Part shown: piece after piece, positions 1 to 48,314 of the stretch | How the letters are laid out: each line of letters begins with the position of its first letter | How positions within the stretch are numbered: position 1 is the first letter of the stretch | NCBI GenBank assembly: GCA_017437095.1 | Contig: JAFSBW010000011.1 | Span: 1 to 48,314 of the forward strand | From: Oscillospiraceae bacterium | GTDB taxonomy: Bacteria > Bacillota > Clostridia > Oscillospirales > Oscillospiraceae | Direction of reading: 5' to 3' | Length of the DNA stretch: 48,314 bases | Program-made: the position numbers and the translations under genes | Notes under the pieces: model-generated | Database searches by the model: none | What the model was told of the DNA's origin: nothing | The model's input: only the letters and a program-made list of their open reading frames with translations

Positions 1-6
1 GGGCAC
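1..6 (-). CDS. rpsG: Start of 30S ribosomal protein S7 gene (first two codons only)
   Basis: Read on the minus strand, the last six bases give GTG CCC, i.e. Met-Pro, the usual first residues of S7 (MPRR...). A strong ribosome site, AAGGAGGG, sits about 7 bases upstream, around positions 14-21. The gene lies downstream of rpsL on the same strand, as in the standard str operon rpsL-rpsG-fusA-tuf. Only two codons are visible, so the identity rests on context and the ribosome site. Confidence 0.6.
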
Positions 7-108
7 TTTGCTTCCCTCCTTCATAATAATAATGATTTCATCGGTACTCGAAAGTAATACCTTTCGTTGTGCCTGGCCAGAGGTTTTAATCTATGTTAAA
101 ACGCTTTG

Positions 109-124
109 GCAAGGCGAGCCTTGC
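109..124 (-). other. Short inverted repeat between rpsL and rpsG
   Basis: GCAAGGC and GCCTTGC form a perfect 7-bp inverted repeat around two bases. No T-run follows on the minus strand, so it is not a good terminator. It may be a minor RNA structure in the rpsL-rpsG spacer. The rest of 7-168 shows nothing else I can name. Confidence 0.3.
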
Positions 125-168
125 GAACGGGCGTGGGGAAAATTCAAATTTGGTTTTTGGGGCAGAAA

Positions 169-594
169 TTACTTCTTCTTGCCAGCCTTGGGACGCTTTG
201 CACCGTACTTGGAGCGGGACTGCATACGACCCTGAACGCCCTGGGTATCCAGAGTGCCGCGGATGATGTGGTAACGAACACCGGGAAGGTCCTTTACACG
301 GCCGCCACGGATCAGCACCACGGAGTGCTCCTGCAGGTTGTGGCCAACACCAGGAATATAAGCGGAAACTTCCATACCGTTGGTCAGACGCACACGGGCG
401 ATCTTACGCAGAGCGGAGTTAGGCTTCTTGGGGCTGGTGGTACGAACAGCAGTGCAAACACCACGCTTCTGGGGGGAGGGCAGAGCGGTAGCCTTGTTCT
501 CCAGAGTGTTCAGACCTCTCTGCAGAGCAGGAGCGGTGGACTTGTAGGTGACCTGCTGACGGCCATGTCTAACGAGCTGATTAAAAGTAGGCAT
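169..594 (-). CDS. rpsL: 30S ribosomal protein S12
   Basis: Structural protein of the decoding centre of the small ribosomal subunit. The 141-residue product carries the family hallmarks [11 protein letters not shown] at the N-terminus, [10 protein letters not shown] near residue 55, [17 protein letters not shown] and the basic tail [15 protein letters not shown]. The two lysines that change in streptomycin-resistant mutants (in PKKPNS and in GRVKDLPG) are both the wild-type residue. AAGGAG lies a few bases before the ATG. It is followed by rpsG and preceded, 68 bases away, by an L7Ae-type gene. This is the normal str-operon order, except that rpoC is not directly upstream. Confidence 0.98.
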
Positions 595-662
595 TGATGG
601 TTCTCCTTTCTTTTGTTCTCGCCATTAGGCGGGTATATATTCTACGGATATTTCCGGTAGAA

Positions 663-944
663 TCAGCGAACAGCCGCGGCAGCGGCGGCCCCGACCTCGA
701 TGCCGCAGGCTTTTCCAAGATCCTGCATGGTTTCTACCCAGGTAAATTCCACCTGAGCTTGCCGGCAGAGGCTTTCGATGGGCTCGGTAATGGCGGGGTC
801 GGCATTGCTTGCCAGGTAAACCCGCTGGGCCCGGCCTGCGTTTAAGGCCTTGCGAAGCTGCTTCGCGCCCACTACGATTTTGCCTTGGTCTATGTCGATC
901 AAAATCTCACCATCCGATTTTTGCGCATATTTTTGAGTGTCCAT
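663..944 (-). CDS. Ribosomal L7Ae/YbxF-type RNA-binding protein
   Basis: A 93-residue protein of the L7Ae/L30e/S12e/Gadd45 family, the small K-turn RNA-binding proteins found between rpoC and rpsL in Firmicutes. The family signature LGKACGIEVGAAAAA is near the C-terminus and GAKQLRKAL near residue 30. I choose the ATG at 944 (MDTQKYAQ) over the longer frame from 1013 because a sigma-A promoter (955-982) lies inside the longer frame. Only about ten bases separate the -10 box from this ATG and there is no ribosome site, so the mRNA would be nearly leaderless. The exact ribosomal role of this family is not settled. Confidence 0.85.
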   Translation of the reverse strand: MDTQKYAQKSDGEILIDIDQGKIVVGAKQLRKALNAGRAQRVYLASNADPAITEPIESLCRQAQVEFTWVETMQDLGKACGIEVGAAAAAAVR

Positions 945-954
945 ACGGTTTAAT

Positions 955-982
955 ATTATACGCATTTTCTTGGAAAAGTCAA
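955..982 (-). promoter_or_regulatory. Sigma-A promoter of the L7Ae-rpsL-rpsG unit
   Basis: On the minus strand TTGACT (977-982) and a perfect TATAAT (955-960) are separated by 16 bases. The predicted start of transcription is around 948, only a few bases before the ATG at 944. It lies directly downstream of the spoIIQ terminator, so this half of the str operon appears to be transcribed independently. Confidence 0.75.
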
Positions 983-1009
983 CAAAAATTTCTTTGTTTT
1001 GTAGGAAAA

Positions 1010-1048
1010 TCAAAAAAATTCAGGGCGCCGGAAAAACCCGGCGCCCTG
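1010..1048 (-). terminator. Rho-independent terminator after spoIIQ
   Basis: A perfect 11-bp stem (CAGGGCGCCGG at 1021-1031 with its complement at 1038-1048) and a 6-base loop are followed, on the minus strand, by AA and a run of seven T. It ends the spoIIQ transcript just before the L7Ae promoter. Confidence 0.9.
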
Positions 1049-1053
1049 GGGCT

Positions 1054-1746
1054 TTATTTCAGGAAATCCGCCGGGTCTACCGGCTCGCCGTTGCAGGAAA
1101 CCGCAAAATGCAGATGGTCGCCTACAGCGCTTTCCAGCAGCGCGGAGCTGTCTACTGTGCCGATCACCTGGCCCGCGGTGACCTTGTCGCCTGCCTTTAC
1201 GGGAATGTCCTTGGCAAGGCTTGCGTAGGTGGTTTGGTAGCCGCCGGTATGGGAGATCACTACGGTATAGCCCATGGTATCGTCCTTATACACAGTCTCT
1301 ACCTCCCCTGCTGCTGCGGCATATACCTTTGCGCCGGCCTCGGCGGCAATGTCTACGCCGTTATGCACCCGCCAATCCCGGGTAGTGGGGTTGTAGGCCA
1401 GGCAATCCATAGCGTAAGGGGCAATGGTCTCCCCTTTCAGGGGCGAAACCGTCTTGGCGGGCTTGGTAAGCTGGCCCTGGGTAGGCGCGGGAGTGGTCTG
1501 GGCGGGGGCGGTAGCGCCGGGGGTGGTCACGCCGGGCCGGGTAGGCTGGGCGATCACGGGCACATCCTGCCCAGGCTGGGTAGCTGCGGCGGATGCATCC
1601 GGGGCAGCCATGGTTTGCGGTTCGTTTGCGGTGCGGTAGTACATATAGCCGCTGATCCCAATGGCGATGGCGCAGAGGATCAGGGCTATGTAGTAGCCCT
1701 TGCCGCTCATAAATTTTTTGAAGTTTTCCATATTGTTTTTGCTCAT
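1054..1746 (-). CDS. spoIIQ: Stage II sporulation protein Q, M23/LytM family
   Basis: A 230-residue membrane protein. SpoIIQ is made in the forespore and pairs with SpoIIIAH of the mother cell to form the intercompartment channel needed for engulfment and late sigma activity. One transmembrane segment spans residues 18-36. A Pro/Thr/Ala-rich linker (about 45-100) leads to a LytM domain containing TTRDWRVHNGVD. The metal ligands H128, D132 and the HxH pair H211/H213 are present, as in clostridial SpoIIQ and unlike the degenerate Bacillus form, so endopeptidase activity is possible. GGAGGTG precedes the start. A general M23 peptidase is the alternative, but the NPTTRDWR context favours SpoIIQ. 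Confidence 0.85.
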   Translation of the reverse strand: MSKNNMENFKKFMSGKGYYIALILCAIAIGISGYMYYRTANEPQTMAAPDASAAATQPGQDVPVIAQPTRPGVTTPGATAPAQTTPAPTQGQLTKPAKTVSPLKGETIAPYAMDCLAYNPTTRDWRVHNGVDIAAEAGAKVYAAAAGEVETVYKDDTMGYTVVISHTGGYQTTYASLAKDIPVKAGDKVTAGQVIGTVDSSALLESAVGDHLHFAVSCNGEPVDPADFLK

Positions 1747-1766
1747 AAATAAGCACCTCCGAAAAC

Positions 1767-1798
1767 CATTATTGCCAGTATTTTACTGTTTAAACAGT
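1767..1798 (-). promoter_or_regulatory. Possible sigma-F-type promoter and palindrome upstream of spoIIQ
   Basis: GGCAATAATG (1767-1776, minus strand) fits the sigma-F -10 consensus GGnnRnAHTR at every position. A -35 element is poor: GTTTA with 14-base spacing. A perfect 14-bp palindrome, ACTGTTTAAACAGT (1785-1798), covers the -35 region and could be an operator. spoIIQ is a known sigma-F gene in other Firmicutes, which supports the reading. Confidence 0.4.
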
Positions 1799-1804
1799 TT
1801 TCGG

Positions 1805-1840
1805 AAAAATTTTTGGGCCCCTTCCGAAGAAGAGGCCCAA
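1805..1840 (-). terminator. Terminator after the pot operon
   Basis: TTGGGCC (1813-1819) pairs with GGCCCAA (1834-1840), and an inner CTTC/GAAG stem closes a UUCG tetraloop when read on the minus strand. One mismatch interrupts the stem. AAATTTTT follows. It lies just after the potCD stop and separates the transporter from spoIIQ. Confidence 0.8.
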
Positions 1841-1858
1841 TCGCGGCTTTATAGGGGG

Positions 1859-3904
1859 TTATTTCTTGGTCTTTCTCTTGACCTTCTTTACGAAGCTGCT
1901 TACGCTGAAGGCCACACCGGCCACAGCCAGAGCGCCCAGCACGATCAGGAAGATCACATCCTCGGTGCCGCCGCCCTCGGCGGTATCGGTGCTGCGCACC
2001 TCCATAAACAGCTGGTCCATCTCCCGGGAGACTTCCTCCGGCAGGAAATTGAAGGCCGTACCCTTGGCCTGAACTTCCGTAGGCGGATATACTACCTCGC
2101 TTTCAGCCAGGTATTCCTCCATATAGTTCTTAGCCTCGCTGATGGGGGACGCGTAGCAGATATAATCCATGTTGGCGCCGGAGATCTCCGGGTCGGTCAT
2201 GAAGTTGATGAAGCGCTCCGCGGCCTCCTTCTCCTGGGCGCAGGAGGGGATGCACATAGCATCGGTAAACAGGTTGAAGCCCTGATCCTGGGGCAGATAG
2301 AAGGCCAGATCGGGGTTGGAATCCATCATCAGCATGGCATCGCCGGCATAGTAGGGAGCAAGCCAGGCTTCTCCGTTTTCCATGGTGGTATAGATCTGGT
2401 CCATAACATACTGCTGCACCACGCTCTTTTGCTCCTTCAGCTTTTCTACGCAGGCCAGAAGCTCGTCGTGATCCGTAGTGTTCACGCTGTAGCCCAGCAG
2501 ATACTGGGCGATGCCGAAGGCATCCCGGGCGTTGTCGATCATAAGGATCTTGTCGGCATATTTCTCGTCCCACAGGATCCCCCAGCCCTGGGCCAGGTCG
2601 GCTTCGTCTACATACTTGGTGTTGTAGATAATGCCCACAGTACCCCAGGTGTAGGGCACGGCGTACTTATTCTCCGGGTCATAGGTGCGGGTGTTGGGAT
2701 CTTTGAAGATCTCGTCCACATACTGATAGTTGGGGATGTTGTCAAAGTTCAGCTCCAGGAGCATGCCCTCGTCGATCATCCGGGCGATCATATAGTCGGA
2801 GGGGATGATCACATCCACCGTAACGCCGCCGTTTTTCAGCTTGGAATACAGCGCTTCGTTGGAATCGTAGGTGGAGTAGCGCACATCGATATCCGGATTC
2901 TGCCGCTCAAACTCTGCGATAATATCCATGGTGTCGTCGCTGCCGTCGGCAATGTTCATGCCCCAGTTGTACACATTCAGCACGGTCTTATCCTGGCGGG
3001 TCATGCCGATAAAGGAGCCCAGGCCAATCACCAGCGCCAGAGCCGCCAATCCGGCGCATACCCGCTTGAAGATCCGCTTGCTCTTGCTGTCGGATACGGC
3101 GCGCTTGCTTCGCTTCTGCCGGTCAGAACGCAGCTGCATCAGGTTCATAGCCACCATCAGGCCGAAGATCAGCAGGAACAGCAGGGTGAACATGGCATAG
3201 ATCTTGGGCGGGATGGCCTTGCGGGTGTAGGTATAGATCTCCACCGGCAGGGTAACGAAATCAAAGCCGATGACGAAATAGCTGATAACGAAATCGTCCA
3301 GGCTCATGGTAAAGGCCATGATGCCGCCGGTAACGATGCCGGGCATGATCTCCGGCAGCGTGACCTTGAAGAAGGACTGCATGGGGGTGCAGCCCAGGTC
3401 CATAGCCGCATCGGTCAGGGAGGAATCCATCTGGTGCAGCTTGGGCATAACATTGAGGATCACATAGGGCAGGCCGAAGGTAACATGGGCGATGAGCAGC
3501 GTGCCGAAATTCAGGCTATTGTCGTTGCCCATCATCTTGCTGCCCACAAATACAAACAGCAGCGAAAGGCTGATACCGGTAACGATATCCGGGTTGGTCA
3601 TGGGGATGTTGGTAAGGCTCATGACCGCCTTGCGCATTCTGGGCTTGAGGTTGTGGATGCCTACCGCCGCCACAGTACCCAGGCCAACGCAGATCAGGGT
3701 AGACAGCACGGCAATGAGCAGGGAGTTGCCCAGCAGAGCCAGCAGGTCTTCATCCCGGAAAAGCTCGGCGTACTGGCGCAGGGTAAAGCCTTCAAACACG
3801 GTAATGTTCTTGCCGGTATTGAAGGAGGCTACCACCAGCACCGCCATAGGGATATACAGGAAAATAAAGATCAGGACAGTAAAGATGCGGTTTGTTCTTT
3901 TCAT
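1859..3904 (-). CDS. potCD: Spermidine/putrescine ABC transporter, fused permease and binding protein (PotC-PotD)
   Basis: A 681-residue fusion. Residues 1-260 are a PotC-type permease with the EAA-loop sequence DAAMDLGCTPMQSFFKVTLP (165-184), the contact point for the ATPase. A basic linker and one more membrane segment (about 282-301) lead to a PotD-type solute-binding domain, about 307-635, starting VLNVYNWG. A last hydrophobic segment near 650-672 is followed by a Lys/Arg-rich tail. The binding domain is therefore held at the membrane on both sides instead of being a lipoprotein. The gene is last in potA-potB-potCD and overlaps potB by 4 bases. Substrate (polyamine) is inferred from family similarity. 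Confidence 0.9.
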   Translation of the reverse strand: MKRTNRIFTVLIFIFLYIPMAVLVVASFNTGKNITVFEGFTLRQYAELFRDEDLLALLGNSLLIAVLSTLICVGLGTVAAVGIHNLKPRMRKAVMSLTNIPMTNPDIVTGISLSLLFVFVGSKMMGNDNSLNFGTLLIAHVTFGLPYVILNVMPKLHQMDSSLTDAAMDLGCTPMQSFFKVTLPEIMPGIVTGGIMAFTMSLDDFVISYFVIGFDFVTLPVEIYTYTRKAIPPKIYAMFTLLFLLIFGLMVAMNLMQLRSDRQKRSKRAVSDSKSKRIFKRVCAGLAALALVIGLGSFIGMTRQDKTVLNVYNWGMNIADGSDDTMDIIAEFERQNPDIDVRYSTYDSNEALYSKLKNGGVTVDVIIPSDYMIARMIDEGMLLELNFDNIPNYQYVDEIFKDPNTRTYDPENKYAVPYTWGTVGIIYNTKYVDEADLAQGWGILWDEKYADKILMIDNARDAFGIAQYLLGYSVNTTDHDELLACVEKLKEQKSVVQQYVMDQIYTTMENGEAWLAPYYAGDAMLMMDSNPDLAFYLPQDQGFNLFTDAMCIPSCAQEKEAAERFINFMTDPEISGANMDYICYASPISEAKNYMEEYLAESEVVYPPTEVQAKGTAFNFLPEEVSREMDQLFMEVRSTDTAEGGGTEDVIFLIVLGALAVAGVAFSVSSFVKKVKRKTKK

Positions 3905-4719
3905 ACCACAACACCGCCTTCCTCATCATCACCAAAGCGGTTCATAATGCCGGTGCAAACAAATACCAGCACCATGAGCACCAGGCTCAGCGCCGCGCCA
4001 AGGTTCATATTGTTGCCCTTGAAGAAGCGCTCGATCACGTCGCCGATCAGGCTGGTATCGGCGCTGCCCAGCTTCTGGGAAATGTAGAAGGTGGATACAG
4101 CAGGCACGAATACCATAGTAATGCCGGTAAAGATGCCGGGCATGGAAAGGGGCAGGGTCACCTTCTGGAACACCTGCACCGGGGTGCAGCCCAGATCCTC
4201 TGCCGCTTCGATCAGGCGGCGGTCGATCTTTACAATGGTAGAATACAGGGGCAGGATCATATACGGCAGGTAGTTATATACCATGCCCATGATCACCGCG
4301 CCGGGGGTGCGCACCATGCGCAAAGTGGGCAGGCCCAGCAGCCCCAGGAAGTTGTTGATAATGCCGGTATCGTCCAGCAGGCCCTTCCAGGCCAGAGTGC
4401 GCAGCAAAAAGCTCATGCACATAGGCAGCATAACCAGCATATAGAGCATCTTTTGGGCCACCTTGCCCCGGTGGGCAATGTAATAAGCTACGGGATAGCC
4501 CAGCAGCAGGCAAATAATGGCGGAAACGATGCTGTAGCCCACGGAGCGGCCCAAAACCGGCATATACAGCCGCAGCTGGGCCAGATTGTCCAGGGTAAAG
4601 GCACCGGTAACGGGGTCGGTAACGGCGTAGTAGGCTACCACGCCCAGAGGGATCAGGGTAAATGCCAGCATCCACAGAATATAGGGGGTGCTGAGCAAAA
4701 TAGCGTTATTCTTCTTCAT
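3901..4719 (-). CDS. potB: Spermidine/putrescine ABC transporter permease PotB
   Basis: Inner-membrane permease of the polyamine importer, 272 residues with six predicted membrane segments. The EAA loop reads [20 protein letters not shown], close to that of the fused PotC partner. I start at the ATG at 4719 (MKKNNAIL): GGAGG stands nine bases before it, whereas the ATG at 4728 touches that ribosome site. The start overlaps the end of potA by 14 bases and the stop overlaps potCD by 4 bases, so the three genes are translationally coupled. Confidence 0.92.
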
Positions 4720-5827
4720 CCCCGGCATCCTCCGTCAACTCGTCGTACTCAGCAGAGTAAGAGCTGTAGTCGCCAAACATACCGGAATACTCGCTCTTGT
4801 GCATGATGTGGATATCCTCGGGGTTCAGCCGGATGCCGATGGTGCTGCCTACGGCGCAATGGTCGGTAGACTGAATGAGCCACTTGAAGCCCCGGAACTC
4901 TACGATGATATCGTAGTTGAGGCCCTTGAAGGTAATGGCAGTAACCGTACCTACCAGATGGCCCTCGGAAGCGGGGACAATGTCGATATCCTCCGGGCGG
5001 ATGACCACATCCACAGGCTCGTTGCGCTCAAAGCCCTTATCCACGCACTGGAAGGTGCGGCCGAAGAAGCGCACCTTGTAGTCTTCCAGCATGACGCCGT
5101 CGAGAATGTTACTCTCGCCGATAAAGTCTGCCACGAAGGCGTTTTTGGGCTCGTTATATATATCCTCAGGCTTGCCGATCTGCTGGATGCGGCCCTTGTC
5201 CATAACTACCACGGTATCTGACATGGAGAGCGCTTCCTCCTGGTCGTGGGTAACATAGACGAAGGTAATGCCCAATGCCTGCTGGATGCGCTTAAGCTCG
5301 TTCTGCATATCCTTGCGCAGGCGCAGGTCCAGAGCGCCGAGAGGCTCGTCCAGAAGCAGCACCTTGGGGCGGTTTACCAGAGCCCGGGCAATGGCCACGC
5401 GCTGCTGCTGGCCGCCGGAGAGGGCATCGATACGCCGGTTTTCATAGCCACGCAGGCCAACGATGCCCAGCATCTCATGCACCCGCTCGTTGATCTCCGC
5501 CTTGGGGACCTTTGCTACCCGCAGGCCGAAAGCGATGTTGTCAAAAACATCCAGGTGCGGGAACAGAGCATAGCGCTGGAAAACGGTATTGACCTGGCGC
5601 TTATAGGGCGGCACATCGCCGATCTCCTGGCCGTCAAAAAGCACTTCGCCGCTGGTGGCCTTCAAAAAGCCGCCGATCAGGCGAAGAGTAGTGGTCTTAC
5701 CGCAGCCGGAAGGGCCCAGCAGGGTTAAAAATTCATGGTCGTTGATATAAAGATTGATACTGTCGAGAATGCGTTCTCCGTCGAACTCCATGACCAGATC
5801 ACGAAGCCGAATGAGTTCTTTGGACAT
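4706..5827 (-). CDS. potA: Spermidine/putrescine ABC transporter ATPase PotA
   Basis: Cytoplasmic ATPase that drives the PotB/PotCD importer, 373 residues. Walker A is GPSGCGKTT (38-46), the Q-loop glutamine is at 84, the ABC signature LSGGQQQR at 136-143, and Walker B ends LLLDEP (157-162). The C-terminal third matches a TOBE regulatory domain, and the protein ends in an acidic tail. The start at 5827 is set by GGGGGAGG five bases upstream; the frame extends 11 codons further but without a ribosome site. It is first in the pot operon. Confidence 0.95.
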
Positions 5828-5865
5828 TATCCTCCCCCATTTCTTTGTATAATTTGACAACTATA

Positions 5866-5894
5866 GATATATCCTAAAACGGGGGAAAAGTCAA
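5866..5894 (-). promoter_or_regulatory. Predicted promoter of potA-potB-potCD
   Basis: TTGACT (5889-5894) and TATATC (5866-5871) are 17 bases apart on the minus strand, about 40 bases before the potA ATG. The -35 box lies inside an inverted repeat (5881-5917), so a regulator could act here. Confidence 0.5.
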
Positions 5895-5917
5895 CGGAAA
5901 AATCGACTTTTTCCCCC
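5881..5917. promoter_or_regulatory. Inverted repeat over the potA -35 region
   Basis: GGGGGAAAAGTC (5881-5892) and GACTTTTTCCCCC (5905-5917) are complementary apart from one extra T and are separated by 12 bases. The left arm contains the -35 box. It could be an operator for polyamine-dependent control. On the plus strand it is followed by ATTATTTTTT and could also fold as an RNA hairpin, but no plus-strand gene ends here. Confidence 0.4.
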
Positions 5918-6004
5918 ATTATTTTTTGCCTCTCCGGCTGCCGCCATATTACCGGCGGCGGACGAATGATTTTGCTGGGCGAATGATCCGCTTGCAAATG
6001 GGCA

Positions 6005-6051
6005 AAAGGCCGCAAAAGAGCCGCTGCGGCCTTTTCGGCGCAGCGGCTCTT
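6005..6051 (-). terminator. Terminator region with two mutually exclusive hairpins, end of the RiPP-like operon
   Basis: A perfect 13-bp stem pairs 6016-6028 (AAGAGCCGCTGCG) with 6039-6051 around a 10-base loop. An overlapping perfect 10-bp stem pairs 6005-6014 (AAAAGGCCGC) with 6026-6035. Both cannot form together. On the minus strand the first is followed by TTGCGGCCTTTT. It ends the transcript that contains the PqqD-like gene. Confidence 0.7.
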
Positions 6052-6070
6052 ACTTTAAGGGAGACTTGCG

Positions 6071-6337
6071 TTACTTTTCCAGCAGCCCGGCCTTTTCTAC
6101 TACGGCCAAAAACTGCTCCATATCCTCCCGGGCGGTGGCTTCGTCTACCTCAAATTCCTGGCAGATAGCCTGGCAGATCTGCTCCGGGGTGGTATCCTGG
6201 CGCAGCTTTTCCAAAATCAGCGCCCCCACCGCATTGGTGGTGACCATGCCGGAAAACTCCAGGGCAGCCACGCCCATAGGCACCAGGATATACTCCCCGG
6301 CGATCTGCCGCACATTAAACTCAAATTTTAATCTCAT
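6071..6337 (-). CDS. PqqD-like protein (probable RiPP recognition element)
   Basis: An 88-residue protein of the PqqD-like family. The family trait is a small winged-helix-like domain that binds the leader of a ribosomal peptide and presents it to the modifying enzyme. Visible features are the beta-rich N-terminus with GEYILVPMG, a central stretch N-A-V-G-A-L-I-L-E-L-like (residues 35-45), and the C-terminal helix ending VVEKAGLLEK, all typical of PqqD-like proteins in Firmicutes. AAGGAG is six bases before the ATG. It is last in the cluster with the peptide gene, kinase-like and radical SAM genes. Leader binding is inferred from family and context. Confidence 0.8.
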   Translation of the reverse strand: MRLKFEFNVRQIAGEYILVPMGVAALEFSGMVTTNAVGALILEKLRQDTTPEQICQAICQEFEVDEATAREDMEQFLAVVEKAGLLEK

Positions 6338-6347
6338 AGCTAGCTCC

Positions 6348-6965
6348 TTAGTGGATGGTTAATGTAGGAAGCATGGTCTGGTCAATATAGATTTGCAAAT
6401 CCACCTCGTTCAGCTCGGTCATACCAGACAGGTCCACAGAGCCAATTTCAATGGCATCAAAGGTGGCATAGCCTAAATCTTGCGTGCTCAGGTCTACTGT
6501 TCCTGCCTGAGTTCGCTCTTCTTCCAAGGGAAGGCATTGATAGAGGTATTGGACGCCGTTTTCCTCAACGCTCAAATAAACGCCCAAACTATCGGCTTTA
6601 TTTGCCATATCCGTTTCCGATGCCACATAGATATGCATCTGGTTTGCCTCCATATGGAGCATGTAGCCGCCGTTATATGCCGCAGCGGCAAGCCACTGCT
6701 CATAGCTGCCTTGTGCCTGATCCTGGATCTCCACGGTAGGGATATTGTCCCCATCCAAGGTTTCTTGGTGTACAGTGGTTTCTCCCGGGGTGGTATTCAT
6801 CGGAAAATCTGAGGAATTAGGAGTGGTTTGCTTTTGCTGGGCACTAGCATGGGGATTTCCCCCATCCTTATTCGAACCGGTGCCCAGAACAATGGCTGCC
6901 ACCACCAGCGCCACAAACACAACCGCCAGCAACGCCAGCAAAACAATCTTATTCTGCTTTTTCAC
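6348..6965 (-). CDS. Membrane-anchored extracytoplasmic protein of unknown function in the RiPP-like cluster
   Basis: A 205-residue protein whose family I do not recognise. One hydrophobic segment (about residues 7-28) after MKKQNK serves as signal anchor; no lipobox cysteine is seen. A Ser/Thr/Gln-rich linker (about 31-70) leads to an outer domain (about 80-205), predicted mainly beta, ending PTLTIH. The start is GTG with GGAGGT eight bases upstream. It overlaps the radical SAM gene by 17 bases, which argues for a role in the same system, for example immunity, presentation or export of the peptide product. That role is a guess from position only. Confidence 0.8.
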   Translation of the reverse strand: MKKQNKIVLLALLAVVFVALVVAAIVLGTGSNKDGGNPHASAQQKQTTPNSSDFPMNTTPGETTVHQETLDGDNIPTVEIQDQAQGSYEQWLAAAAYNGGYMLHMEANQMHIYVASETDMANKADSLGVYLSVEENGVQYLYQCLPLEEERTQAGTVDLSTQDLGYATFDAIEIGSVDLSGMTELNEVDLQIYIDQTMLPTLTIH

Positions 6966-8067
6966 ACTTAATTACCTCCAATTCCTTTCTCATCATATCC
7001 TGAGCGCACTGGGCCATAGCGCAAAGATAGGGCGCCTTTTGGTCAGGAGTCCCGGTTTCGGTGTAAATCATAGCCACGCAAGGCTTGCAAAGCTTTCTGC
7101 GTGGACAGTTTTTACAGCCGGAGAGTACCGGAGTTGTTCGCACAACATCGGTGAGCTTATTCCAGCAATCCGCAAAGGGCTCCAGGAAGGGATAAAGCTG
7201 CAGAGGGAATGGCATAATGCCACAGGCGGTCATGGTTCCATCCCAGCTTATCCAAAAACTGCTTCTGCCTGCCCGGCATTGCATATAATCCTCACGATGA
7301 TTTCCCCAATCGTTTCCCTCTTGAACTTTTTCCTCAGCGACCTGGCTGGAGAGCCAGCGCACATAGTCCTGGGAATGCTGCAAAAACTTGGCCTTGTGCA
7401 CAAACATAGCAGCAGCCTCCTCCGGGGTAAACCGAGAGTCTGTTTTCTCAGTTTCCCGCCTGGAGGGCGGGAACATATAGGTTGCCATGCGGACATTCAG
7501 CCCCAAATCCTTGCCGAATTGTAAAATAGCCTCCTGATCCCCGGCATTTTCCGGAATCATACTGGCGTTGATCACTACAGGGATTCCGGCTTCTTTTAAT
7601 CCACGGATGGCGGCTACCGCCCGGTGATAGCCGGAGGCGCTACCGCAAATTCTTTCATAAGTCTGCTCGCTGCCGCCGTAAAGCGTAATGTTTACCCGAT
7701 GGGGTGCATATTCTTTCAGCCAGGCAATGGTAGCTTCATCAATCAGCGTTCCATTGGTATTGATGGAAAGCAAAAATCCCATTTTATGTAGCTGGATATA
7801 CAGCTCCCGGAAATGAGGGTACAAAAAGGGCTCGCCGCCAGTAAGCAGCAGAAATAGCGTGCCGGCCTTATGGCATTGCTCTGCAAGAGAGACCCACTCC
7901 TGCCAATCCAGCTGGCGCTTTCCCTCTGCACGGATTTGCGCCGGTGTTTTGCGAACATAGCACATTTTGCAGGCGAAATTGCACACCGGGGAAAGCTCAA
8001 AGGCGCCTCCCAGGGGGATGCGCTGATGGGATGCCTTTGCATATAGGTAATCACTGTATTTTTCCAC
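6949..8067 (-). CDS. Radical SAM/SPASM peptide-modifying enzyme
   Basis: A 372-residue enzyme. The radical SAM cluster motif CxxxCxxC is C29, C33, C36 and GGEP at 77-80 helps bind S-adenosylmethionine. A SPASM domain follows with C264, G276, C282, then C318-x2-C321-x5-C327-x2-C330 and C349, enough ligands for two auxiliary iron-sulfur clusters. Family members with SPASM domains usually modify ribosomal peptides (thioether or C-C bonds) or mature enzymes. The start is GTG, with GGAGG nine bases upstream, and overlaps the kinase-like gene by 17 bases. The likely substrate is the Cys-containing peptide at 9054-9302 (inference from neighbourhood). The bond formed cannot be read from the sequence. 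Confidence 0.9.
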   Translation of the reverse strand: MEKYSDYLYAKASHQRIPLGGAFELSPVCNFACKMCYVRKTPAQIRAEGKRQLDWQEWVSLAEQCHKAGTLFLLLTGGEPFLYPHFRELYIQLHKMGFLLSINTNGTLIDEATIAWLKEYAPHRVNITLYGGSEQTYERICGSASGYHRAVAAIRGLKEAGIPVVINASMIPENAGDQEAILQFGKDLGLNVRMATYMFPPSRRETEKTDSRFTPEEAAAMFVHKAKFLQHSQDYVRWLSSQVAEEKVQEGNDWGNHREDYMQCRAGRSSFWISWDGTMTACGIMPFPLQLYPFLEPFADCWNKLTDVVRTTPVLSGCKNCPRRKLCKPCVAMIYTETGTPDQKAPYLCAMAQCAQDMMRKELEVIKCEKAE

Positions 8068-8923
8068 AGTCTGTGTCCTCCAAATATTGCCGCAGCTTTG
8101 CTACAGCGTCTGAATCCGGACGGCAGCAAAACTCCAGCACAGGAACCTGGCAAGCAATATCCTGCGCCAAGGAAAAGGCCAAATCTATATCCTTATCCTG
8201 CCAGCGGTGCAGCGCGAAGCCTGCCACCAAATTGCGGGAAATTTGCCCTTGGGTTAATGGTTGTATTACATTATCCTGCCCCTGCCGGAGAATTACAATC
8301 GCCCGGATCGGCAGGTGAATATTCTTGCAAATGTTGGAAGAACCGCAGTTCGGGTAACCGTAGGCATACCAACGCCCCTGGTCTTTGCCGAGGAGTACAC
8401 GGTCTCCGTTGATAATATCAGCTCCGGCATATTGCTGCCAGAGGCTCGCCTGGGTAGATTTTCCCGTTTGGGAAGGCGCCGCAAATAAAATTGCCTGATT
8501 CTGCCAACCTACATAAGATGCATGGAGAATAGGTCGGTTTTGATGCAGCAGTGCCTTTTGCAGGCCGGAAATGCCAAAAAACCAATCCGCATCCATAGGC
8601 GGCTGGTTAAAAATCTCCGGGTCAAAGCTGCAAACATGACCCCTATCCCGCTCCGCCCATACGGCATATGCATTTTTTAAGTATGCCCAATGGTAAACAA
8701 TCAGCGGCTCTCCATTCACATCGTAAATATCATGAAATTCGCCGCTTCCAAGCTTTGGATATGCTGTATAGAGAGCCAAAGGCTCAATATGGGCCTGCAG
8801 CAAAAGGGTCTGTCCCTTCCATGGCCCCGTATATCGAAAACGCTCCATAAAAATGCCGGGCTTAAAGGGATAGCCTGCGGTATCAAACTGAACCAAGAGG
8901 CCACCTAGCATATAGGCTTCCAT
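8051..8923 (-). CDS. HPr kinase-like protein associated with RiPP clusters
   Basis: A 290-residue protein related to the C-terminal kinase domain of HprK. Walker A-like APSQTGKST is at residues 149-157, H134 stands in ILHAS before it, D174 in NGDRV after it, and the loop GYPNCGSS plus the strand LPIRAIVILRQ (about 189-214) are characteristic of the HprK-like proteins found in peptide clusters. Some relatives (e.g. the lasso-peptide kinases PadeK and ThcoK) phosphorylate the C-terminal serine of the precursor. The peptide encoded just upstream here ends in Ser-Ser. The start at 8923 is set by GGAGG; the frame extends further but without a ribosome site. True HPr phosphorylation is unlikely, since the usual N-terminal domain is absent. 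Confidence 0.8.
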   Translation of the reverse strand: MEAYMLGGLLVQFDTAGYPFKPGIFMERFRYTGPWKGQTLLLQAHIEPLALYTAYPKLGSGEFHDIYDVNGEPLIVYHWAYLKNAYAVWAERDRGHVCSFDPEIFNQPPMDADWFFGISGLQKALLHQNRPILHASYVGWQNQAILFAAPSQTGKSTQASLWQQYAGADIINGDRVLLGKDQGRWYAYGYPNCGSSNICKNIHLPIRAIVILRQGQDNVIQPLTQGQISRNLVAGFALHRWQDKDIDLAFSLAQDIACQVPVLEFCCRPDSDAVAKLRQYLEDTDCGKIQ

Positions 8924-9007
8924 ATACAGCTTCCTCCTTTGCGGAAATGAGTTTCGGCGCCGGCCTGCCGAGGGCAAACAGACGCCGAATAGAACCATTG
9001 GTAGGAG

Positions 9008-9033
9008 ATAACGGGGGCCGAAGCCCCCGTTAT
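9008..9033 (-). other. Perfect hairpin with UUCG loop between peptide gene and enzyme genes
   Basis: ATAACGGGGGC and GCCCCCGTTAT form an 11-bp perfect stem; read on the minus strand the loop is UUCG. No T-run follows, so it is more likely an mRNA 3'-end stabiliser or partial attenuator than a full terminator. It lies 20 bases after the peptide stop and about 85 bases before the kinase-like start. Confidence 0.8.
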
Positions 9034-9053
9034 ATTAGTTTGGCAGGTAACAA

Positions 9054-9302
9054 TCAGGATGACAGGAAAAGGCCAGCCAAATCGTCTATGGGCCCATGGT
9101 AGCAGAGCTTGTCGTCCACATTGTTCTCATCGGTAACGTTGGTGTCACACTGGGAGCTAAAGAAGCCGTAAACTTCATCTACACAAGAATGCTGATAGTG
9201 GTTAATCGACTCGCCGCCGCCATCGGTACAGCTGCCTGCAAGAGCAGCATCCAGCTGGAAGGATTCTACTGCAAGATAAGGCTTGATATATTCTCTTTTC
9301 AT
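9054..9302 (-). CDS. Small Cys-containing peptide, candidate RiPP precursor
   Basis: An 82-residue acidic peptide starting at ATG 9302 with AAGGAGGG eight bases upstream. The N-terminus MKREYIKPYLAVESFQL contains Y5-x-x-P8-x-L10, the core of the motif by which lasso-peptide leaders bind their RRE protein. An Ala-Leu-Ala-Gly stretch (19-23) just before C25 looks like a leader/core border. The rest holds C25, C40, C52 and C67 at 15-, 12- and 15-residue spacing, H35, H38 and H69, many Asp/Asn, and ends LFLSS. It sits 13 bases after the giant surface-protein gene and directly before the kinase-like, radical SAM and PqqD-like genes. The precursor role is inferred; no family name is known to me. 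Confidence 0.75.
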   Translation of the reverse strand: MKREYIKPYLAVESFQLDAALAGSCTDGGGESINHYQHSCVDEVYGFFSSQCDTNVTDENNVDDKLCYHGPIDDLAGLFLSS

Positions 9303-9315
9303 TGCTATTCCCTCC

Positions 9316-12300
9316 TTAATTCTGAGTACTGGCGCTAACCAGACCGTTCTTAACAGCGTAACCATCTACAGTTCCGGTAAAGGTAAAATCTACAGCGCCA
9401 TTTTCCACATACCACCAATTGCTGCCATAAGTGGCAAAGCCAGTAAATGCGGTATCCTGAACGCCATTGGCAATGTAGATCCAGCTTCCGTCGGAATCTC
9501 TAACCAGGCCGGTATAGGTGCTGGCCCAGATGCCGTAGCGTACATAGTGGGCAATGCCGTTATCTTCAACCACGCCGGTGAAGTTGAAGTTGACAGGGCC
9601 ACTTTCTACATAGGCCTTCATGCCGTTAACCTCTACCAGACCCACAAAGCCGGCGGTAACCTTACCCTTGCTGAAGTTCAGCCACTGGTCGTCAACCTTC
9701 TTCAGGCCGTTGACAGCAGTGTTAACGCAGCCGCCGCGGATGTAGTAGGAATCGCCATTAAATTCTATCACACCGTTGCAGGTAAAGTCAACCTTTCCGT
9801 CAACAACATACCAGGTGCCGGTGGAGTTGGCAACCAGACCGGTGAAGCCTTCCTCGGCAACACCGTTTACATAGTAGTAATAGTTGCCGTCCTCACCCTT
9901 CTGCAGGGAAACCGCAGCAGGATCGTTGGCGCTGATAATGCTGATAGCCAGCTTTGCAGCTCTATTGTCCACCATGAAACTAAAGGATTCCACCTGAACA
10001 GTATCGGCGTTAGCGCCGTAAGCCAGCTTGATATCGGTAACGGACAGGATACCGGTGCCGGTGTTGGTAACCACGACATAAGCGAAGTAGCCGGTCTTGC
10101 CGTCTACGGTAGCCAGAGTAAAGTAGTTGCTCAGGTCCTTGCCGTCTACCAGATCGTAGTACATATCAGTGCCGGTGGCAACGGTCTTGGTCAGGGTTGC
10201 GCCAGATGCTGCAGGATTGGCGCTGTAGGGAACTACATAAGCCTGCAACTTAACCTCGGTGCCATTTACAGACTTGGCGCCGATATCAAAGCTGGCGGGC
10301 ATTTCGGCAGAGTATACCAGGAATGCTACGCCGTTGTTCTGCTTCAGGTATACTTCGTTGTTGGGGCCAACCGCCTTGTAATCAGATACATTGGTGATGT
10401 TTGCGGGGGTTTCGGGAGCGATATTACCCTCGTAATCGCCATACTGATTGTTGGGGGTAGACTCAACGTATACGGTGCCGTTGGTAATTCCGTCTTCGCC
10501 CATACCCTTGAAGGTATCGGAAGTGATCAGAAGGTTGCGGATTTCGGTAATGACTGCATTTAGCTCATTGTCAGCTGCGTAAGCAGCGTCTGCAATGGTC
10601 TTGTTCGCGCCACCGTCCATAGTACCGTAGATGCGTACCGCATCGAAGTAGAACTGGCCGCCGTTGGACAGAGCCGCCGGGGTAGTTCTGCTCTGGTAAA
10701 CATCAATGATAACGGTGTAGGTGCCCCAGGTCAGCCCATCGATGGATACAACAGGAATCTGATACAGCTCGTTCGCACCCTTATTCAAGACAATCTGGGT
10801 TTTAACCTTGGTTTGTCCCTGCATAACAGTTACGCGAATCATGCCCTGCTGTGCGCCGGTGCGGCTGATGATATCAAAACCGGTGCCGGTGAAGGTGAAG
10901 CTGGCGGTGGTCACGCCTACGCCCTCACCCAGGACATACTGGCTGCTGCCAGCGGAGAAGAACTTGTCATTGGCGTAGGAGCTGTCGTAGCCGTACAGGT
11001 CAGGATCGTTGCCGCCGTCGGCCTGGGTGTTATTCAGGGTGTAACCGTCTTCCGAAATCAAAGTCCACTTATTATTAGTACCACTGGTCAGAACGAAGGA
11101 GCCGCCGGTGTTGCCTGCGGTTTCGTAGTGAACCACATGGGCGGGAATGACTGTGAGCGGCTTGTACATGTAGTACACCCAGTCCTTGTTGATCTCACCC
11201 TTTCTGTAGGTGCCGTCACCATTATCAATAGCCTCGTATTCCTGGAAAGCGATGGCTACGAACACCTGATCCACGCCATTCATAATACCGTTGGGAGTGA
11301 ATTTTACCTGAGTATTACCATTAGCGCTGATGATGGAGTAATTACCGTTGGCAGTAGCGAAGGTATTGGTGAAGGAACCGGCCTTCACATAGTCCTTCAG
11401 ATCAAAGCTGCTGGAGTAGGTGGCGAAGCCCACAACCTCCATAGTGTACCAGTACTTGGTGCCATCCTGGTCGGGGTTGCGCACATCAGCATAGCCCCGA
11501 ACATAGGGCATTTCTTCACTGGAGAACATGTTGATTTCCACGGCCTTGCCATAATCGATCACAACAGTCTCGCCAGCCATAGGCCGGAGGGACTCACCCA
11601 AGTCGGTCATGATAACAGGGATATCGATGACGACGCTGGAGTGGAATCCATTGGAAGAATCCACATAGGTCAGCAGGTTTTCGATATTGTTCAGGTCGTC
11701 GTTCTTGACCCATGCAACGCTGCCCTGGCCAGCGGTAGTGGAGTTGGTTACGGTTGCGCTGGCGGTCACATCGTACAGGGCGTTGTTACCTGCCAGACCT
11801 GCCTGGATTAGCGCATCCAGAGCGGTGAAGGTGACATGGTTATTCAGCTCAGCCTCATAGTAGGCGCGGCCATCCAGGAAGATACGGTTAGCGGGGTTGG
11901 TGAAGGGCACGCCCGCGCGGTTGACATACTGGCCTTGCGCGTTGACCAGGAAGAACCGAACGGTAACGTTACCTGCGCCCCAAGCGATCTGGGGAACGCC
12001 ATAGTAGCGCTTAACATACTTGCCGTAAACATCGATGTACTCGACATAAGCATATTCGTTGGTGGCGTATACGCCGGCAACAGCCTCTCTGGGGTTATCC
12101 AGGGAGCCATCCAGGTAGGCGTAGTACTCCATGGCCACTTCCTTATCGGTGATAGTACCGATCTTCCAGACGATCTGCTCGTCCTTGGCGTGAACGGTTG
12201 CCACGCCCTCGTGCATCACGGTATCAAGAGTAGCGGTGTAGGTGAAGGTCTCGGCATCGATGACCCGCTCGCCCTTGGCGTTGACGGTCATAATGTTGAC

Positions 12301-15300
12301 ACTCTCGCCCTTCAGGCTGGAGAAAGCCTGTGTGCCGTCTGCAGAGAAGGTAATCTGCTCCAGAATTTCGGGAGCTTCATTGACACGCAGACCCAGATGC
12401 TCATCCTTGACGGTAACGGTCTGGATAGAGCCGTCATTCATGATCACGGACATGCTCTTGTTCAGATCGGAGGCGGTTACCAGCGTGTAGGAATTGACGG
12501 TGATGGGGAAGCTCATGGCCTGCATAGCCGCCAGAGTTTCCGCGCTCATGATACCGCCGGAGGTGATATCAGAGGAGTACATGCTGGTGCCGGTAAACAG
12601 GGAGAAATCGCCGCCGATGGTATCGGTGACCTGGGCGTTGGTGCCGGCGTAAGCCAGCGCACGGGCCAGGGTGGTCAGGTAATCATTCAGTTCCTGCTCG
12701 TTGTCCGCCAGGGTTACGGGAAGCGCGGTGTTCTTGACAAGACCTGCCAGAACACGCTCCATCTCATTCAGCTCATAGCTGTAGGTACTGAAGCCGCCGT
12801 GGGCCATATCGAAGCCGACAACATAGGCGCTGTCCACCTGGCTTCTCAGCTCGGTGGCAAGCAGGTTGTAGTTCTCGATGTATTCCAGCCAGCTGGATTC
12901 GCTGACGCTGTCGGGCTTGGAATACTTATCGGAGCCGCTCCACAGGGTATCGGCGCTGCCGTTGGCATTCTGGCTGTTATAGTGAGAGGGAGCACCGTCG
13001 GTCATGAAGACCACATGGATCTGACGGCCGGATTCGTCGTAGCTCTTGCCGTTGTTGTTGGCAGCATACTTGGCCTTCAGCTGGGCAATCGCGTCAATGG
13101 CTTCGCCGAAGGCAAAGTCGTAGTTGGTGTTGCCGCGGTTGGAGCCGGAGACGGAGGCCTCGCCGTAGTCATCATCATCGTAGCCGCCGATGGTCAGCGT
13201 ATATTCACCGGCTTCCTCGCTGCCGTCCAGATAACGGACATTGGTAAACTTGGTATCGGCAAAGACCTGAGACGCGATGGAATAGTCGCTGATGCCCACC
13301 ATGGGAGTTCTTACGGAGTCCACATGGTCGCTGGAGCCGCCGTGGTCACGGTCGGCACCGGCGAAGGTGACGAAGGTAAGGGTGTTGTCGCCGCCGTCCA
13401 CATTCAGCAGGATATCGGCGAAGTGATCCGCAGTCTGCATAGCCATATCCAGCTTATCGGTGCCGCTGGCGCCGCCTGCGGGACCCTTGTTAAAGTCGTT
13501 GGCATTGGCCAGTTCGTCCTCGGTCATGCCTTCGAACCAGTCGATGGACCAGCCCATGGAGTTAGACACGTCAACGATCAGAACTACGTCAACGGAGGAC
13601 TTGGTGGAAACGCCCGCTGCGGTCAGCTCGATCTTGGTAACGCCGGTGGCGGTGAAGTCCAGCACGCCTTCCGCGGTCTTGTTCATACGCACAGAGCCCG
13701 CATCGGGATAGCCGGGGATGACATCTGCTTCTTCCAGGCCTGCGAAGGGATCCTCAACCACATGGATGGTCAGGGTGTAGGTATCGCCTGCGTAGGCTAC
13801 GGGAACATAGTAGGTGCCGGGTACCGTGTTGTCGAAGCGATCCATGGCAGTGCCGTCATCGGCAACACCGGTGGCATCCGCCAGCTTGAAGTTCAGCTGG
13901 TCGAAGGGAACGGCTTCGCCAAAGCTGGGATCTGCGCCCTCATAGGTCATCTTAATGGCAACCTTGGTGAGGTTGGGCATGGAGCCGACACCGATCTCCA
14001 GGTAGGCGGGATCCAGCATGGGTACACGATCAGAGCCAACAACTGTGACATCCACAGTCTTGGTGATGTAGGGAACGTTATGGGTGGTACAGACAACCGC
14101 CATGCCGTAAACATCATACAATGTTGCGTAGATGGTGGCAGTGCCGGGCTTCAGACCGGTGACCACACCGTTCTGGTCTACGACAGCAACGGAGGGGTTG
14201 CTGGAGGACCAAACGATGGTATAGTCGTCTGCATCAACAGGTTCTTCTGTGTTTTCATTGAAAATCACAGTGGGAACAATGGCTTCCGCCACAAAGCCTG
14301 CGGGGATGTTCAGGGTAGTGGGATCCAGAGAGTAGTCGATGCCATAGTCATCGGTAAACTCCACATGCTTGTTGTACATGTATACGGATTCAGCCTCGGT
14401 GGTAGCGGTCCAGACGCCGTCCACATAGCCCAGGTAATAGGGGGCGTTATTGTCGCCGAAGCCAAGAACGATGCGGTATTCGCCATCGGGTACGGAAACG
14501 GCTTCCAGATAGACATGGTCAGCATTGGCGTGGATGAGCTGGGTCTCAGAGTCGCCGCTGCCCAGATAACGGCTCAGGTTGGAGGCGTTGAGCTGGGTGC
14601 GAACCACGCCGTCGGGGCAGGTGACATTGGTAACGAAGGTATCCAGCAGCCAGGCAGCCTGCTGTTCGTCGGATTCGCTGATGGTCAGGTAATCCACGGC
14701 ATCGCCGCCAAACAGATTGCCGGAGCCGATCTTGGAGGCCAGGACACCGTTTGCCAGAGTTACGGCGGCACCGCTGGCACCGGTGGAGCCGGTGGAGGTG
14801 GCGCTGGGGTTCTTCAGAGCGATCTCGCCGTTACCCGCAACGATGATATACTCTTCGTTCTCGTTGATGCCATCGTTATCCAGCACATAGTGGATGCCGT
14901 CTTCCAGGGTGATAACGCCATCATAATTGGAAGGATCAAAGTCCTCGACATGGATCCAGATGGTATCCAGGAACAGCACGTTGTCGGTGGAGTCCTTATA
15001 GGTGACCAGAGCGGTCTGGATACCGGGTTTGCTGGGATCCACCTTGGAGAGGTCAATGGTCAGATTGGGATTGTTCCACTTAATTCCTTCGATGGAATCG
15101 CCGGTGTTGAAATAGATGTTCAGCTCCAGATCTGCCAGGGCGGCTTGGATGTTGCTGTAGTCATCGCTGGTATTGGTAACCTTTGCAACATAGTCGTAGG
15201 AGTTCAGAGTGGCGTTGGTTACTTCCTTCTTCGTTACGGTAACCACCGTGGAATCGAAGTAGGGAGGCTGGGTGGTGGTGCCGTCGCCATCGTAAACGGT

Positions 15301-18300
15301 GTGACCGTTTACGGTCTTGATGTAGGTGTAGATGGTAACAGTACCTGCGCCCTGGGCGGTGACATTGCCGTATTCATCCACAGTAGCAATGTTGTCATCG
15401 CCAGACTTATAGCCCAGGGTGAAGTTACCGCTGCTGACGGCGATACCGCCGGCAATCACAGTGGCGGAGATGGCAGCGGAATCGCTGCCGCTCTCGCCAA
15501 AGATCAGGGCCATTTCCTCGGTGGCATTGACGGAAGGACCGGCAACGGTCACAGGAACGGTGGCGGTATACTCGGTGCCATCACTCATGGTCACCTTGGC
15601 GGTGACGGAGGTGGTGCCGGGCTTCCAGCCGGTGATCACGCCGCTGCTGTTGATAGTAGCAACGCTGCTGTCCAGCACAGACCACTCGATGGTATAGCCA
15701 CTGGTGATTGTCTCGTTATTGTGCTTTACGGTGTACTGCAGCTCATGGGTGGGGTTCAGAACACCGGAGCTGCCGGCAATGTACAGAGTGCCGGGGGCAG
15801 TGACCTGGATGCCGTCGGTAACAGCGGAGGCGTATTCCATATAGAATACAAAGCTGGAGCCGCTGTTCTTCTGCAGCAGGTATTCGCCTCCCTTTGCCAG
15901 GTCGATCTCCAGAACACCGTCACTGGGAACGGTATAGCTGGTTTTCTTGCCGTCAGGATCGGTCAGATAGACGCTGTGGCCTGGAGAATCCTCGGTATCA
16001 AATACCAGGGTGAAGGTACCCGCATTGGGGGCGGTGAAGGTGACCTTGGTGGAAGATTCCATCTTCATCGCTCTGTCGAAGTCCAGATCGCCATAGCTTC
16101 CGCTATAGGAGTTGGTGTAATTGGCGGAGATGTTGTACCACTTATCCGCGTCGGTGTCGCCGTCCACGGAGAAGTTATGCTTCCACAGATCGCTGGTGGT
16201 GGTGCCGGAAGAAGCAGCTGCAACCTCTACGGTCACATTTGCGGAAACGGTCTTGCCGTTTTCGGTGTAACTGACGGGCACGGTGTAGGTGCCGGCGATT
16301 GCGGTGTTGATGCCGCTGACATTGTAGGTCAGGCTGCTGCTCTGGACGGTCTTCTTGGAGCCGTCAGACATGGTGACTTCCATGGTCACGCCGGACAGGT
16401 CAACGGTGCCGGAGTTGGCGACATTGACGGTGCTGGGGCTGACGGTGGCGCTGGAGGGCGTAACAACTGTTTCACCAGATTCAGAGCCGCTCCACTTATA
16501 CAGGTAGATGGTCTGCACACCGTCAGAGGAACCGGCGCGGGTAAACTTTTCGCCATCATAGTACAGATAGCGGCCGCTGTTTTCCAGATTGATACCGTAA
16601 GCACCGGTAGCTGCATCGATAACAGTTACCTTGCTGTTCTTATCGCTGCTGTTACCCTTGGAGGGTGCACTGTCGCTACGCAGATATCTATCATCATCTT
16701 TGTTATCCGGTGTGCCCTTAATATTGTAGATATGGGTCTCGTCGAAGATCCAGATAAGGTTGGCAGCCTCTGCATAGCTGATATTTACCTTGCTGTTGAC
16801 AACGGTAACCTCAACAGGGGCGCTGTCGCCGTTCTGCAGAGCATAGTACTTATCGCCGTTTTTGGCAACAATGATGTACTCGCCATCATTCATATCCACA
16901 TTGCCGCTGGTATCCAGAACGAAGCCGGAACCGGTAGGTACATCGGGATCATCGGGATCCGGATCGGGGGTGGTGCCGCCGGAGGTGGGGGTGAGTAGCT
17001 GCATAGTTTTTCCATCGCTTTCGCTACTCTTGAAGTTCAGCGCGCCGCTATCAACCTTCAGCCACATGTTGTTATCGCCCTTGACGATGCCGTTAGCCAG
17101 ATCTACGGTAAACACAGTAGCATCGGATTTGCTGGTAGCGGCAAGCTTACCATCATCATTCAGATACACCTTGTTGCCATTGACGATGCTGTAGAAGTAA
17201 CCGGTGTTGGTGCCGGTAGCTTCCCAGGTGAACAGGGTGAAGCCGGTGGAGGATTCGATGGTATAGGTGTTCTCCTTGCCGCTGACCGCGGTGCGGGTAA
17301 TGGTGCCGGTCGCCCAGGCAGAGCCAGTCCAGTATGCTGCTCTACCCGTATCATTGTTGTTACTGAACAGGTACTGATTGCCGTTCACCATTGCGTCGGC
17401 GATCACATACTCGTTGCCAACAGGGGCAGGAGTCGTAGGCTCCTGGTAATTGGGATCGGCCGCGCCGCAGTTGGAGCAGGTGCCGTTCACATAGTTGTGG
17501 CCGGTAGCGGGGATACTCTCGGTCTTTTTGTGGGAGGAGTCGTTGGCGCAGGTGTAGGTGCGCACGCCGGTGCTCTCACAGCCGGGCTGGGTGGTCACAA
17601 CGCCGCTGCCCCAGCTATGGCCGGTGGCGGCGATGGTCTCGGTGTAGCTATCGCCGCAGGAGCAGGTGAAGGTGCGAACACCGGTAGTCTCACAGCCGGG
17701 CTCAGTAGTTACGGAGGCGGTGTAGCTGTGCTCATGAGGCTCATCGGAGCCGGCATTGACCGGCGCATATAGGTTCAGGCTCTGGGCGCTGCTTTCGAAC
17801 TTGGGACCGTTGGATCCGTCAATGTTCAGGTAAATACGGTTATCCGCATTGCCATGAGTGCCAGAAGCAACCCTGACATCTGCTTGCTCACCACTGAAGG
17901 TGATAGTCCACTGAGTAGCAGGGGTAGTGGCACAAACAAGGTTATTGGTGCCATTGCCGTTCAGATAGTACTTTGTGGTGCCATCCATGTAGTAGATGTA
18001 GTAGTTGCTGCTGTTGTCGATCTTTTCGATCACCCAGATATGGGCAGCAGCACCGTACTTCCAGCCGCCTTCAACGGAAGTCCAGGCAGCTTCCTGTACA
18101 CCGGGGTCGGTGCCGTGGGTAGCCGTTCTTTGGCTGCTGTTTCTTCCGATGACAACATAGGTGTACTTGTCGGAAAGGGCAGTCAGTCTGGTGTAGACCG
18201 TGTCGGCATTCACAGAGGGTACAGAAATATCGCCGGAGGGAGGCGTGGTGGGCTCATCAGCTTCCACTACGGTGAAGGTAGTGGTCTTGGTAACGGTGCC

Positions 18301-21300
18301 CTTATTAAAGGCGCCGTCGCCGTCTACCTTGGCCAGAGTGGCGGTAACGGTATAGGTACCGGCAGCGGTGGTGGTGATGGCGCCGGTAGATGCATTGATG
18401 GAAGCGCCGGAGCCGCTGATGGCATAGGTGAAGGTATAGCTATGGTTGCCGGAAGCATCGCTGGCAGCTGCGGTGGCAGTGGCCTGGGCGGTATCGCCTA
18501 CGGTAACGCTGTTAGGGAGAACAGAAAGGCCGGTAAGGGAATAGGTAACCTTTTCCTCTACAGCTTCGCCATTGACCACTACGGGAATAGTAGCAGTGAT
18601 GGAGCCGAAATCGGCGGAATCATAGCTCTTGCCGTCGTAAGTAATGGCAACAACGGTGGCGGTGATGGTGGTGGAGCCTGCGCCAACAAAGCTCACCAGG
18701 CCATCCTCAGTAACGGTAGCAATAGAGGAGGAGCCGCCGCTGTACTTAACGGTATAGCCGATGCCGCCCAGGTTGCCTACGGTAAAGGCGGAAACATTGA
18801 GCTGCTTGTTGGCATCGCCTACATTGGCTACAACCGCACCGGGAGTAACAGCAAAGTCTACATCGTAGTTGGTGATGCCAGATGCGCTGTCATAAAGCAC
18901 AACAGGAATGGTGCCGATATCTTTGCCGTCGTACTTGACAACAAAGCTGTATGTACCGGCGGTATTGGCGTTATAGCCGGAGGGAGCTGTAACCGTTACC
19001 AAAGAGTTGCTCATGGCAACAGTTTCCGTATCGGTGCCATCGGCATTGTCAGCTACCAGAACGCTGAAAGCAGTGCTGGCCTTGATGGCGCTGGAAATGG
19101 TATCGGCAGAGGTTCCAAGGGCATAAACCAGGCCCTCGCTACCGGTCAGCTTGGCATAGACGGCGGGGGTGGCGTCAGAAGAAAGCTTTTGATACACGCA
19201 AATCTTCTTGCTGCTGGTATTAGGCCTCATGCCGTTGCTGTCAATTTCCATGTATAAGGTTGTGTTGTTCACAGTAGTTTGAACAACTGTACTATTGGCA
19301 CTTCCAGAGAAGGTAAATACGGAAGCATCGTTCTCAGAAGTAACCAGTTCCTTATCGCCAGAATCCGTTCCTGTAAACTTTACATAATAATTAGTTCCGT
19401 TGATAATCGTATAGATTCTGCCTTGCCCATCAACCAGCCAATGGCAAGGATCCGTTTTTCCAGAAACGGTGGCAAGCGGATATACCTTCTGTCCATCAAC
19501 GGTACTATATGTGCTCGTATTAACCTGTGTTCCTACAAGGCTTGTACCACTAACCGTAGCTGTGCCCTGAGTGGACGAATCACCAGTCTTTGCAAGAACA
19601 TATTGGTTTCCAGTCGTAGGAATTGCAACTCTGTGATATCCAGTTGCAGTGCTGCCTGTGCTGGCATCCTTAACCTTTACAAAACTACCGGCAGTAAAGG
19701 AAGGATTGGAAGGAACAGTAGACGTTCCAGTCTGGACAGGCAGAGTGCCCTCGCCGGTGGCGGGGGTGTTGGCATCGACCACATTGACCTGGAAGGTATC
19801 GATGGCGATATCGCCGTTGTATACGGTGACGGTAGCCTTGCCGTTGCTGGCAGGGCCCACTTCATAGTTCATCTGGTTGGCAACGCCGTTGGCGATGCTG
19901 CCCTGATTGCCCACCAGGGTAACCTTGATGTTGGAGGTATCCACGCTGCCGCCTGCAACGATGGTCATTTCGGGCGCACTAACTACACCGATGACGAACC
20001 GCTCGCCACCGTAGGTAGTGCCGTTAAGCTTTGCCGCAGCTTCTTCTGCCACGGAAGCAGCCATCAGAACGCCACCGGAACCCTTGGCTTCGTCATCGAC
20101 ATAGGCGTATTTACAGTAGCCGGACTGTTCGGTTTCAACGCCGGACTGCTTATAGATATCCTTCAGCTTATTATTGCTCAACTTGTTAGCAGCAATACCG
20201 TTGAACGCCTTCAGACCGGCTTCACCGTATGCAGAACCAACCCAACCCTCGACATAGGCCTTCATCATGGCGTAGGCCATCAGACCGGAGCCGGAAGTCT
20301 CCAGCCGGTTATAGTTATCTTTGTTATCACCGCTGGTGACTACCTTTTCAGTAGTATTAACAATGTTATACCATAGGCCGGTATTGCTGTCCTGATACTG
20401 CATCATACCATCAAACAGCTTGGGCAGCTTGCCGATCAGATTGGTCTTATACTGACCATCGGGCATCATGTCGATACACATAACAAGACCCGCTGCGTAC
20501 CAACCAATACCACGGCTCCAGAATACGCCGTTGCCCTTGTTGCCGGAGACATTCCAGCCGTGGTGATACAGCTTGGTATTGGAATCGTACATGGTGTCTG
20601 CAACCCACATCAGCCGGTTGTATACTTCCTCATAAATCTCGGAGGCAGAAGCATCGGCGTTGGTAATCTTGCCGGATTCCAGGGCATTGGCATACTTCAT
20701 CAGGAAGGGCTGGGCCATGTAAATGCCGTCCAGACCGATGTTCCAAGTATCCCAACCGCTTTCCTTATGCTTGAAGTTACCGCCGCAATTAGAATAGGAA
20801 GTCTGATTCATGATCTCGTTGTAAACGAAATGAATGGCCTCCTCATAATCCGCACGATGCGCAGCATCCACACCAGCGCTGTCCAGAATGGTCAACAGGC
20901 TCAGCGCAGGTGGAACGGAGTCCAGCTCGCCACCGTGCCATTTAGTGATGTCTCCATCATCATCAATATTGAAGTCCATAAAGACCTGGGCAAATTCCAG
21001 AGCGTTACCCTTAGAATTGGTAACATCGTTATCTGAATTAACACCCAGCATGAGCATAGCATCCATCATAACGCCGGTATAGTAGCGCCAGTTGTCGCCC
21101 TTACCGGTTTCAGTGGTCCAGCTCAACTCGCTGTTGGTGCCTGCATTCGCATAGCTTTCTGCCAACAAGCTGGCTGCATATTCGCGAACTTCTTCCACAC
21201 TGGCCGCGGTAGTAGCAACCGTGGAATCGGCAGCAGACACGCTGAAAATACCAGCAGGCAGCAGGCCGATGACCATGACCAGGGCGAGCAGCAGAGACAG

Positions 21301-21336
21301 CGCTCTGTTGCCCAGGCTTACTCTTCTTTCATTCAT
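9316..21336 (-). CDS. Giant secreted multidomain surface protein with GH105-like, Ig-like, VWA and wall-binding-type repeats
   Basis: A 4006-residue exported protein. A signal peptide (1 to about 34, ending VSA-AD) precedes a GH105/GH88-like domain (about 45-450) with GWDTWNIGLDGIYMA near 192 (the Asp of LDGIY matches the family catalytic Asp) and FWSRGIGWY near 272. About five beta-trefoil-like modules follow (roughly 549-729, 1045-1189, 1305-1449, 1482-1615, 2152-2315), alternating with bacterial Ig-like domains (e.g. 812-925, 1619-1705, 1852-1935, 2339-2429). Cys-rich repeats lie at 1197-1299. A VWA domain (about 2582-2882) has the MIDAS sequence DVSNS and a later MTDGAPS. Stalk-like and carbohydrate-binding-like domains follow, then about ten 20-residue wall-binding-type repeats (about 3815-3999). 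There is no LPXTG. The start at 21336 is chosen for GGGGAGG; the frame extends 19 codons further. Likely role: adhesion to, and trimming of, pectin-type glycans. Confidence 0.9.
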   Translation of the reverse strand: MNERRVSLGNRALSLLLALVMVIGLLPAGIFSVSAADSTVATTAASVEEVREYAASLLAESYANAGTNSELSWTTETGKGDNWRYYTGVMMDAMLMLGVNSDNDVTNSKGNALEFAQVFMDFNIDDDGDITKWHGGELDSVPPALSLLTILDSAGVDAAHRADYEEAIHFVYNEIMNQTSYSNCGGNFKHKESGWDTWNIGLDGIYMAQPFLMKYANALESGKITNADASASEIYEEVYNRLMWVADTMYDSNTKLYHHGWNVSGNKGNGVFWSRGIGWYAAGLVMCIDMMPDGQYKTNLIGKLPKLFDGMMQYQDSNTGLWYNIVNTTEKVVTSGDNKDNYNRLETSGSGLMAYAMMKAYVEGWVGSAYGEAGLKAFNGIAANKLSNNKLKDIYKQSGVETEQSGYCKYAYVDDEAKGSGGVLMAASVAEEAAAKLNGTTYGGERFVIGVVSAPEMTIVAGGSVDTSNIKVTLVGNQGSIANGVANQMNYEVGPASNGKATVTVYNGDIAIDTFQVNVVDANTPATGEGTLPVQTGTSTVPSNPSFTAGSFVKVKDASTGSTATGYHRVAIPTTGNQYVLAKTGDSSTQGTATVSGTSLVGTQVNTSTYSTVDGQKVYPLATVSGKTDPCHWLVDGQGRIYTIINGTNYYVKFTGTDSGDKELVTSENDASVFTFSGSANSTVVQTTVNNTTLYMEIDSNGMRPNTSSKKICVYQKLSSDATPAVYAKLTGSEGLVYALGTSADTISSAIKASTAFSVLVADNADGTDTETVAMSNSLVTVTAPSGYNANTAGTYSFVVKYDGKDIGTIPVVLYDSASGITNYDVDFAVTPGAVVANVGDANKQLNVSAFTVGNLGGIGYTVKYSGGSSSIATVTEDGLVSFVGAGSTTITATVVAITYDGKSYDSADFGSITATIPVVVNGEAVEEKVTYSLTGLSVLPNSVTVGDTAQATATAAASDASGNHSYTFTYAISGSGASINASTGAITTTAAGTYTVTATLAKVDGDGAFNKGTVTKTTTFTVVEADEPTTPPSGDISVPSVNADTVYTRLTALSDKYTYVVIGRNSSQRTATHGTDPGVQEAAWTSVEGGWKYGAAAHIWVIEKIDNSSNYYIYYMDGTTKYYLNGNGTNNLVCATTPATQWTITFSGEQADVRVASGTHGNADNRIYLNIDGSNGPKFESSAQSLNLYAPVNAGSDEPHEHSYTASVTTEPGCETTGVRTFTCSCGDSYTETIAATGHSWGSGVVTTQPGCESTGVRTYTCANDSSHKKTESIPATGHNYVNGTCSNCGAADPNYQEPTTPAPVGNEYVIADAMVNGNQYLFSNNNDTGRAAYWTGSAWATGTITRTAVSGKENTYTIESSTGFTLFTWEATGTNTGYFYSIVNGNKVYLNDDGKLAATSKSDATVFTVDLANGIVKGDNNMWLKVDSGALNFKSSESDGKTMQLLTPTSGGTTPDPDPDDPDVPTGSGFVLDTSGNVDMNDGEYIIVAKNGDKYYALQNGDSAPVEVTVVNSKVNISYAEAANLIWIFDETHIYNIKGTPDNKDDDRYLRSDSAPSKGNSSDKNSKVTVIDAATGAYGINLENSGRYLYYDGEKFTRAGSSDGVQTIYLYKWSGSESGETVVTPSSATVSPSTVNVANSGTVDLSGVTMEVTMSDGSKKTVQSSSLTYNVSGINTAIAGTYTVPVSYTENGKTVSANVTVEVAAASSGTTTSDLWKHNFSVDGDTDADKWYNISANYTNSYSGSYGDLDFDRAMKMESSTKVTFTAPNAGTFTLVFDTEDSPGHSVYLTDPDGKKTSYTVPSDGVLEIDLAKGGEYLLQKNSGSSFVFYMEYASAVTDGIQVTAPGTLYIAGSSGVLNPTHELQYTVKHNNETITSGYTIEWSVLDSSVATINSSGVITGWKPGTTSVTAKVTMSDGTEYTATVPVTVAGPSVNATEEMALIFGESGSDSAAISATVIAGGIAVSSGNFTLGYKSGDDNIATVDEYGNVTAQGAGTVTIYTYIKTVNGHTVYDGDGTTTQPPYFDSTVVTVTKKEVTNATLNSYDYVAKVTNTSDDYSNIQAALADLELNIYFNTGDSIEGIKWNNPNLTIDLSKVDPSKPGIQTALVTYKDSTDNVLFLDTIWIHVEDFDPSNYDGVITLEDGIHYVLDNDGINENEEYIIVAGNGEIALKNPSATSTGSTGASGAAVTLANGVLASKIGSGNLFGGDAVDYLTISESDEQQAAWLLDTFVTNVTCPDGVVRTQLNASNLSRYLGSGDSETQLIHANADHVYLEAVSVPDGEYRIVLGFGDNNAPYYLGYVDGVWTATTEAESVYMYNKHVEFTDDYGIDYSLDPTTLNIPAGFVAEAIVPTVIFNENTEEPVDADDYTIVWSSSNPSVAVVDQNGVVTGLKPGTATIYATLYDVYGMAVVCTTHNVPYITKTVDVTVVGSDRVPMLDPAYLEIGVGSMPNLTKVAIKMTYEGADPSFGEAVPFDQLNFKLADATGVADDGTAMDRFDNTVPGTYYVPVAYAGDTYTLTIHVVEDPFAGLEEADVIPGYPDAGSVRMNKTAEGVLDFTATGVTKIELTAAGVSTKSSVDVVLIVDVSNSMGWSIDWFEGMTEDELANANDFNKGPAGGASGTDKLDMAMQTADHFADILLNVDGGDNTLTFVTFAGADRDHGGSSDHVDSVRTPMVGISDYSIASQVFADTKFTNVRYLDGSEEAGEYTLTIGGYDDDDYGEASVSGSNRGNTNYDFAFGEAIDAIAQLKAKYAANNNGKSYDESGRQIHVVFMTDGAPSHYNSQNANGSADTLWSGSDKYSKPDSVSESSWLEYIENYNLLATELRSQVDSAYVVGFDMAHGGFSTYSYELNEMERVLAGLVKNTALPVTLADNEQELNDYLTTLARALAYAGTNAQVTDTIGGDFSLFTGTSMYSSDITSGGIMSAETLAAMQAMSFPITVNSYTLVTASDLNKSMSVIMNDGSIQTVTVKDEHLGLRVNEAPEILEQITFSADGTQAFSSLKGESVNIMTVNAKGERVIDAETFTYTATLDTVMHEGVATVHAKDEQIVWKIGTITDKEVAMEYYAYLDGSLDNPREAVAGVYATNEYAYVEYIDVYGKYVKRYYGVPQIAWGAGNVTVRFFLVNAQGQYVNRAGVPFTNPANRIFLDGRAYYEAELNNHVTFTALDALIQAGLAGNNALYDVTASATVTNSTTAGQGSVAWVKNDDLNNIENLLTYVDSSNGFHSSVVIDIPVIMTDLGESLRPMAGETVVIDYGKAVEINMFSSEEMPYVRGYADVRNPDQDGTKYWYTMEVVGFATYSSSFDLKDYVKAGSFTNTFATANGNYSIISANGNTQVKFTPNGIMNGVDQVFVAIAFQEYEAIDNGDGTYRKGEINKDWVYYMYKPLTVIPAHVVHYETAGNTGGSFVLTSGTNNKWTLISEDGYTLNNTQADGGNDPDLYGYDSSYANDKFFSAGSSQYVLGEGVGVTTASFTFTGTGFDIISRTGAQQGMIRVTVMQGQTKVKTQIVLNKGANELYQIPVVSIDGLTWGTYTVIIDVYQSRTTPAALSNGGQFYFDAVRIYGTMDGGANKTIADAAYAADNELNAVITEIRNLLITSDTFKGMGEDGITNGTVYVESTPNNQYGDYEGNIAPETPANITNVSDYKAVGPNNEVYLKQNNGVAFLVYSAEMPASFDIGAKSVNGTEVKLQAYVVPYSANPAASGATLTKTVATGTDMYYDLVDGKDLSNYFTLATVDGKTGYFAYVVVTNTGTGILSVTDIKLAYGANADTVQVESFSFMVDNRAAKLAISIISANDPAAVSLQKGEDGNYYYYVNGVAEEGFTGLVANSTGTWYVVDGKVDFTCNGVIEFNGDSYYIRGGCVNTAVNGLKKVDDQWLNFSKGKVTAGFVGLVEVNGMKAYVESGPVNFNFTGVVEDNGIAHYVRYGIWASTYTGLVRDSDGSWIYIANGVQDTAFTGFATYGSNWWYVENGAVDFTFTGTVDGYAVKNGLVSASTQN

Positions 21337-21365
21337 AGAAATTACCTCCCCATTTAAGGGTATTT

Positions 21366-21422
21366 GGGAAATCTGCAAGCAGGCTCTTTGCATCGGTTTT
21401 TAGGCGGGTCGGCCCTAAAAAA
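21366..21422 (-). other. Structured mRNA leader of the giant gene
   Basis: Read on the minus strand, TTTTTAGG and CCTAAAAA form an 8-bp stem around a 9-base loop (near 21397-21421). A second hairpin, TGCAA/TTGCA, encloses AGAGCCTGC (near 21373-21392). They lie between the promoter and the ribosome site. I do not recognise a known riboswitch class. Confidence 0.4.
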
Positions 21423-21469
21423 GGATAGAAAGACCCCATGGTTGCTATTTTCCCTATATTACGGGTATC

Positions 21470-21498
21470 ATTATACGCCCTATGAGTTGTAAAGTCAA
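21470..21498 (-). promoter_or_regulatory. Sigma-A promoter of the giant surface protein/RiPP-like operon
   Basis: TTGACT (21493-21498) and a perfect TATAAT (21470-21475) are 17 bases apart on the minus strand. The start of transcription should be near 21463, leaving a leader of about 127 bases before the ATG at 21336. Confidence 0.85.
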
Positions 21499-21617
21499 TC
21501 AAAAGGGGGTAAAAAAATGAAAATTTTTTCCACTGGATTTTGGTTGGGTTGTCCAAGGTGTCAAAAACAAGGGGCAATATTTGTAGTTTCTGACGAAACA
21601 CCCCTGGGGTACAGTAT

Positions 21618-21678
21618 GCGGCGGGGGCAAGCCCCCGCCCTACTGGCTTTGGCGGCACATATTCGATAAGCCGTAGGG
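21618..21678 (+). repeat. Intergenic palindromic repeat, family 1, copy A
   Basis: A GC-rich hairpin (GCGGGGGCAAGCCCCCGC) is followed by CCCTAC, GGCTTTGGCGGCACATATTCG-like sequence (copy-specific changes) and GCCGTAGGG. A close direct copy is at 21963-22023 and a more distant inverted copy at 42682-42727. It does not overlap a gene. Confidence 0.7.
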
Positions 21679-21681
21679 CAG

Positions 21682-21731
21682 CTGCCTCTCCCTTTGGGAG
21701 AGGTGGCACGGCGCAGCCGTGACGGAGAGGG
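21682..21731 (+). repeat. Intergenic repeat, family 2, copy A
   Basis: CTGCCTCTCCC, a short TTTGGGAGAGG arm, then CGGCGCAGCCG and ACGGAGAGGG. The element is full of inverted repeats. An inverted copy lies at 25133-25178, differing by a few bases and small indels. Confidence 0.65.
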
Positions 21732-21774
21732 TTTGGCGGGCGATCACGGATCGCCCCTGCGAAGGGTGGAGCGG

Positions 21775-21870
21775 AAAAGGACCGTCGAGGACATAAATTA
21801 TGGTATGATTGCCACTGGCAATCATATATATTGGGATTCGCTGCGCGGAGCACCACGGTCCCTACATTCT
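21775..21870 (+). repeat. Intergenic repeat, family 3, copy A (expanded form)
   Basis: AAAAGGACCGTCGAGGAC (21775-21792) matches 42637-42654 exactly over 18 bases. The closing arm GGTCCCTACA here lies about 65 bases further on (21860-21869), with a spacer that has its own hairpin (TGATTGCCACTGGCAATCA). In the other copy the arms are only a few bases apart. Confidence 0.55.
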
Positions 21871-21901
21871 GCTACCGTAGGGCGGCCGCTTGCTGCCGCC
21901 G

Positions 21902-21945
21902 TTATCTTATATCTTATAACTTATATCTTATATCTTATATCTATC
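21902..21945. repeat. Heptanucleotide tandem repeat
   Basis: About six imperfect copies of a 7-base unit, CTTATAT, in a row. It is non-coding and lies between two family 1 repeats in the 21337-22065 gap. Copy number may vary between strains. Confidence 0.7.
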
Positions 21946-21962
21946 GCCCGTGGGGGCGGTAA

Positions 21963-22023
21963 GCGGCGGGGGCACCCCCCCGCCCTACCGGCTTTGACGG
22001 CACATATTCGCTGGCCGTAAGGC
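21963..22023 (+). repeat. Intergenic palindromic repeat, family 1, copy B
   Basis: A direct copy of 21618-21678 with small changes: GCGGCGGGGGCAC then CCCGCCCTAC, the GGCTTTGACGGCACATATTC tail and a GGCCGTAAGGCGG end. It lies just before the terminator of the exonuclease gene. Confidence 0.7.
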
Positions 22024-22031
22024 GGGGGGCG

Positions 22032-22058
22032 AAAAAGCCTCCCCAACCGGGGAGGCTT
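22032..22058 (-). terminator. Terminator after the exonuclease gene
   Basis: A perfect 10-bp stem (22035-22044 with 22049-22058, loop of four) is followed on the minus strand by a T-run, giving CTTTTTCG. It lies 7 bases after the stop codon of the exonuclease gene. Confidence 0.85.
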
Positions 22059-22065
22059 GAAAACA

Positions 22066-23061
22066 TCAATCTTTGGTTTCCGGCAGCTTGGAGCGGCGGC
22101 GGCGACGGCGCTGGGAGCTGGGGCGGCGGTTTTCCTCGGCGGGGTCTGCCTTTTCCGCCCGGCGGGCGTAGGCCTCGGCGGCCTGGGAGGTAGCTTCATA
22201 GGTAAGGCGGCTTACCCGCACCGTACCTTCCGGCTGCTCGGAAAGGCGCACACGGATCAAAAACTTGCCATGCTCCGGGCAGGTGGCCAGGTCCATATAC
22301 CGGTGGCCGGGCTGGGCAAACCAGCGGGAGCCCAGCATCCTGGCGCCGCAGGTAGGGCAGATATTCTCCGGGCCGGACATGGCTGCCAGGGCCGCGGCTT
22401 TATCGGCATAGTCATAAAACACCTGGCGGGCGATGCAGCCGGGAAGCTCCGCGCCGTGGAAGCCGTTTTCATGCTCCTTAAGGGCCTTGGTATACTCCTG
22501 AGTGCCCTTTTTCAGGTCCAGCCGGGCGCAGATCAGGGCGGTATGGTAGGCATCGCCCAATGCATCGTGGGCAGGGCGGGTCGCAGGAATGTCAAAGATC
22601 TCCATGGCGGTCTTCAGGGCCTTTTGGGAGTTGGAGCCGTCAGTCTGGGCGTTGAAGATCATCTGGGCGTTGTACCAGCGGTCGGTAAAGCTCTCGTCCA
22701 TATTGTAAAGGCGCAGGTTTTCCCGCAGGACGGTAATATCGTCAAAACCCCAGGTAAGGAAGGTAATATCCTGGCCGCACCAGGCTTTAAAAGCTTCCAT
22801 AGCCTCCTGGAAAGGCACGCCCTCGTCACGCAGGCGGGATTCCTTAATGCCCGTAAGCTTGCTTACCCGGCGGTTGAGCCGGCGGTATACCTTCGGCGCG
22901 ATCAATACCTGGAATTCGTCGGCAACGGTTTGATCTTCGGTAACCCGCACCGCGCCGATCTGGATGATCTCGCCCCTGATGGCAACCGGCAAGGGCCGAC
23001 GGGCAGAGGGAGAGCCGGGCCAGGGCTGATTCCACTCCATATCTAAAACAATATAATCCAT
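22066..23061 (-). CDS. 3'-5' exonuclease, DEDD (DnaQ/RNase T-like) family
   Basis: A 331-residue soluble protein. The N-terminus IVLDMEWNQP holds the first DEDD motif (D7, E9), and RPAHDALGDAYHTA near residue 165 gives the last acidic residues and the catalytic His. A C-terminal zinc-ribbon-like part (CPTCGARM and later a lone C) and a Lys/Arg-rich tail follow. This resembles exonuclease-domain proteins common in Oscillospiraceae; whether the substrate is DNA or RNA cannot be said. The ATG at 23061 is preceded by GAGGT and by a good promoter. The gene is monocistronic, closed by the terminator at 22032-22058. Confidence 0.85.
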   Translation of the reverse strand: MDYIVLDMEWNQPWPGSPSARRPLPVAIRGEIIQIGAVRVTEDQTVADEFQVLIAPKVYRRLNRRVSKLTGIKESRLRDEGVPFQEAMEAFKAWCGQDITFLTWGFDDITVLRENLRLYNMDESFTDRWYNAQMIFNAQTDGSNSQKALKTAMEIFDIPATRPAHDALGDAYHTALICARLDLKKGTQEYTKALKEHENGFHGAELPGCIARQVFYDYADKAAALAAMSGPENICPTCGARMLGSRWFAQPGHRYMDLATCPEHGKFLIRVRLSEQPEGTVRVSRLTYEATSQAAEAYARRAEKADPAEENRRPSSQRRRRRRSKLPETKD

Positions 23062-23092
23062 AGCATAACCTCGTTGGCATATTCGTAAGCAT

Positions 23093-23121
23093 ATCATAGC
23101 ACACAATAGGCCAATGTGCAA
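23093..23121 (-). promoter_or_regulatory. Promoter of the exonuclease gene
   Basis: TTGCAC (23116-23121) and TATGAT (23093-23098) are 17 bases apart; TGC directly before TATGAT makes an extended -10. The leader would be about 25 bases. Confidence 0.75.
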
Positions 23122-23165
23122 ACAATATGTTGGATCTGGGGTAAAATTAGGCGGCGGGCAGATGC

Positions 23166-23187
23166 GGACACCCGGGGACGGGTGTCC
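23166..23187. repeat. Short palindrome in the exonuclease/DUF2752 spacer
   Basis: GGACACCC and GGGTGTCC pair perfectly around GGGGAC, followed by CTACG. The form (GGAC...GTCCCTACG) resembles the family 3 repeat. No T-run follows on either strand. Confidence 0.5.
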
Positions 23188-23246
23188 CTACGCTCATCGA
23201 ATAGGTGCAGTGGTGTCTCAACAGCAAGCTGCCTATACATTATATA

Positions 23247-23615
23247 TTATAGGTTGCGCGCGATGCCGAAGATGACCAGCACAACGATGGCCACCCAGGT
23301 AGCAACCGCTGACCAGCCTTTGGCGGCGGCGCTGCCGGTGCGCACATAGCGCACTGCCATATCCACGGCGATGGCCAGCAGCAGAGGCAGCAGGCAGAGG
23401 ATCGCCGGGTTTGCCTGCCAGGCGGCGGCAAAATCCAGCCTCAGCAGGGCCATACACATACGGCTGACCCCGCAGCCCGGGCAAAGCAGCCCGGTGGCCA
23501 GGCGGATGGGGCAAGGAATCCCCCAGCCCAGCAGATCGCAAAGCCATGCATAAATGCAGCCCGCCAAAAGGAGGGCTGCACTTAAGATAGCTAACTTTTT
23601 TAGCCGGTGCTTCAT
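23247..23615 (-). CDS. DUF2752 family membrane protein
   Basis: A 122-residue membrane protein. The DUF2752 hallmark is visible as GLLCPGCGVSRMCMALLRLDF with AWQANP just after it (about residues 43-70). Predicted membrane segments are at about 9-25, 73-90 and 102-119. The function of the family is unknown. The ATG at 23615 overlaps the stop of the preceding gene by 4 bases (ATGA), which fixes the start and suggests the two are made together. Confidence 0.85.
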   Translation of the reverse strand: MKHRLKKLAILSAALLLAGCIYAWLCDLLGWGIPCPIRLATGLLCPGCGVSRMCMALLRLDFAAAWQANPAILCLLPLLLAIAVDMAVRYVRTGSAAAKGWSAVATWVAIVVLVIFGIARNL

Positions 23616-24181
23616 TGGGTAGCCAGCTTGTTCAGCTCGGACTGGATCAGGCAGTAGGTAACGATGCTCAGGCCGAACAGAGAAAGCACCAAATACAGCA
23701 CGCTGTTGTTCTCGCCGGGGTAGCCATAGCGGGCCTGGCGGGCGCGGCACAGCTGTTCGCCGGCGCGGTATGCCCAGATAAAGCCGTAAATGCCGCAGGT
23801 AACCAGGGTGAGCAGCACAACAGTGCCGCCGGTGGTGGGCTGGGGCTCGTTGCAGGCCTTGTTCAGATCGTCAACCATGCACATCAGCCAGTAGATGCCG
23901 TAGATGCCGCAGGTAACGATGCTCAGCAGGATGCAGGTAATGATCTCCCGGCGGGAAATGCCCATGGGAGAATAGCCGGTAGAAGCATAGGGGTTGTAGC
24001 CGGGCTGCTGGTAGTTCGGCTGCTGGTAGTTGGGCTGCTGATAACCGGGCTGCTGATAGTCCGGCTGCTGGTAGTTCGGCTGCTGGTAGGCAGATCTGGT
24101 AGCGGCGGACATATCCGCGCCGCAATTGATGCAGAATCTGGCGCCGTCAGCATTCTGATGACCACAGGAATTACAAAACAT
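23612..24181 (-). CDS. Zinc-ribbon plus DUF4234 membrane protein with YQQPx repeats
   Basis: A 189-residue protein. A zinc ribbon, CxxC...CxxC (C3, C6, C17, C20), starts the protein. Then six copies of a five-residue unit, Y-Q-Q-P-x (32-61), form a Gln/Pro linker encoded by 15-bp repeats. A DUF4234-like membrane domain follows (about 77-189), with two copies of TCGIYG and WLMCMVDDLN. The function is unknown. A promoter with TTGACA lies upstream, and the gene is coupled to the DUF2752 gene. Confidence 0.85.
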   Translation of the reverse strand: MFCNSCGHQNADGARFCINCGADMSAATRSAYQQPNYQQPDYQQPGYQQPNYQQPNYQQPGYNPYASTGYSPMGISRREIITCILLSIVTCGIYGIYWLMCMVDDLNKACNEPQPTTGGTVVLLTLVTCGIYGFIWAYRAGEQLCRARQARYGYPGENNSVLYLVLSLFGLSIVTYCLIQSELNKLATQ

Positions 24182-24212
24182 AACGATCCCTCTCTTTGAT
24201 TATGATAATACA

Positions 24213-24241
24213 ATGATAATAGATACCGCTGAGTTTGTCAA
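24213..24241 (-). promoter_or_regulatory. Promoter of the zinc-ribbon/DUF4234 operon
   Basis: A perfect TTGACA (24236-24241) and TATCAT (24213-24218) are 17 bases apart on the minus strand. Confidence 0.8.
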
Positions 24242-24255
24242 CCACAATCGTGCAT

Positions 24256-25050
24256 TCAGCGGCTGCCCAGCTCCCAGAAGGCTACGGCGCTGGCCGCTGC
24301 CACATTCAGGCTGTCCACCCCATGGGACATGGGGATCTTAACGGTATAGGTAGCCCCCTGAACGGTTTCGGGGGCAAGCCCCTCCCCTTCCGTGCCTAAA
24401 ATAACGGCCAGCTTTTCCTCCCCGGCAAGCCGGGGATCGCGGATGGACAGGCTGTCGTCCGTAAGAGCCATGGCTGCGGTGGCAAAGCCCATTGCGTGCA
24501 AGCGGGCAAGGTAATCCCCCTCTATGTAGGCCCAGGGCACTTGGAACACCGTGCCCATGCTTACCCGGCTGGCCCGGCGGTAAAGGGGATCGGCGCAGCC
24601 TGGGGTAAGCAGCACCGCATCCATGTTCAGCGCGGCGGCGCTGCGGAAGATCGCCCCCACATTGGTAGGATTCATTACATTTTCCAGCACGGCAATGCGC
24701 CGCTTGCCCCGGCAAAGCGCCTCCGCCTGGGCAGGCTTCGGCCGCCGCATGGCGCACAGCAGCCCCCGGGTAAGGGGAAAGCCGGTAAGCTGCTTGAGCA
24801 CATCGATATGGGCGGTATAAACCGGAATATCCGGGCAGCGCGCCAAAACGGACGCAACCTGGTGCTGGGCCTGGTGGGTATCCACCAAAATGGAGATAGG
24901 CTCATAGCCCCCATCCAAAGCCCGGCCGATCACCAAGGGGCTTTCGGCAATAAACATGGCCTTTTCCGGCTCGTCCCGGAAGCGGAGCTGGTTTTCCGTC
25001 AGGCGGGCATAGACATCCAGCTCCGGGGCAGAAAAATCGGTAATTTCCAT
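24256..25050 (-). CDS. SpoU/TrmH-family RNA 2'-O-methyltransferase
   Basis: A 264-residue SPOUT-class enzyme that methylates ribose 2'-OH groups in rRNA or tRNA using S-adenosylmethionine. The three SpoU motifs are present: NPTNVGAIFRSAAAL, LGTEGEGL, and IPMSHGVDSLNVAAASAV near the C-terminus. An N-terminal substrate-binding part precedes them. I start at ATG 25050 (MEITDFSAPE); the long upstream extension crosses a terminator and a repeat and is not protein-like. A weak GAGAG site precedes it. The exact target nucleotide is not known. Confidence 0.88.
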   Translation of the reverse strand: MEITDFSAPELDVYARLTENQLRFRDEPEKAMFIAESPLVIGRALDGGYEPISILVDTHQAQHQVASVLARCPDIPVYTAHIDVLKQLTGFPLTRGLLCAMRRPKPAQAEALCRGKRRIAVLENVMNPTNVGAIFRSAAALNMDAVLLTPGCADPLYRRASRVSMGTVFQVPWAYIEGDYLARLHAMGFATAAMALTDDSLSIRDPRLAGEEKLAVILGTEGEGLAPETVQGATYTVKIPMSHGVDSLNVAAASAVAFWELGSR

Positions 25051-25072
25051 AGCAACACTCTCTTTATTTGGG

Positions 25073-25099
25073 AAAACCACCGGCTTGGCCGGTGGTTTT
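25073..25099. terminator. Symmetric (bidirectional) terminator between rsgA and the methyltransferase gene
   Basis: AAAACCACCGGC (25073-25084) and GCCGGTGGTTTT (25088-25099) form a perfect 12-bp stem with a 3-base loop, giving a T-run on either strand. It probably ends the long cdaA-to-rsgA transcript. Confidence 0.8.
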
Positions 25100-25132
25100 A
25101 TGGCATATATTGGCTCTCTCGGAGAGAGTTTG

Positions 25133-25178
25133 CCCTCTCCGTCGGCTGCGCCGACACCTCTCCCAGAGGGAGAGGCAG
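25133..25178 (-). repeat. Intergenic repeat, family 2, copy B
   Basis: Inverted relative to copy A at 21682-21731. It shares CTGCCTCTCCCT, TGGGAGAGGTG, CGGCGCAGCCG and ACGGAGAGGG. It fills the rsgA/methyltransferase spacer. Confidence 0.65.
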
Positions 25179-25229
25179 GGTGCGGTACATAATTATAGTT
25201 CCACGGCGGCAGCGAGCGGCCGCCCTGCA

Positions 25230-26114
25230 TTATTTTAATTCCCAAGCTTTGATCTGGGCGGCTTTTTCGTAGAGCCGCAGGTAGCTGTCGTAGCGGGTAG
25301 GCTCTACATTGCCGCCTTCCACGGCGGCGCGCAGGCAGCAGCCCGGCTCTTTGCGGTGGGAGCAATCGTGAAACTGGCAAGCGCCTAAGTAGGGAGCAAA
25401 ATCCGGGAAGGCATACTGCAGGTTTTCCTTCAGCAATACCTCCATCTGGTCGGTATCGAAGGAGGAGAAGCCGGGGGTATCGGCTACGAATGTTCCCTCC
25501 CCCAGATCATACAGCTCCACATGGCGGGTAGTATGGCGGCCGCGGCCCAGCTTTTCGGAAACCTCCCCCACGGGAAGGCCCAGGCCGGGGCAAAGGGCAT
25601 TGAGCATACTGCTCTTGCCCACGCCGGAATTGCCGGTAAAGGCCACAACCTTGCCCCGGATCAGCGCCATCAGTTCCTGCACGCCCTGGCCGGTTTCCGC
25701 CGAGGCCAGCACCACCGGGAAGCCCGCCCGGCTGTAAACGCGCATCAGGTCGATAGCGGGGTCAAGATCGCACTTGGTAACGCACAGGGCTACCTGCACC
25801 TCTTTGTCCCCGGCGATGGCTGCCACCCGGTCGATGAGAAAAGGCTCGGTAACGGGGTTGACATTGGCGGCAAAGATCACCAAAAGCTCGATATTTGCCA
25901 CCGCAGGGCGGATAAAGCTGTTTTTGCGGGGAAGCACCTTTTCCACCATGCCCTTTTTGCCTTCCAGGGTGATCTCCACCAGATCGCCGGTTAAGGGGCT
26001 GGCGCTGCGGCGCAGGCTGCCCCGGCCGCGGCAGGTGATCAGGCCCTTAGGGGTCTGCACATCGTAAAAGCCACTTAATGAGCGGACGATCCGCCCGGTC
26101 AGTTTTTCATTCAT
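25230..26114 (-). CDS. rsgA: Ribosome small subunit-dependent GTPase A
   Basis: A circularly permuted GTPase that helps late maturation of the 30S subunit. The 294-residue protein has an N-terminal OB-fold (about 1-65), then G4 TKCD, G1 GNSGVGKSS and G3 DTPGF in the permuted order G4-G1-G3. A zinc-binding CxxHxC-type end follows (CQFHDCSHRKEPGC). It starts two bases after the kinase stop without a clear ribosome site, so translation is probably coupled. In many Firmicutes rpe and thiN follow; here neither does. Confidence 0.96.
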   Translation of the reverse strand: MNEKLTGRIVRSLSGFYDVQTPKGLITCRGRGSLRRSASPLTGDLVEITLEGKKGMVEKVLPRKNSFIRPAVANIELLVIFAANVNPVTEPFLIDRVAAIAGDKEVQVALCVTKCDLDPAIDLMRVYSRAGFPVVLASAETGQGVQELMALIRGKVVAFTGNSGVGKSSMLNALCPGLGLPVGEVSEKLGRGRHTTRHVELYDLGEGTFVADTPGFSSFDTDQMEVLLKENLQYAFPDFAPYLGACQFHDCSHRKEPGCCLRAAVEGGNVEPTRYDSYLRLYEKAAQIKAWELK

Positions 26115-26116
26115 AG

Positions 26117-28318
26117 TTAAAAAGTAACCGTTTCCGTATCGTATTCTACGCCGTTGATGTAAAGGGTATAGGTTCTTGTGCCTGTACCGGTTACATTCAC
26201 ATAGATCATGCCCTGCTCTACGGAAACCGTCTGATTGTAGATCTCCACACCGGTCTCGTTACAGACGATGCGGGCGGTTACATCCCCTTCCCGCTCCGGG
26301 TCCAGGATGAAGGTAAGCTGCCTGGTGTTGGAAGCGGTAGTAGTAGGCGCGGGGGTAGTTTCCGCAGGGGTAGTGGTAGGCGCGGGGGTAGTGGTTGCGG
26401 GGGGCGGTGTGGTAGGAGGCGGGGTGGTGGGGCCGTTGGACACCTGGAGAATGATCTGGGTGTTTACATCGATCAGCTCTCCGGAGGTTACGGACATCCA
26501 TACTACCTCGTCCTTATCCTCGTTGGATTCTACGGGCTCCAGGATCACGGACTTAAAGCCGCTGCCCTCCAGCACCCGCAGAGCCACATCCACCTGGCGG
26601 CCCACTACATTGGGCACCTTGGCCTTAACGGTTTCCGGGCCCTTGCTGTACCAGATCTTAATGGTCTGGCCATCGGTCAGGGGCTGGCCGGGCAGCGGAT
26701 CGGTGCGGGTAACGCAGCCGGCTTCCACCGTATCGGAATACTCCTGGATGGGCAAAAGGTTGAATTTCAGGCCCAGATTGTTCAGGAAGCTCTCCGCCGT
26801 AGAAAGCTCTACGCCGGTAAGAGTTTCCATAGTCTTCTCCAAAGGCTCTTTGCCCATGGAGATGGTAAAGGTAACGGAACTGCCGGGGGCAAGGGCGCTG
26901 CCGCCTGCGGGATCCTGCTCGATGACCTTGCCTGCTTCCACGGAATCGTGGTAGACCAGCTTTTCGGTAACGATAATATCCTTCGGCAGCTCGTTTTCCA
27001 CCACATCCCAATACTGGCCTACATAGCTTTGCACATATACGCCGGTAGTGGCAGGGTCATTGGCGGGTTTTTTATCCCCGGTGAGCAATACGCCCAGGAT
27101 GATGGCAATGGCCAAAAACAGGCCAACGGTACAAACGATCACCGCGATCATGGCGATGCGGTTGTTGCGCTCTTCTTTTTCCTCTGCCCGGCGGCGGGCT
27201 GCGGCGGCCCGGCGGGCCTGGGCAGCGGCTACGCTGGACATTCCGGCCTGGCCGGCACGGCTGCCGGAAGATGAGGTACGGCCGGTATTGTTGCCGGAAG
27301 TGCCGCGGCCGGAAGCGGTGCGCCCGGAAGCGCCCGGCTGAGGGGAAACGCCGGCCTGCTGCGCCGCGGCGGAAGCGCCGGAGGGGCGCTGAGATGCGGC
27401 GGCTGCGGCAGCTGCCGTACCCGTGCCCAAAGGCATGGTATCTGTGCTGGGAATGCCCGCGCCGGCGATCATATAGGGGAAGATAAAGGCAGGATCCTGG
27501 CGGAATTTTTCCATATCGTAGAGCATGGCCGTGGCGGTTTCATAGCGATCCGCAGGCTCATGGCCCATGCCCTTCATAATGATCTGCTCCAGGCCCTTGG
27601 GAATATTGGGGTTGAGGGTAGAGGGGGCAGCCGCGCCGCCGTTGATATGCTGAATGGCAACGCTTACGGGGCTTTCGCCGTCATAAGGGGGCCGCCCGGT
27701 CATCATTTCGTACATAACAACGCCCAAAGAGTAGATATCCGAGCGGTTATCCACCCGGCCACCCTTGGCCTGCTCCGGGGAAATATAATGCACAGAGCCC
27801 AGAGCTTCCTTGGTAAGGGTGTTGCCCTTGCTCATAATGCGGGCGATGCCAAAGTCGGTCACTTTTACGGAGCCGTTTTTCAGCACCATAACATTGTGGG
27901 GCTTGATGTCCCGGTGGACGATGCCCCGGGAATGGGCATGCTCCAGAGCCTTGGCGATCTGCATACCGAAATGCAGGGTCTCCTTCCAGTTGAGGATGCC
28001 CTTCATTTCCATATACTGCTTCAGGCTGATGCCGTCGATCAGCTCCATAACGATATAGTCCGCTTCGCCGGAGGAAACATCGTAAACGGAAACGATGTTG
28101 GGGTGGCTGAGCATGGCAACCGCCTGGCTCTCCGCATGGAAGCGGCGGCGGAAATCCTCGTCGCGGCTGTAATCATCTTTTAATATCTTGATCGCTACCA
28201 ACCGGTTGAGCCGGTGGCAGCGGGCTTTATATACAACGGCCATACCGCCGATACCGATGACTTCTTTGATCTCGTATCGGTTATCCAGCAGTCTGCCAAT
28301 ATACTTATCAGTATCCAT
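26117..28318 (-). CDS. prkC: PASTA-domain serine/threonine protein kinase
   Basis: A 733-residue membrane kinase that senses peptidoglycan fragments or lipid II and tunes cell-wall growth and germination. The kinase domain (about 13-275) has the Gly loop IGIGGMAVVY, K44, HRD (136-138) and DFG (156-158). A low-complexity Ala/Ser/Gly region and a transmembrane segment (about 393-415) follow. Then come three PASTA repeats (about 437-640), a Pro/Thr-rich linker and a small C-terminal beta domain (about 680-733) outside the cell. GGAAGGAG precedes the start. It is paired with the PP2C phosphatase gene 15 bases upstream. Confidence 0.95.
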   Translation of the reverse strand: MDTDKYIGRLLDNRYEIKEVIGIGGMAVVYKARCHRLNRLVAIKILKDDYSRDEDFRRRFHAESQAVAMLSHPNIVSVYDVSSGEADYIVMELIDGISLKQYMEMKGILNWKETLHFGMQIAKALEHAHSRGIVHRDIKPHNVMVLKNGSVKVTDFGIARIMSKGNTLTKEALGSVHYISPEQAKGGRVDNRSDIYSLGVVMYEMMTGRPPYDGESPVSVAIQHINGGAAAPSTLNPNIPKGLEQIIMKGMGHEPADRYETATAMLYDMEKFRQDPAFIFPYMIAGAGIPSTDTMPLGTGTAAAAAAASQRPSGASAAAQQAGVSPQPGASGRTASGRGTSGNNTGRTSSSGSRAGQAGMSSVAAAQARRAAAARRRAEEKEERNNRIAMIAVIVCTVGLFLAIAIILGVLLTGDKKPANDPATTGVYVQSYVGQYWDVVENELPKDIIVTEKLVYHDSVEAGKVIEQDPAGGSALAPGSSVTFTISMGKEPLEKTMETLTGVELSTAESFLNNLGLKFNLLPIQEYSDTVEAGCVTRTDPLPGQPLTDGQTIKIWYSKGPETVKAKVPNVVGRQVDVALRVLEGSGFKSVILEPVESNEDKDEVVWMSVTSGELIDVNTQIILQVSNGPTTPPPTTPPPATTTPAPTTTPAETTPAPTTTASNTRQLTFILDPEREGDVTARIVCNETGVEIYNQTVSVEQGMIYVNVTGTGTRTYTLYINGVEYDTETVTF

Positions 28319-28333
28319 GATTCTCTCCTTCCG

Positions 28334-29065
28334 TCAGATCTGTACCAGCACGCTGGTAACATTATCCGGCGCGCCCCGATTCTTGGCAATGTCCAAAAGG
28401 CGCTGGCAGCAATGCTGCTTGTTGATGCCGTGGACTACCTCGAAAAGGATCTCCTGGTCATCGAGCATATTGCTGAGGCCGTCGGTACAAAGCAGCAGGC
28501 AATCGCCACGCTCCATGCTGTGGTGGAATAGGTCACATTCCACCACCGGCTCTGTGCCGATGGCTCGGGTAATCAAATTTTTGCCGGGGTAGGTTCTGGC
28601 CAGCTCCGGGGTAAGCTCCCCGCGCTGCATCATCATCTGCACCAGGGAATGGTCGGTAGTGATGCGGTAGATGTCGCTGGGGTCGATGATGTAGGCCCGG
28701 CTGTCGCCCACATTGACGATGGTAGCTTCTTTGCCGCGGATAATGGCGGCTACCAAAGTTGTACCCATGCCGGCGAACTCTTCAAACTGAAGCGCCTGGT
28801 CAAACACCGTAAAATTGGCCAGCTTGACCGCGCTGCGCAGGGCTTGGTCGATGGCTTCCTGGTCCATAGAGGCCTTCCAGCTGCGTTTTAGCTCCTGCAC
28901 AAACACATCGCTGGCCAGCATGGATGCCACATTGCCGCTCTTGGCGCCGCCCATACCATCGCAAACCACGCACAAAAGGGTGTGCCGGTCCAGCTTTTCC
29001 ATTACATAGGCATCCTGGTTTTGTTCCCGGACACAGCCGGGGTCGGACAGTCCCCAAAATTGCAT
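28334..29065 (-). CDS. prpC: PP2C-type protein phosphatase (Stp/PrpC)
   Basis: A 243-residue metal-dependent phosphatase that reverses the action of the neighbouring PASTA kinase. Hallmarks are the N-terminal SDPGCVREQNQDAY with a metal-binding Asp, VCDGMGGAKSGN, VNVGDSRAYI, TDHSLV, LCTDGLSNML and the C-terminal GAPDNVTSVLV. These are the usual PP2C motifs in order, and the length is normal. AAGGAG stands 10 bases before the ATG. It lies between rlmN and the kinase gene, the standard Firmicutes order. Confidence 0.95.
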   Translation of the reverse strand: MQFWGLSDPGCVREQNQDAYVMEKLDRHTLLCVVCDGMGGAKSGNVASMLASDVFVQELKRSWKASMDQEAIDQALRSAVKLANFTVFDQALQFEEFAGMGTTLVAAIIRGKEATIVNVGDSRAYIIDPSDIYRITTDHSLVQMMMQRGELTPELARTYPGKNLITRAIGTEPVVECDLFHHSMERGDCLLLCTDGLSNMLDDQEILFEVVHGINKQHCCQRLLDIAKNRGAPDNVTSVLVQI

Positions 29066-29098
29066 AGGCCATACACTCCTTTTCCGGTTTGGAAGCGG

Positions 29099-30133
29099 TT
29101 ATTGCGCCGCTTCGGTTTTGGTATACTTTCTGCGCAGCTGGCCGCAGGAGGCATCGATATCGCCGCCCAGAGTCCTGCGCACGGTGGCGCTGACGCCGCC
29201 GTCTTCCAATATTTTTTGGAAAGCCGCCACAGCCGCTTTGGTGCTGGGCTTCAAAGGACTTTCCTCTACATGGTTTAGTGGGATCAGATTCATGTGGGCC
29301 GGCAGGCCTTTGAGCCGCTTGAGCAGCAGCTTGGCGTGGGCCGGGGTGTCGTTTACGCCGTTTATCATGGCATATTCAAAGGAAATGCGCCGGTTGGTGG
29401 CGGCATAGTACCGGCGGCAGGCTTCGATCAGCTCCTCGGTAGGGTAAGCCTTGTTTACCGGCATGATGGTGTTTCTCACCTCATCGCTGGGGGCGTGGAG
29501 AGAAACGGAAAGGGTAAGCTGCAGCTTGCGCTTTGCCAACTCGTCGATCTTCGGCACAAGGCCGCAGGTAGAAAGGCTGATATGGCGCATAGAGATGTTC
29601 ATGCCGCTTTCGCTGTTGATCAGCTCCAGAAAGCGCATCACATTGTCAAAATTGTCCAGCGGCTCGCCGATGCCCATAAGCACGATATGGGAAACCGGCA
29701 GGCCGGAATCCACCTGGGTAAACAGCACCTGGTCTACCATCTCCTCCGGCTCCAGCCGGCGCACCAGGCCGCCCAGAGTGCTGGCGCAGAAGGCGCAGCC
29801 CATGCGGCAGCCTACCTCCGTAGAGATGCATACGGTGTTGCCGTAGTGGTAGCGCATAAGAACGGTTTCTACGCAGTTGCCGTCAGATAGCTTCCACAGA
29901 TATTTTATGGTGCCATCCAGCTTAGATTCCTGCTTGCGCACCACCTGGGGGGTCGTAAAGGGGTATTTTTCCGCCAGACGGGCGCGAAGGTCTTTGGGAA
30001 TGTTGGTCATTTCCTCATAGCTGCGCACCCCTTGGTGCAGCCAGCTATAGATCTGCTTGCCCCGGAAGGCAGGCTGCCCCAGGGCTTTGACCGCCTCGGT
30101 TACCTCCGGGAGGGTCATTGCTTTGATATTCAT
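29099..30133 (-). CDS. rlmN: 23S rRNA A2503/tRNA A37 C2-methyltransferase
   Basis: A radical SAM enzyme that methylates carbon 2 of adenine 2503 in 23S rRNA and of A37 in some tRNAs. The 344-residue protein has the cluster motif CRMGCAFCAS, GIGEPLDN for cofactor binding, and the late CGQLR segment, whose Cys matches the catalytic cysteine of the mechanism. The N-terminal RNA-binding part (LGQPAFRGKQIYSWLH) is typical. GGAGGG is close to the ATG. It follows rsmB in the operon. Confidence 0.96.
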   Translation of the reverse strand: MNIKAMTLPEVTEAVKALGQPAFRGKQIYSWLHQGVRSYEEMTNIPKDLRARLAEKYPFTTPQVVRKQESKLDGTIKYLWKLSDGNCVETVLMRYHYGNTVCISTEVGCRMGCAFCASTLGGLVRRLEPEEMVDQVLFTQVDSGLPVSHIVLMGIGEPLDNFDNVMRFLELINSESGMNISMRHISLSTCGLVPKIDELAKRKLQLTLSVSLHAPSDEVRNTIMPVNKAYPTEELIEACRRYYAATNRRISFEYAMINGVNDTPAHAKLLLKRLKGLPAHMNLIPLNHVEESPLKPSTKAAVAAFQKILEDGGVSATVRRTLGGDIDASCGQLRRKYTKTEAAQ

Positions 30134-30153
30134 AATACCCTCCTGCAGGATGT

Positions 30154-31467
30154 TTATTTTCTGCGCATACGGCAGATAAAGAAGCCGTCGGTATCGTACT
30201 GGCCGGGGATCAGCGCCAGCATGCCGGTTTCGTTTTGGGGGAAGATCTCCGGCAAAGGCAGCTTTTCCAGGGCAAAATCTTGGTTTTGGGCCAGGAAAGC
30301 TTCTACCACGCCCTCGTTTTCTTCTTGGGTAAGGGTGCAGGTAGAATACAGCAGCACGCCGCCGGGGCGCACATAGCTTGCCTGGTTATTGAGGATGGCC
30401 AGCTGCAAGCCGGGCAGCTGCTGCACAGTTTTTATGTCTTTATAGCGGATATCCGGCTTTTTGCGGATAATGCCGAAGCCGGAGCAGGGCACATCGGCGA
30501 TGACCGCATCCATTTGCCCCACCCAAGCCGGGTTTTGCGCCGAAGCATCCCAAACCTGGGCCCGGATATTATCAAAGCCCAGCCGCTGGGCGCCCTTGGC
30601 GATCAGCTCCACCCGGTGGGGGTGGATATCGCAGGCGATGATCTCTCCCCTGCCCTCCATGGCCATAGCGGCGGCAAAGGATTTGCCCCCGGGAGCGGCG
30701 CAGCAATCCAGCACCTTTGCCCCCTCCTTGGGAAGCCCGGCGCACAGCACGCTGAGCCTGGCGGCGGCATCCTGCACATAGAAATGCCCCTCCCGGAAGC
30801 CGGGAAGATTTTCGATGCTTCCCGTGCCGGAAAGCACCAGGCAGCCGGCAAGCCAGCTATGGGGCTTCGCTGCCGCCCCGGCTTCTTCCAGGGCTTTTTG
30901 CAGCGCCTGTAAAGTTGTCTTTTGGGTGTTTACCTGCACCACCGTATCCGGCGCCTGGTTGTTGGCAATGAGCATGGCTTCCAAAGCCTTGCTGCCTACA
31001 TAGCTTTTCAGCTTGTCTACCAGGGCCTGGGGGTGGCTGTATTTATCCACATAGCTTTTGGGGCTTTGCAGAGCGCCTTTTTCCTGGCAGGCCCGGCGCA
31101 GCACCGCGTTTACCAGGGCGGAGGCCCCGGCCTGCTTTTTGCAATATTTTTTCGCCAGGGTGACGGATTCGTTCACCGCGGCAGACATAGGGATCTTATC
31201 CATAAGAAGGATCTGGTAAAGCCCCAGGTGGAGAATATCCCGCACCGCAGGATGCAGCTTGCGGGCGCTGCCGGTAAGCAGCTGCTGTAGGTAAAAATCC
31301 AGCAAGCCCCGGTTTTGCACCACGCCGTAGCAAAGGCGGGTAGCCAATGCCGCATCCCGCCGGTCCAGGCCGCCGGAGGCCAAATGCTGCTTGAGCAGGG
31401 AGTTGGACCAGCCCTCCTCTTTGCGGCAGGCGATCAGCACATGCAGAGCCGTTTCTCTGGCTGCCAT
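30154..31467 (-). CDS. rsmB: 16S rRNA C967 methyltransferase
   Basis: Makes 5-methylcytosine 967 in 16S rRNA. The 437-residue protein has an N-terminal NusB-like RNA-binding domain (about 1-135) and a Rossmann methyltransferase domain with the cofactor motif DCCAAPGGKS and the catalytic DVPCSGFG. A second STCTLT Cys near the end completes the pair used in catalysis. The length is normal for the family. It starts one base after the fmt stop. The zinc-peptidase gene that often sits between fmt and rsmB in Firmicutes is absent. Confidence 0.95.
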   Translation of the reverse strand: MAARETALHVLIACRKEEGWSNSLLKQHLASGGLDRRDAALATRLCYGVVQNRGLLDFYLQQLLTGSARKLHPAVRDILHLGLYQILLMDKIPMSAAVNESVTLAKKYCKKQAGASALVNAVLRRACQEKGALQSPKSYVDKYSHPQALVDKLKSYVGSKALEAMLIANNQAPDTVVQVNTQKTTLQALQKALEEAGAAAKPHSWLAGCLVLSGTGSIENLPGFREGHFYVQDAAARLSVLCAGLPKEGAKVLDCCAAPGGKSFAAAMAMEGRGEIIACDIHPHRVELIAKGAQRLGFDNIRAQVWDASAQNPAWVGQMDAVIADVPCSGFGIIRKKPDIRYKDIKTVQQLPGLQLAILNNQASYVRPGGVLLYSTCTLTQEENEGVVEAFLAQNQDFALEKLPLPEIFPQNETGMLALIPGQYDTDGFFICRMRRK

Positions 31468-31468
31468 A

Positions 31469-32383
31469 TCAGATCTCCAAGGGGTGGCCCCGGAAATAAT
31501 CGGGGGCTGCCATGCGCTTGCCGCCCTGGGCCTGCAGCTGCAAGATCTCTACAGCGCCCTGGCCGCAGGCTACCTGCAAACCCTTCTTGGTAAGGGCGAT
31601 CACCGTGCCGGGGGCGGCATGGGTCTCAACATCCAGCACCCGGGTGGCATGGATCTTAAAATCCGTACCCGCCAAAGTAGCCGTAGCCACCGGCCAGGGG
31701 TGCAGGCCCCGCACATGGTCATGCACCTGCTGGGCTGTTTTGCTCCAATCGATGGGGCAGATGCTCTTATCCAGCATGGGGGCGTAGGAAGCCTGGGAAG
31801 CATCCTGGGGGGTTGCTTCCACCGGGCCTTGGGTAAAGCGCTCCAAGGTTTCGCTGAGCAGATCTGCGCCCAGCACCGCCAGGCGATCCAAAAGCTCGCC
31901 GGCAGTTTCGTTTTCGCCGATGGGGGTCTCGGTGGCAGCGATCATATCGCCGGCATCCATTTCCCGGCAAAGGTACATAGCGGTAACGCCGGTAACCTTT
32001 TCGCCCTTTAAAACCGCCCACTGGTAGGGGGCAGAGCCCCGGTACTTGGGAAGCAGGCTGGCATGGATATTGATGCAGCCGAATTTCGGGATATCCAGCA
32101 CCCGCTGGGGCAGGATCCGGCCATAGGCCACCACCGCCACAATATCCGGCTGCAGCGCGGCAAGCTCCTGCACCGTAGCATCCTCCCGGAAATTCTCCGG
32201 CTGGAAAACGGGAATGCCCGCTTTCAGCGCCACTTCCTTTACGGGGGAAGGGAACACTTTCATGCCCCGGTTTTTAGGCCGGTCCGGCTGGGTATATACG
32301 CCTACTACCTGGAAACCGTCAGCCAGGATCTTTTCCAGGCAGGTGGCGGCAATGTCCGGCGTGCCCATAAATACAACTCGCAT
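31469..32383 (-). CDS. fmt: Methionyl-tRNA formyltransferase
   Basis: Formylates initiator Met-tRNA using 10-formyltetrahydrofolate. The 304-residue protein starts MRVVFMGTPD, shows NIHASLLPKYRGSAP with the catalytic His and the SLLPKYRG loop, and has a C-terminal tRNA-binding beta-barrel (about 205-304). GGAGG precedes the ATG. It lies next to def, its functional partner: formyl groups added here are removed by the deformylase after translation. Confidence 0.97.
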   Translation of the reverse strand: MRVVFMGTPDIAATCLEKILADGFQVVGVYTQPDRPKNRGMKVFPSPVKEVALKAGIPVFQPENFREDATVQELAALQPDIVAVVAYGRILPQRVLDIPKFGCINIHASLLPKYRGSAPYQWAVLKGEKVTGVTAMYLCREMDAGDMIAATETPIGENETAGELLDRLAVLGADLLSETLERFTQGPVEATPQDASQASYAPMLDKSICPIDWSKTAQQVHDHVRGLHPWPVATATLAGTDFKIHATRVLDVETHAAPGTVIALTKKGLQVACGQGAVEILQLQAQGGKRMAAPDYFRGHPLEI

Positions 32384-32401
32384 GAACTGTCCTCCAGAAA
32401 A

Positions 32402-32872
32402 TTACATTTGATCCAGCTCTTCCTCGGTAAGGAAGCGCTCCATCACCTGGGTGTAAACGATGCCGTCCAGATGATCCAGCTCGTGGCAGAAGCAGCGGGC
32501 AATCAGCTCTTCCCCTTCGGCCTCAAACCATTCGCCGTAGCGGTCCTGCGCCTTGACCTTGGCTACATTGGGCCGCTTTACCAGGCCGTAGCGGCCGGGC
32601 ACGCTCAGGCAGCCCTCGGCGCCGATCTGCTCGCCGGAGGTTTCCACCAAAGTGGGGTTTACCAGCTCCAGGATCTCGTCGCCCACATCCACGATCACCA
32701 CCCGGCGCAAAATGCCCACCTGGGGAGCGGCCAGGCCTACGCCGTTGGCTTCGGCCAGGGTGTCGGCCATATCGTCGAGCAGCTTGTGCAGCTTCTTATC
32801 AAAAACGGTAACCTCCTTGCACACCTTGTGCAGAGAAGGCTCTTTATCGGTTAAGATCTTGCGGATTCCCAT
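32402..32872 (-). CDS. def: Peptide deformylase
   Basis: Removes the N-formyl group from new proteins. The 156-residue enzyme has all three motifs: GVGLAAPQVG, EGCLSVPG (metal-binding Cys) and CHELDHLDG (HExxH). This is the normal size for a type 1 enzyme. It stands between priA and fmt, as usual in Clostridia, with an AGAGG ribosome site. Confidence 0.97.
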   Translation of the reverse strand: MGIRKILTDKEPSLHKVCKEVTVFDKKLHKLLDDMADTLAEANGVGLAAPQVGILRRVVIVDVGDEILELVNPTLVETSGEQIGAEGCLSVPGRYGLVKRPNVAKVKAQDRYGEWFEAEGEELIARCFCHELDHLDGIVYTQVMERFLTEEELDQM

Positions 32873-32886
32873 AGGTATTCCTCTTT

Positions 32887-35331
32887 CTATTCCATGGCGT
32901 TGGTGTCTACATAAGCGCTAACGCCTCTGTTTTCTTTGTCTTTGCTGAATTGGCTCAGCAGATGGGCCAGCAGCAGCCGCAAAGGCTGGGTAGTTTTCAG
33001 CCGCAGCAGAATGCGGAAGCGGTACTGGTAGTTGATTTTCGGCACCGGGCAGGGCGCAGGGCCTAACGGCGTGCAGACCTCCTGGGCATACTGGGGCAGG
33101 GCCAGGCAGGCAGCCAGGCTGTCCCGGAATTTGACGGCGCCCCGCAGCACCTGCTGCTCGTTTTCCCCGGTAAACACCAGGGCAGCCAGCTCCCCAAAGG
33201 GGGGCAGGTTTTGCATTTGCCGAAGGCCGATCTCCATGGCGTAAAAGCCGTCATAATCCTGCTTTGCGGCCAGCCGGATGATGGGATGCTCCGGCACCAG
33301 GGTCTGCACCAGGGCTCTGCCCGGGGTATCCCCCCGGCCCGCCCGGCCCACGACCTGGGTAAGCATATTAAAGGTAGTCTCTCCGGCGCGGTAGCTTTCG
33401 CTGTACAGGCTCAGATCCGCATCCAGCACGCCTACCAGGGTAACATCCGGCAGATTTAAGCCTTTGGCTACCATCTGGGTGCCCAGCAGCACAGGGGTGC
33501 GGTTTTTTTGGAAAGACTCCAGAATTTTCTCATGGGTATTGGCAGCGCTGACGGTATCGGCATCCATGCGGGCCACTTCCATATCCGGGAAACGCTGAAG
33601 CAGCTCCTGCTGGGCTTTTTGCGTTCCTACGCCGATGGTCTTAAGCCGGCCGCCGCATTGGGGGCAGGCTTTGGGCACAGCTTGGGAGTAGCCGCAGTAG
33701 TGGCACATGAGCCGGTTGTTGGCGCTGTGGTAGGTAAGCCGGGCGCTGCAGCGGGGGCATTCCGGCGCTTGCCGGCAATCCACGCACACCATAGCCCGGG
33801 CGTTGCCCCGGCGGTTTAAAAACAGAACTGCCTGCTTGCCGTCTTTCCGGGTTTGATCCAGGGCCAGCAGCAGCTCCACGCTGTAGGGGCTGTCGTTGCC
33901 GTTGCGCAATTCCTCGCCCATGTCCACGATCTGCACATAGGGCAAAGCGCTGCCGTTGTAGCGGTTTGCCAGCCGGTAAAGCCGGTAATCTCCCCGGCGG
34001 GCATGGTACATGCTCTCCACGCTGGGGGTAGCCGAGCCGAAAAGCAGCAGGGCGTTTTCTTTGCGGCTGCGCCAGAGGGCAATATCCTTGGCGCAGTAGC
34101 GGGGGGCGTTTTCCGAGATGTAGGAATGCTCCTGCTCCTCATCCATAATGATCAGCCCCAGGTTTTGGCAGGGGGCAAATACGGCGCTGCGGGTGCCTAC
34201 CACCACTCTGGCCTGCCCCAGCTGCACCCGGCGGAACTGGTCGTACCGCTCGCCGGTGCTGAGGCTGCTGTGCAGCAGCGCCACATCCTGGCCAAAATGG
34301 GCAGCCAGGAGCCCCAAAAGCTGGGGCGTTAACGCGATCTCCGGCACCATGAGCAGGGCTGTCTTCCCTGCTGCCAGCGCCCCTTCGATCAGCTTGAGAT
34401 ATACAGAGGTCTTGCCCGAGCCGGTAACGCCGTAAAGCAGCGCCGCTCCCGGGGAAGCCTCGTTCATTTGCGCGCTCAGGCCGTCAAACACGGCTTGCTG
34501 CTCTTCGTTCAGCACCAGCGGCCCGGAAAGCTGAGCCGGGCGGATCTGGCTAACCCGAAGCACCTGCTTTTCGCTCAGCTGCAGGTAGCCAAGCTCTGCC
34601 AGGCGGTTTACGGTAGCGGCGGAAGCGCCGGTAAAGTAGCAAATCTCCTTCACGCTGGCGCTGCCGATTGAACACATCAGCTTCAGCACGCTTTTTTGCA
34701 TCAGGGCAGACTTGGGCCGGTCGGCCATGTAAGCCAGGGCCTCCTGGGCGCTGACGGCCAGGGTTGCAATGCGCTCTACCTTGTCAGACGCCTTGCGGCG
34801 GTAGGTAGTTTGGGCAGCCACCCATTTTTTGCGCAGCAGGTAGGAAACGGCCTTGTGAAAGGTCTCCTCGTCCATATCCCCCCGGAGAATATGCTCCGGC
34901 GCTGCGCCGCCCATATCCTGAAGCATTTGCAGCAGGGCCTGGGCCTGGGGATTTTTCAGCTTGGCATCGGCCCAGGACTTGTCCTGGGTCAAGGAAAACA
35001 CCTGCTTGCTTTGAAACCACAAGCCGGCCGGGAGCATAGAGCGCACGGCATCGTAATAGGTGCAAAAATAGCGGCTGCGCATAAAAGCCGCCAGGCGCAG
35101 CATGGTAGGGCTGAGCAGGCTTTCGCTGTCCAGCGGGCAGGCTACGGCCTTCAGGCCCTCCTGGCTTCCCTCTTCCAGCGACAGCACCACGCCTTCGCAG
35201 CTTCTGTCGCCCCGGCCGAAGGGAACCTGCACCCGCATACCCGGCATAAGCGCCATGCCCTGGGGCACCGCGTAGGAATAGGGCTTATCAATGGCGAAAT
35301 TGGCAGCGCTTACTGCAATTTTGGCGATCAT
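32887..35331 (-). CDS. priA: Primosomal protein N', replication restart helicase
   Basis: A 3'-5' DNA helicase that reloads the replisome at stalled forks. In the 814-residue protein the N-terminal DNA-binding part precedes Walker A, GVTGSGKTSVY, then the DEEQEHSY helicase motif, GSATPSVES, and the zinc-binding cysteines of the CVDCRQAPECPRC region and CHYCGYS...CPQCGG. GTQMVAKGLNLP and QVVGRAGRG are the later helicase motifs. GAGGGGAGGG precedes the ATG. coaBC, often found between rpoZ and priA in Firmicutes, is missing here. Confidence 0.97.
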   Translation of the reverse strand: MIAKIAVSAANFAIDKPYSYAVPQGMALMPGMRVQVPFGRGDRSCEGVVLSLEEGSQEGLKAVACPLDSESLLSPTMLRLAAFMRSRYFCTYYDAVRSMLPAGLWFQSKQVFSLTQDKSWADAKLKNPQAQALLQMLQDMGGAAPEHILRGDMDEETFHKAVSYLLRKKWVAAQTTYRRKASDKVERIATLAVSAQEALAYMADRPKSALMQKSVLKLMCSIGSASVKEICYFTGASAATVNRLAELGYLQLSEKQVLRVSQIRPAQLSGPLVLNEEQQAVFDGLSAQMNEASPGAALLYGVTGSGKTSVYLKLIEGALAAGKTALLMVPEIALTPQLLGLLAAHFGQDVALLHSSLSTGERYDQFRRVQLGQARVVVGTRSAVFAPCQNLGLIIMDEEQEHSYISENAPRYCAKDIALWRSRKENALLLFGSATPSVESMYHARRGDYRLYRLANRYNGSALPYVQIVDMGEELRNGNDSPYSVELLLALDQTRKDGKQAVLFLNRRGNARAMVCVDCRQAPECPRCSARLTYHSANNRLMCHYCGYSQAVPKACPQCGGRLKTIGVGTQKAQQELLQRFPDMEVARMDADTVSAANTHEKILESFQKNRTPVLLGTQMVAKGLNLPDVTLVGVLDADLSLYSESYRAGETTFNMLTQVVGRAGRGDTPGRALVQTLVPEHPIIRLAAKQDYDGFYAMEIGLRQMQNLPPFGELAALVFTGENEQQVLRGAVKFRDSLAACLALPQYAQEVCTPLGPAPCPVPKINYQYRFRILLRLKTTQPLRLLLAHLLSQFSKDKENRGVSAYVDTNAME

Positions 35332-35360
35332 ACAGCCCCTCCCCTCTTTTGCGGAAACGA

Positions 35361-35567
35361 TCAGTTGCAGTATTCTTCCTTAACGGTAGCGGTGAGCTTG
35401 CCCTCGGCAACCTCACGGATGGCCAAGGTAACAGGCTTATCGGTAAGCTCCTCCTGGAGCGCCTCTGCCTCGTCGGCAATGGTGCGGGCGCGCTGGGCAA
35501 CCACATTGACCAGCAGGTAGCGGCTTTCTACATTCTTCAGCATATCAGCTACGGGGGGGTAAAGCAT
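35361..35567 (-). CDS. rpoZ: RNA polymerase omega subunit
   Basis: A 68-residue omega subunit that helps RNA polymerase assemble. Typical residues are MLYPPVADML, SRYLLVNVVAQRARTIA and the end of the helix with TDKPVTLAIREVAEGK. The ATG at 35567 is chosen because GGAGG lies eight bases upstream; the longer frame from 35582 starts before that site. It follows gmk directly. Confidence 0.93.
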   Translation of the reverse strand: MLYPPVADMLKNVESRYLLVNVVAQRARTIADEAEALQEELTDKPVTLAIREVAEGKLTATVKEEYCN

Positions 35568-35582
35568 AGTTATTTCCTCCAA

Positions 35583-36146
35583 TTATTCTTCATCGGTATA
35601 TTTTGCGATGATGTTTAAAATTTCATTGACGCAGGCATCCACCTGGTCGTTTACCACAACATGGTCGTATTTGGTGCGCTGCTCCATCTCCCAGCGGGCC
35701 CGGGTAAGGCGCAGGGCGATCTGCTCCTCGGAGGTATCCCCCCGGCCGCGAAGCCGCTGCTCCAAAGCCTGCCAGGAAGGGGGCATGATAAAGATCAGCA
35801 CCGCGTCCGGCCGAACGGCTTTTACATTGAAAGCGCCGTTGGGCTCAATATCCAGCACCGCGCAGGCCTTCTCCAGCTTTTCGGCCAGCTGGGGCCAGGG
35901 CGTGCCGTAATAATTATCGTTATGCCGGTTGTACTCTAAGAATTCTCCCCGGTCGATCATCTGCTCAAACTGCTGCTTGGTAACAAAATAGTAGCTTACG
36001 CCGTCAATTTCTCCCTCACGGGGCGGCCGGGTAGTAGCAGATACGGAAAACAGCAGCTCAGGCCGCGCTTGCATAACCTGCTTGAGCACAGTACTCTTGC
36101 CCACGCCGGAAGCACCGGAGAACACAAAAAGCTTATTGGCGCTCAT
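35583..36146 (-). CDS. gmk: Guanylate kinase
   Basis: Phosphorylates GMP to GDP. The 187-residue enzyme has the P-loop [27 protein letters not shown] for GMP binding, and the lid region [17 protein letters not shown]. The length is normal. The start overlaps the remA stop by 4 bases (ATGA). Confidence 0.97.
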
Positions 36147-36397
36147 AACTCATCTTCTTTCTGTTTTTCTTCCATGCGGCGCAGAAGCTCTTCCGGCTGC
36201 ATGGCGCTGAGGATGATATGGTCGGTATCCATTAAGATCACCGAAGCGGTCTTGCGGCCATAGGAAGCATCGATGAGCATACCCCGCTCCCGGGCCTCCT
36301 GGACGATCCGCTTGATAGGGGCGGAATCCGGCTCCAAAACGGAGAGGATGCGCCCGGCAGCCACCAGGCTGCCAAAACCAATATTGATCAGCTTCAT
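36143..36397 (-). CDS. remA: RemA-type regulator (DUF370)
   Basis: An 84-residue small DNA-binding protein of the RemA/DUF370 family, which in Bacillus activates biofilm matrix and osmoprotection genes. Visible signature: [17 protein letters not shown] at the N-terminus, then [15 protein letters not shown] and [11 protein letters not shown]. The ATG at 36397 gives the conserved N-terminus and begins one base after the yicC stop; the upstream extension is part of yicC in another frame. The order yicC-remA-gmk is standard. Confidence 0.93.
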
Positions 36398-36398
36398 A

Positions 36399-37277
36399 TT
36401 ATTCAATATTCTGGGTCTGCTCCCGGATCTTTTCCAGCTCTGCCTTGATATCCACCACGATGCGGGCCAGGCGCACATCGGTACACTTGGAGCCGATGGT
36501 GTTGGCTTCCCGGTTCATTTCCTGAAGCAAGAAATCCAGCTTCCGGCCGATGGCACCGCCGGCGGTAAGCATGGCGTTCATCTGCTCCAGATGGCTGCGC
36601 AGGCGCACAGTCTCTTCGTCTACCGCCACCTTATCGGCAAAGATGGCAGCTTCCGTAAGGATGCGGCTCTCGTCGATATTGGTGTTGGCCAAAACCTCCT
36701 TGAGCTTGTTTTCCAGGCGGGTGCGGTAATCGATCACCGTTTGGCCGTTGCCGGCTTCCACTTGGGCAACCAACGCCAAAATGGTTTCGCCCCGGCTTCT
36801 CAGGTCCTTATCCAGGGCCGCTCCCTCGGTAGCGCGCATGGCGTTGTAGGCTTCCAGCGCGGCATTTACTACGCCCATCATATCCGCCTGCAGCTGCTCC
36901 TCGTCCAGCTGGGGCTTGTCCAGCAGGAACACTTCGGGCAGGCGGGCGATCTTCGCGGCGCTGATGTCATCGATGACGCCGTAGCGCTCTACCATCTGGC
37001 GCATAGCGGCGATATAGCCCTCTACCACGCCCTCGTTCAGGCTTACCTGAACCTCGCTGGCGCCCTCGGAATGCAGGCTGATGAACACATCCACCTTGCC
37101 CCGGGAAACGCTCTGCTTTACGGCCTGCTTTACCGCATCCTCAGCGAAGCTGAGCATACGGGGCAGCCTTACGGAGCAATCCAGATAGCGGTTGTTTACG
37201 GAACGGATCTCTACGGTAAATTCCCGGCCGTTTACGGTTTCAACGGCGCGGCCATAGCCGGTCATACTCTTGATCAA
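36399..37277 (-). CDS. yicC: YicC-family endoribonuclease
   Basis: A 292-residue protein of the YicC/YloC family, shown in other bacteria to be an endoribonuclease. It begins IKSMTGYGR and ends with the family signature [15 protein letters not shown]...[13 protein letters not shown]. The start codon appears to be TTG at 37277, overlapping the TGA of the previous gene by four bases; the next ATG (residue 5) would cut off the conserved IKS. Confidence 0.93.
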
Positions 37278-37711
37278 GGTGTATCCCCTTCCTTGGCGGC
37301 ATCCCCGTAAGAATGGGGGTAGCCTGTAATGGTATATACGGTATCTTGTTTCTTGGCCACTAGGCGGTCATACAAAACCGCGGCAGCAATGCCCAGGGCA
37401 AAGCCCAAAAGGGCCATGAGCGTGCCCTTTTGCCAGATGCTTCCCAGGGCGTAGCCCGCAAAGAACAGCACCAGCGGCAGCACATACAGCACAAAGGCGG
37501 CAGCCATAACCGGCCCGGTCTTAGACTCCACAACTACCTCCTCCCCGGCTCTCGCGCCGATGGGGTTGCGGGCGGTAAAGCGCATGGTCTGCTTTACCGC
37601 GCCGCAGCCGGAGCATTTGTGACAATCGCCGGAGCAGGCGCTTTCGCGCAGGCAGAATACCTCTGCCGTGCCGTCGCTGTTGCAGCGGAAAATACGAACT
37701 GTTTGGGTCAT
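37274..37711 (-). CDS. RseC/MucC-like SoxR-reducing system family protein
   Basis: A 145-residue membrane protein. The N-terminal half has a cysteine group, C27...C31..C34..C37 (spaced as SACSGDCHKCSGC), like RseC and the RnfB-linked proteins of Clostridia. Two membrane segments follow (about 70-90 and 97-115). Family members are tied to sigma-E control or SoxR reduction in Proteobacteria; the role in Clostridia is not known. It overlaps both neighbours by 4 bases in the cdaA operon. Confidence 0.85.
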   Translation of the reverse strand: MTQTVRIFRCNSDGTAEVFCLRESACSGDCHKCSGCGAVKQTMRFTARNPIGARAGEEVVVESKTGPVMAAAFVLYVLPLVLFFAGYALGSIWQKGTLMALLGFALGIAAAVLYDRLVAKKQDTVYTITGYPHSYGDAAKEGDTP

Positions 37712-38952
37712 TTCTCCTCCGTAAGCTCCACAGAAACGCTGGGAGCATTCACAGAGCCAGCGCCCTGGAACTGCTCAGGCAGAAGGATCTCCGGCTTGAG
37801 GGTGACCATACCCTTCTTGGTTTCGCCGGACAGATCCACCTTTACGGTAATATCCTCAGCGGTAAGGGCGTCCAGCTGCTCCTGGGTGCCCCGGATGGTA
37901 ACGGTAAGATTCTGGCTTACCAGGGTAGCCTTCATTTTTTCGGGAACATTCACAAGCTGGATCTGCTCCTGGGTCACTACAAAGGTCTTGGTCTGGCGCT
38001 CCTTTACCCGCACGATCACGCCCACCTTGGATACGCCGGAAATATTGGTAACGCCGGTAGGCAGCACCACATCCATATCCAAACGGGTCATGGTGCTGAT
38101 CTTGCTCAGGTCGATACTGCCCAGCACCAGCTCATCCAGCCCCTCCAGGGCAGCTTCGCTGCCGGCAACACGGATGGTCTTAGGCTCGATGAGCACATCT
38201 ACCGTATCGGCAGTAGCGCCGCCGCCCTCGATCAGATTCAGGCGCAGGGGGATCTCCTTGACCTTGCGGATGATCATGGTGTGCTTGACCTCCGCCGCGT
38301 TGGTAACGATGCGGCTGGCATCCATAGGATCGCCCTGCCCGTTGCAAAGGGTATAGCGGTAGGCCTCGCTGAAGGATTCCGTGCGGCCCTCCAGATCCAC
38401 CTCGATGGTAGCTTTCTCAATATTTTCCACGGCGGATTCCGGGCCGGAAATGCTTACCTTTTCGTGGTCCAGAGTTACATCGCTTTTGTCTACGATATAG
38501 CCCTCGGCAAGCGCGCCGGTGTAGATGACCTCTACGGGCACTTCCTTGCGCACCAGGCGCTCAAAAAACAGGGTAATACGGCCGGGATCCCGGCTTTGCA
38601 CCTGGATCTCGTTTTCGTTGATATGGCCGGGGTAGCTGATGGTAAAGTTCAGGGATTGCTCCCCGGGCTCTGCCACATTGGCAACATCCACCCGGATGGT
38701 AATATTCTCGTTGGTCAGCTTGTTTAGGTCGGAACGGTTGCCGTAAAGCTTCAGGCTTACCTTAGGAACATCCTCGGTCATAAGCACCAGGGGGATCTTT
38801 TTGTATTCCAGCAGATCCTCACCCTCGATGGTCACCGGGATGTCGGAAATGGTGGTTTCGTATTCCGGGCTGATGACCGTAACCACATATACCCACAGGC
38901 CAAAGGCGATCACGGCGGAAAGGAGGATCATGAAAAACTTATTTTTTAGCAT
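37708..38952 (-). CDS. cdaR: CdaA regulator CdaR, YbbR-domain protein
   Basis: A 414-residue membrane protein that binds and regulates the cyclic di-AMP synthase CdaA. One N-terminal membrane segment (about residues 5-24) is followed by about four YbbR domains outside the cell. Several repeats of the form VxVDLxG and a V-x-V-x-L-T-E tail are visible. I choose the ATG at 38952 (AGGG seven to eight bases upstream); a GTG three codons earlier is possible. The start lies within the end of cdaA. glmM, usually next, is not in this operon. Confidence 0.92.
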   Translation of the reverse strand: MLKNKFFMILLSAVIAFGLWVYVVTVISPEYETTISDIPVTIEGEDLLEYKKIPLVLMTEDVPKVSLKLYGNRSDLNKLTNENITIRVDVANVAEPGEQSLNFTISYPGHINENEIQVQSRDPGRITLFFERLVRKEVPVEVIYTGALAEGYIVDKSDVTLDHEKVSISGPESAVENIEKATIEVDLEGRTESFSEAYRYTLCNGQGDPMDASRIVTNAAEVKHTMIIRKVKEIPLRLNLIEGGGATADTVDVLIEPKTIRVAGSEAALEGLDELVLGSIDLSKISTMTRLDMDVVLPTGVTNISGVSKVGVIVRVKERQTKTFVVTQEQIQLVNVPEKMKATLVSQNLTVTIRGTQEQLDALTAEDITVKVDLSGETKKGMVTLKPEILLPEQFQGAGSVNAPSVSVELTEEK

Positions 38953-39802
38953 TGTTCTCACCCTTTCCCTTCTTCAGCTTCTGGCGCAGCTTGACCACCA
39001 GGCCGTCATCCTCCTCAGCATCGGGGCAAAGCTCCTTGCGCAGCAGGCGGCTTAGGGTCTGGGGGGCCAGATGGCGCTTGAGGATGCCGCCCAGAGCTAC
39101 GGAAATGGCGCCGGTTTCTTCCGAAACGATCACCACTACCGCATCGGTAGCTTCGCTCATGCCTACGCCCGCCCGGTGGCGGGTGCCCAGGTCGGCGCTG
39201 AGGGTCTTGCTGTCGGACAGGGGCAGCACGCAGCCCGCGGCCATCACCCGTGCATCCTTAATGATCATAGCTCCGTCATGCAGGGATGCCTTGGGGAAGA
39301 AAATATTGCGCAGCAGCTGCTCGGATACCTGGCCGTCAATGGCCGTGCCGGTTTTGGCGTATTCATCCACCACGGAATCCCTGGCGAAAACGATCAGCGC
39401 GCCCACTCTCTCCCGGCTCATTACCTCGCAGGCCATAACCGTCTGGGCGATGGCGGCGCTGATATCCTCCGGGGCTTTTTCCGAGGTAAAAAAGCTTTGC
39501 AGCTTTACATTGCCCAAATGGTCCAGCACCCGGCGGATCTCCGGCTGGAACAGCACAACGATGGCCACAAGACCCACGGTAAGCAGCTGGCTTACCAGGA
39601 AATTCATAGTAGGCAGCTTCAGCCAGCTGGCCAGCAGCGCCAGCATCAGCACGGCGATGACTACTCTGGCAATACGGGCAGTACCAGCAGAGCGAAGCAG
39701 GGGGCTGAGCTTATATATTAAAAAGGCAACCAGAAGAATGTCCAGAATGTCGGACCATTTCATCCGGGTAATGAGCTGCAAAAAATCTTGTACAGACGAC
39801 AT
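38939..39802 (-). CDS. cdaA: Diadenylate cyclase (c-di-AMP synthase)
   Basis: Makes cyclic di-AMP from two ATP; the messenger controls potassium and osmolyte transport and wall homeostasis. The 287-residue protein has three N-terminal membrane helices (about 15-85) and a DAC domain with the catalytic LHDGAMII and GTRHRAGVGMSE motifs. The C-terminal tail is charged (KLKKGKGENN). It heads the long minus-strand operon down to rsgA and has a good promoter. Confidence 0.97.
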   Translation of the reverse strand: MSSVQDFLQLITRMKWSDILDILLVAFLIYKLSPLLRSAGTARIARVVIAVLMLALLASWLKLPTMNFLVSQLLTVGLVAIVVLFQPEIRRVLDHLGNVKLQSFFTSEKAPEDISAAIAQTVMACEVMSRERVGALIVFARDSVVDEYAKTGTAIDGQVSEQLLRNIFFPKASLHDGAMIIKDARVMAAGCVLPLSDSKTLSADLGTRHRAGVGMSEATDAVVVIVSEETGAISVALGGILKRHLAPQTLSRLLRKELCPDAEEDDGLVVKLRQKLKKGKGENNAKK

Positions 39803-39832
39803 TGCGCTATCCCTCTTTCTGCGAATTTTGGA

Positions 39833-39862
39833 GGGTGGGTATAGTTCGAGACATACCTACCC
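39833..39862. promoter_or_regulatory. Inverted repeat in the cdaA leader
   Basis: GGGTGGGTAT and ATACCTACCC pair at 9 of 10 positions around a 10-base loop. It lies between the predicted transcription start (about 39869) and the cdaA ATG (39802). It could be an operator just downstream of the start or an RNA hairpin in the leader. Confidence 0.5.
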
Positions 39863-39875
39863 TATTATCCTTTCA

Positions 39876-39904
39876 ATTATAGCGAAAAACGCCGGTAAGC
39901 GCAA
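39876..39904 (-). promoter_or_regulatory. Promoter of the cdaA-to-rsgA operon
   Basis: TTGCGC (39899-39904) and a perfect TATAAT (39876-39881) are 17 bases apart on the minus strand. It sits right after the stop of the cysteine desulfurase-like gene, with no terminator between them. Confidence 0.7.
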
Positions 39905-39923
39905 GGGCTAAATACAAAATTTT

Positions 39924-41042
39924 TTATGAACGGGCAGACATTTTCGGCAAACACCGTTTCAGCGCCTCCAAAAGGCCGGTCAAGTGCCGCATGTGGCTGC
40001 TGTGGCCAAAGCTTATGCGCACTGTGCCGGTTTCCAACGTGCCGGCGCTTTGGTGGGCCAGAGGGGCGCAGTGCAGCCCGGCCCGCACCGCTGCGCCCTG
40101 CTCTGCCAGCGCGGTCGCCAGCTCCTCGCAGTCAAAAGCGCCCCGGAAGCTTACGGTTCCCCCCTGGTGCGCCCCGGCGTATACCTGCAAGCCCAGCTCC
40201 CTCAGCCCATGGGCGCACAGCCGGGCCAGCTTTTCCTCCCTGACCCGGATATTTTCCCGGCCCAGCCGGCTTATCTGGGCGATGCCCTCCCCCAGGGCGG
40301 CAATGCCTGCCACATTCAGGCTCCCGGCCTCCATGCGCTCCGGCAAAAGCTCCGGCATGGCCTGGTTTTCCGATTCGCTGCCCGTGCCGCCCATGACCAA
40401 AGGCTTTGGGGGCTTTGCGCAAAGCAGCAGCCCTACCCCCTGGGGCCCCAGCAGCCCCTTATGGCCGGGTATGGCGATAAAATCCGCCCCCAGGGAAGCG
40501 AGATCCAGGGGCAGGATCCCGGCGCTTTGGGCCGCGTCTATGATCAGCCCCGCCGAGTAGCGGCGGCAAAGAGCCGCAATGTCTTCTATGGGCAAAATAT
40601 ACCCAAAAACATTGGAAACATGGGTAAATACCGCAGTTTTTGCCCCGTTTTTTAAAGCTTTTTCCAGATCCTCCAGCAGGCTATCCCAGCAGAAAAGATC
40701 CCTGCCGCATACCTGGATCTGCGCGCCAAGGCTATGCAGCGGCCGGGTAACGGCGTTATGCTCAAAGCCGGATATGGCCACCTTGTCCCCAGGGGCTACC
40801 AGGGTGGCAATGGCGGCGTTCAGGCCATAGGTACACCCCGGGGTAAACACCGCCTGCTCCGGCTTGCAGCCAAAAAAGGCCGCCGCCCGCTCCCGTGTCC
40901 GGTACACCGTTTCGGCGGCCTGCATAGCCTGGCGGTAGCCGCCCCGGCCCGGGTTGGCGCAGCTCTGCAAAGCCCGGCTGGCCGCCCGGATCACCGCCTG
41001 GGGCTTGGGAAAGGAAGTTGCGCCATGGTCCAAATAGATCAT
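39924..41042 (-). CDS. Cysteine desulfurase-like PLP enzyme (class V aminotransferase)
   Basis: A 372-residue pyridoxal-phosphate enzyme. MIYLDHGATSFPKP at the start, the PLP lysine in IPGHKGLLGPQG, and a catalytic-type cysteine in GLHCAPLAH mark it as the cysteine desulfurase-like branch often encoded with DUF3343 proteins. It probably removes sulfur (or selenium) from cysteine or selenocysteine and passes it on. It is not IscS/NifS of the usual operons: no iscU or iscR is nearby. It overlaps the DUF3343 gene by 4 bases, so the two very likely work together. Confidence 0.88.
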   Translation of the reverse strand: MIYLDHGATSFPKPQAVIRAASRALQSCANPGRGGYRQAMQAAETVYRTRERAAAFFGCKPEQAVFTPGCTYGLNAAIATLVAPGDKVAISGFEHNAVTRPLHSLGAQIQVCGRDLFCWDSLLEDLEKALKNGAKTAVFTHVSNVFGYILPIEDIAALCRRYSAGLIIDAAQSAGILPLDLASLGADFIAIPGHKGLLGPQGVGLLLCAKPPKPLVMGGTGSESENQAMPELLPERMEAGSLNVAGIAALGEGIAQISRLGRENIRVREEKLARLCAHGLRELGLQVYAGAHQGGTVSFRGAFDCEELATALAEQGAAVRAGLHCAPLAHQSAGTLETGTVRISFGHSSHMRHLTGLLEALKRCLPKMSARS

Positions 41043-41293
41043 AGGGGCAGCTCCCTGGTCTGGCCTTCGGCGCTTTGGGCGTATACTTTTACAAACTGCG
41101 CCCCCTTTTGCCGCAGCTGGCCCACCGCCGCCGGGGCATGGCCGGGCTTTAGCTTCAGGCTGTAGCCGCAGCCCCGGTCCTGCATCCAGCGGGGCGTGCG
41201 CTGCAATTGGGCGGTGATATTGGCTTGCTGTAAAACGCGCTCTCCCCGCTGGGCGGCGGTGATAGAGCGAAAGGTAATAAATACGGTTTCCAC
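41039..41293 (-). CDS. DUF3343 protein, putative sulfur/selenium carrier
   Basis: An 84-residue protein of the DUF3343 family, described as a putative Se/S carrier. VFITFRSITAAQRGERVLQQ at the start fits the family, and the single cysteine in DRGCGYSL is the likely carrier residue. I choose the GTG at 41293: GGAGGT stands eight bases before it, while the GTG at 41302 overlaps that site. It is coupled to the cysteine desulfurase-like gene, the probable sulfur donor. Confidence 0.82.
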   Translation of the reverse strand: METVFITFRSITAAQRGERVLQQANITAQLQRTPRWMQDRGCGYSLKLKPGHAPAAVGQLRQKGAQFVKVYAQSAEGQTRELPL

Positions 41294-41358
41294 GGCTGAC
41301 ACCTCCGCCCTATCTTATGCCTTTTGTCACTTTTTGCCACAGCCTGGGCAATTGCCTA

Positions 41359-41387
41359 TTGAAAACCTGGGGAGAATCTTATATAAT
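41359..41387 (+). promoter_or_regulatory. Promoter of the sugar kinase gene
   Basis: TTGAAA (41359-41364) and a perfect TATAAT (41382-41387) are 17 bases apart. The leader is about 36 bases with AGGAGG before the ATG. Confidence 0.85.
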
Positions 41388-41429
41388 GGAGCTATCACAA
41401 AGGCGAAATACCTATACAGGAGGCCAGTT

Positions 41430-42518
41430 ATGGAACACTTCAATCCCCTGCTCAAAACCGTAAAAAGCCCGCAGAAATTTATTACCATCGGCGAGATCAT
41501 GCTGCGCCTGACCCCTCCCAACTACGAAAAGATCCGCACCGCCAACGAGTTTGAAGCCAACTACGGCGGCAGCGAAGCCAACATCGCCCTGGCCCTTGCC
41601 AACCTGGGCATTGACAGCACCTTCTTCTCCGTTGTTCCCAACAACTCCATCGGCAAGAGCGCCATCCGTATGCTCCGCTCCAACGATGTACACTGCTCTC
41701 CCGTGATCCTCTCTACCCCCGAGGAAACGCCTACCCACCGCCTGGGTACATATTACCTGGAAACCGGCTACGGCATCCGCGCCAGCAAGGTGACCTATGA
41801 CCGCAAGCACAGCGCCATTACCGAGTATGACCTGTCTACCGTAGATCTGGACAGCCTGTTTGAGGGCTTCGATTGGCTGCATCTTTCCGGCATTACCCCT
41901 GCCCTGAGCAAGAGCTGCGCCGATTTTATTCTGGAGTGCCTGAAAAAGGCCAAGGAAAAGGGCCTTACCGTCAGCTTTGACGGCAACTTCCGCAGCCGTT
42001 TGTGGACCTGGGAGGAAGCCCGGGACTACTGCACCCTTTGCCTGCCTTATGTAGATGTTCTGCTGGGCATTGAGCCCTACCACCTGTGGAAGGACGAAAA
42101 CGACCACTCCAAGGGCGACTGGAAGGACGGCGTTCCTATGCAGCCCAGCTATGAGCAGCAGGACGAGATCTTCCAGCGCTTCATTGAGCGCTACCCCAAC
42201 ATCAAGTGCATCGCCCGCCATGTGCGCTATGCCCACTCCGGCTCGGAAAACAGCCTGAAGGCCTTTATGTGGTACCAGGGCCATACCTTTGAAAGCAAGC
42301 TCTTTACCTTTAACATCCTCGACCGTGTAGGCGGCGGCGATGCCTTCGCCAGCGGCCTGATCTACGCCATGATGCACGGCTACAAGAGCATGGATATGCT
42401 CAACTTTGCCGTAGCCAGCTCCGTGATCAAGCACACCATCCACGGCGATGCCAACATCACCGACGATGCCAATGCCATCCGGGAAGTTATGAACATGAAC
42501 TTTGACATCAAGCGCTGA
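41430..42518 (+). CDS. kdgK: PfkB-family sugar kinase, probably 2-keto-3-deoxygluconate kinase
   Basis: A 362-residue ribokinase-like enzyme. ITIGEIMLRLTPP and NYGGSEANIALALANLG are the N-terminal substrate-binding motifs of KdgK-type kinases; DRVGGGDAFASGLIY near residue 308 holds the catalytic Asp and anion hole. KdgK phosphorylates 2-keto-3-deoxygluconate, the end product of pectin and uronate breakdown. The ATG at 41430 is set by AGGAGG; the longer upstream frame crosses the promoter. It is a single-gene unit with its own promoter and terminator and one of only two plus-strand genes here. Fructokinase is the alternative, but the sequence start favours KdgK. Confidence 0.85.
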   Translation: MEHFNPLLKTVKSPQKFITIGEIMLRLTPPNYEKIRTANEFEANYGGSEANIALALANLGIDSTFFSVVPNNSIGKSAIRMLRSNDVHCSPVILSTPEETPTHRLGTYYLETGYGIRASKVTYDRKHSAITEYDLSTVDLDSLFEGFDWLHLSGITPALSKSCADFILECLKKAKEKGLTVSFDGNFRSRLWTWEEARDYCTLCLPYVDVLLGIEPYHLWKDENDHSKGDWKDGVPMQPSYEQQDEIFQRFIERYPNIKCIARHVRYAHSGSENSLKAFMWYQGHTFESKLFTFNILDRVGGGDAFASGLIYAMMHGYKSMDMLNFAVASSVIKHTIHGDANITDDANAIREVMNMNFDIKR

Positions 42519-42547
42519 TAAACCAGGCTATATCCTCATATAAAAAT

Positions 42548-42595
42548 GCTGCCATCCCAAAAGCGTAACGCGCTTTCCGGGATGGCAGCTTTTTT
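42548..42595 (+). terminator. Terminator of the sugar kinase gene
   Basis: GCTGCCATCCC (42548-42558) pairs perfectly with 42579-42589 and an inner AAAGCG/CGCTTT stem extends it. Six T follow. Confidence 0.92.
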
Positions 42596-42636
42596 ACCGA
42601 GAACGCCATTCCGCCCCCGCCCTGCGAATGAATGCA

Positions 42637-42666
42637 AAAAGGACCGTCGAGGACGCCGGTCCCTAC
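42637..42666 (+). repeat. Intergenic repeat, family 3, copy B (compact form)
   Basis: AAAAGGACCGTCGAGGAC is identical to 21775-21792. GGACCG (42641-42646) pairs with CGGTCC (42657-42662), followed by CTACA. It lies in the 42519-42842 gap. Confidence 0.6.
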
Positions 42667-42681
42667 AAAAGGGATCTGCGC

Positions 42682-42727
42682 CGAATGTGTGCCACCAAAA
42701 GCCGTAGGGGAGGGTCTTGACCCTCCC
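42682..42727 (-). repeat. Intergenic palindromic repeat, family 1, copy C
   Basis: On the minus strand it reads GGGAGGGTCAAGACCCTCCC, then CTACGGCTTTTGGTGGCACA and CATTCG, matching the layout hairpin-CCCTAC-GGCTTTGGCGGCACAT of copies A and B, though the stem bases differ. Compensating stem changes suggest that the fold matters. Confidence 0.6.
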
Positions 42728-42842
42728 TTGCAGGCCGTTTTCTGCGGTCATTGCCGGTAAATCTGCGGCAGCCGCTGTTTTCTTGACGAAATTTGCATAT
42801 TTTGCGCTTTTGGGGAGAAACTGAGAAAAAGGGGGCGAAATT

Positions 42843-43253
42843 TTGGGAAAAGGCATTGTTTTAGGGTGCTTACTGTTCTTTTGCGGCGTTTGCACGGCGC
42901 CGGGCGGCGGCAAACCCCACCCGGTGGTCACCCAGATCGAAATGGTTACCCAGGCGCCGGGGGCAGAGGAAAGCTATGTATTTTCCACCGATGAGCAGAC
43001 CACCCCGGTGCTGCTTTATCTGCGGCGGCTGGAGGCCTACGACCCGGCACCGGTCAACCCGGAATATGTAGACGGCCCTATGGTCAGCTTTACTCTGCGG
43101 CTGAGCGACGGCAGCAGCCGGCACTTGCGGCTCAAGGACGGCCGCTATTTTCAGGGACGGGACGGAGTTTGGCGCTGCGTTGAAGGCCACAACGAAGACC
43201 TTTTGCTGCAGGCCATCGCCTACAGCCAAGCGGATCCCGGCCCGCTGCAATAG
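42843..43253 (+). CDS. Small secreted protein of unknown function
   Basis: A 136-residue protein I do not recognise. A short hydrophobic N-terminus (GIVLGCLLFFCGVCTAP) looks like a signal peptide; the cysteines there do not form a clean lipobox. The rest is a compact, mixed-charge domain with GPMVSFTLRLSDG and a Trp-Cys pair (VWRCVEG). The only usable start is TTG at 42843, with AGGGGG about seven bases upstream and an in-frame stop shortly before it. It lies on the plus strand, convergent with rpoC, and shares the terminator. Protein-like composition makes it likely real, but no clear promoter is seen. Confidence 0.6.
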   Translation: MGKGIVLGCLLFFCGVCTAPGGGKPHPVVTQIEMVTQAPGAEESYVFSTDEQTTPVLLYLRRLEAYDPAPVNPEYVDGPMVSFTLRLSDGSSRHLRLKDGRYFQGRDGVWRCVEGHNEDLLLQAIAYSQADPGPLQ

Positions 43254-43268
43254 CTGCCGCGAAACGCA

Positions 43269-43309
43269 AAAACCCTGCACCGCTGAGCGCGGCGCAGGGT
43301 TTTGTTTTG
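43269..43309. terminator. Bidirectional terminator between the secreted-protein gene and rpoC
   Basis: CCCTGCACCGC (43273-43283) pairs with GCGGCGCAGGG (43289-43299) with one A-C mismatch. TTTTGTTTT follows on the plus strand and TTTTTGCGTTT on the minus strand, so it can end both converging transcripts. A terminator directly after rpoC also means the rpoBC transcript ends here. Confidence 0.85.
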
Positions 43310-43313
43310 GAAA

Positions 43314-47030
<3,717 letters not shown>

Positions 47031-47042
47031 ACTTTCGCCTCC

Positions 47043-48314
<1,272 letters not shown>

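Follow-up and report, generated by a model that had tools for sequence, protein, structure and literature searches.

Small peptides with predicted kinase-like and radical enzyme tailoring often lie directly behind X-module giant proteins in gut Clostridia

In gut Clostridia, small peptides with predicted tailoring by kinase-like and radical enzymes are often encoded directly behind giant surface proteins that share an unannotated module, termed X here. Our analysis started from a contig of an Oscillospiraceae bacterium (JAFSBW010000011.1, 48,314 nucleotides; this whole stretch is referred to as the window). On balance, we favour a reading in which these genes form a RiPP-type maturation cassette whose product, a small modified peptide, serves the giant X-module surface proteins as their dedicated partner. 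The genes, their conserved residues, their neighbourhood, their co-occurrence and their co-variation are direct observations; the chemistry, export and binding that we infer from them describe a RiPP-like system combining lasso logic with a radical SAM enzyme.

Results

The gene set and its recurrence

The cassette comprises five tightly packed minus-strand genes, as the first-pass annotation of this DNA had described: a precursor peptide gene (9302-9054, 82 aa), an HprK-like kinase gene (8923-8051, 290 aa, with the P-loop APSQTGKST), a radical SAM (rSAM)/SPASM gene (8067-6949, 372 aa; PF04055 at 4.8e-28), an ‘outer’ gene (6965-6348, 205 aa; by eye an N-terminal transmembrane helix followed by an extracellular domain) and a gene for a PqqD-like RRE resembling lasso B1 (6337-6071; PF05402 at 1.6e-16). 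Both 17-base overlaps (8067/8051 and 6965/6949) are present. Upstream, beyond the coordinates first annotated, lies the gene for a giant secreted surface protein of 4006 aa (9316..21336, minus strand), whose stop is separated by 13 nt from the start of the peptide gene. The single shared terminator that had been proposed has a counterpart in a terminator-like hairpin with a four-T tail 3' of pqqD (minus strand, 6016..6050, ends approximate; folding z of -4.2 over 6000-6070), which is absent from the output of the consensus terminator scan. However, another strong hairpin occurs within the cassette itself, in the gap between the peptide and kinase genes (minus strand, 9033-9008; z of -4.4 for the whole gap). 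It is GC-rich, lacks a U run on the minus strand and has a counterpart at the same place in loci L004, L005, L006 and L007.

Loci L004, L005 and L006 preserve the complete order peptide-HprK-rSAM-outer-PqqD, with rSAM proteins 60-63% identical; L007 carries the first four genes and a second rSAM before the contig ends, and in L003 and L040, both short contigs, the genes are present as far as the contigs reach. Chance packing was dropped as an explanation, since the gene set recurs in relatives. The recurring RiPP-like unit holds up for the precursor, the HprK-like protein, the rSAM/SPASM enzyme and the PqqD-like RRE, with a short precursor bearing a conserved leader beside tailoring enzymes and an RRE, as in RiPP systems generally. 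The ‘anchored outer protein’, by contrast, was dropped as a core component, because its profile (from alignment A5 of seven members) gave only eight matches including the window, confined to the closest subgroup plus one weak match. No curated NCBIfam family was reached at cut-off by the kinase, the rSAM or the PqqD-like protein, and the four-part unit was not found in the open-licence literature searched.

The precursor family

The precursor family comprises 66 peptides, including the homologues of L004-L007 and 60 others. These counts leave out matches with E > 1e-5 (the L044 fragment, L115 and L117), L107, which is cut by a contig end, and L109, a copy of L083; where contigs were duplicated, L006, L111 and L110 were kept over L041, L043 and L045, and L125 was added for the terminal-Ser and leader counts. 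The leader-like N-terminus noted in the first-pass annotation can now be specified as a lasso-type motif, Y5-x-x-P8-x-L10 in the window (9273..9290, minus strand). All 24 rows of alignment A1 share Y5 and P8, and 64 of 66 peptides fit the pattern Y..P.[LIVMFA].

At the other end, the codon of Ser82 (9057..9059, minus strand) encodes a terminal Ser conserved in 65 of 66 peptides and in every one of the 41 clusters formed at 50% identity, whereas 5.2% of 479 background genes end in Ser; this is the substrate feature of lasso kinases. The divergent precursors of L060, L068, L115 and L117, whose kinase and rSAM neighbours belong to the families described here, all end in Ser as well. The cores are ~55 aa long (by eye), bear Cys and end in a C-Y motif; four Cys are found in 52 of 66 peptides, a number at most compatible with a Cys-to-carbon thioether.

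Radical SAM and PqqD-like proteins

In the rSAM alignment (25 rows), C33, C36, C264, C282, C318, C321, C327, C330 and C349 are invariant and C29 is conserved in at least 90%, so that both CxxxCxxC and the SPASM cysteines are present. The Pfam SPASM match of the window protein is weak (0.06), and the spacing is Cx2Cx5Cx2C in place of the usual Cx2Cx5Cx3C. The best solved chain for rSAM profile A2 is SkfB, a sactipeptide enzyme (6efn, 2.8e-23). For the PqqD-like protein, the top NCBIfam match is lasso_PqqD_Strm (2.7e-10), at 40 bits below the cut-off of 70, and its likeness to the lasso B1 RRE is accordingly loose.

The HprK-like protein

In most known phospho-lasso peptides, an HprK-like kinase phosphorylates the C-terminal Ser. 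Among solved structures, kinase profile A3 matches HPr kinase/phosphorylase (1jb1/2qmh, E 5e-4), and H134, the P-loop K155 and D174 are invariant in 29 alignment rows. Compared with the lasso-kinase set of H, P-loop GKS and DD, the H, the GK and the second D are kept but the first D is replaced: the window kinase has NGD where the DD pair is expected, and in 66 of 67 long kinases Gly, Asn or Ser occupies this position (NGD, CND, SND or SSD). Passages of PMC10368454 describe both Asp residues of the pair as important in BsfK, which phosphorylates Ser3, so phosphotransfer by the present kinase could be altered or lost.

The HprK-like protein may, then, be a degenerate or different phosphotransferase and no kinase, with the terminal Ser serving as a recognition element for another step. 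The loci with short HprK-like proteins (with PqqD, mostly no rSAM) lean in the same direction: among five candidate peptides, picked by eye from motif matches in 4 of 20 loci, one ends in Ser (L142) and its kinase has NGD, and the candidates from the DD loci L126, L129 and L138 are without terminal Ser. We nevertheless regard loss of kinase function as unlikely, given the invariance of H134, K155 and D174 and the terminal Ser kept by divergent precursors beside the same kinase family; in PMC8498205, moreover, lasso kinases that have the DD pair are described as acting on the C-terminal Ser, the remaining sequence mattering little. With phosphorylation by the HprK-like protein as the preferred reading, the phosphoserine guessed at in the first-pass annotation would, by analogy, have a specific candidate site in the C-terminal Ser.

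Giant surface proteins and module X

The giant of the window combines a hydrophobic N-terminus, GH88, CBM77, Big_2 repeats, module X and choline-binding-like repeats (Pfam matches PF07470 2.8e-39, PF18283 4.7e-10, PF02368 8.7e-11 and PF21540 6.5e-17). Module X (9994..11385, minus strand) is an unannotated block of ~420 aa common to the giants of other peptide loci (alignment A4). The X sequences of the window, L059, L100 and L006 gave no Pfam match over cut-off (Mog1, at 0.027, lies below it for the window), and a sequence search of the PDB returned nothing for X at E≤1. It is module X that the giants have in common. A common C-terminal anchor was rejected, the C-termini being different and LPXTG-like by regular expression in 3 of 46, and so was vWA, with a regular-expression match in 3 of 46, an undercount in that Pfam also finds VWA in L076.

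Upstream sequence of 2.5 kb or more was available for 53 peptides. Of these, 28 have the stop of a giant no more than 60 nt upstream, with a gap of 10-19 nt in 24 cases, and X is present in all 28 giants; the other 25 have no giant directly upstream. As a control, 427 further genes from these loci were examined; 5 of them sit likewise behind a frame of at least 800 aa. For the 34 peptides flanked by 6 kb of sequence on each side, an X-giant was found within 6 kb, on either strand, in 29 cases, and none in the remaining five. In the PqqD-peptide-kinase subgroup, several apparent giants with few partners were judged to be wrong-strand frames and rejected; the real X-giants there lie on the other strand. 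In the named strain Hominisplanchenecus faecis CLA-AA-H246, a single locus (L009, L124) holds an X-giant, the peptide, the kinase and the rSAM, and no PqqD was seen at it.

Peptide and X also occur in the same genomes, most of which are incomplete MAGs. Across 136 genomes of the genus, 28 have both, one has X only, two have the peptide only and 105 have neither (Fisher test, 1.4e-25); in a class sample of 391 genomes, both are found in the same three genomes, with no exception. For the 31 of 65 peptides with all four parts, the partial distance correlation between peptide and X, given both enzymes, is 0.41 (p 0.001), compared with 0.24 for peptide and rSAM, 0.14 for peptide and kinase and 0.21 for X and rSAM (p 0.001). 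In the genomes searched, peptide and X were seldom found one without the other, which suggests a joint function of the peptide with the giant surface protein; co-variation and linkage are no proof of contact between the two.

The first-pass annotation had named peptide homologues without the enzymes as evidence against its proposal. Such orphans do exist, at 8 of 45 places, but they fall in five genomes that each hold a cassette elsewhere, and five of the eight keep a giant directly upstream. Conversely, no precursor was recognised at ten loci with enzymes, several of them at contig ends (L048, L053, L055, L056, L058, L112-L114, L116 and L118), and G014, G049, G058, G112 and G165 contain the rSAM family with no match to peptide or X.

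These data bear on a simpler account, in which the peptide would be an ordinary RiPP, secreted as a bacteriocin or signal, merely co-transcribed with the giant and sharing its regulation but not its function. Genes for an rSAM and a PqqD-like RRE are typical of RiPP tailoring, SkfB is the solved chain that the rSAM profile matches best and the closest relatives in the literature are natural products. Yet peptide and X part company in three of the 136 genomes and in none of the 391, their co-variation exceeds what the enzymes explain, and most orphans retain their giant. Nor was an exporter identified in the C39 search of 136 genomes or among the neighbour clusters of 36 loci, where an ABC-transporter cluster appeared at five. 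A C39 transporter as general exporter was rejected, as full-length forms occur in just six of the 136 genomes, one of them peptide-positive; weaker matches over cut-off, mostly frames of 270-330 aa, account for the others of 44 genomes, the window's own included. We judge the ordinary RiPP improbable, and prefer a dedicated partner of the X-giants.

Relation to known systems

Lasso peptides with HprK-like kinases include paeninodin (PadeK), those of ThcoK and SyanK, and pseudomycoidin (PsmK/PsmN). The present system resembles such clusters in its YxxPxL-type leader, separate PqqD-like RRE, HprK-like kinase and C-terminal Ser, and in having NTP_transf_5-type genes, here at 7 of 36 loci. It differs in having an rSAM/SPASM enzyme in place of the B2 protease and cyclase, a Cys-bearing core of greater length, a kinase with NGD where lasso kinases have DD, and a tie to giant surface proteins. 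Membership of a lasso cluster was dropped, as no B2 transglutaminase-like protease (PF13471) was found in G000. An asparagine-synthetase-like cyclase was found neither among the five window genes (Pfam) nor among the neighbour-cluster representatives (by eye). The cassette could still be a divergent lasso cluster whose protease and cyclase were lost or are borrowed in trans, in keeping with its leader, RRE and kinase and with a lasso-type locus in the genus (L147) that has a cyclase-like protein, a kinase and PqqD. However, B2 exceeds the cut-off in 13 of 136 genomes, strongly in G010 and G025, and neither these two nor the 11 others are peptide-positive; ten peptide-positive genomes have matches below cut-off only, and the cores are long. 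We consider this origin highly improbable, and retain a RiPP-like system distinct from lasso clusters.

SynChlorMet cassettes (ScmA-F, NCBIfam TIGR04249-04251) likewise place HprK-like, PqqD-like and rSAM/SPASM proteins around a small precursor. Membership was rejected, as all scores fall far below the TIGR cut-offs (kinase 21 bits against 125; rSAM 70.5 for ScmE and 61.8 for ScmF against 400). SynChlorMet has two rSAM proteins, whereas most loci here, among those listed, have one, and we know of no X-giant in SynChlorMet cassettes. In sactipeptide and ranthipeptide systems (SkfB, RumMC), too, an rSAM/SPASM enzyme acts on Cys-bearing precursors; the kinase and the surface-giant partner set the present system apart. 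A likeness in logic exists to the QhpD-matured small subunit of quinohemoprotein amine dehydrogenase, an rSAM-modified small protein that is a subunit of a larger exported protein, in a system not known to include a kinase.

Discussion

In the mechanism that we propose, giant and peptide would be translated in tandem, and the hairpin behind the peptide gene probably holds enzyme expression lower. Lasso leaders carry YxxPxL, as stated in passages of PMC10368454, and the leader found here matches this motif, so the PqqD-like RRE may bind it as lasso B1 does, a role to which motif and family both point. The HprK-like protein would phosphorylate the C-terminal Ser, by analogy with most studied lasso kinases, and the rSAM/SPASM enzyme may install a crosslink in the Cys-bearing core. 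The peptide would then reach the surface and bind, or be joined to, module X, as linkage and co-variation suggest. Judging from the orphan peptides, one cassette may supply the enzymes for giant-peptide pairs at other places in the genome too.

We put forward more tentatively the fullest version of this scheme, in which a radical-crosslinked, C-terminally phosphorylated peptide docks on or covalently joins X of giant adhesins and enzymes in gut Clostridia, one enzyme set serving several pairs in trans; the peptide would then be a surface-protein component and not a free natural product.

Module X provides a search handle for new members of a family that pairs lasso-type features (leader, RRE, kinase and C-terminal Ser) with a radical SAM enzyme. 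The products of RiPP pathways are generally taken to be free antibiotics or signals. In the present case, synteny, phylogenetic profile and co-variation link the precursor to giant surface proteins by way of a module that lacks annotation, and the product may therefore be a part of the cell surface.

Recurrence of the gene set

The five genes at 9302..6071 of the window encode a peptide, an HprK-like kinase, a radical SAM/SPASM enzyme (rSAM), a membrane-anchored 'outer' protein and a PqqD-like protein; their minus-strand arrangement and overlaps, as described in the first-pass annotation, were confirmed, and the neighbourhood recurs. The exact order is present whole in three fetched loci (L004, L005 and L006) and visible in part in L003, L007 and L040. 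A scan with the rSAM protein as query returned eight loci, and matches were found in 16 of 99 genomes of the relatives set, with a maximum of seven per genome; identical contigs (L006/L041/G008, L009/L124/G464 and probably L004/G148) were counted once each. In the wider family, in which the rSAM is about 28–44% identical, peptide, kinase, rSAM and PqqD are usually kept, whereas the anchored outer protein usually is not. Beside the set, window 1859-5824 (minus strand) holds ABC transporter genes for an ATPase, a permease and a 681-aa fusion of permease and solute-binding protein, judged by eye to be of the polyamine type.

Precursor peptides and their terminal serine

The window peptide has no match in Pfam or NCBIfam. 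A peptide profile matched 63 places in 30 of the 136 genomes of the genus; once fragments and copies had been dropped and loci from named contigs added, 65 peptides made up the set, joined by a 66th from another genus. Y5, P8, C25, C67, Y68 and S82 are invariant across a first alignment of 24 peptides. Among the 66, the leader motif Y..P.[LIVMFA] is present in 64, four Cys in 52, and a Cys followed by Tyr or Phe within the last 25 residues in 65. The last residue is Ser in 65 of 66, the lone exception ending Ser-Gly, and terminal Ser holds in all 41 peptide clusters at 50% identity, against a background of 5.2% of 479 other genes at the same loci. Four divergent precursors (L060, L068, L115 and L117), whose neighbouring kinases and rSAMs belong to the same families, also end in Ser; those of L068, L115 and L117 are of a different type, with a W-x-x-P leader and 135–146 aa. 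At L085 (8684-8968), X-giant (see below), peptide, rSAM and PqqD are present with no kinase within 4 kb, and the peptide still ends in Ser.

A surface giant with module X adjoins the peptide

The reading of these genes as a RiPP-like system was right in outline but incomplete. A 4,006-aa secreted protein that combines GH88 and CBM77 with Ig-like and choline-binding-like parts has its stop 13 nt upstream of the start of the window peptide gene. Such a giant stands directly upstream of 28 of the 53 peptides having at least 2.5 kb of upstream sequence, and 24 of these 28 gaps measure 10–19 nt; among the 427 other genes at these loci, 5 lie directly behind a frame of at least 800 aa. All 28 giants carry module X. 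An all-against-all comparison revealed this single block, roughly 420 aa long, as common to 36 giants, each with 25 or more partners, and the X profile hits 50 frames in the fetched loci. The X modules of the window, L059, L100 and L006 have no Pfam match over a cut-off, and a PDB search with the X profile came back empty at E up to 1. Of all 65 peptides, 49 have an X-giant within 6 kb. Among the 34 flanked by 6 kb to either side the figure is 29, and those lacking one are L061, L063, L070, L091 and L108. In another subgroup the X-giant is on the opposite strand. L049, L050, L051 and L105 have a second large frame of 970–1576 aa downstream of the rSAM gene, which in L049 is a GH2-type glycosidase.

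Peptide and X also occur together. With thresholds of E up to 1e-12 for X and 1e-3 for the peptide, X is present in 29 and the peptide in 30 of the 136 genomes of the genus (both 28, X only 1, peptide only 2, neither 105; Fisher p 1.4e-25, a value that is optimistic because the genomes are related). The X-only genome is G025, where X sits at a contig end, and the peptide-only genomes are G103 and G148. In an even class sample of 391 genomes, X and peptide were found in exactly the same three, the window's own included. Across the 31 loci with all four parts, the peptide–X distance correlation is 0.41 (p 0.001) after removing both enzymes, higher than those of peptide–rSAM (0.24, p 0.001) and peptide–kinase (0.14, p 0.009); X–rSAM gives 0.21 (p 0.001), X–kinase 0.02 and kinase–rSAM 0.72.

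Downstream of the peptide gene, the window and L004–L007 all have a strong hairpin (peptide–kinase intergenic folding z of -3.3 to -6.2), with stems that by eye vary in sequence and keep their pairing; the window hairpin has no coding-strand U run. The hairpin may shield the giant–peptide message or cut readthrough into the enzyme genes. Full-length C39 transporters were found in 6 of 136 genomes, of which G103 alone has the peptide; shorter frames with weaker C39 matches are common, also in the window's genome, and an ABC-transporter cluster occurs at 5 of 36 loci.

Peptides without enzymes and enzymes without peptides

The first-pass annotation had held that peptides occurring unmodified and without the enzymes would refute the system. 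Peptides without nearby enzymes do exist: of the 45 flanked by 4 kb to either side, 8 lack a same-strand kinase, rSAM or PqqD gene within 4 kb. Formally these orphans match the refuting clause, yet they fit modification in trans by enzymes elsewhere in the genome: kinase and rSAM are encoded elsewhere in all five orphan-peptide genomes G056, G129, G040, G150 and G130. A giant lies directly upstream of five of the eight.

Conversely, some controls weigh against the reading. No precursor was recognised at ten kinase- or rSAM-family loci (L048, L053, L055, L056, L058, L112, L113, L114, L116 and L118), some of which sit at contig ends. In L055, L056 and L058 the genes for kinase, rSAM and PqqD share a single chromosomal site, and L055 and L056 additionally encode a TM-anchored protein from a different family (c4). 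The rSAM family (>350 bits) also occurs in five genomes that gave no match to either peptide or X: G014, G049, G058, G112 and G165. For two of them, G014 and G049, the contigs stop near the locus, and L044 (G014) has a peptide fragment.

A second family of short HprK-like proteins (L126–L143, L119 and L120; for example L126:6515-7225 and L138:4889-5605) occurs in many genomes of the genus, with PqqD and mostly without rSAM. By eye, NDDK is present in 17 of 20, and five candidate peptides were picked at 4 of 20 loci, as frames of 39–68 aa with a Y-x-x-P motif. Here too the control weighs against the reading, only one of the five ending in Ser; that one adjoins an NGD kinase (L142), the kinases of the other three loci being NDD. 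This pairing may be another undescribed RiPP-like unit.

Relation to lasso systems

The window rSAM (PF04055) and PqqD-like protein (PF05402) are clear Pfam matches. The top-scoring NCBIfam model for the latter is lasso PqqD, at a score below its cut-off. Among solved chains, the rSAM profile matches SkfB best (6efn, 2.8e-23), then cytosylglucuronate decarboxylase, 5v1q and PqqE. For the HprK-like kinase, Pfam gave nothing at E up to 1 and NCBIfam only weak matches to ScmC and HprK-related families; the kinase family profile matches HPr kinase/phosphorylase in the PDB (E 5e-4), with His, P-loop and Asp aligned.

The leader motif and terminal Ser of the peptides point to a lasso-like logic. Passages of PMC10368454 describe the YxxPxL motif of lasso leaders and its binding by the B1 RRE, lasso kinases that use His, a P-loop and two Asp, and one characterised lasso-type kinase that acts on Ser3 instead of the terminal Ser. 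By analogy, the HprK-like protein likely carries out a kinase step on the peptide. We put this no higher because that Ser3-modifying kinase exists and because, in 66 of 67 long (window-type) kinases, NG, CN, SN or SS precede Asp, whereas lasso kinases and HprK have their first Asp there. A neighbour cluster with an NTP_transf_5 representative occurs at 7 of 36 loci.

Lasso B2 exceeded the cut-off in 13 of 136 genomes, none of them peptide-positive, with strong matches in G010 and G025 only. L147:4179-7258 (G010) encodes a 641-aa Asn_synthase-type protein, an HprK-like kinase and PqqD, with a B2 match nearby and no precursor recognised, and is probably a lasso-type cluster; L148, of the same genus, is a second lasso-type locus with B2 and kinase. 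Both kinases branch far from that of the window in a quick tree that carries no support values.

Interpretation

Among the open-licence papers listed, which for two queries were 15 and 10 of 30, no title or abstract opening described this system, and one paper named a kinase in lasso clusters only. The link between peptide and X is new and the best-supported part of the system. Beyond it, we infer the peptide's chemistry, its export and its physical contact with X. Most likely, the system is a lasso-logic, radical-SAM maturation of a small partner for X-module surface giants.
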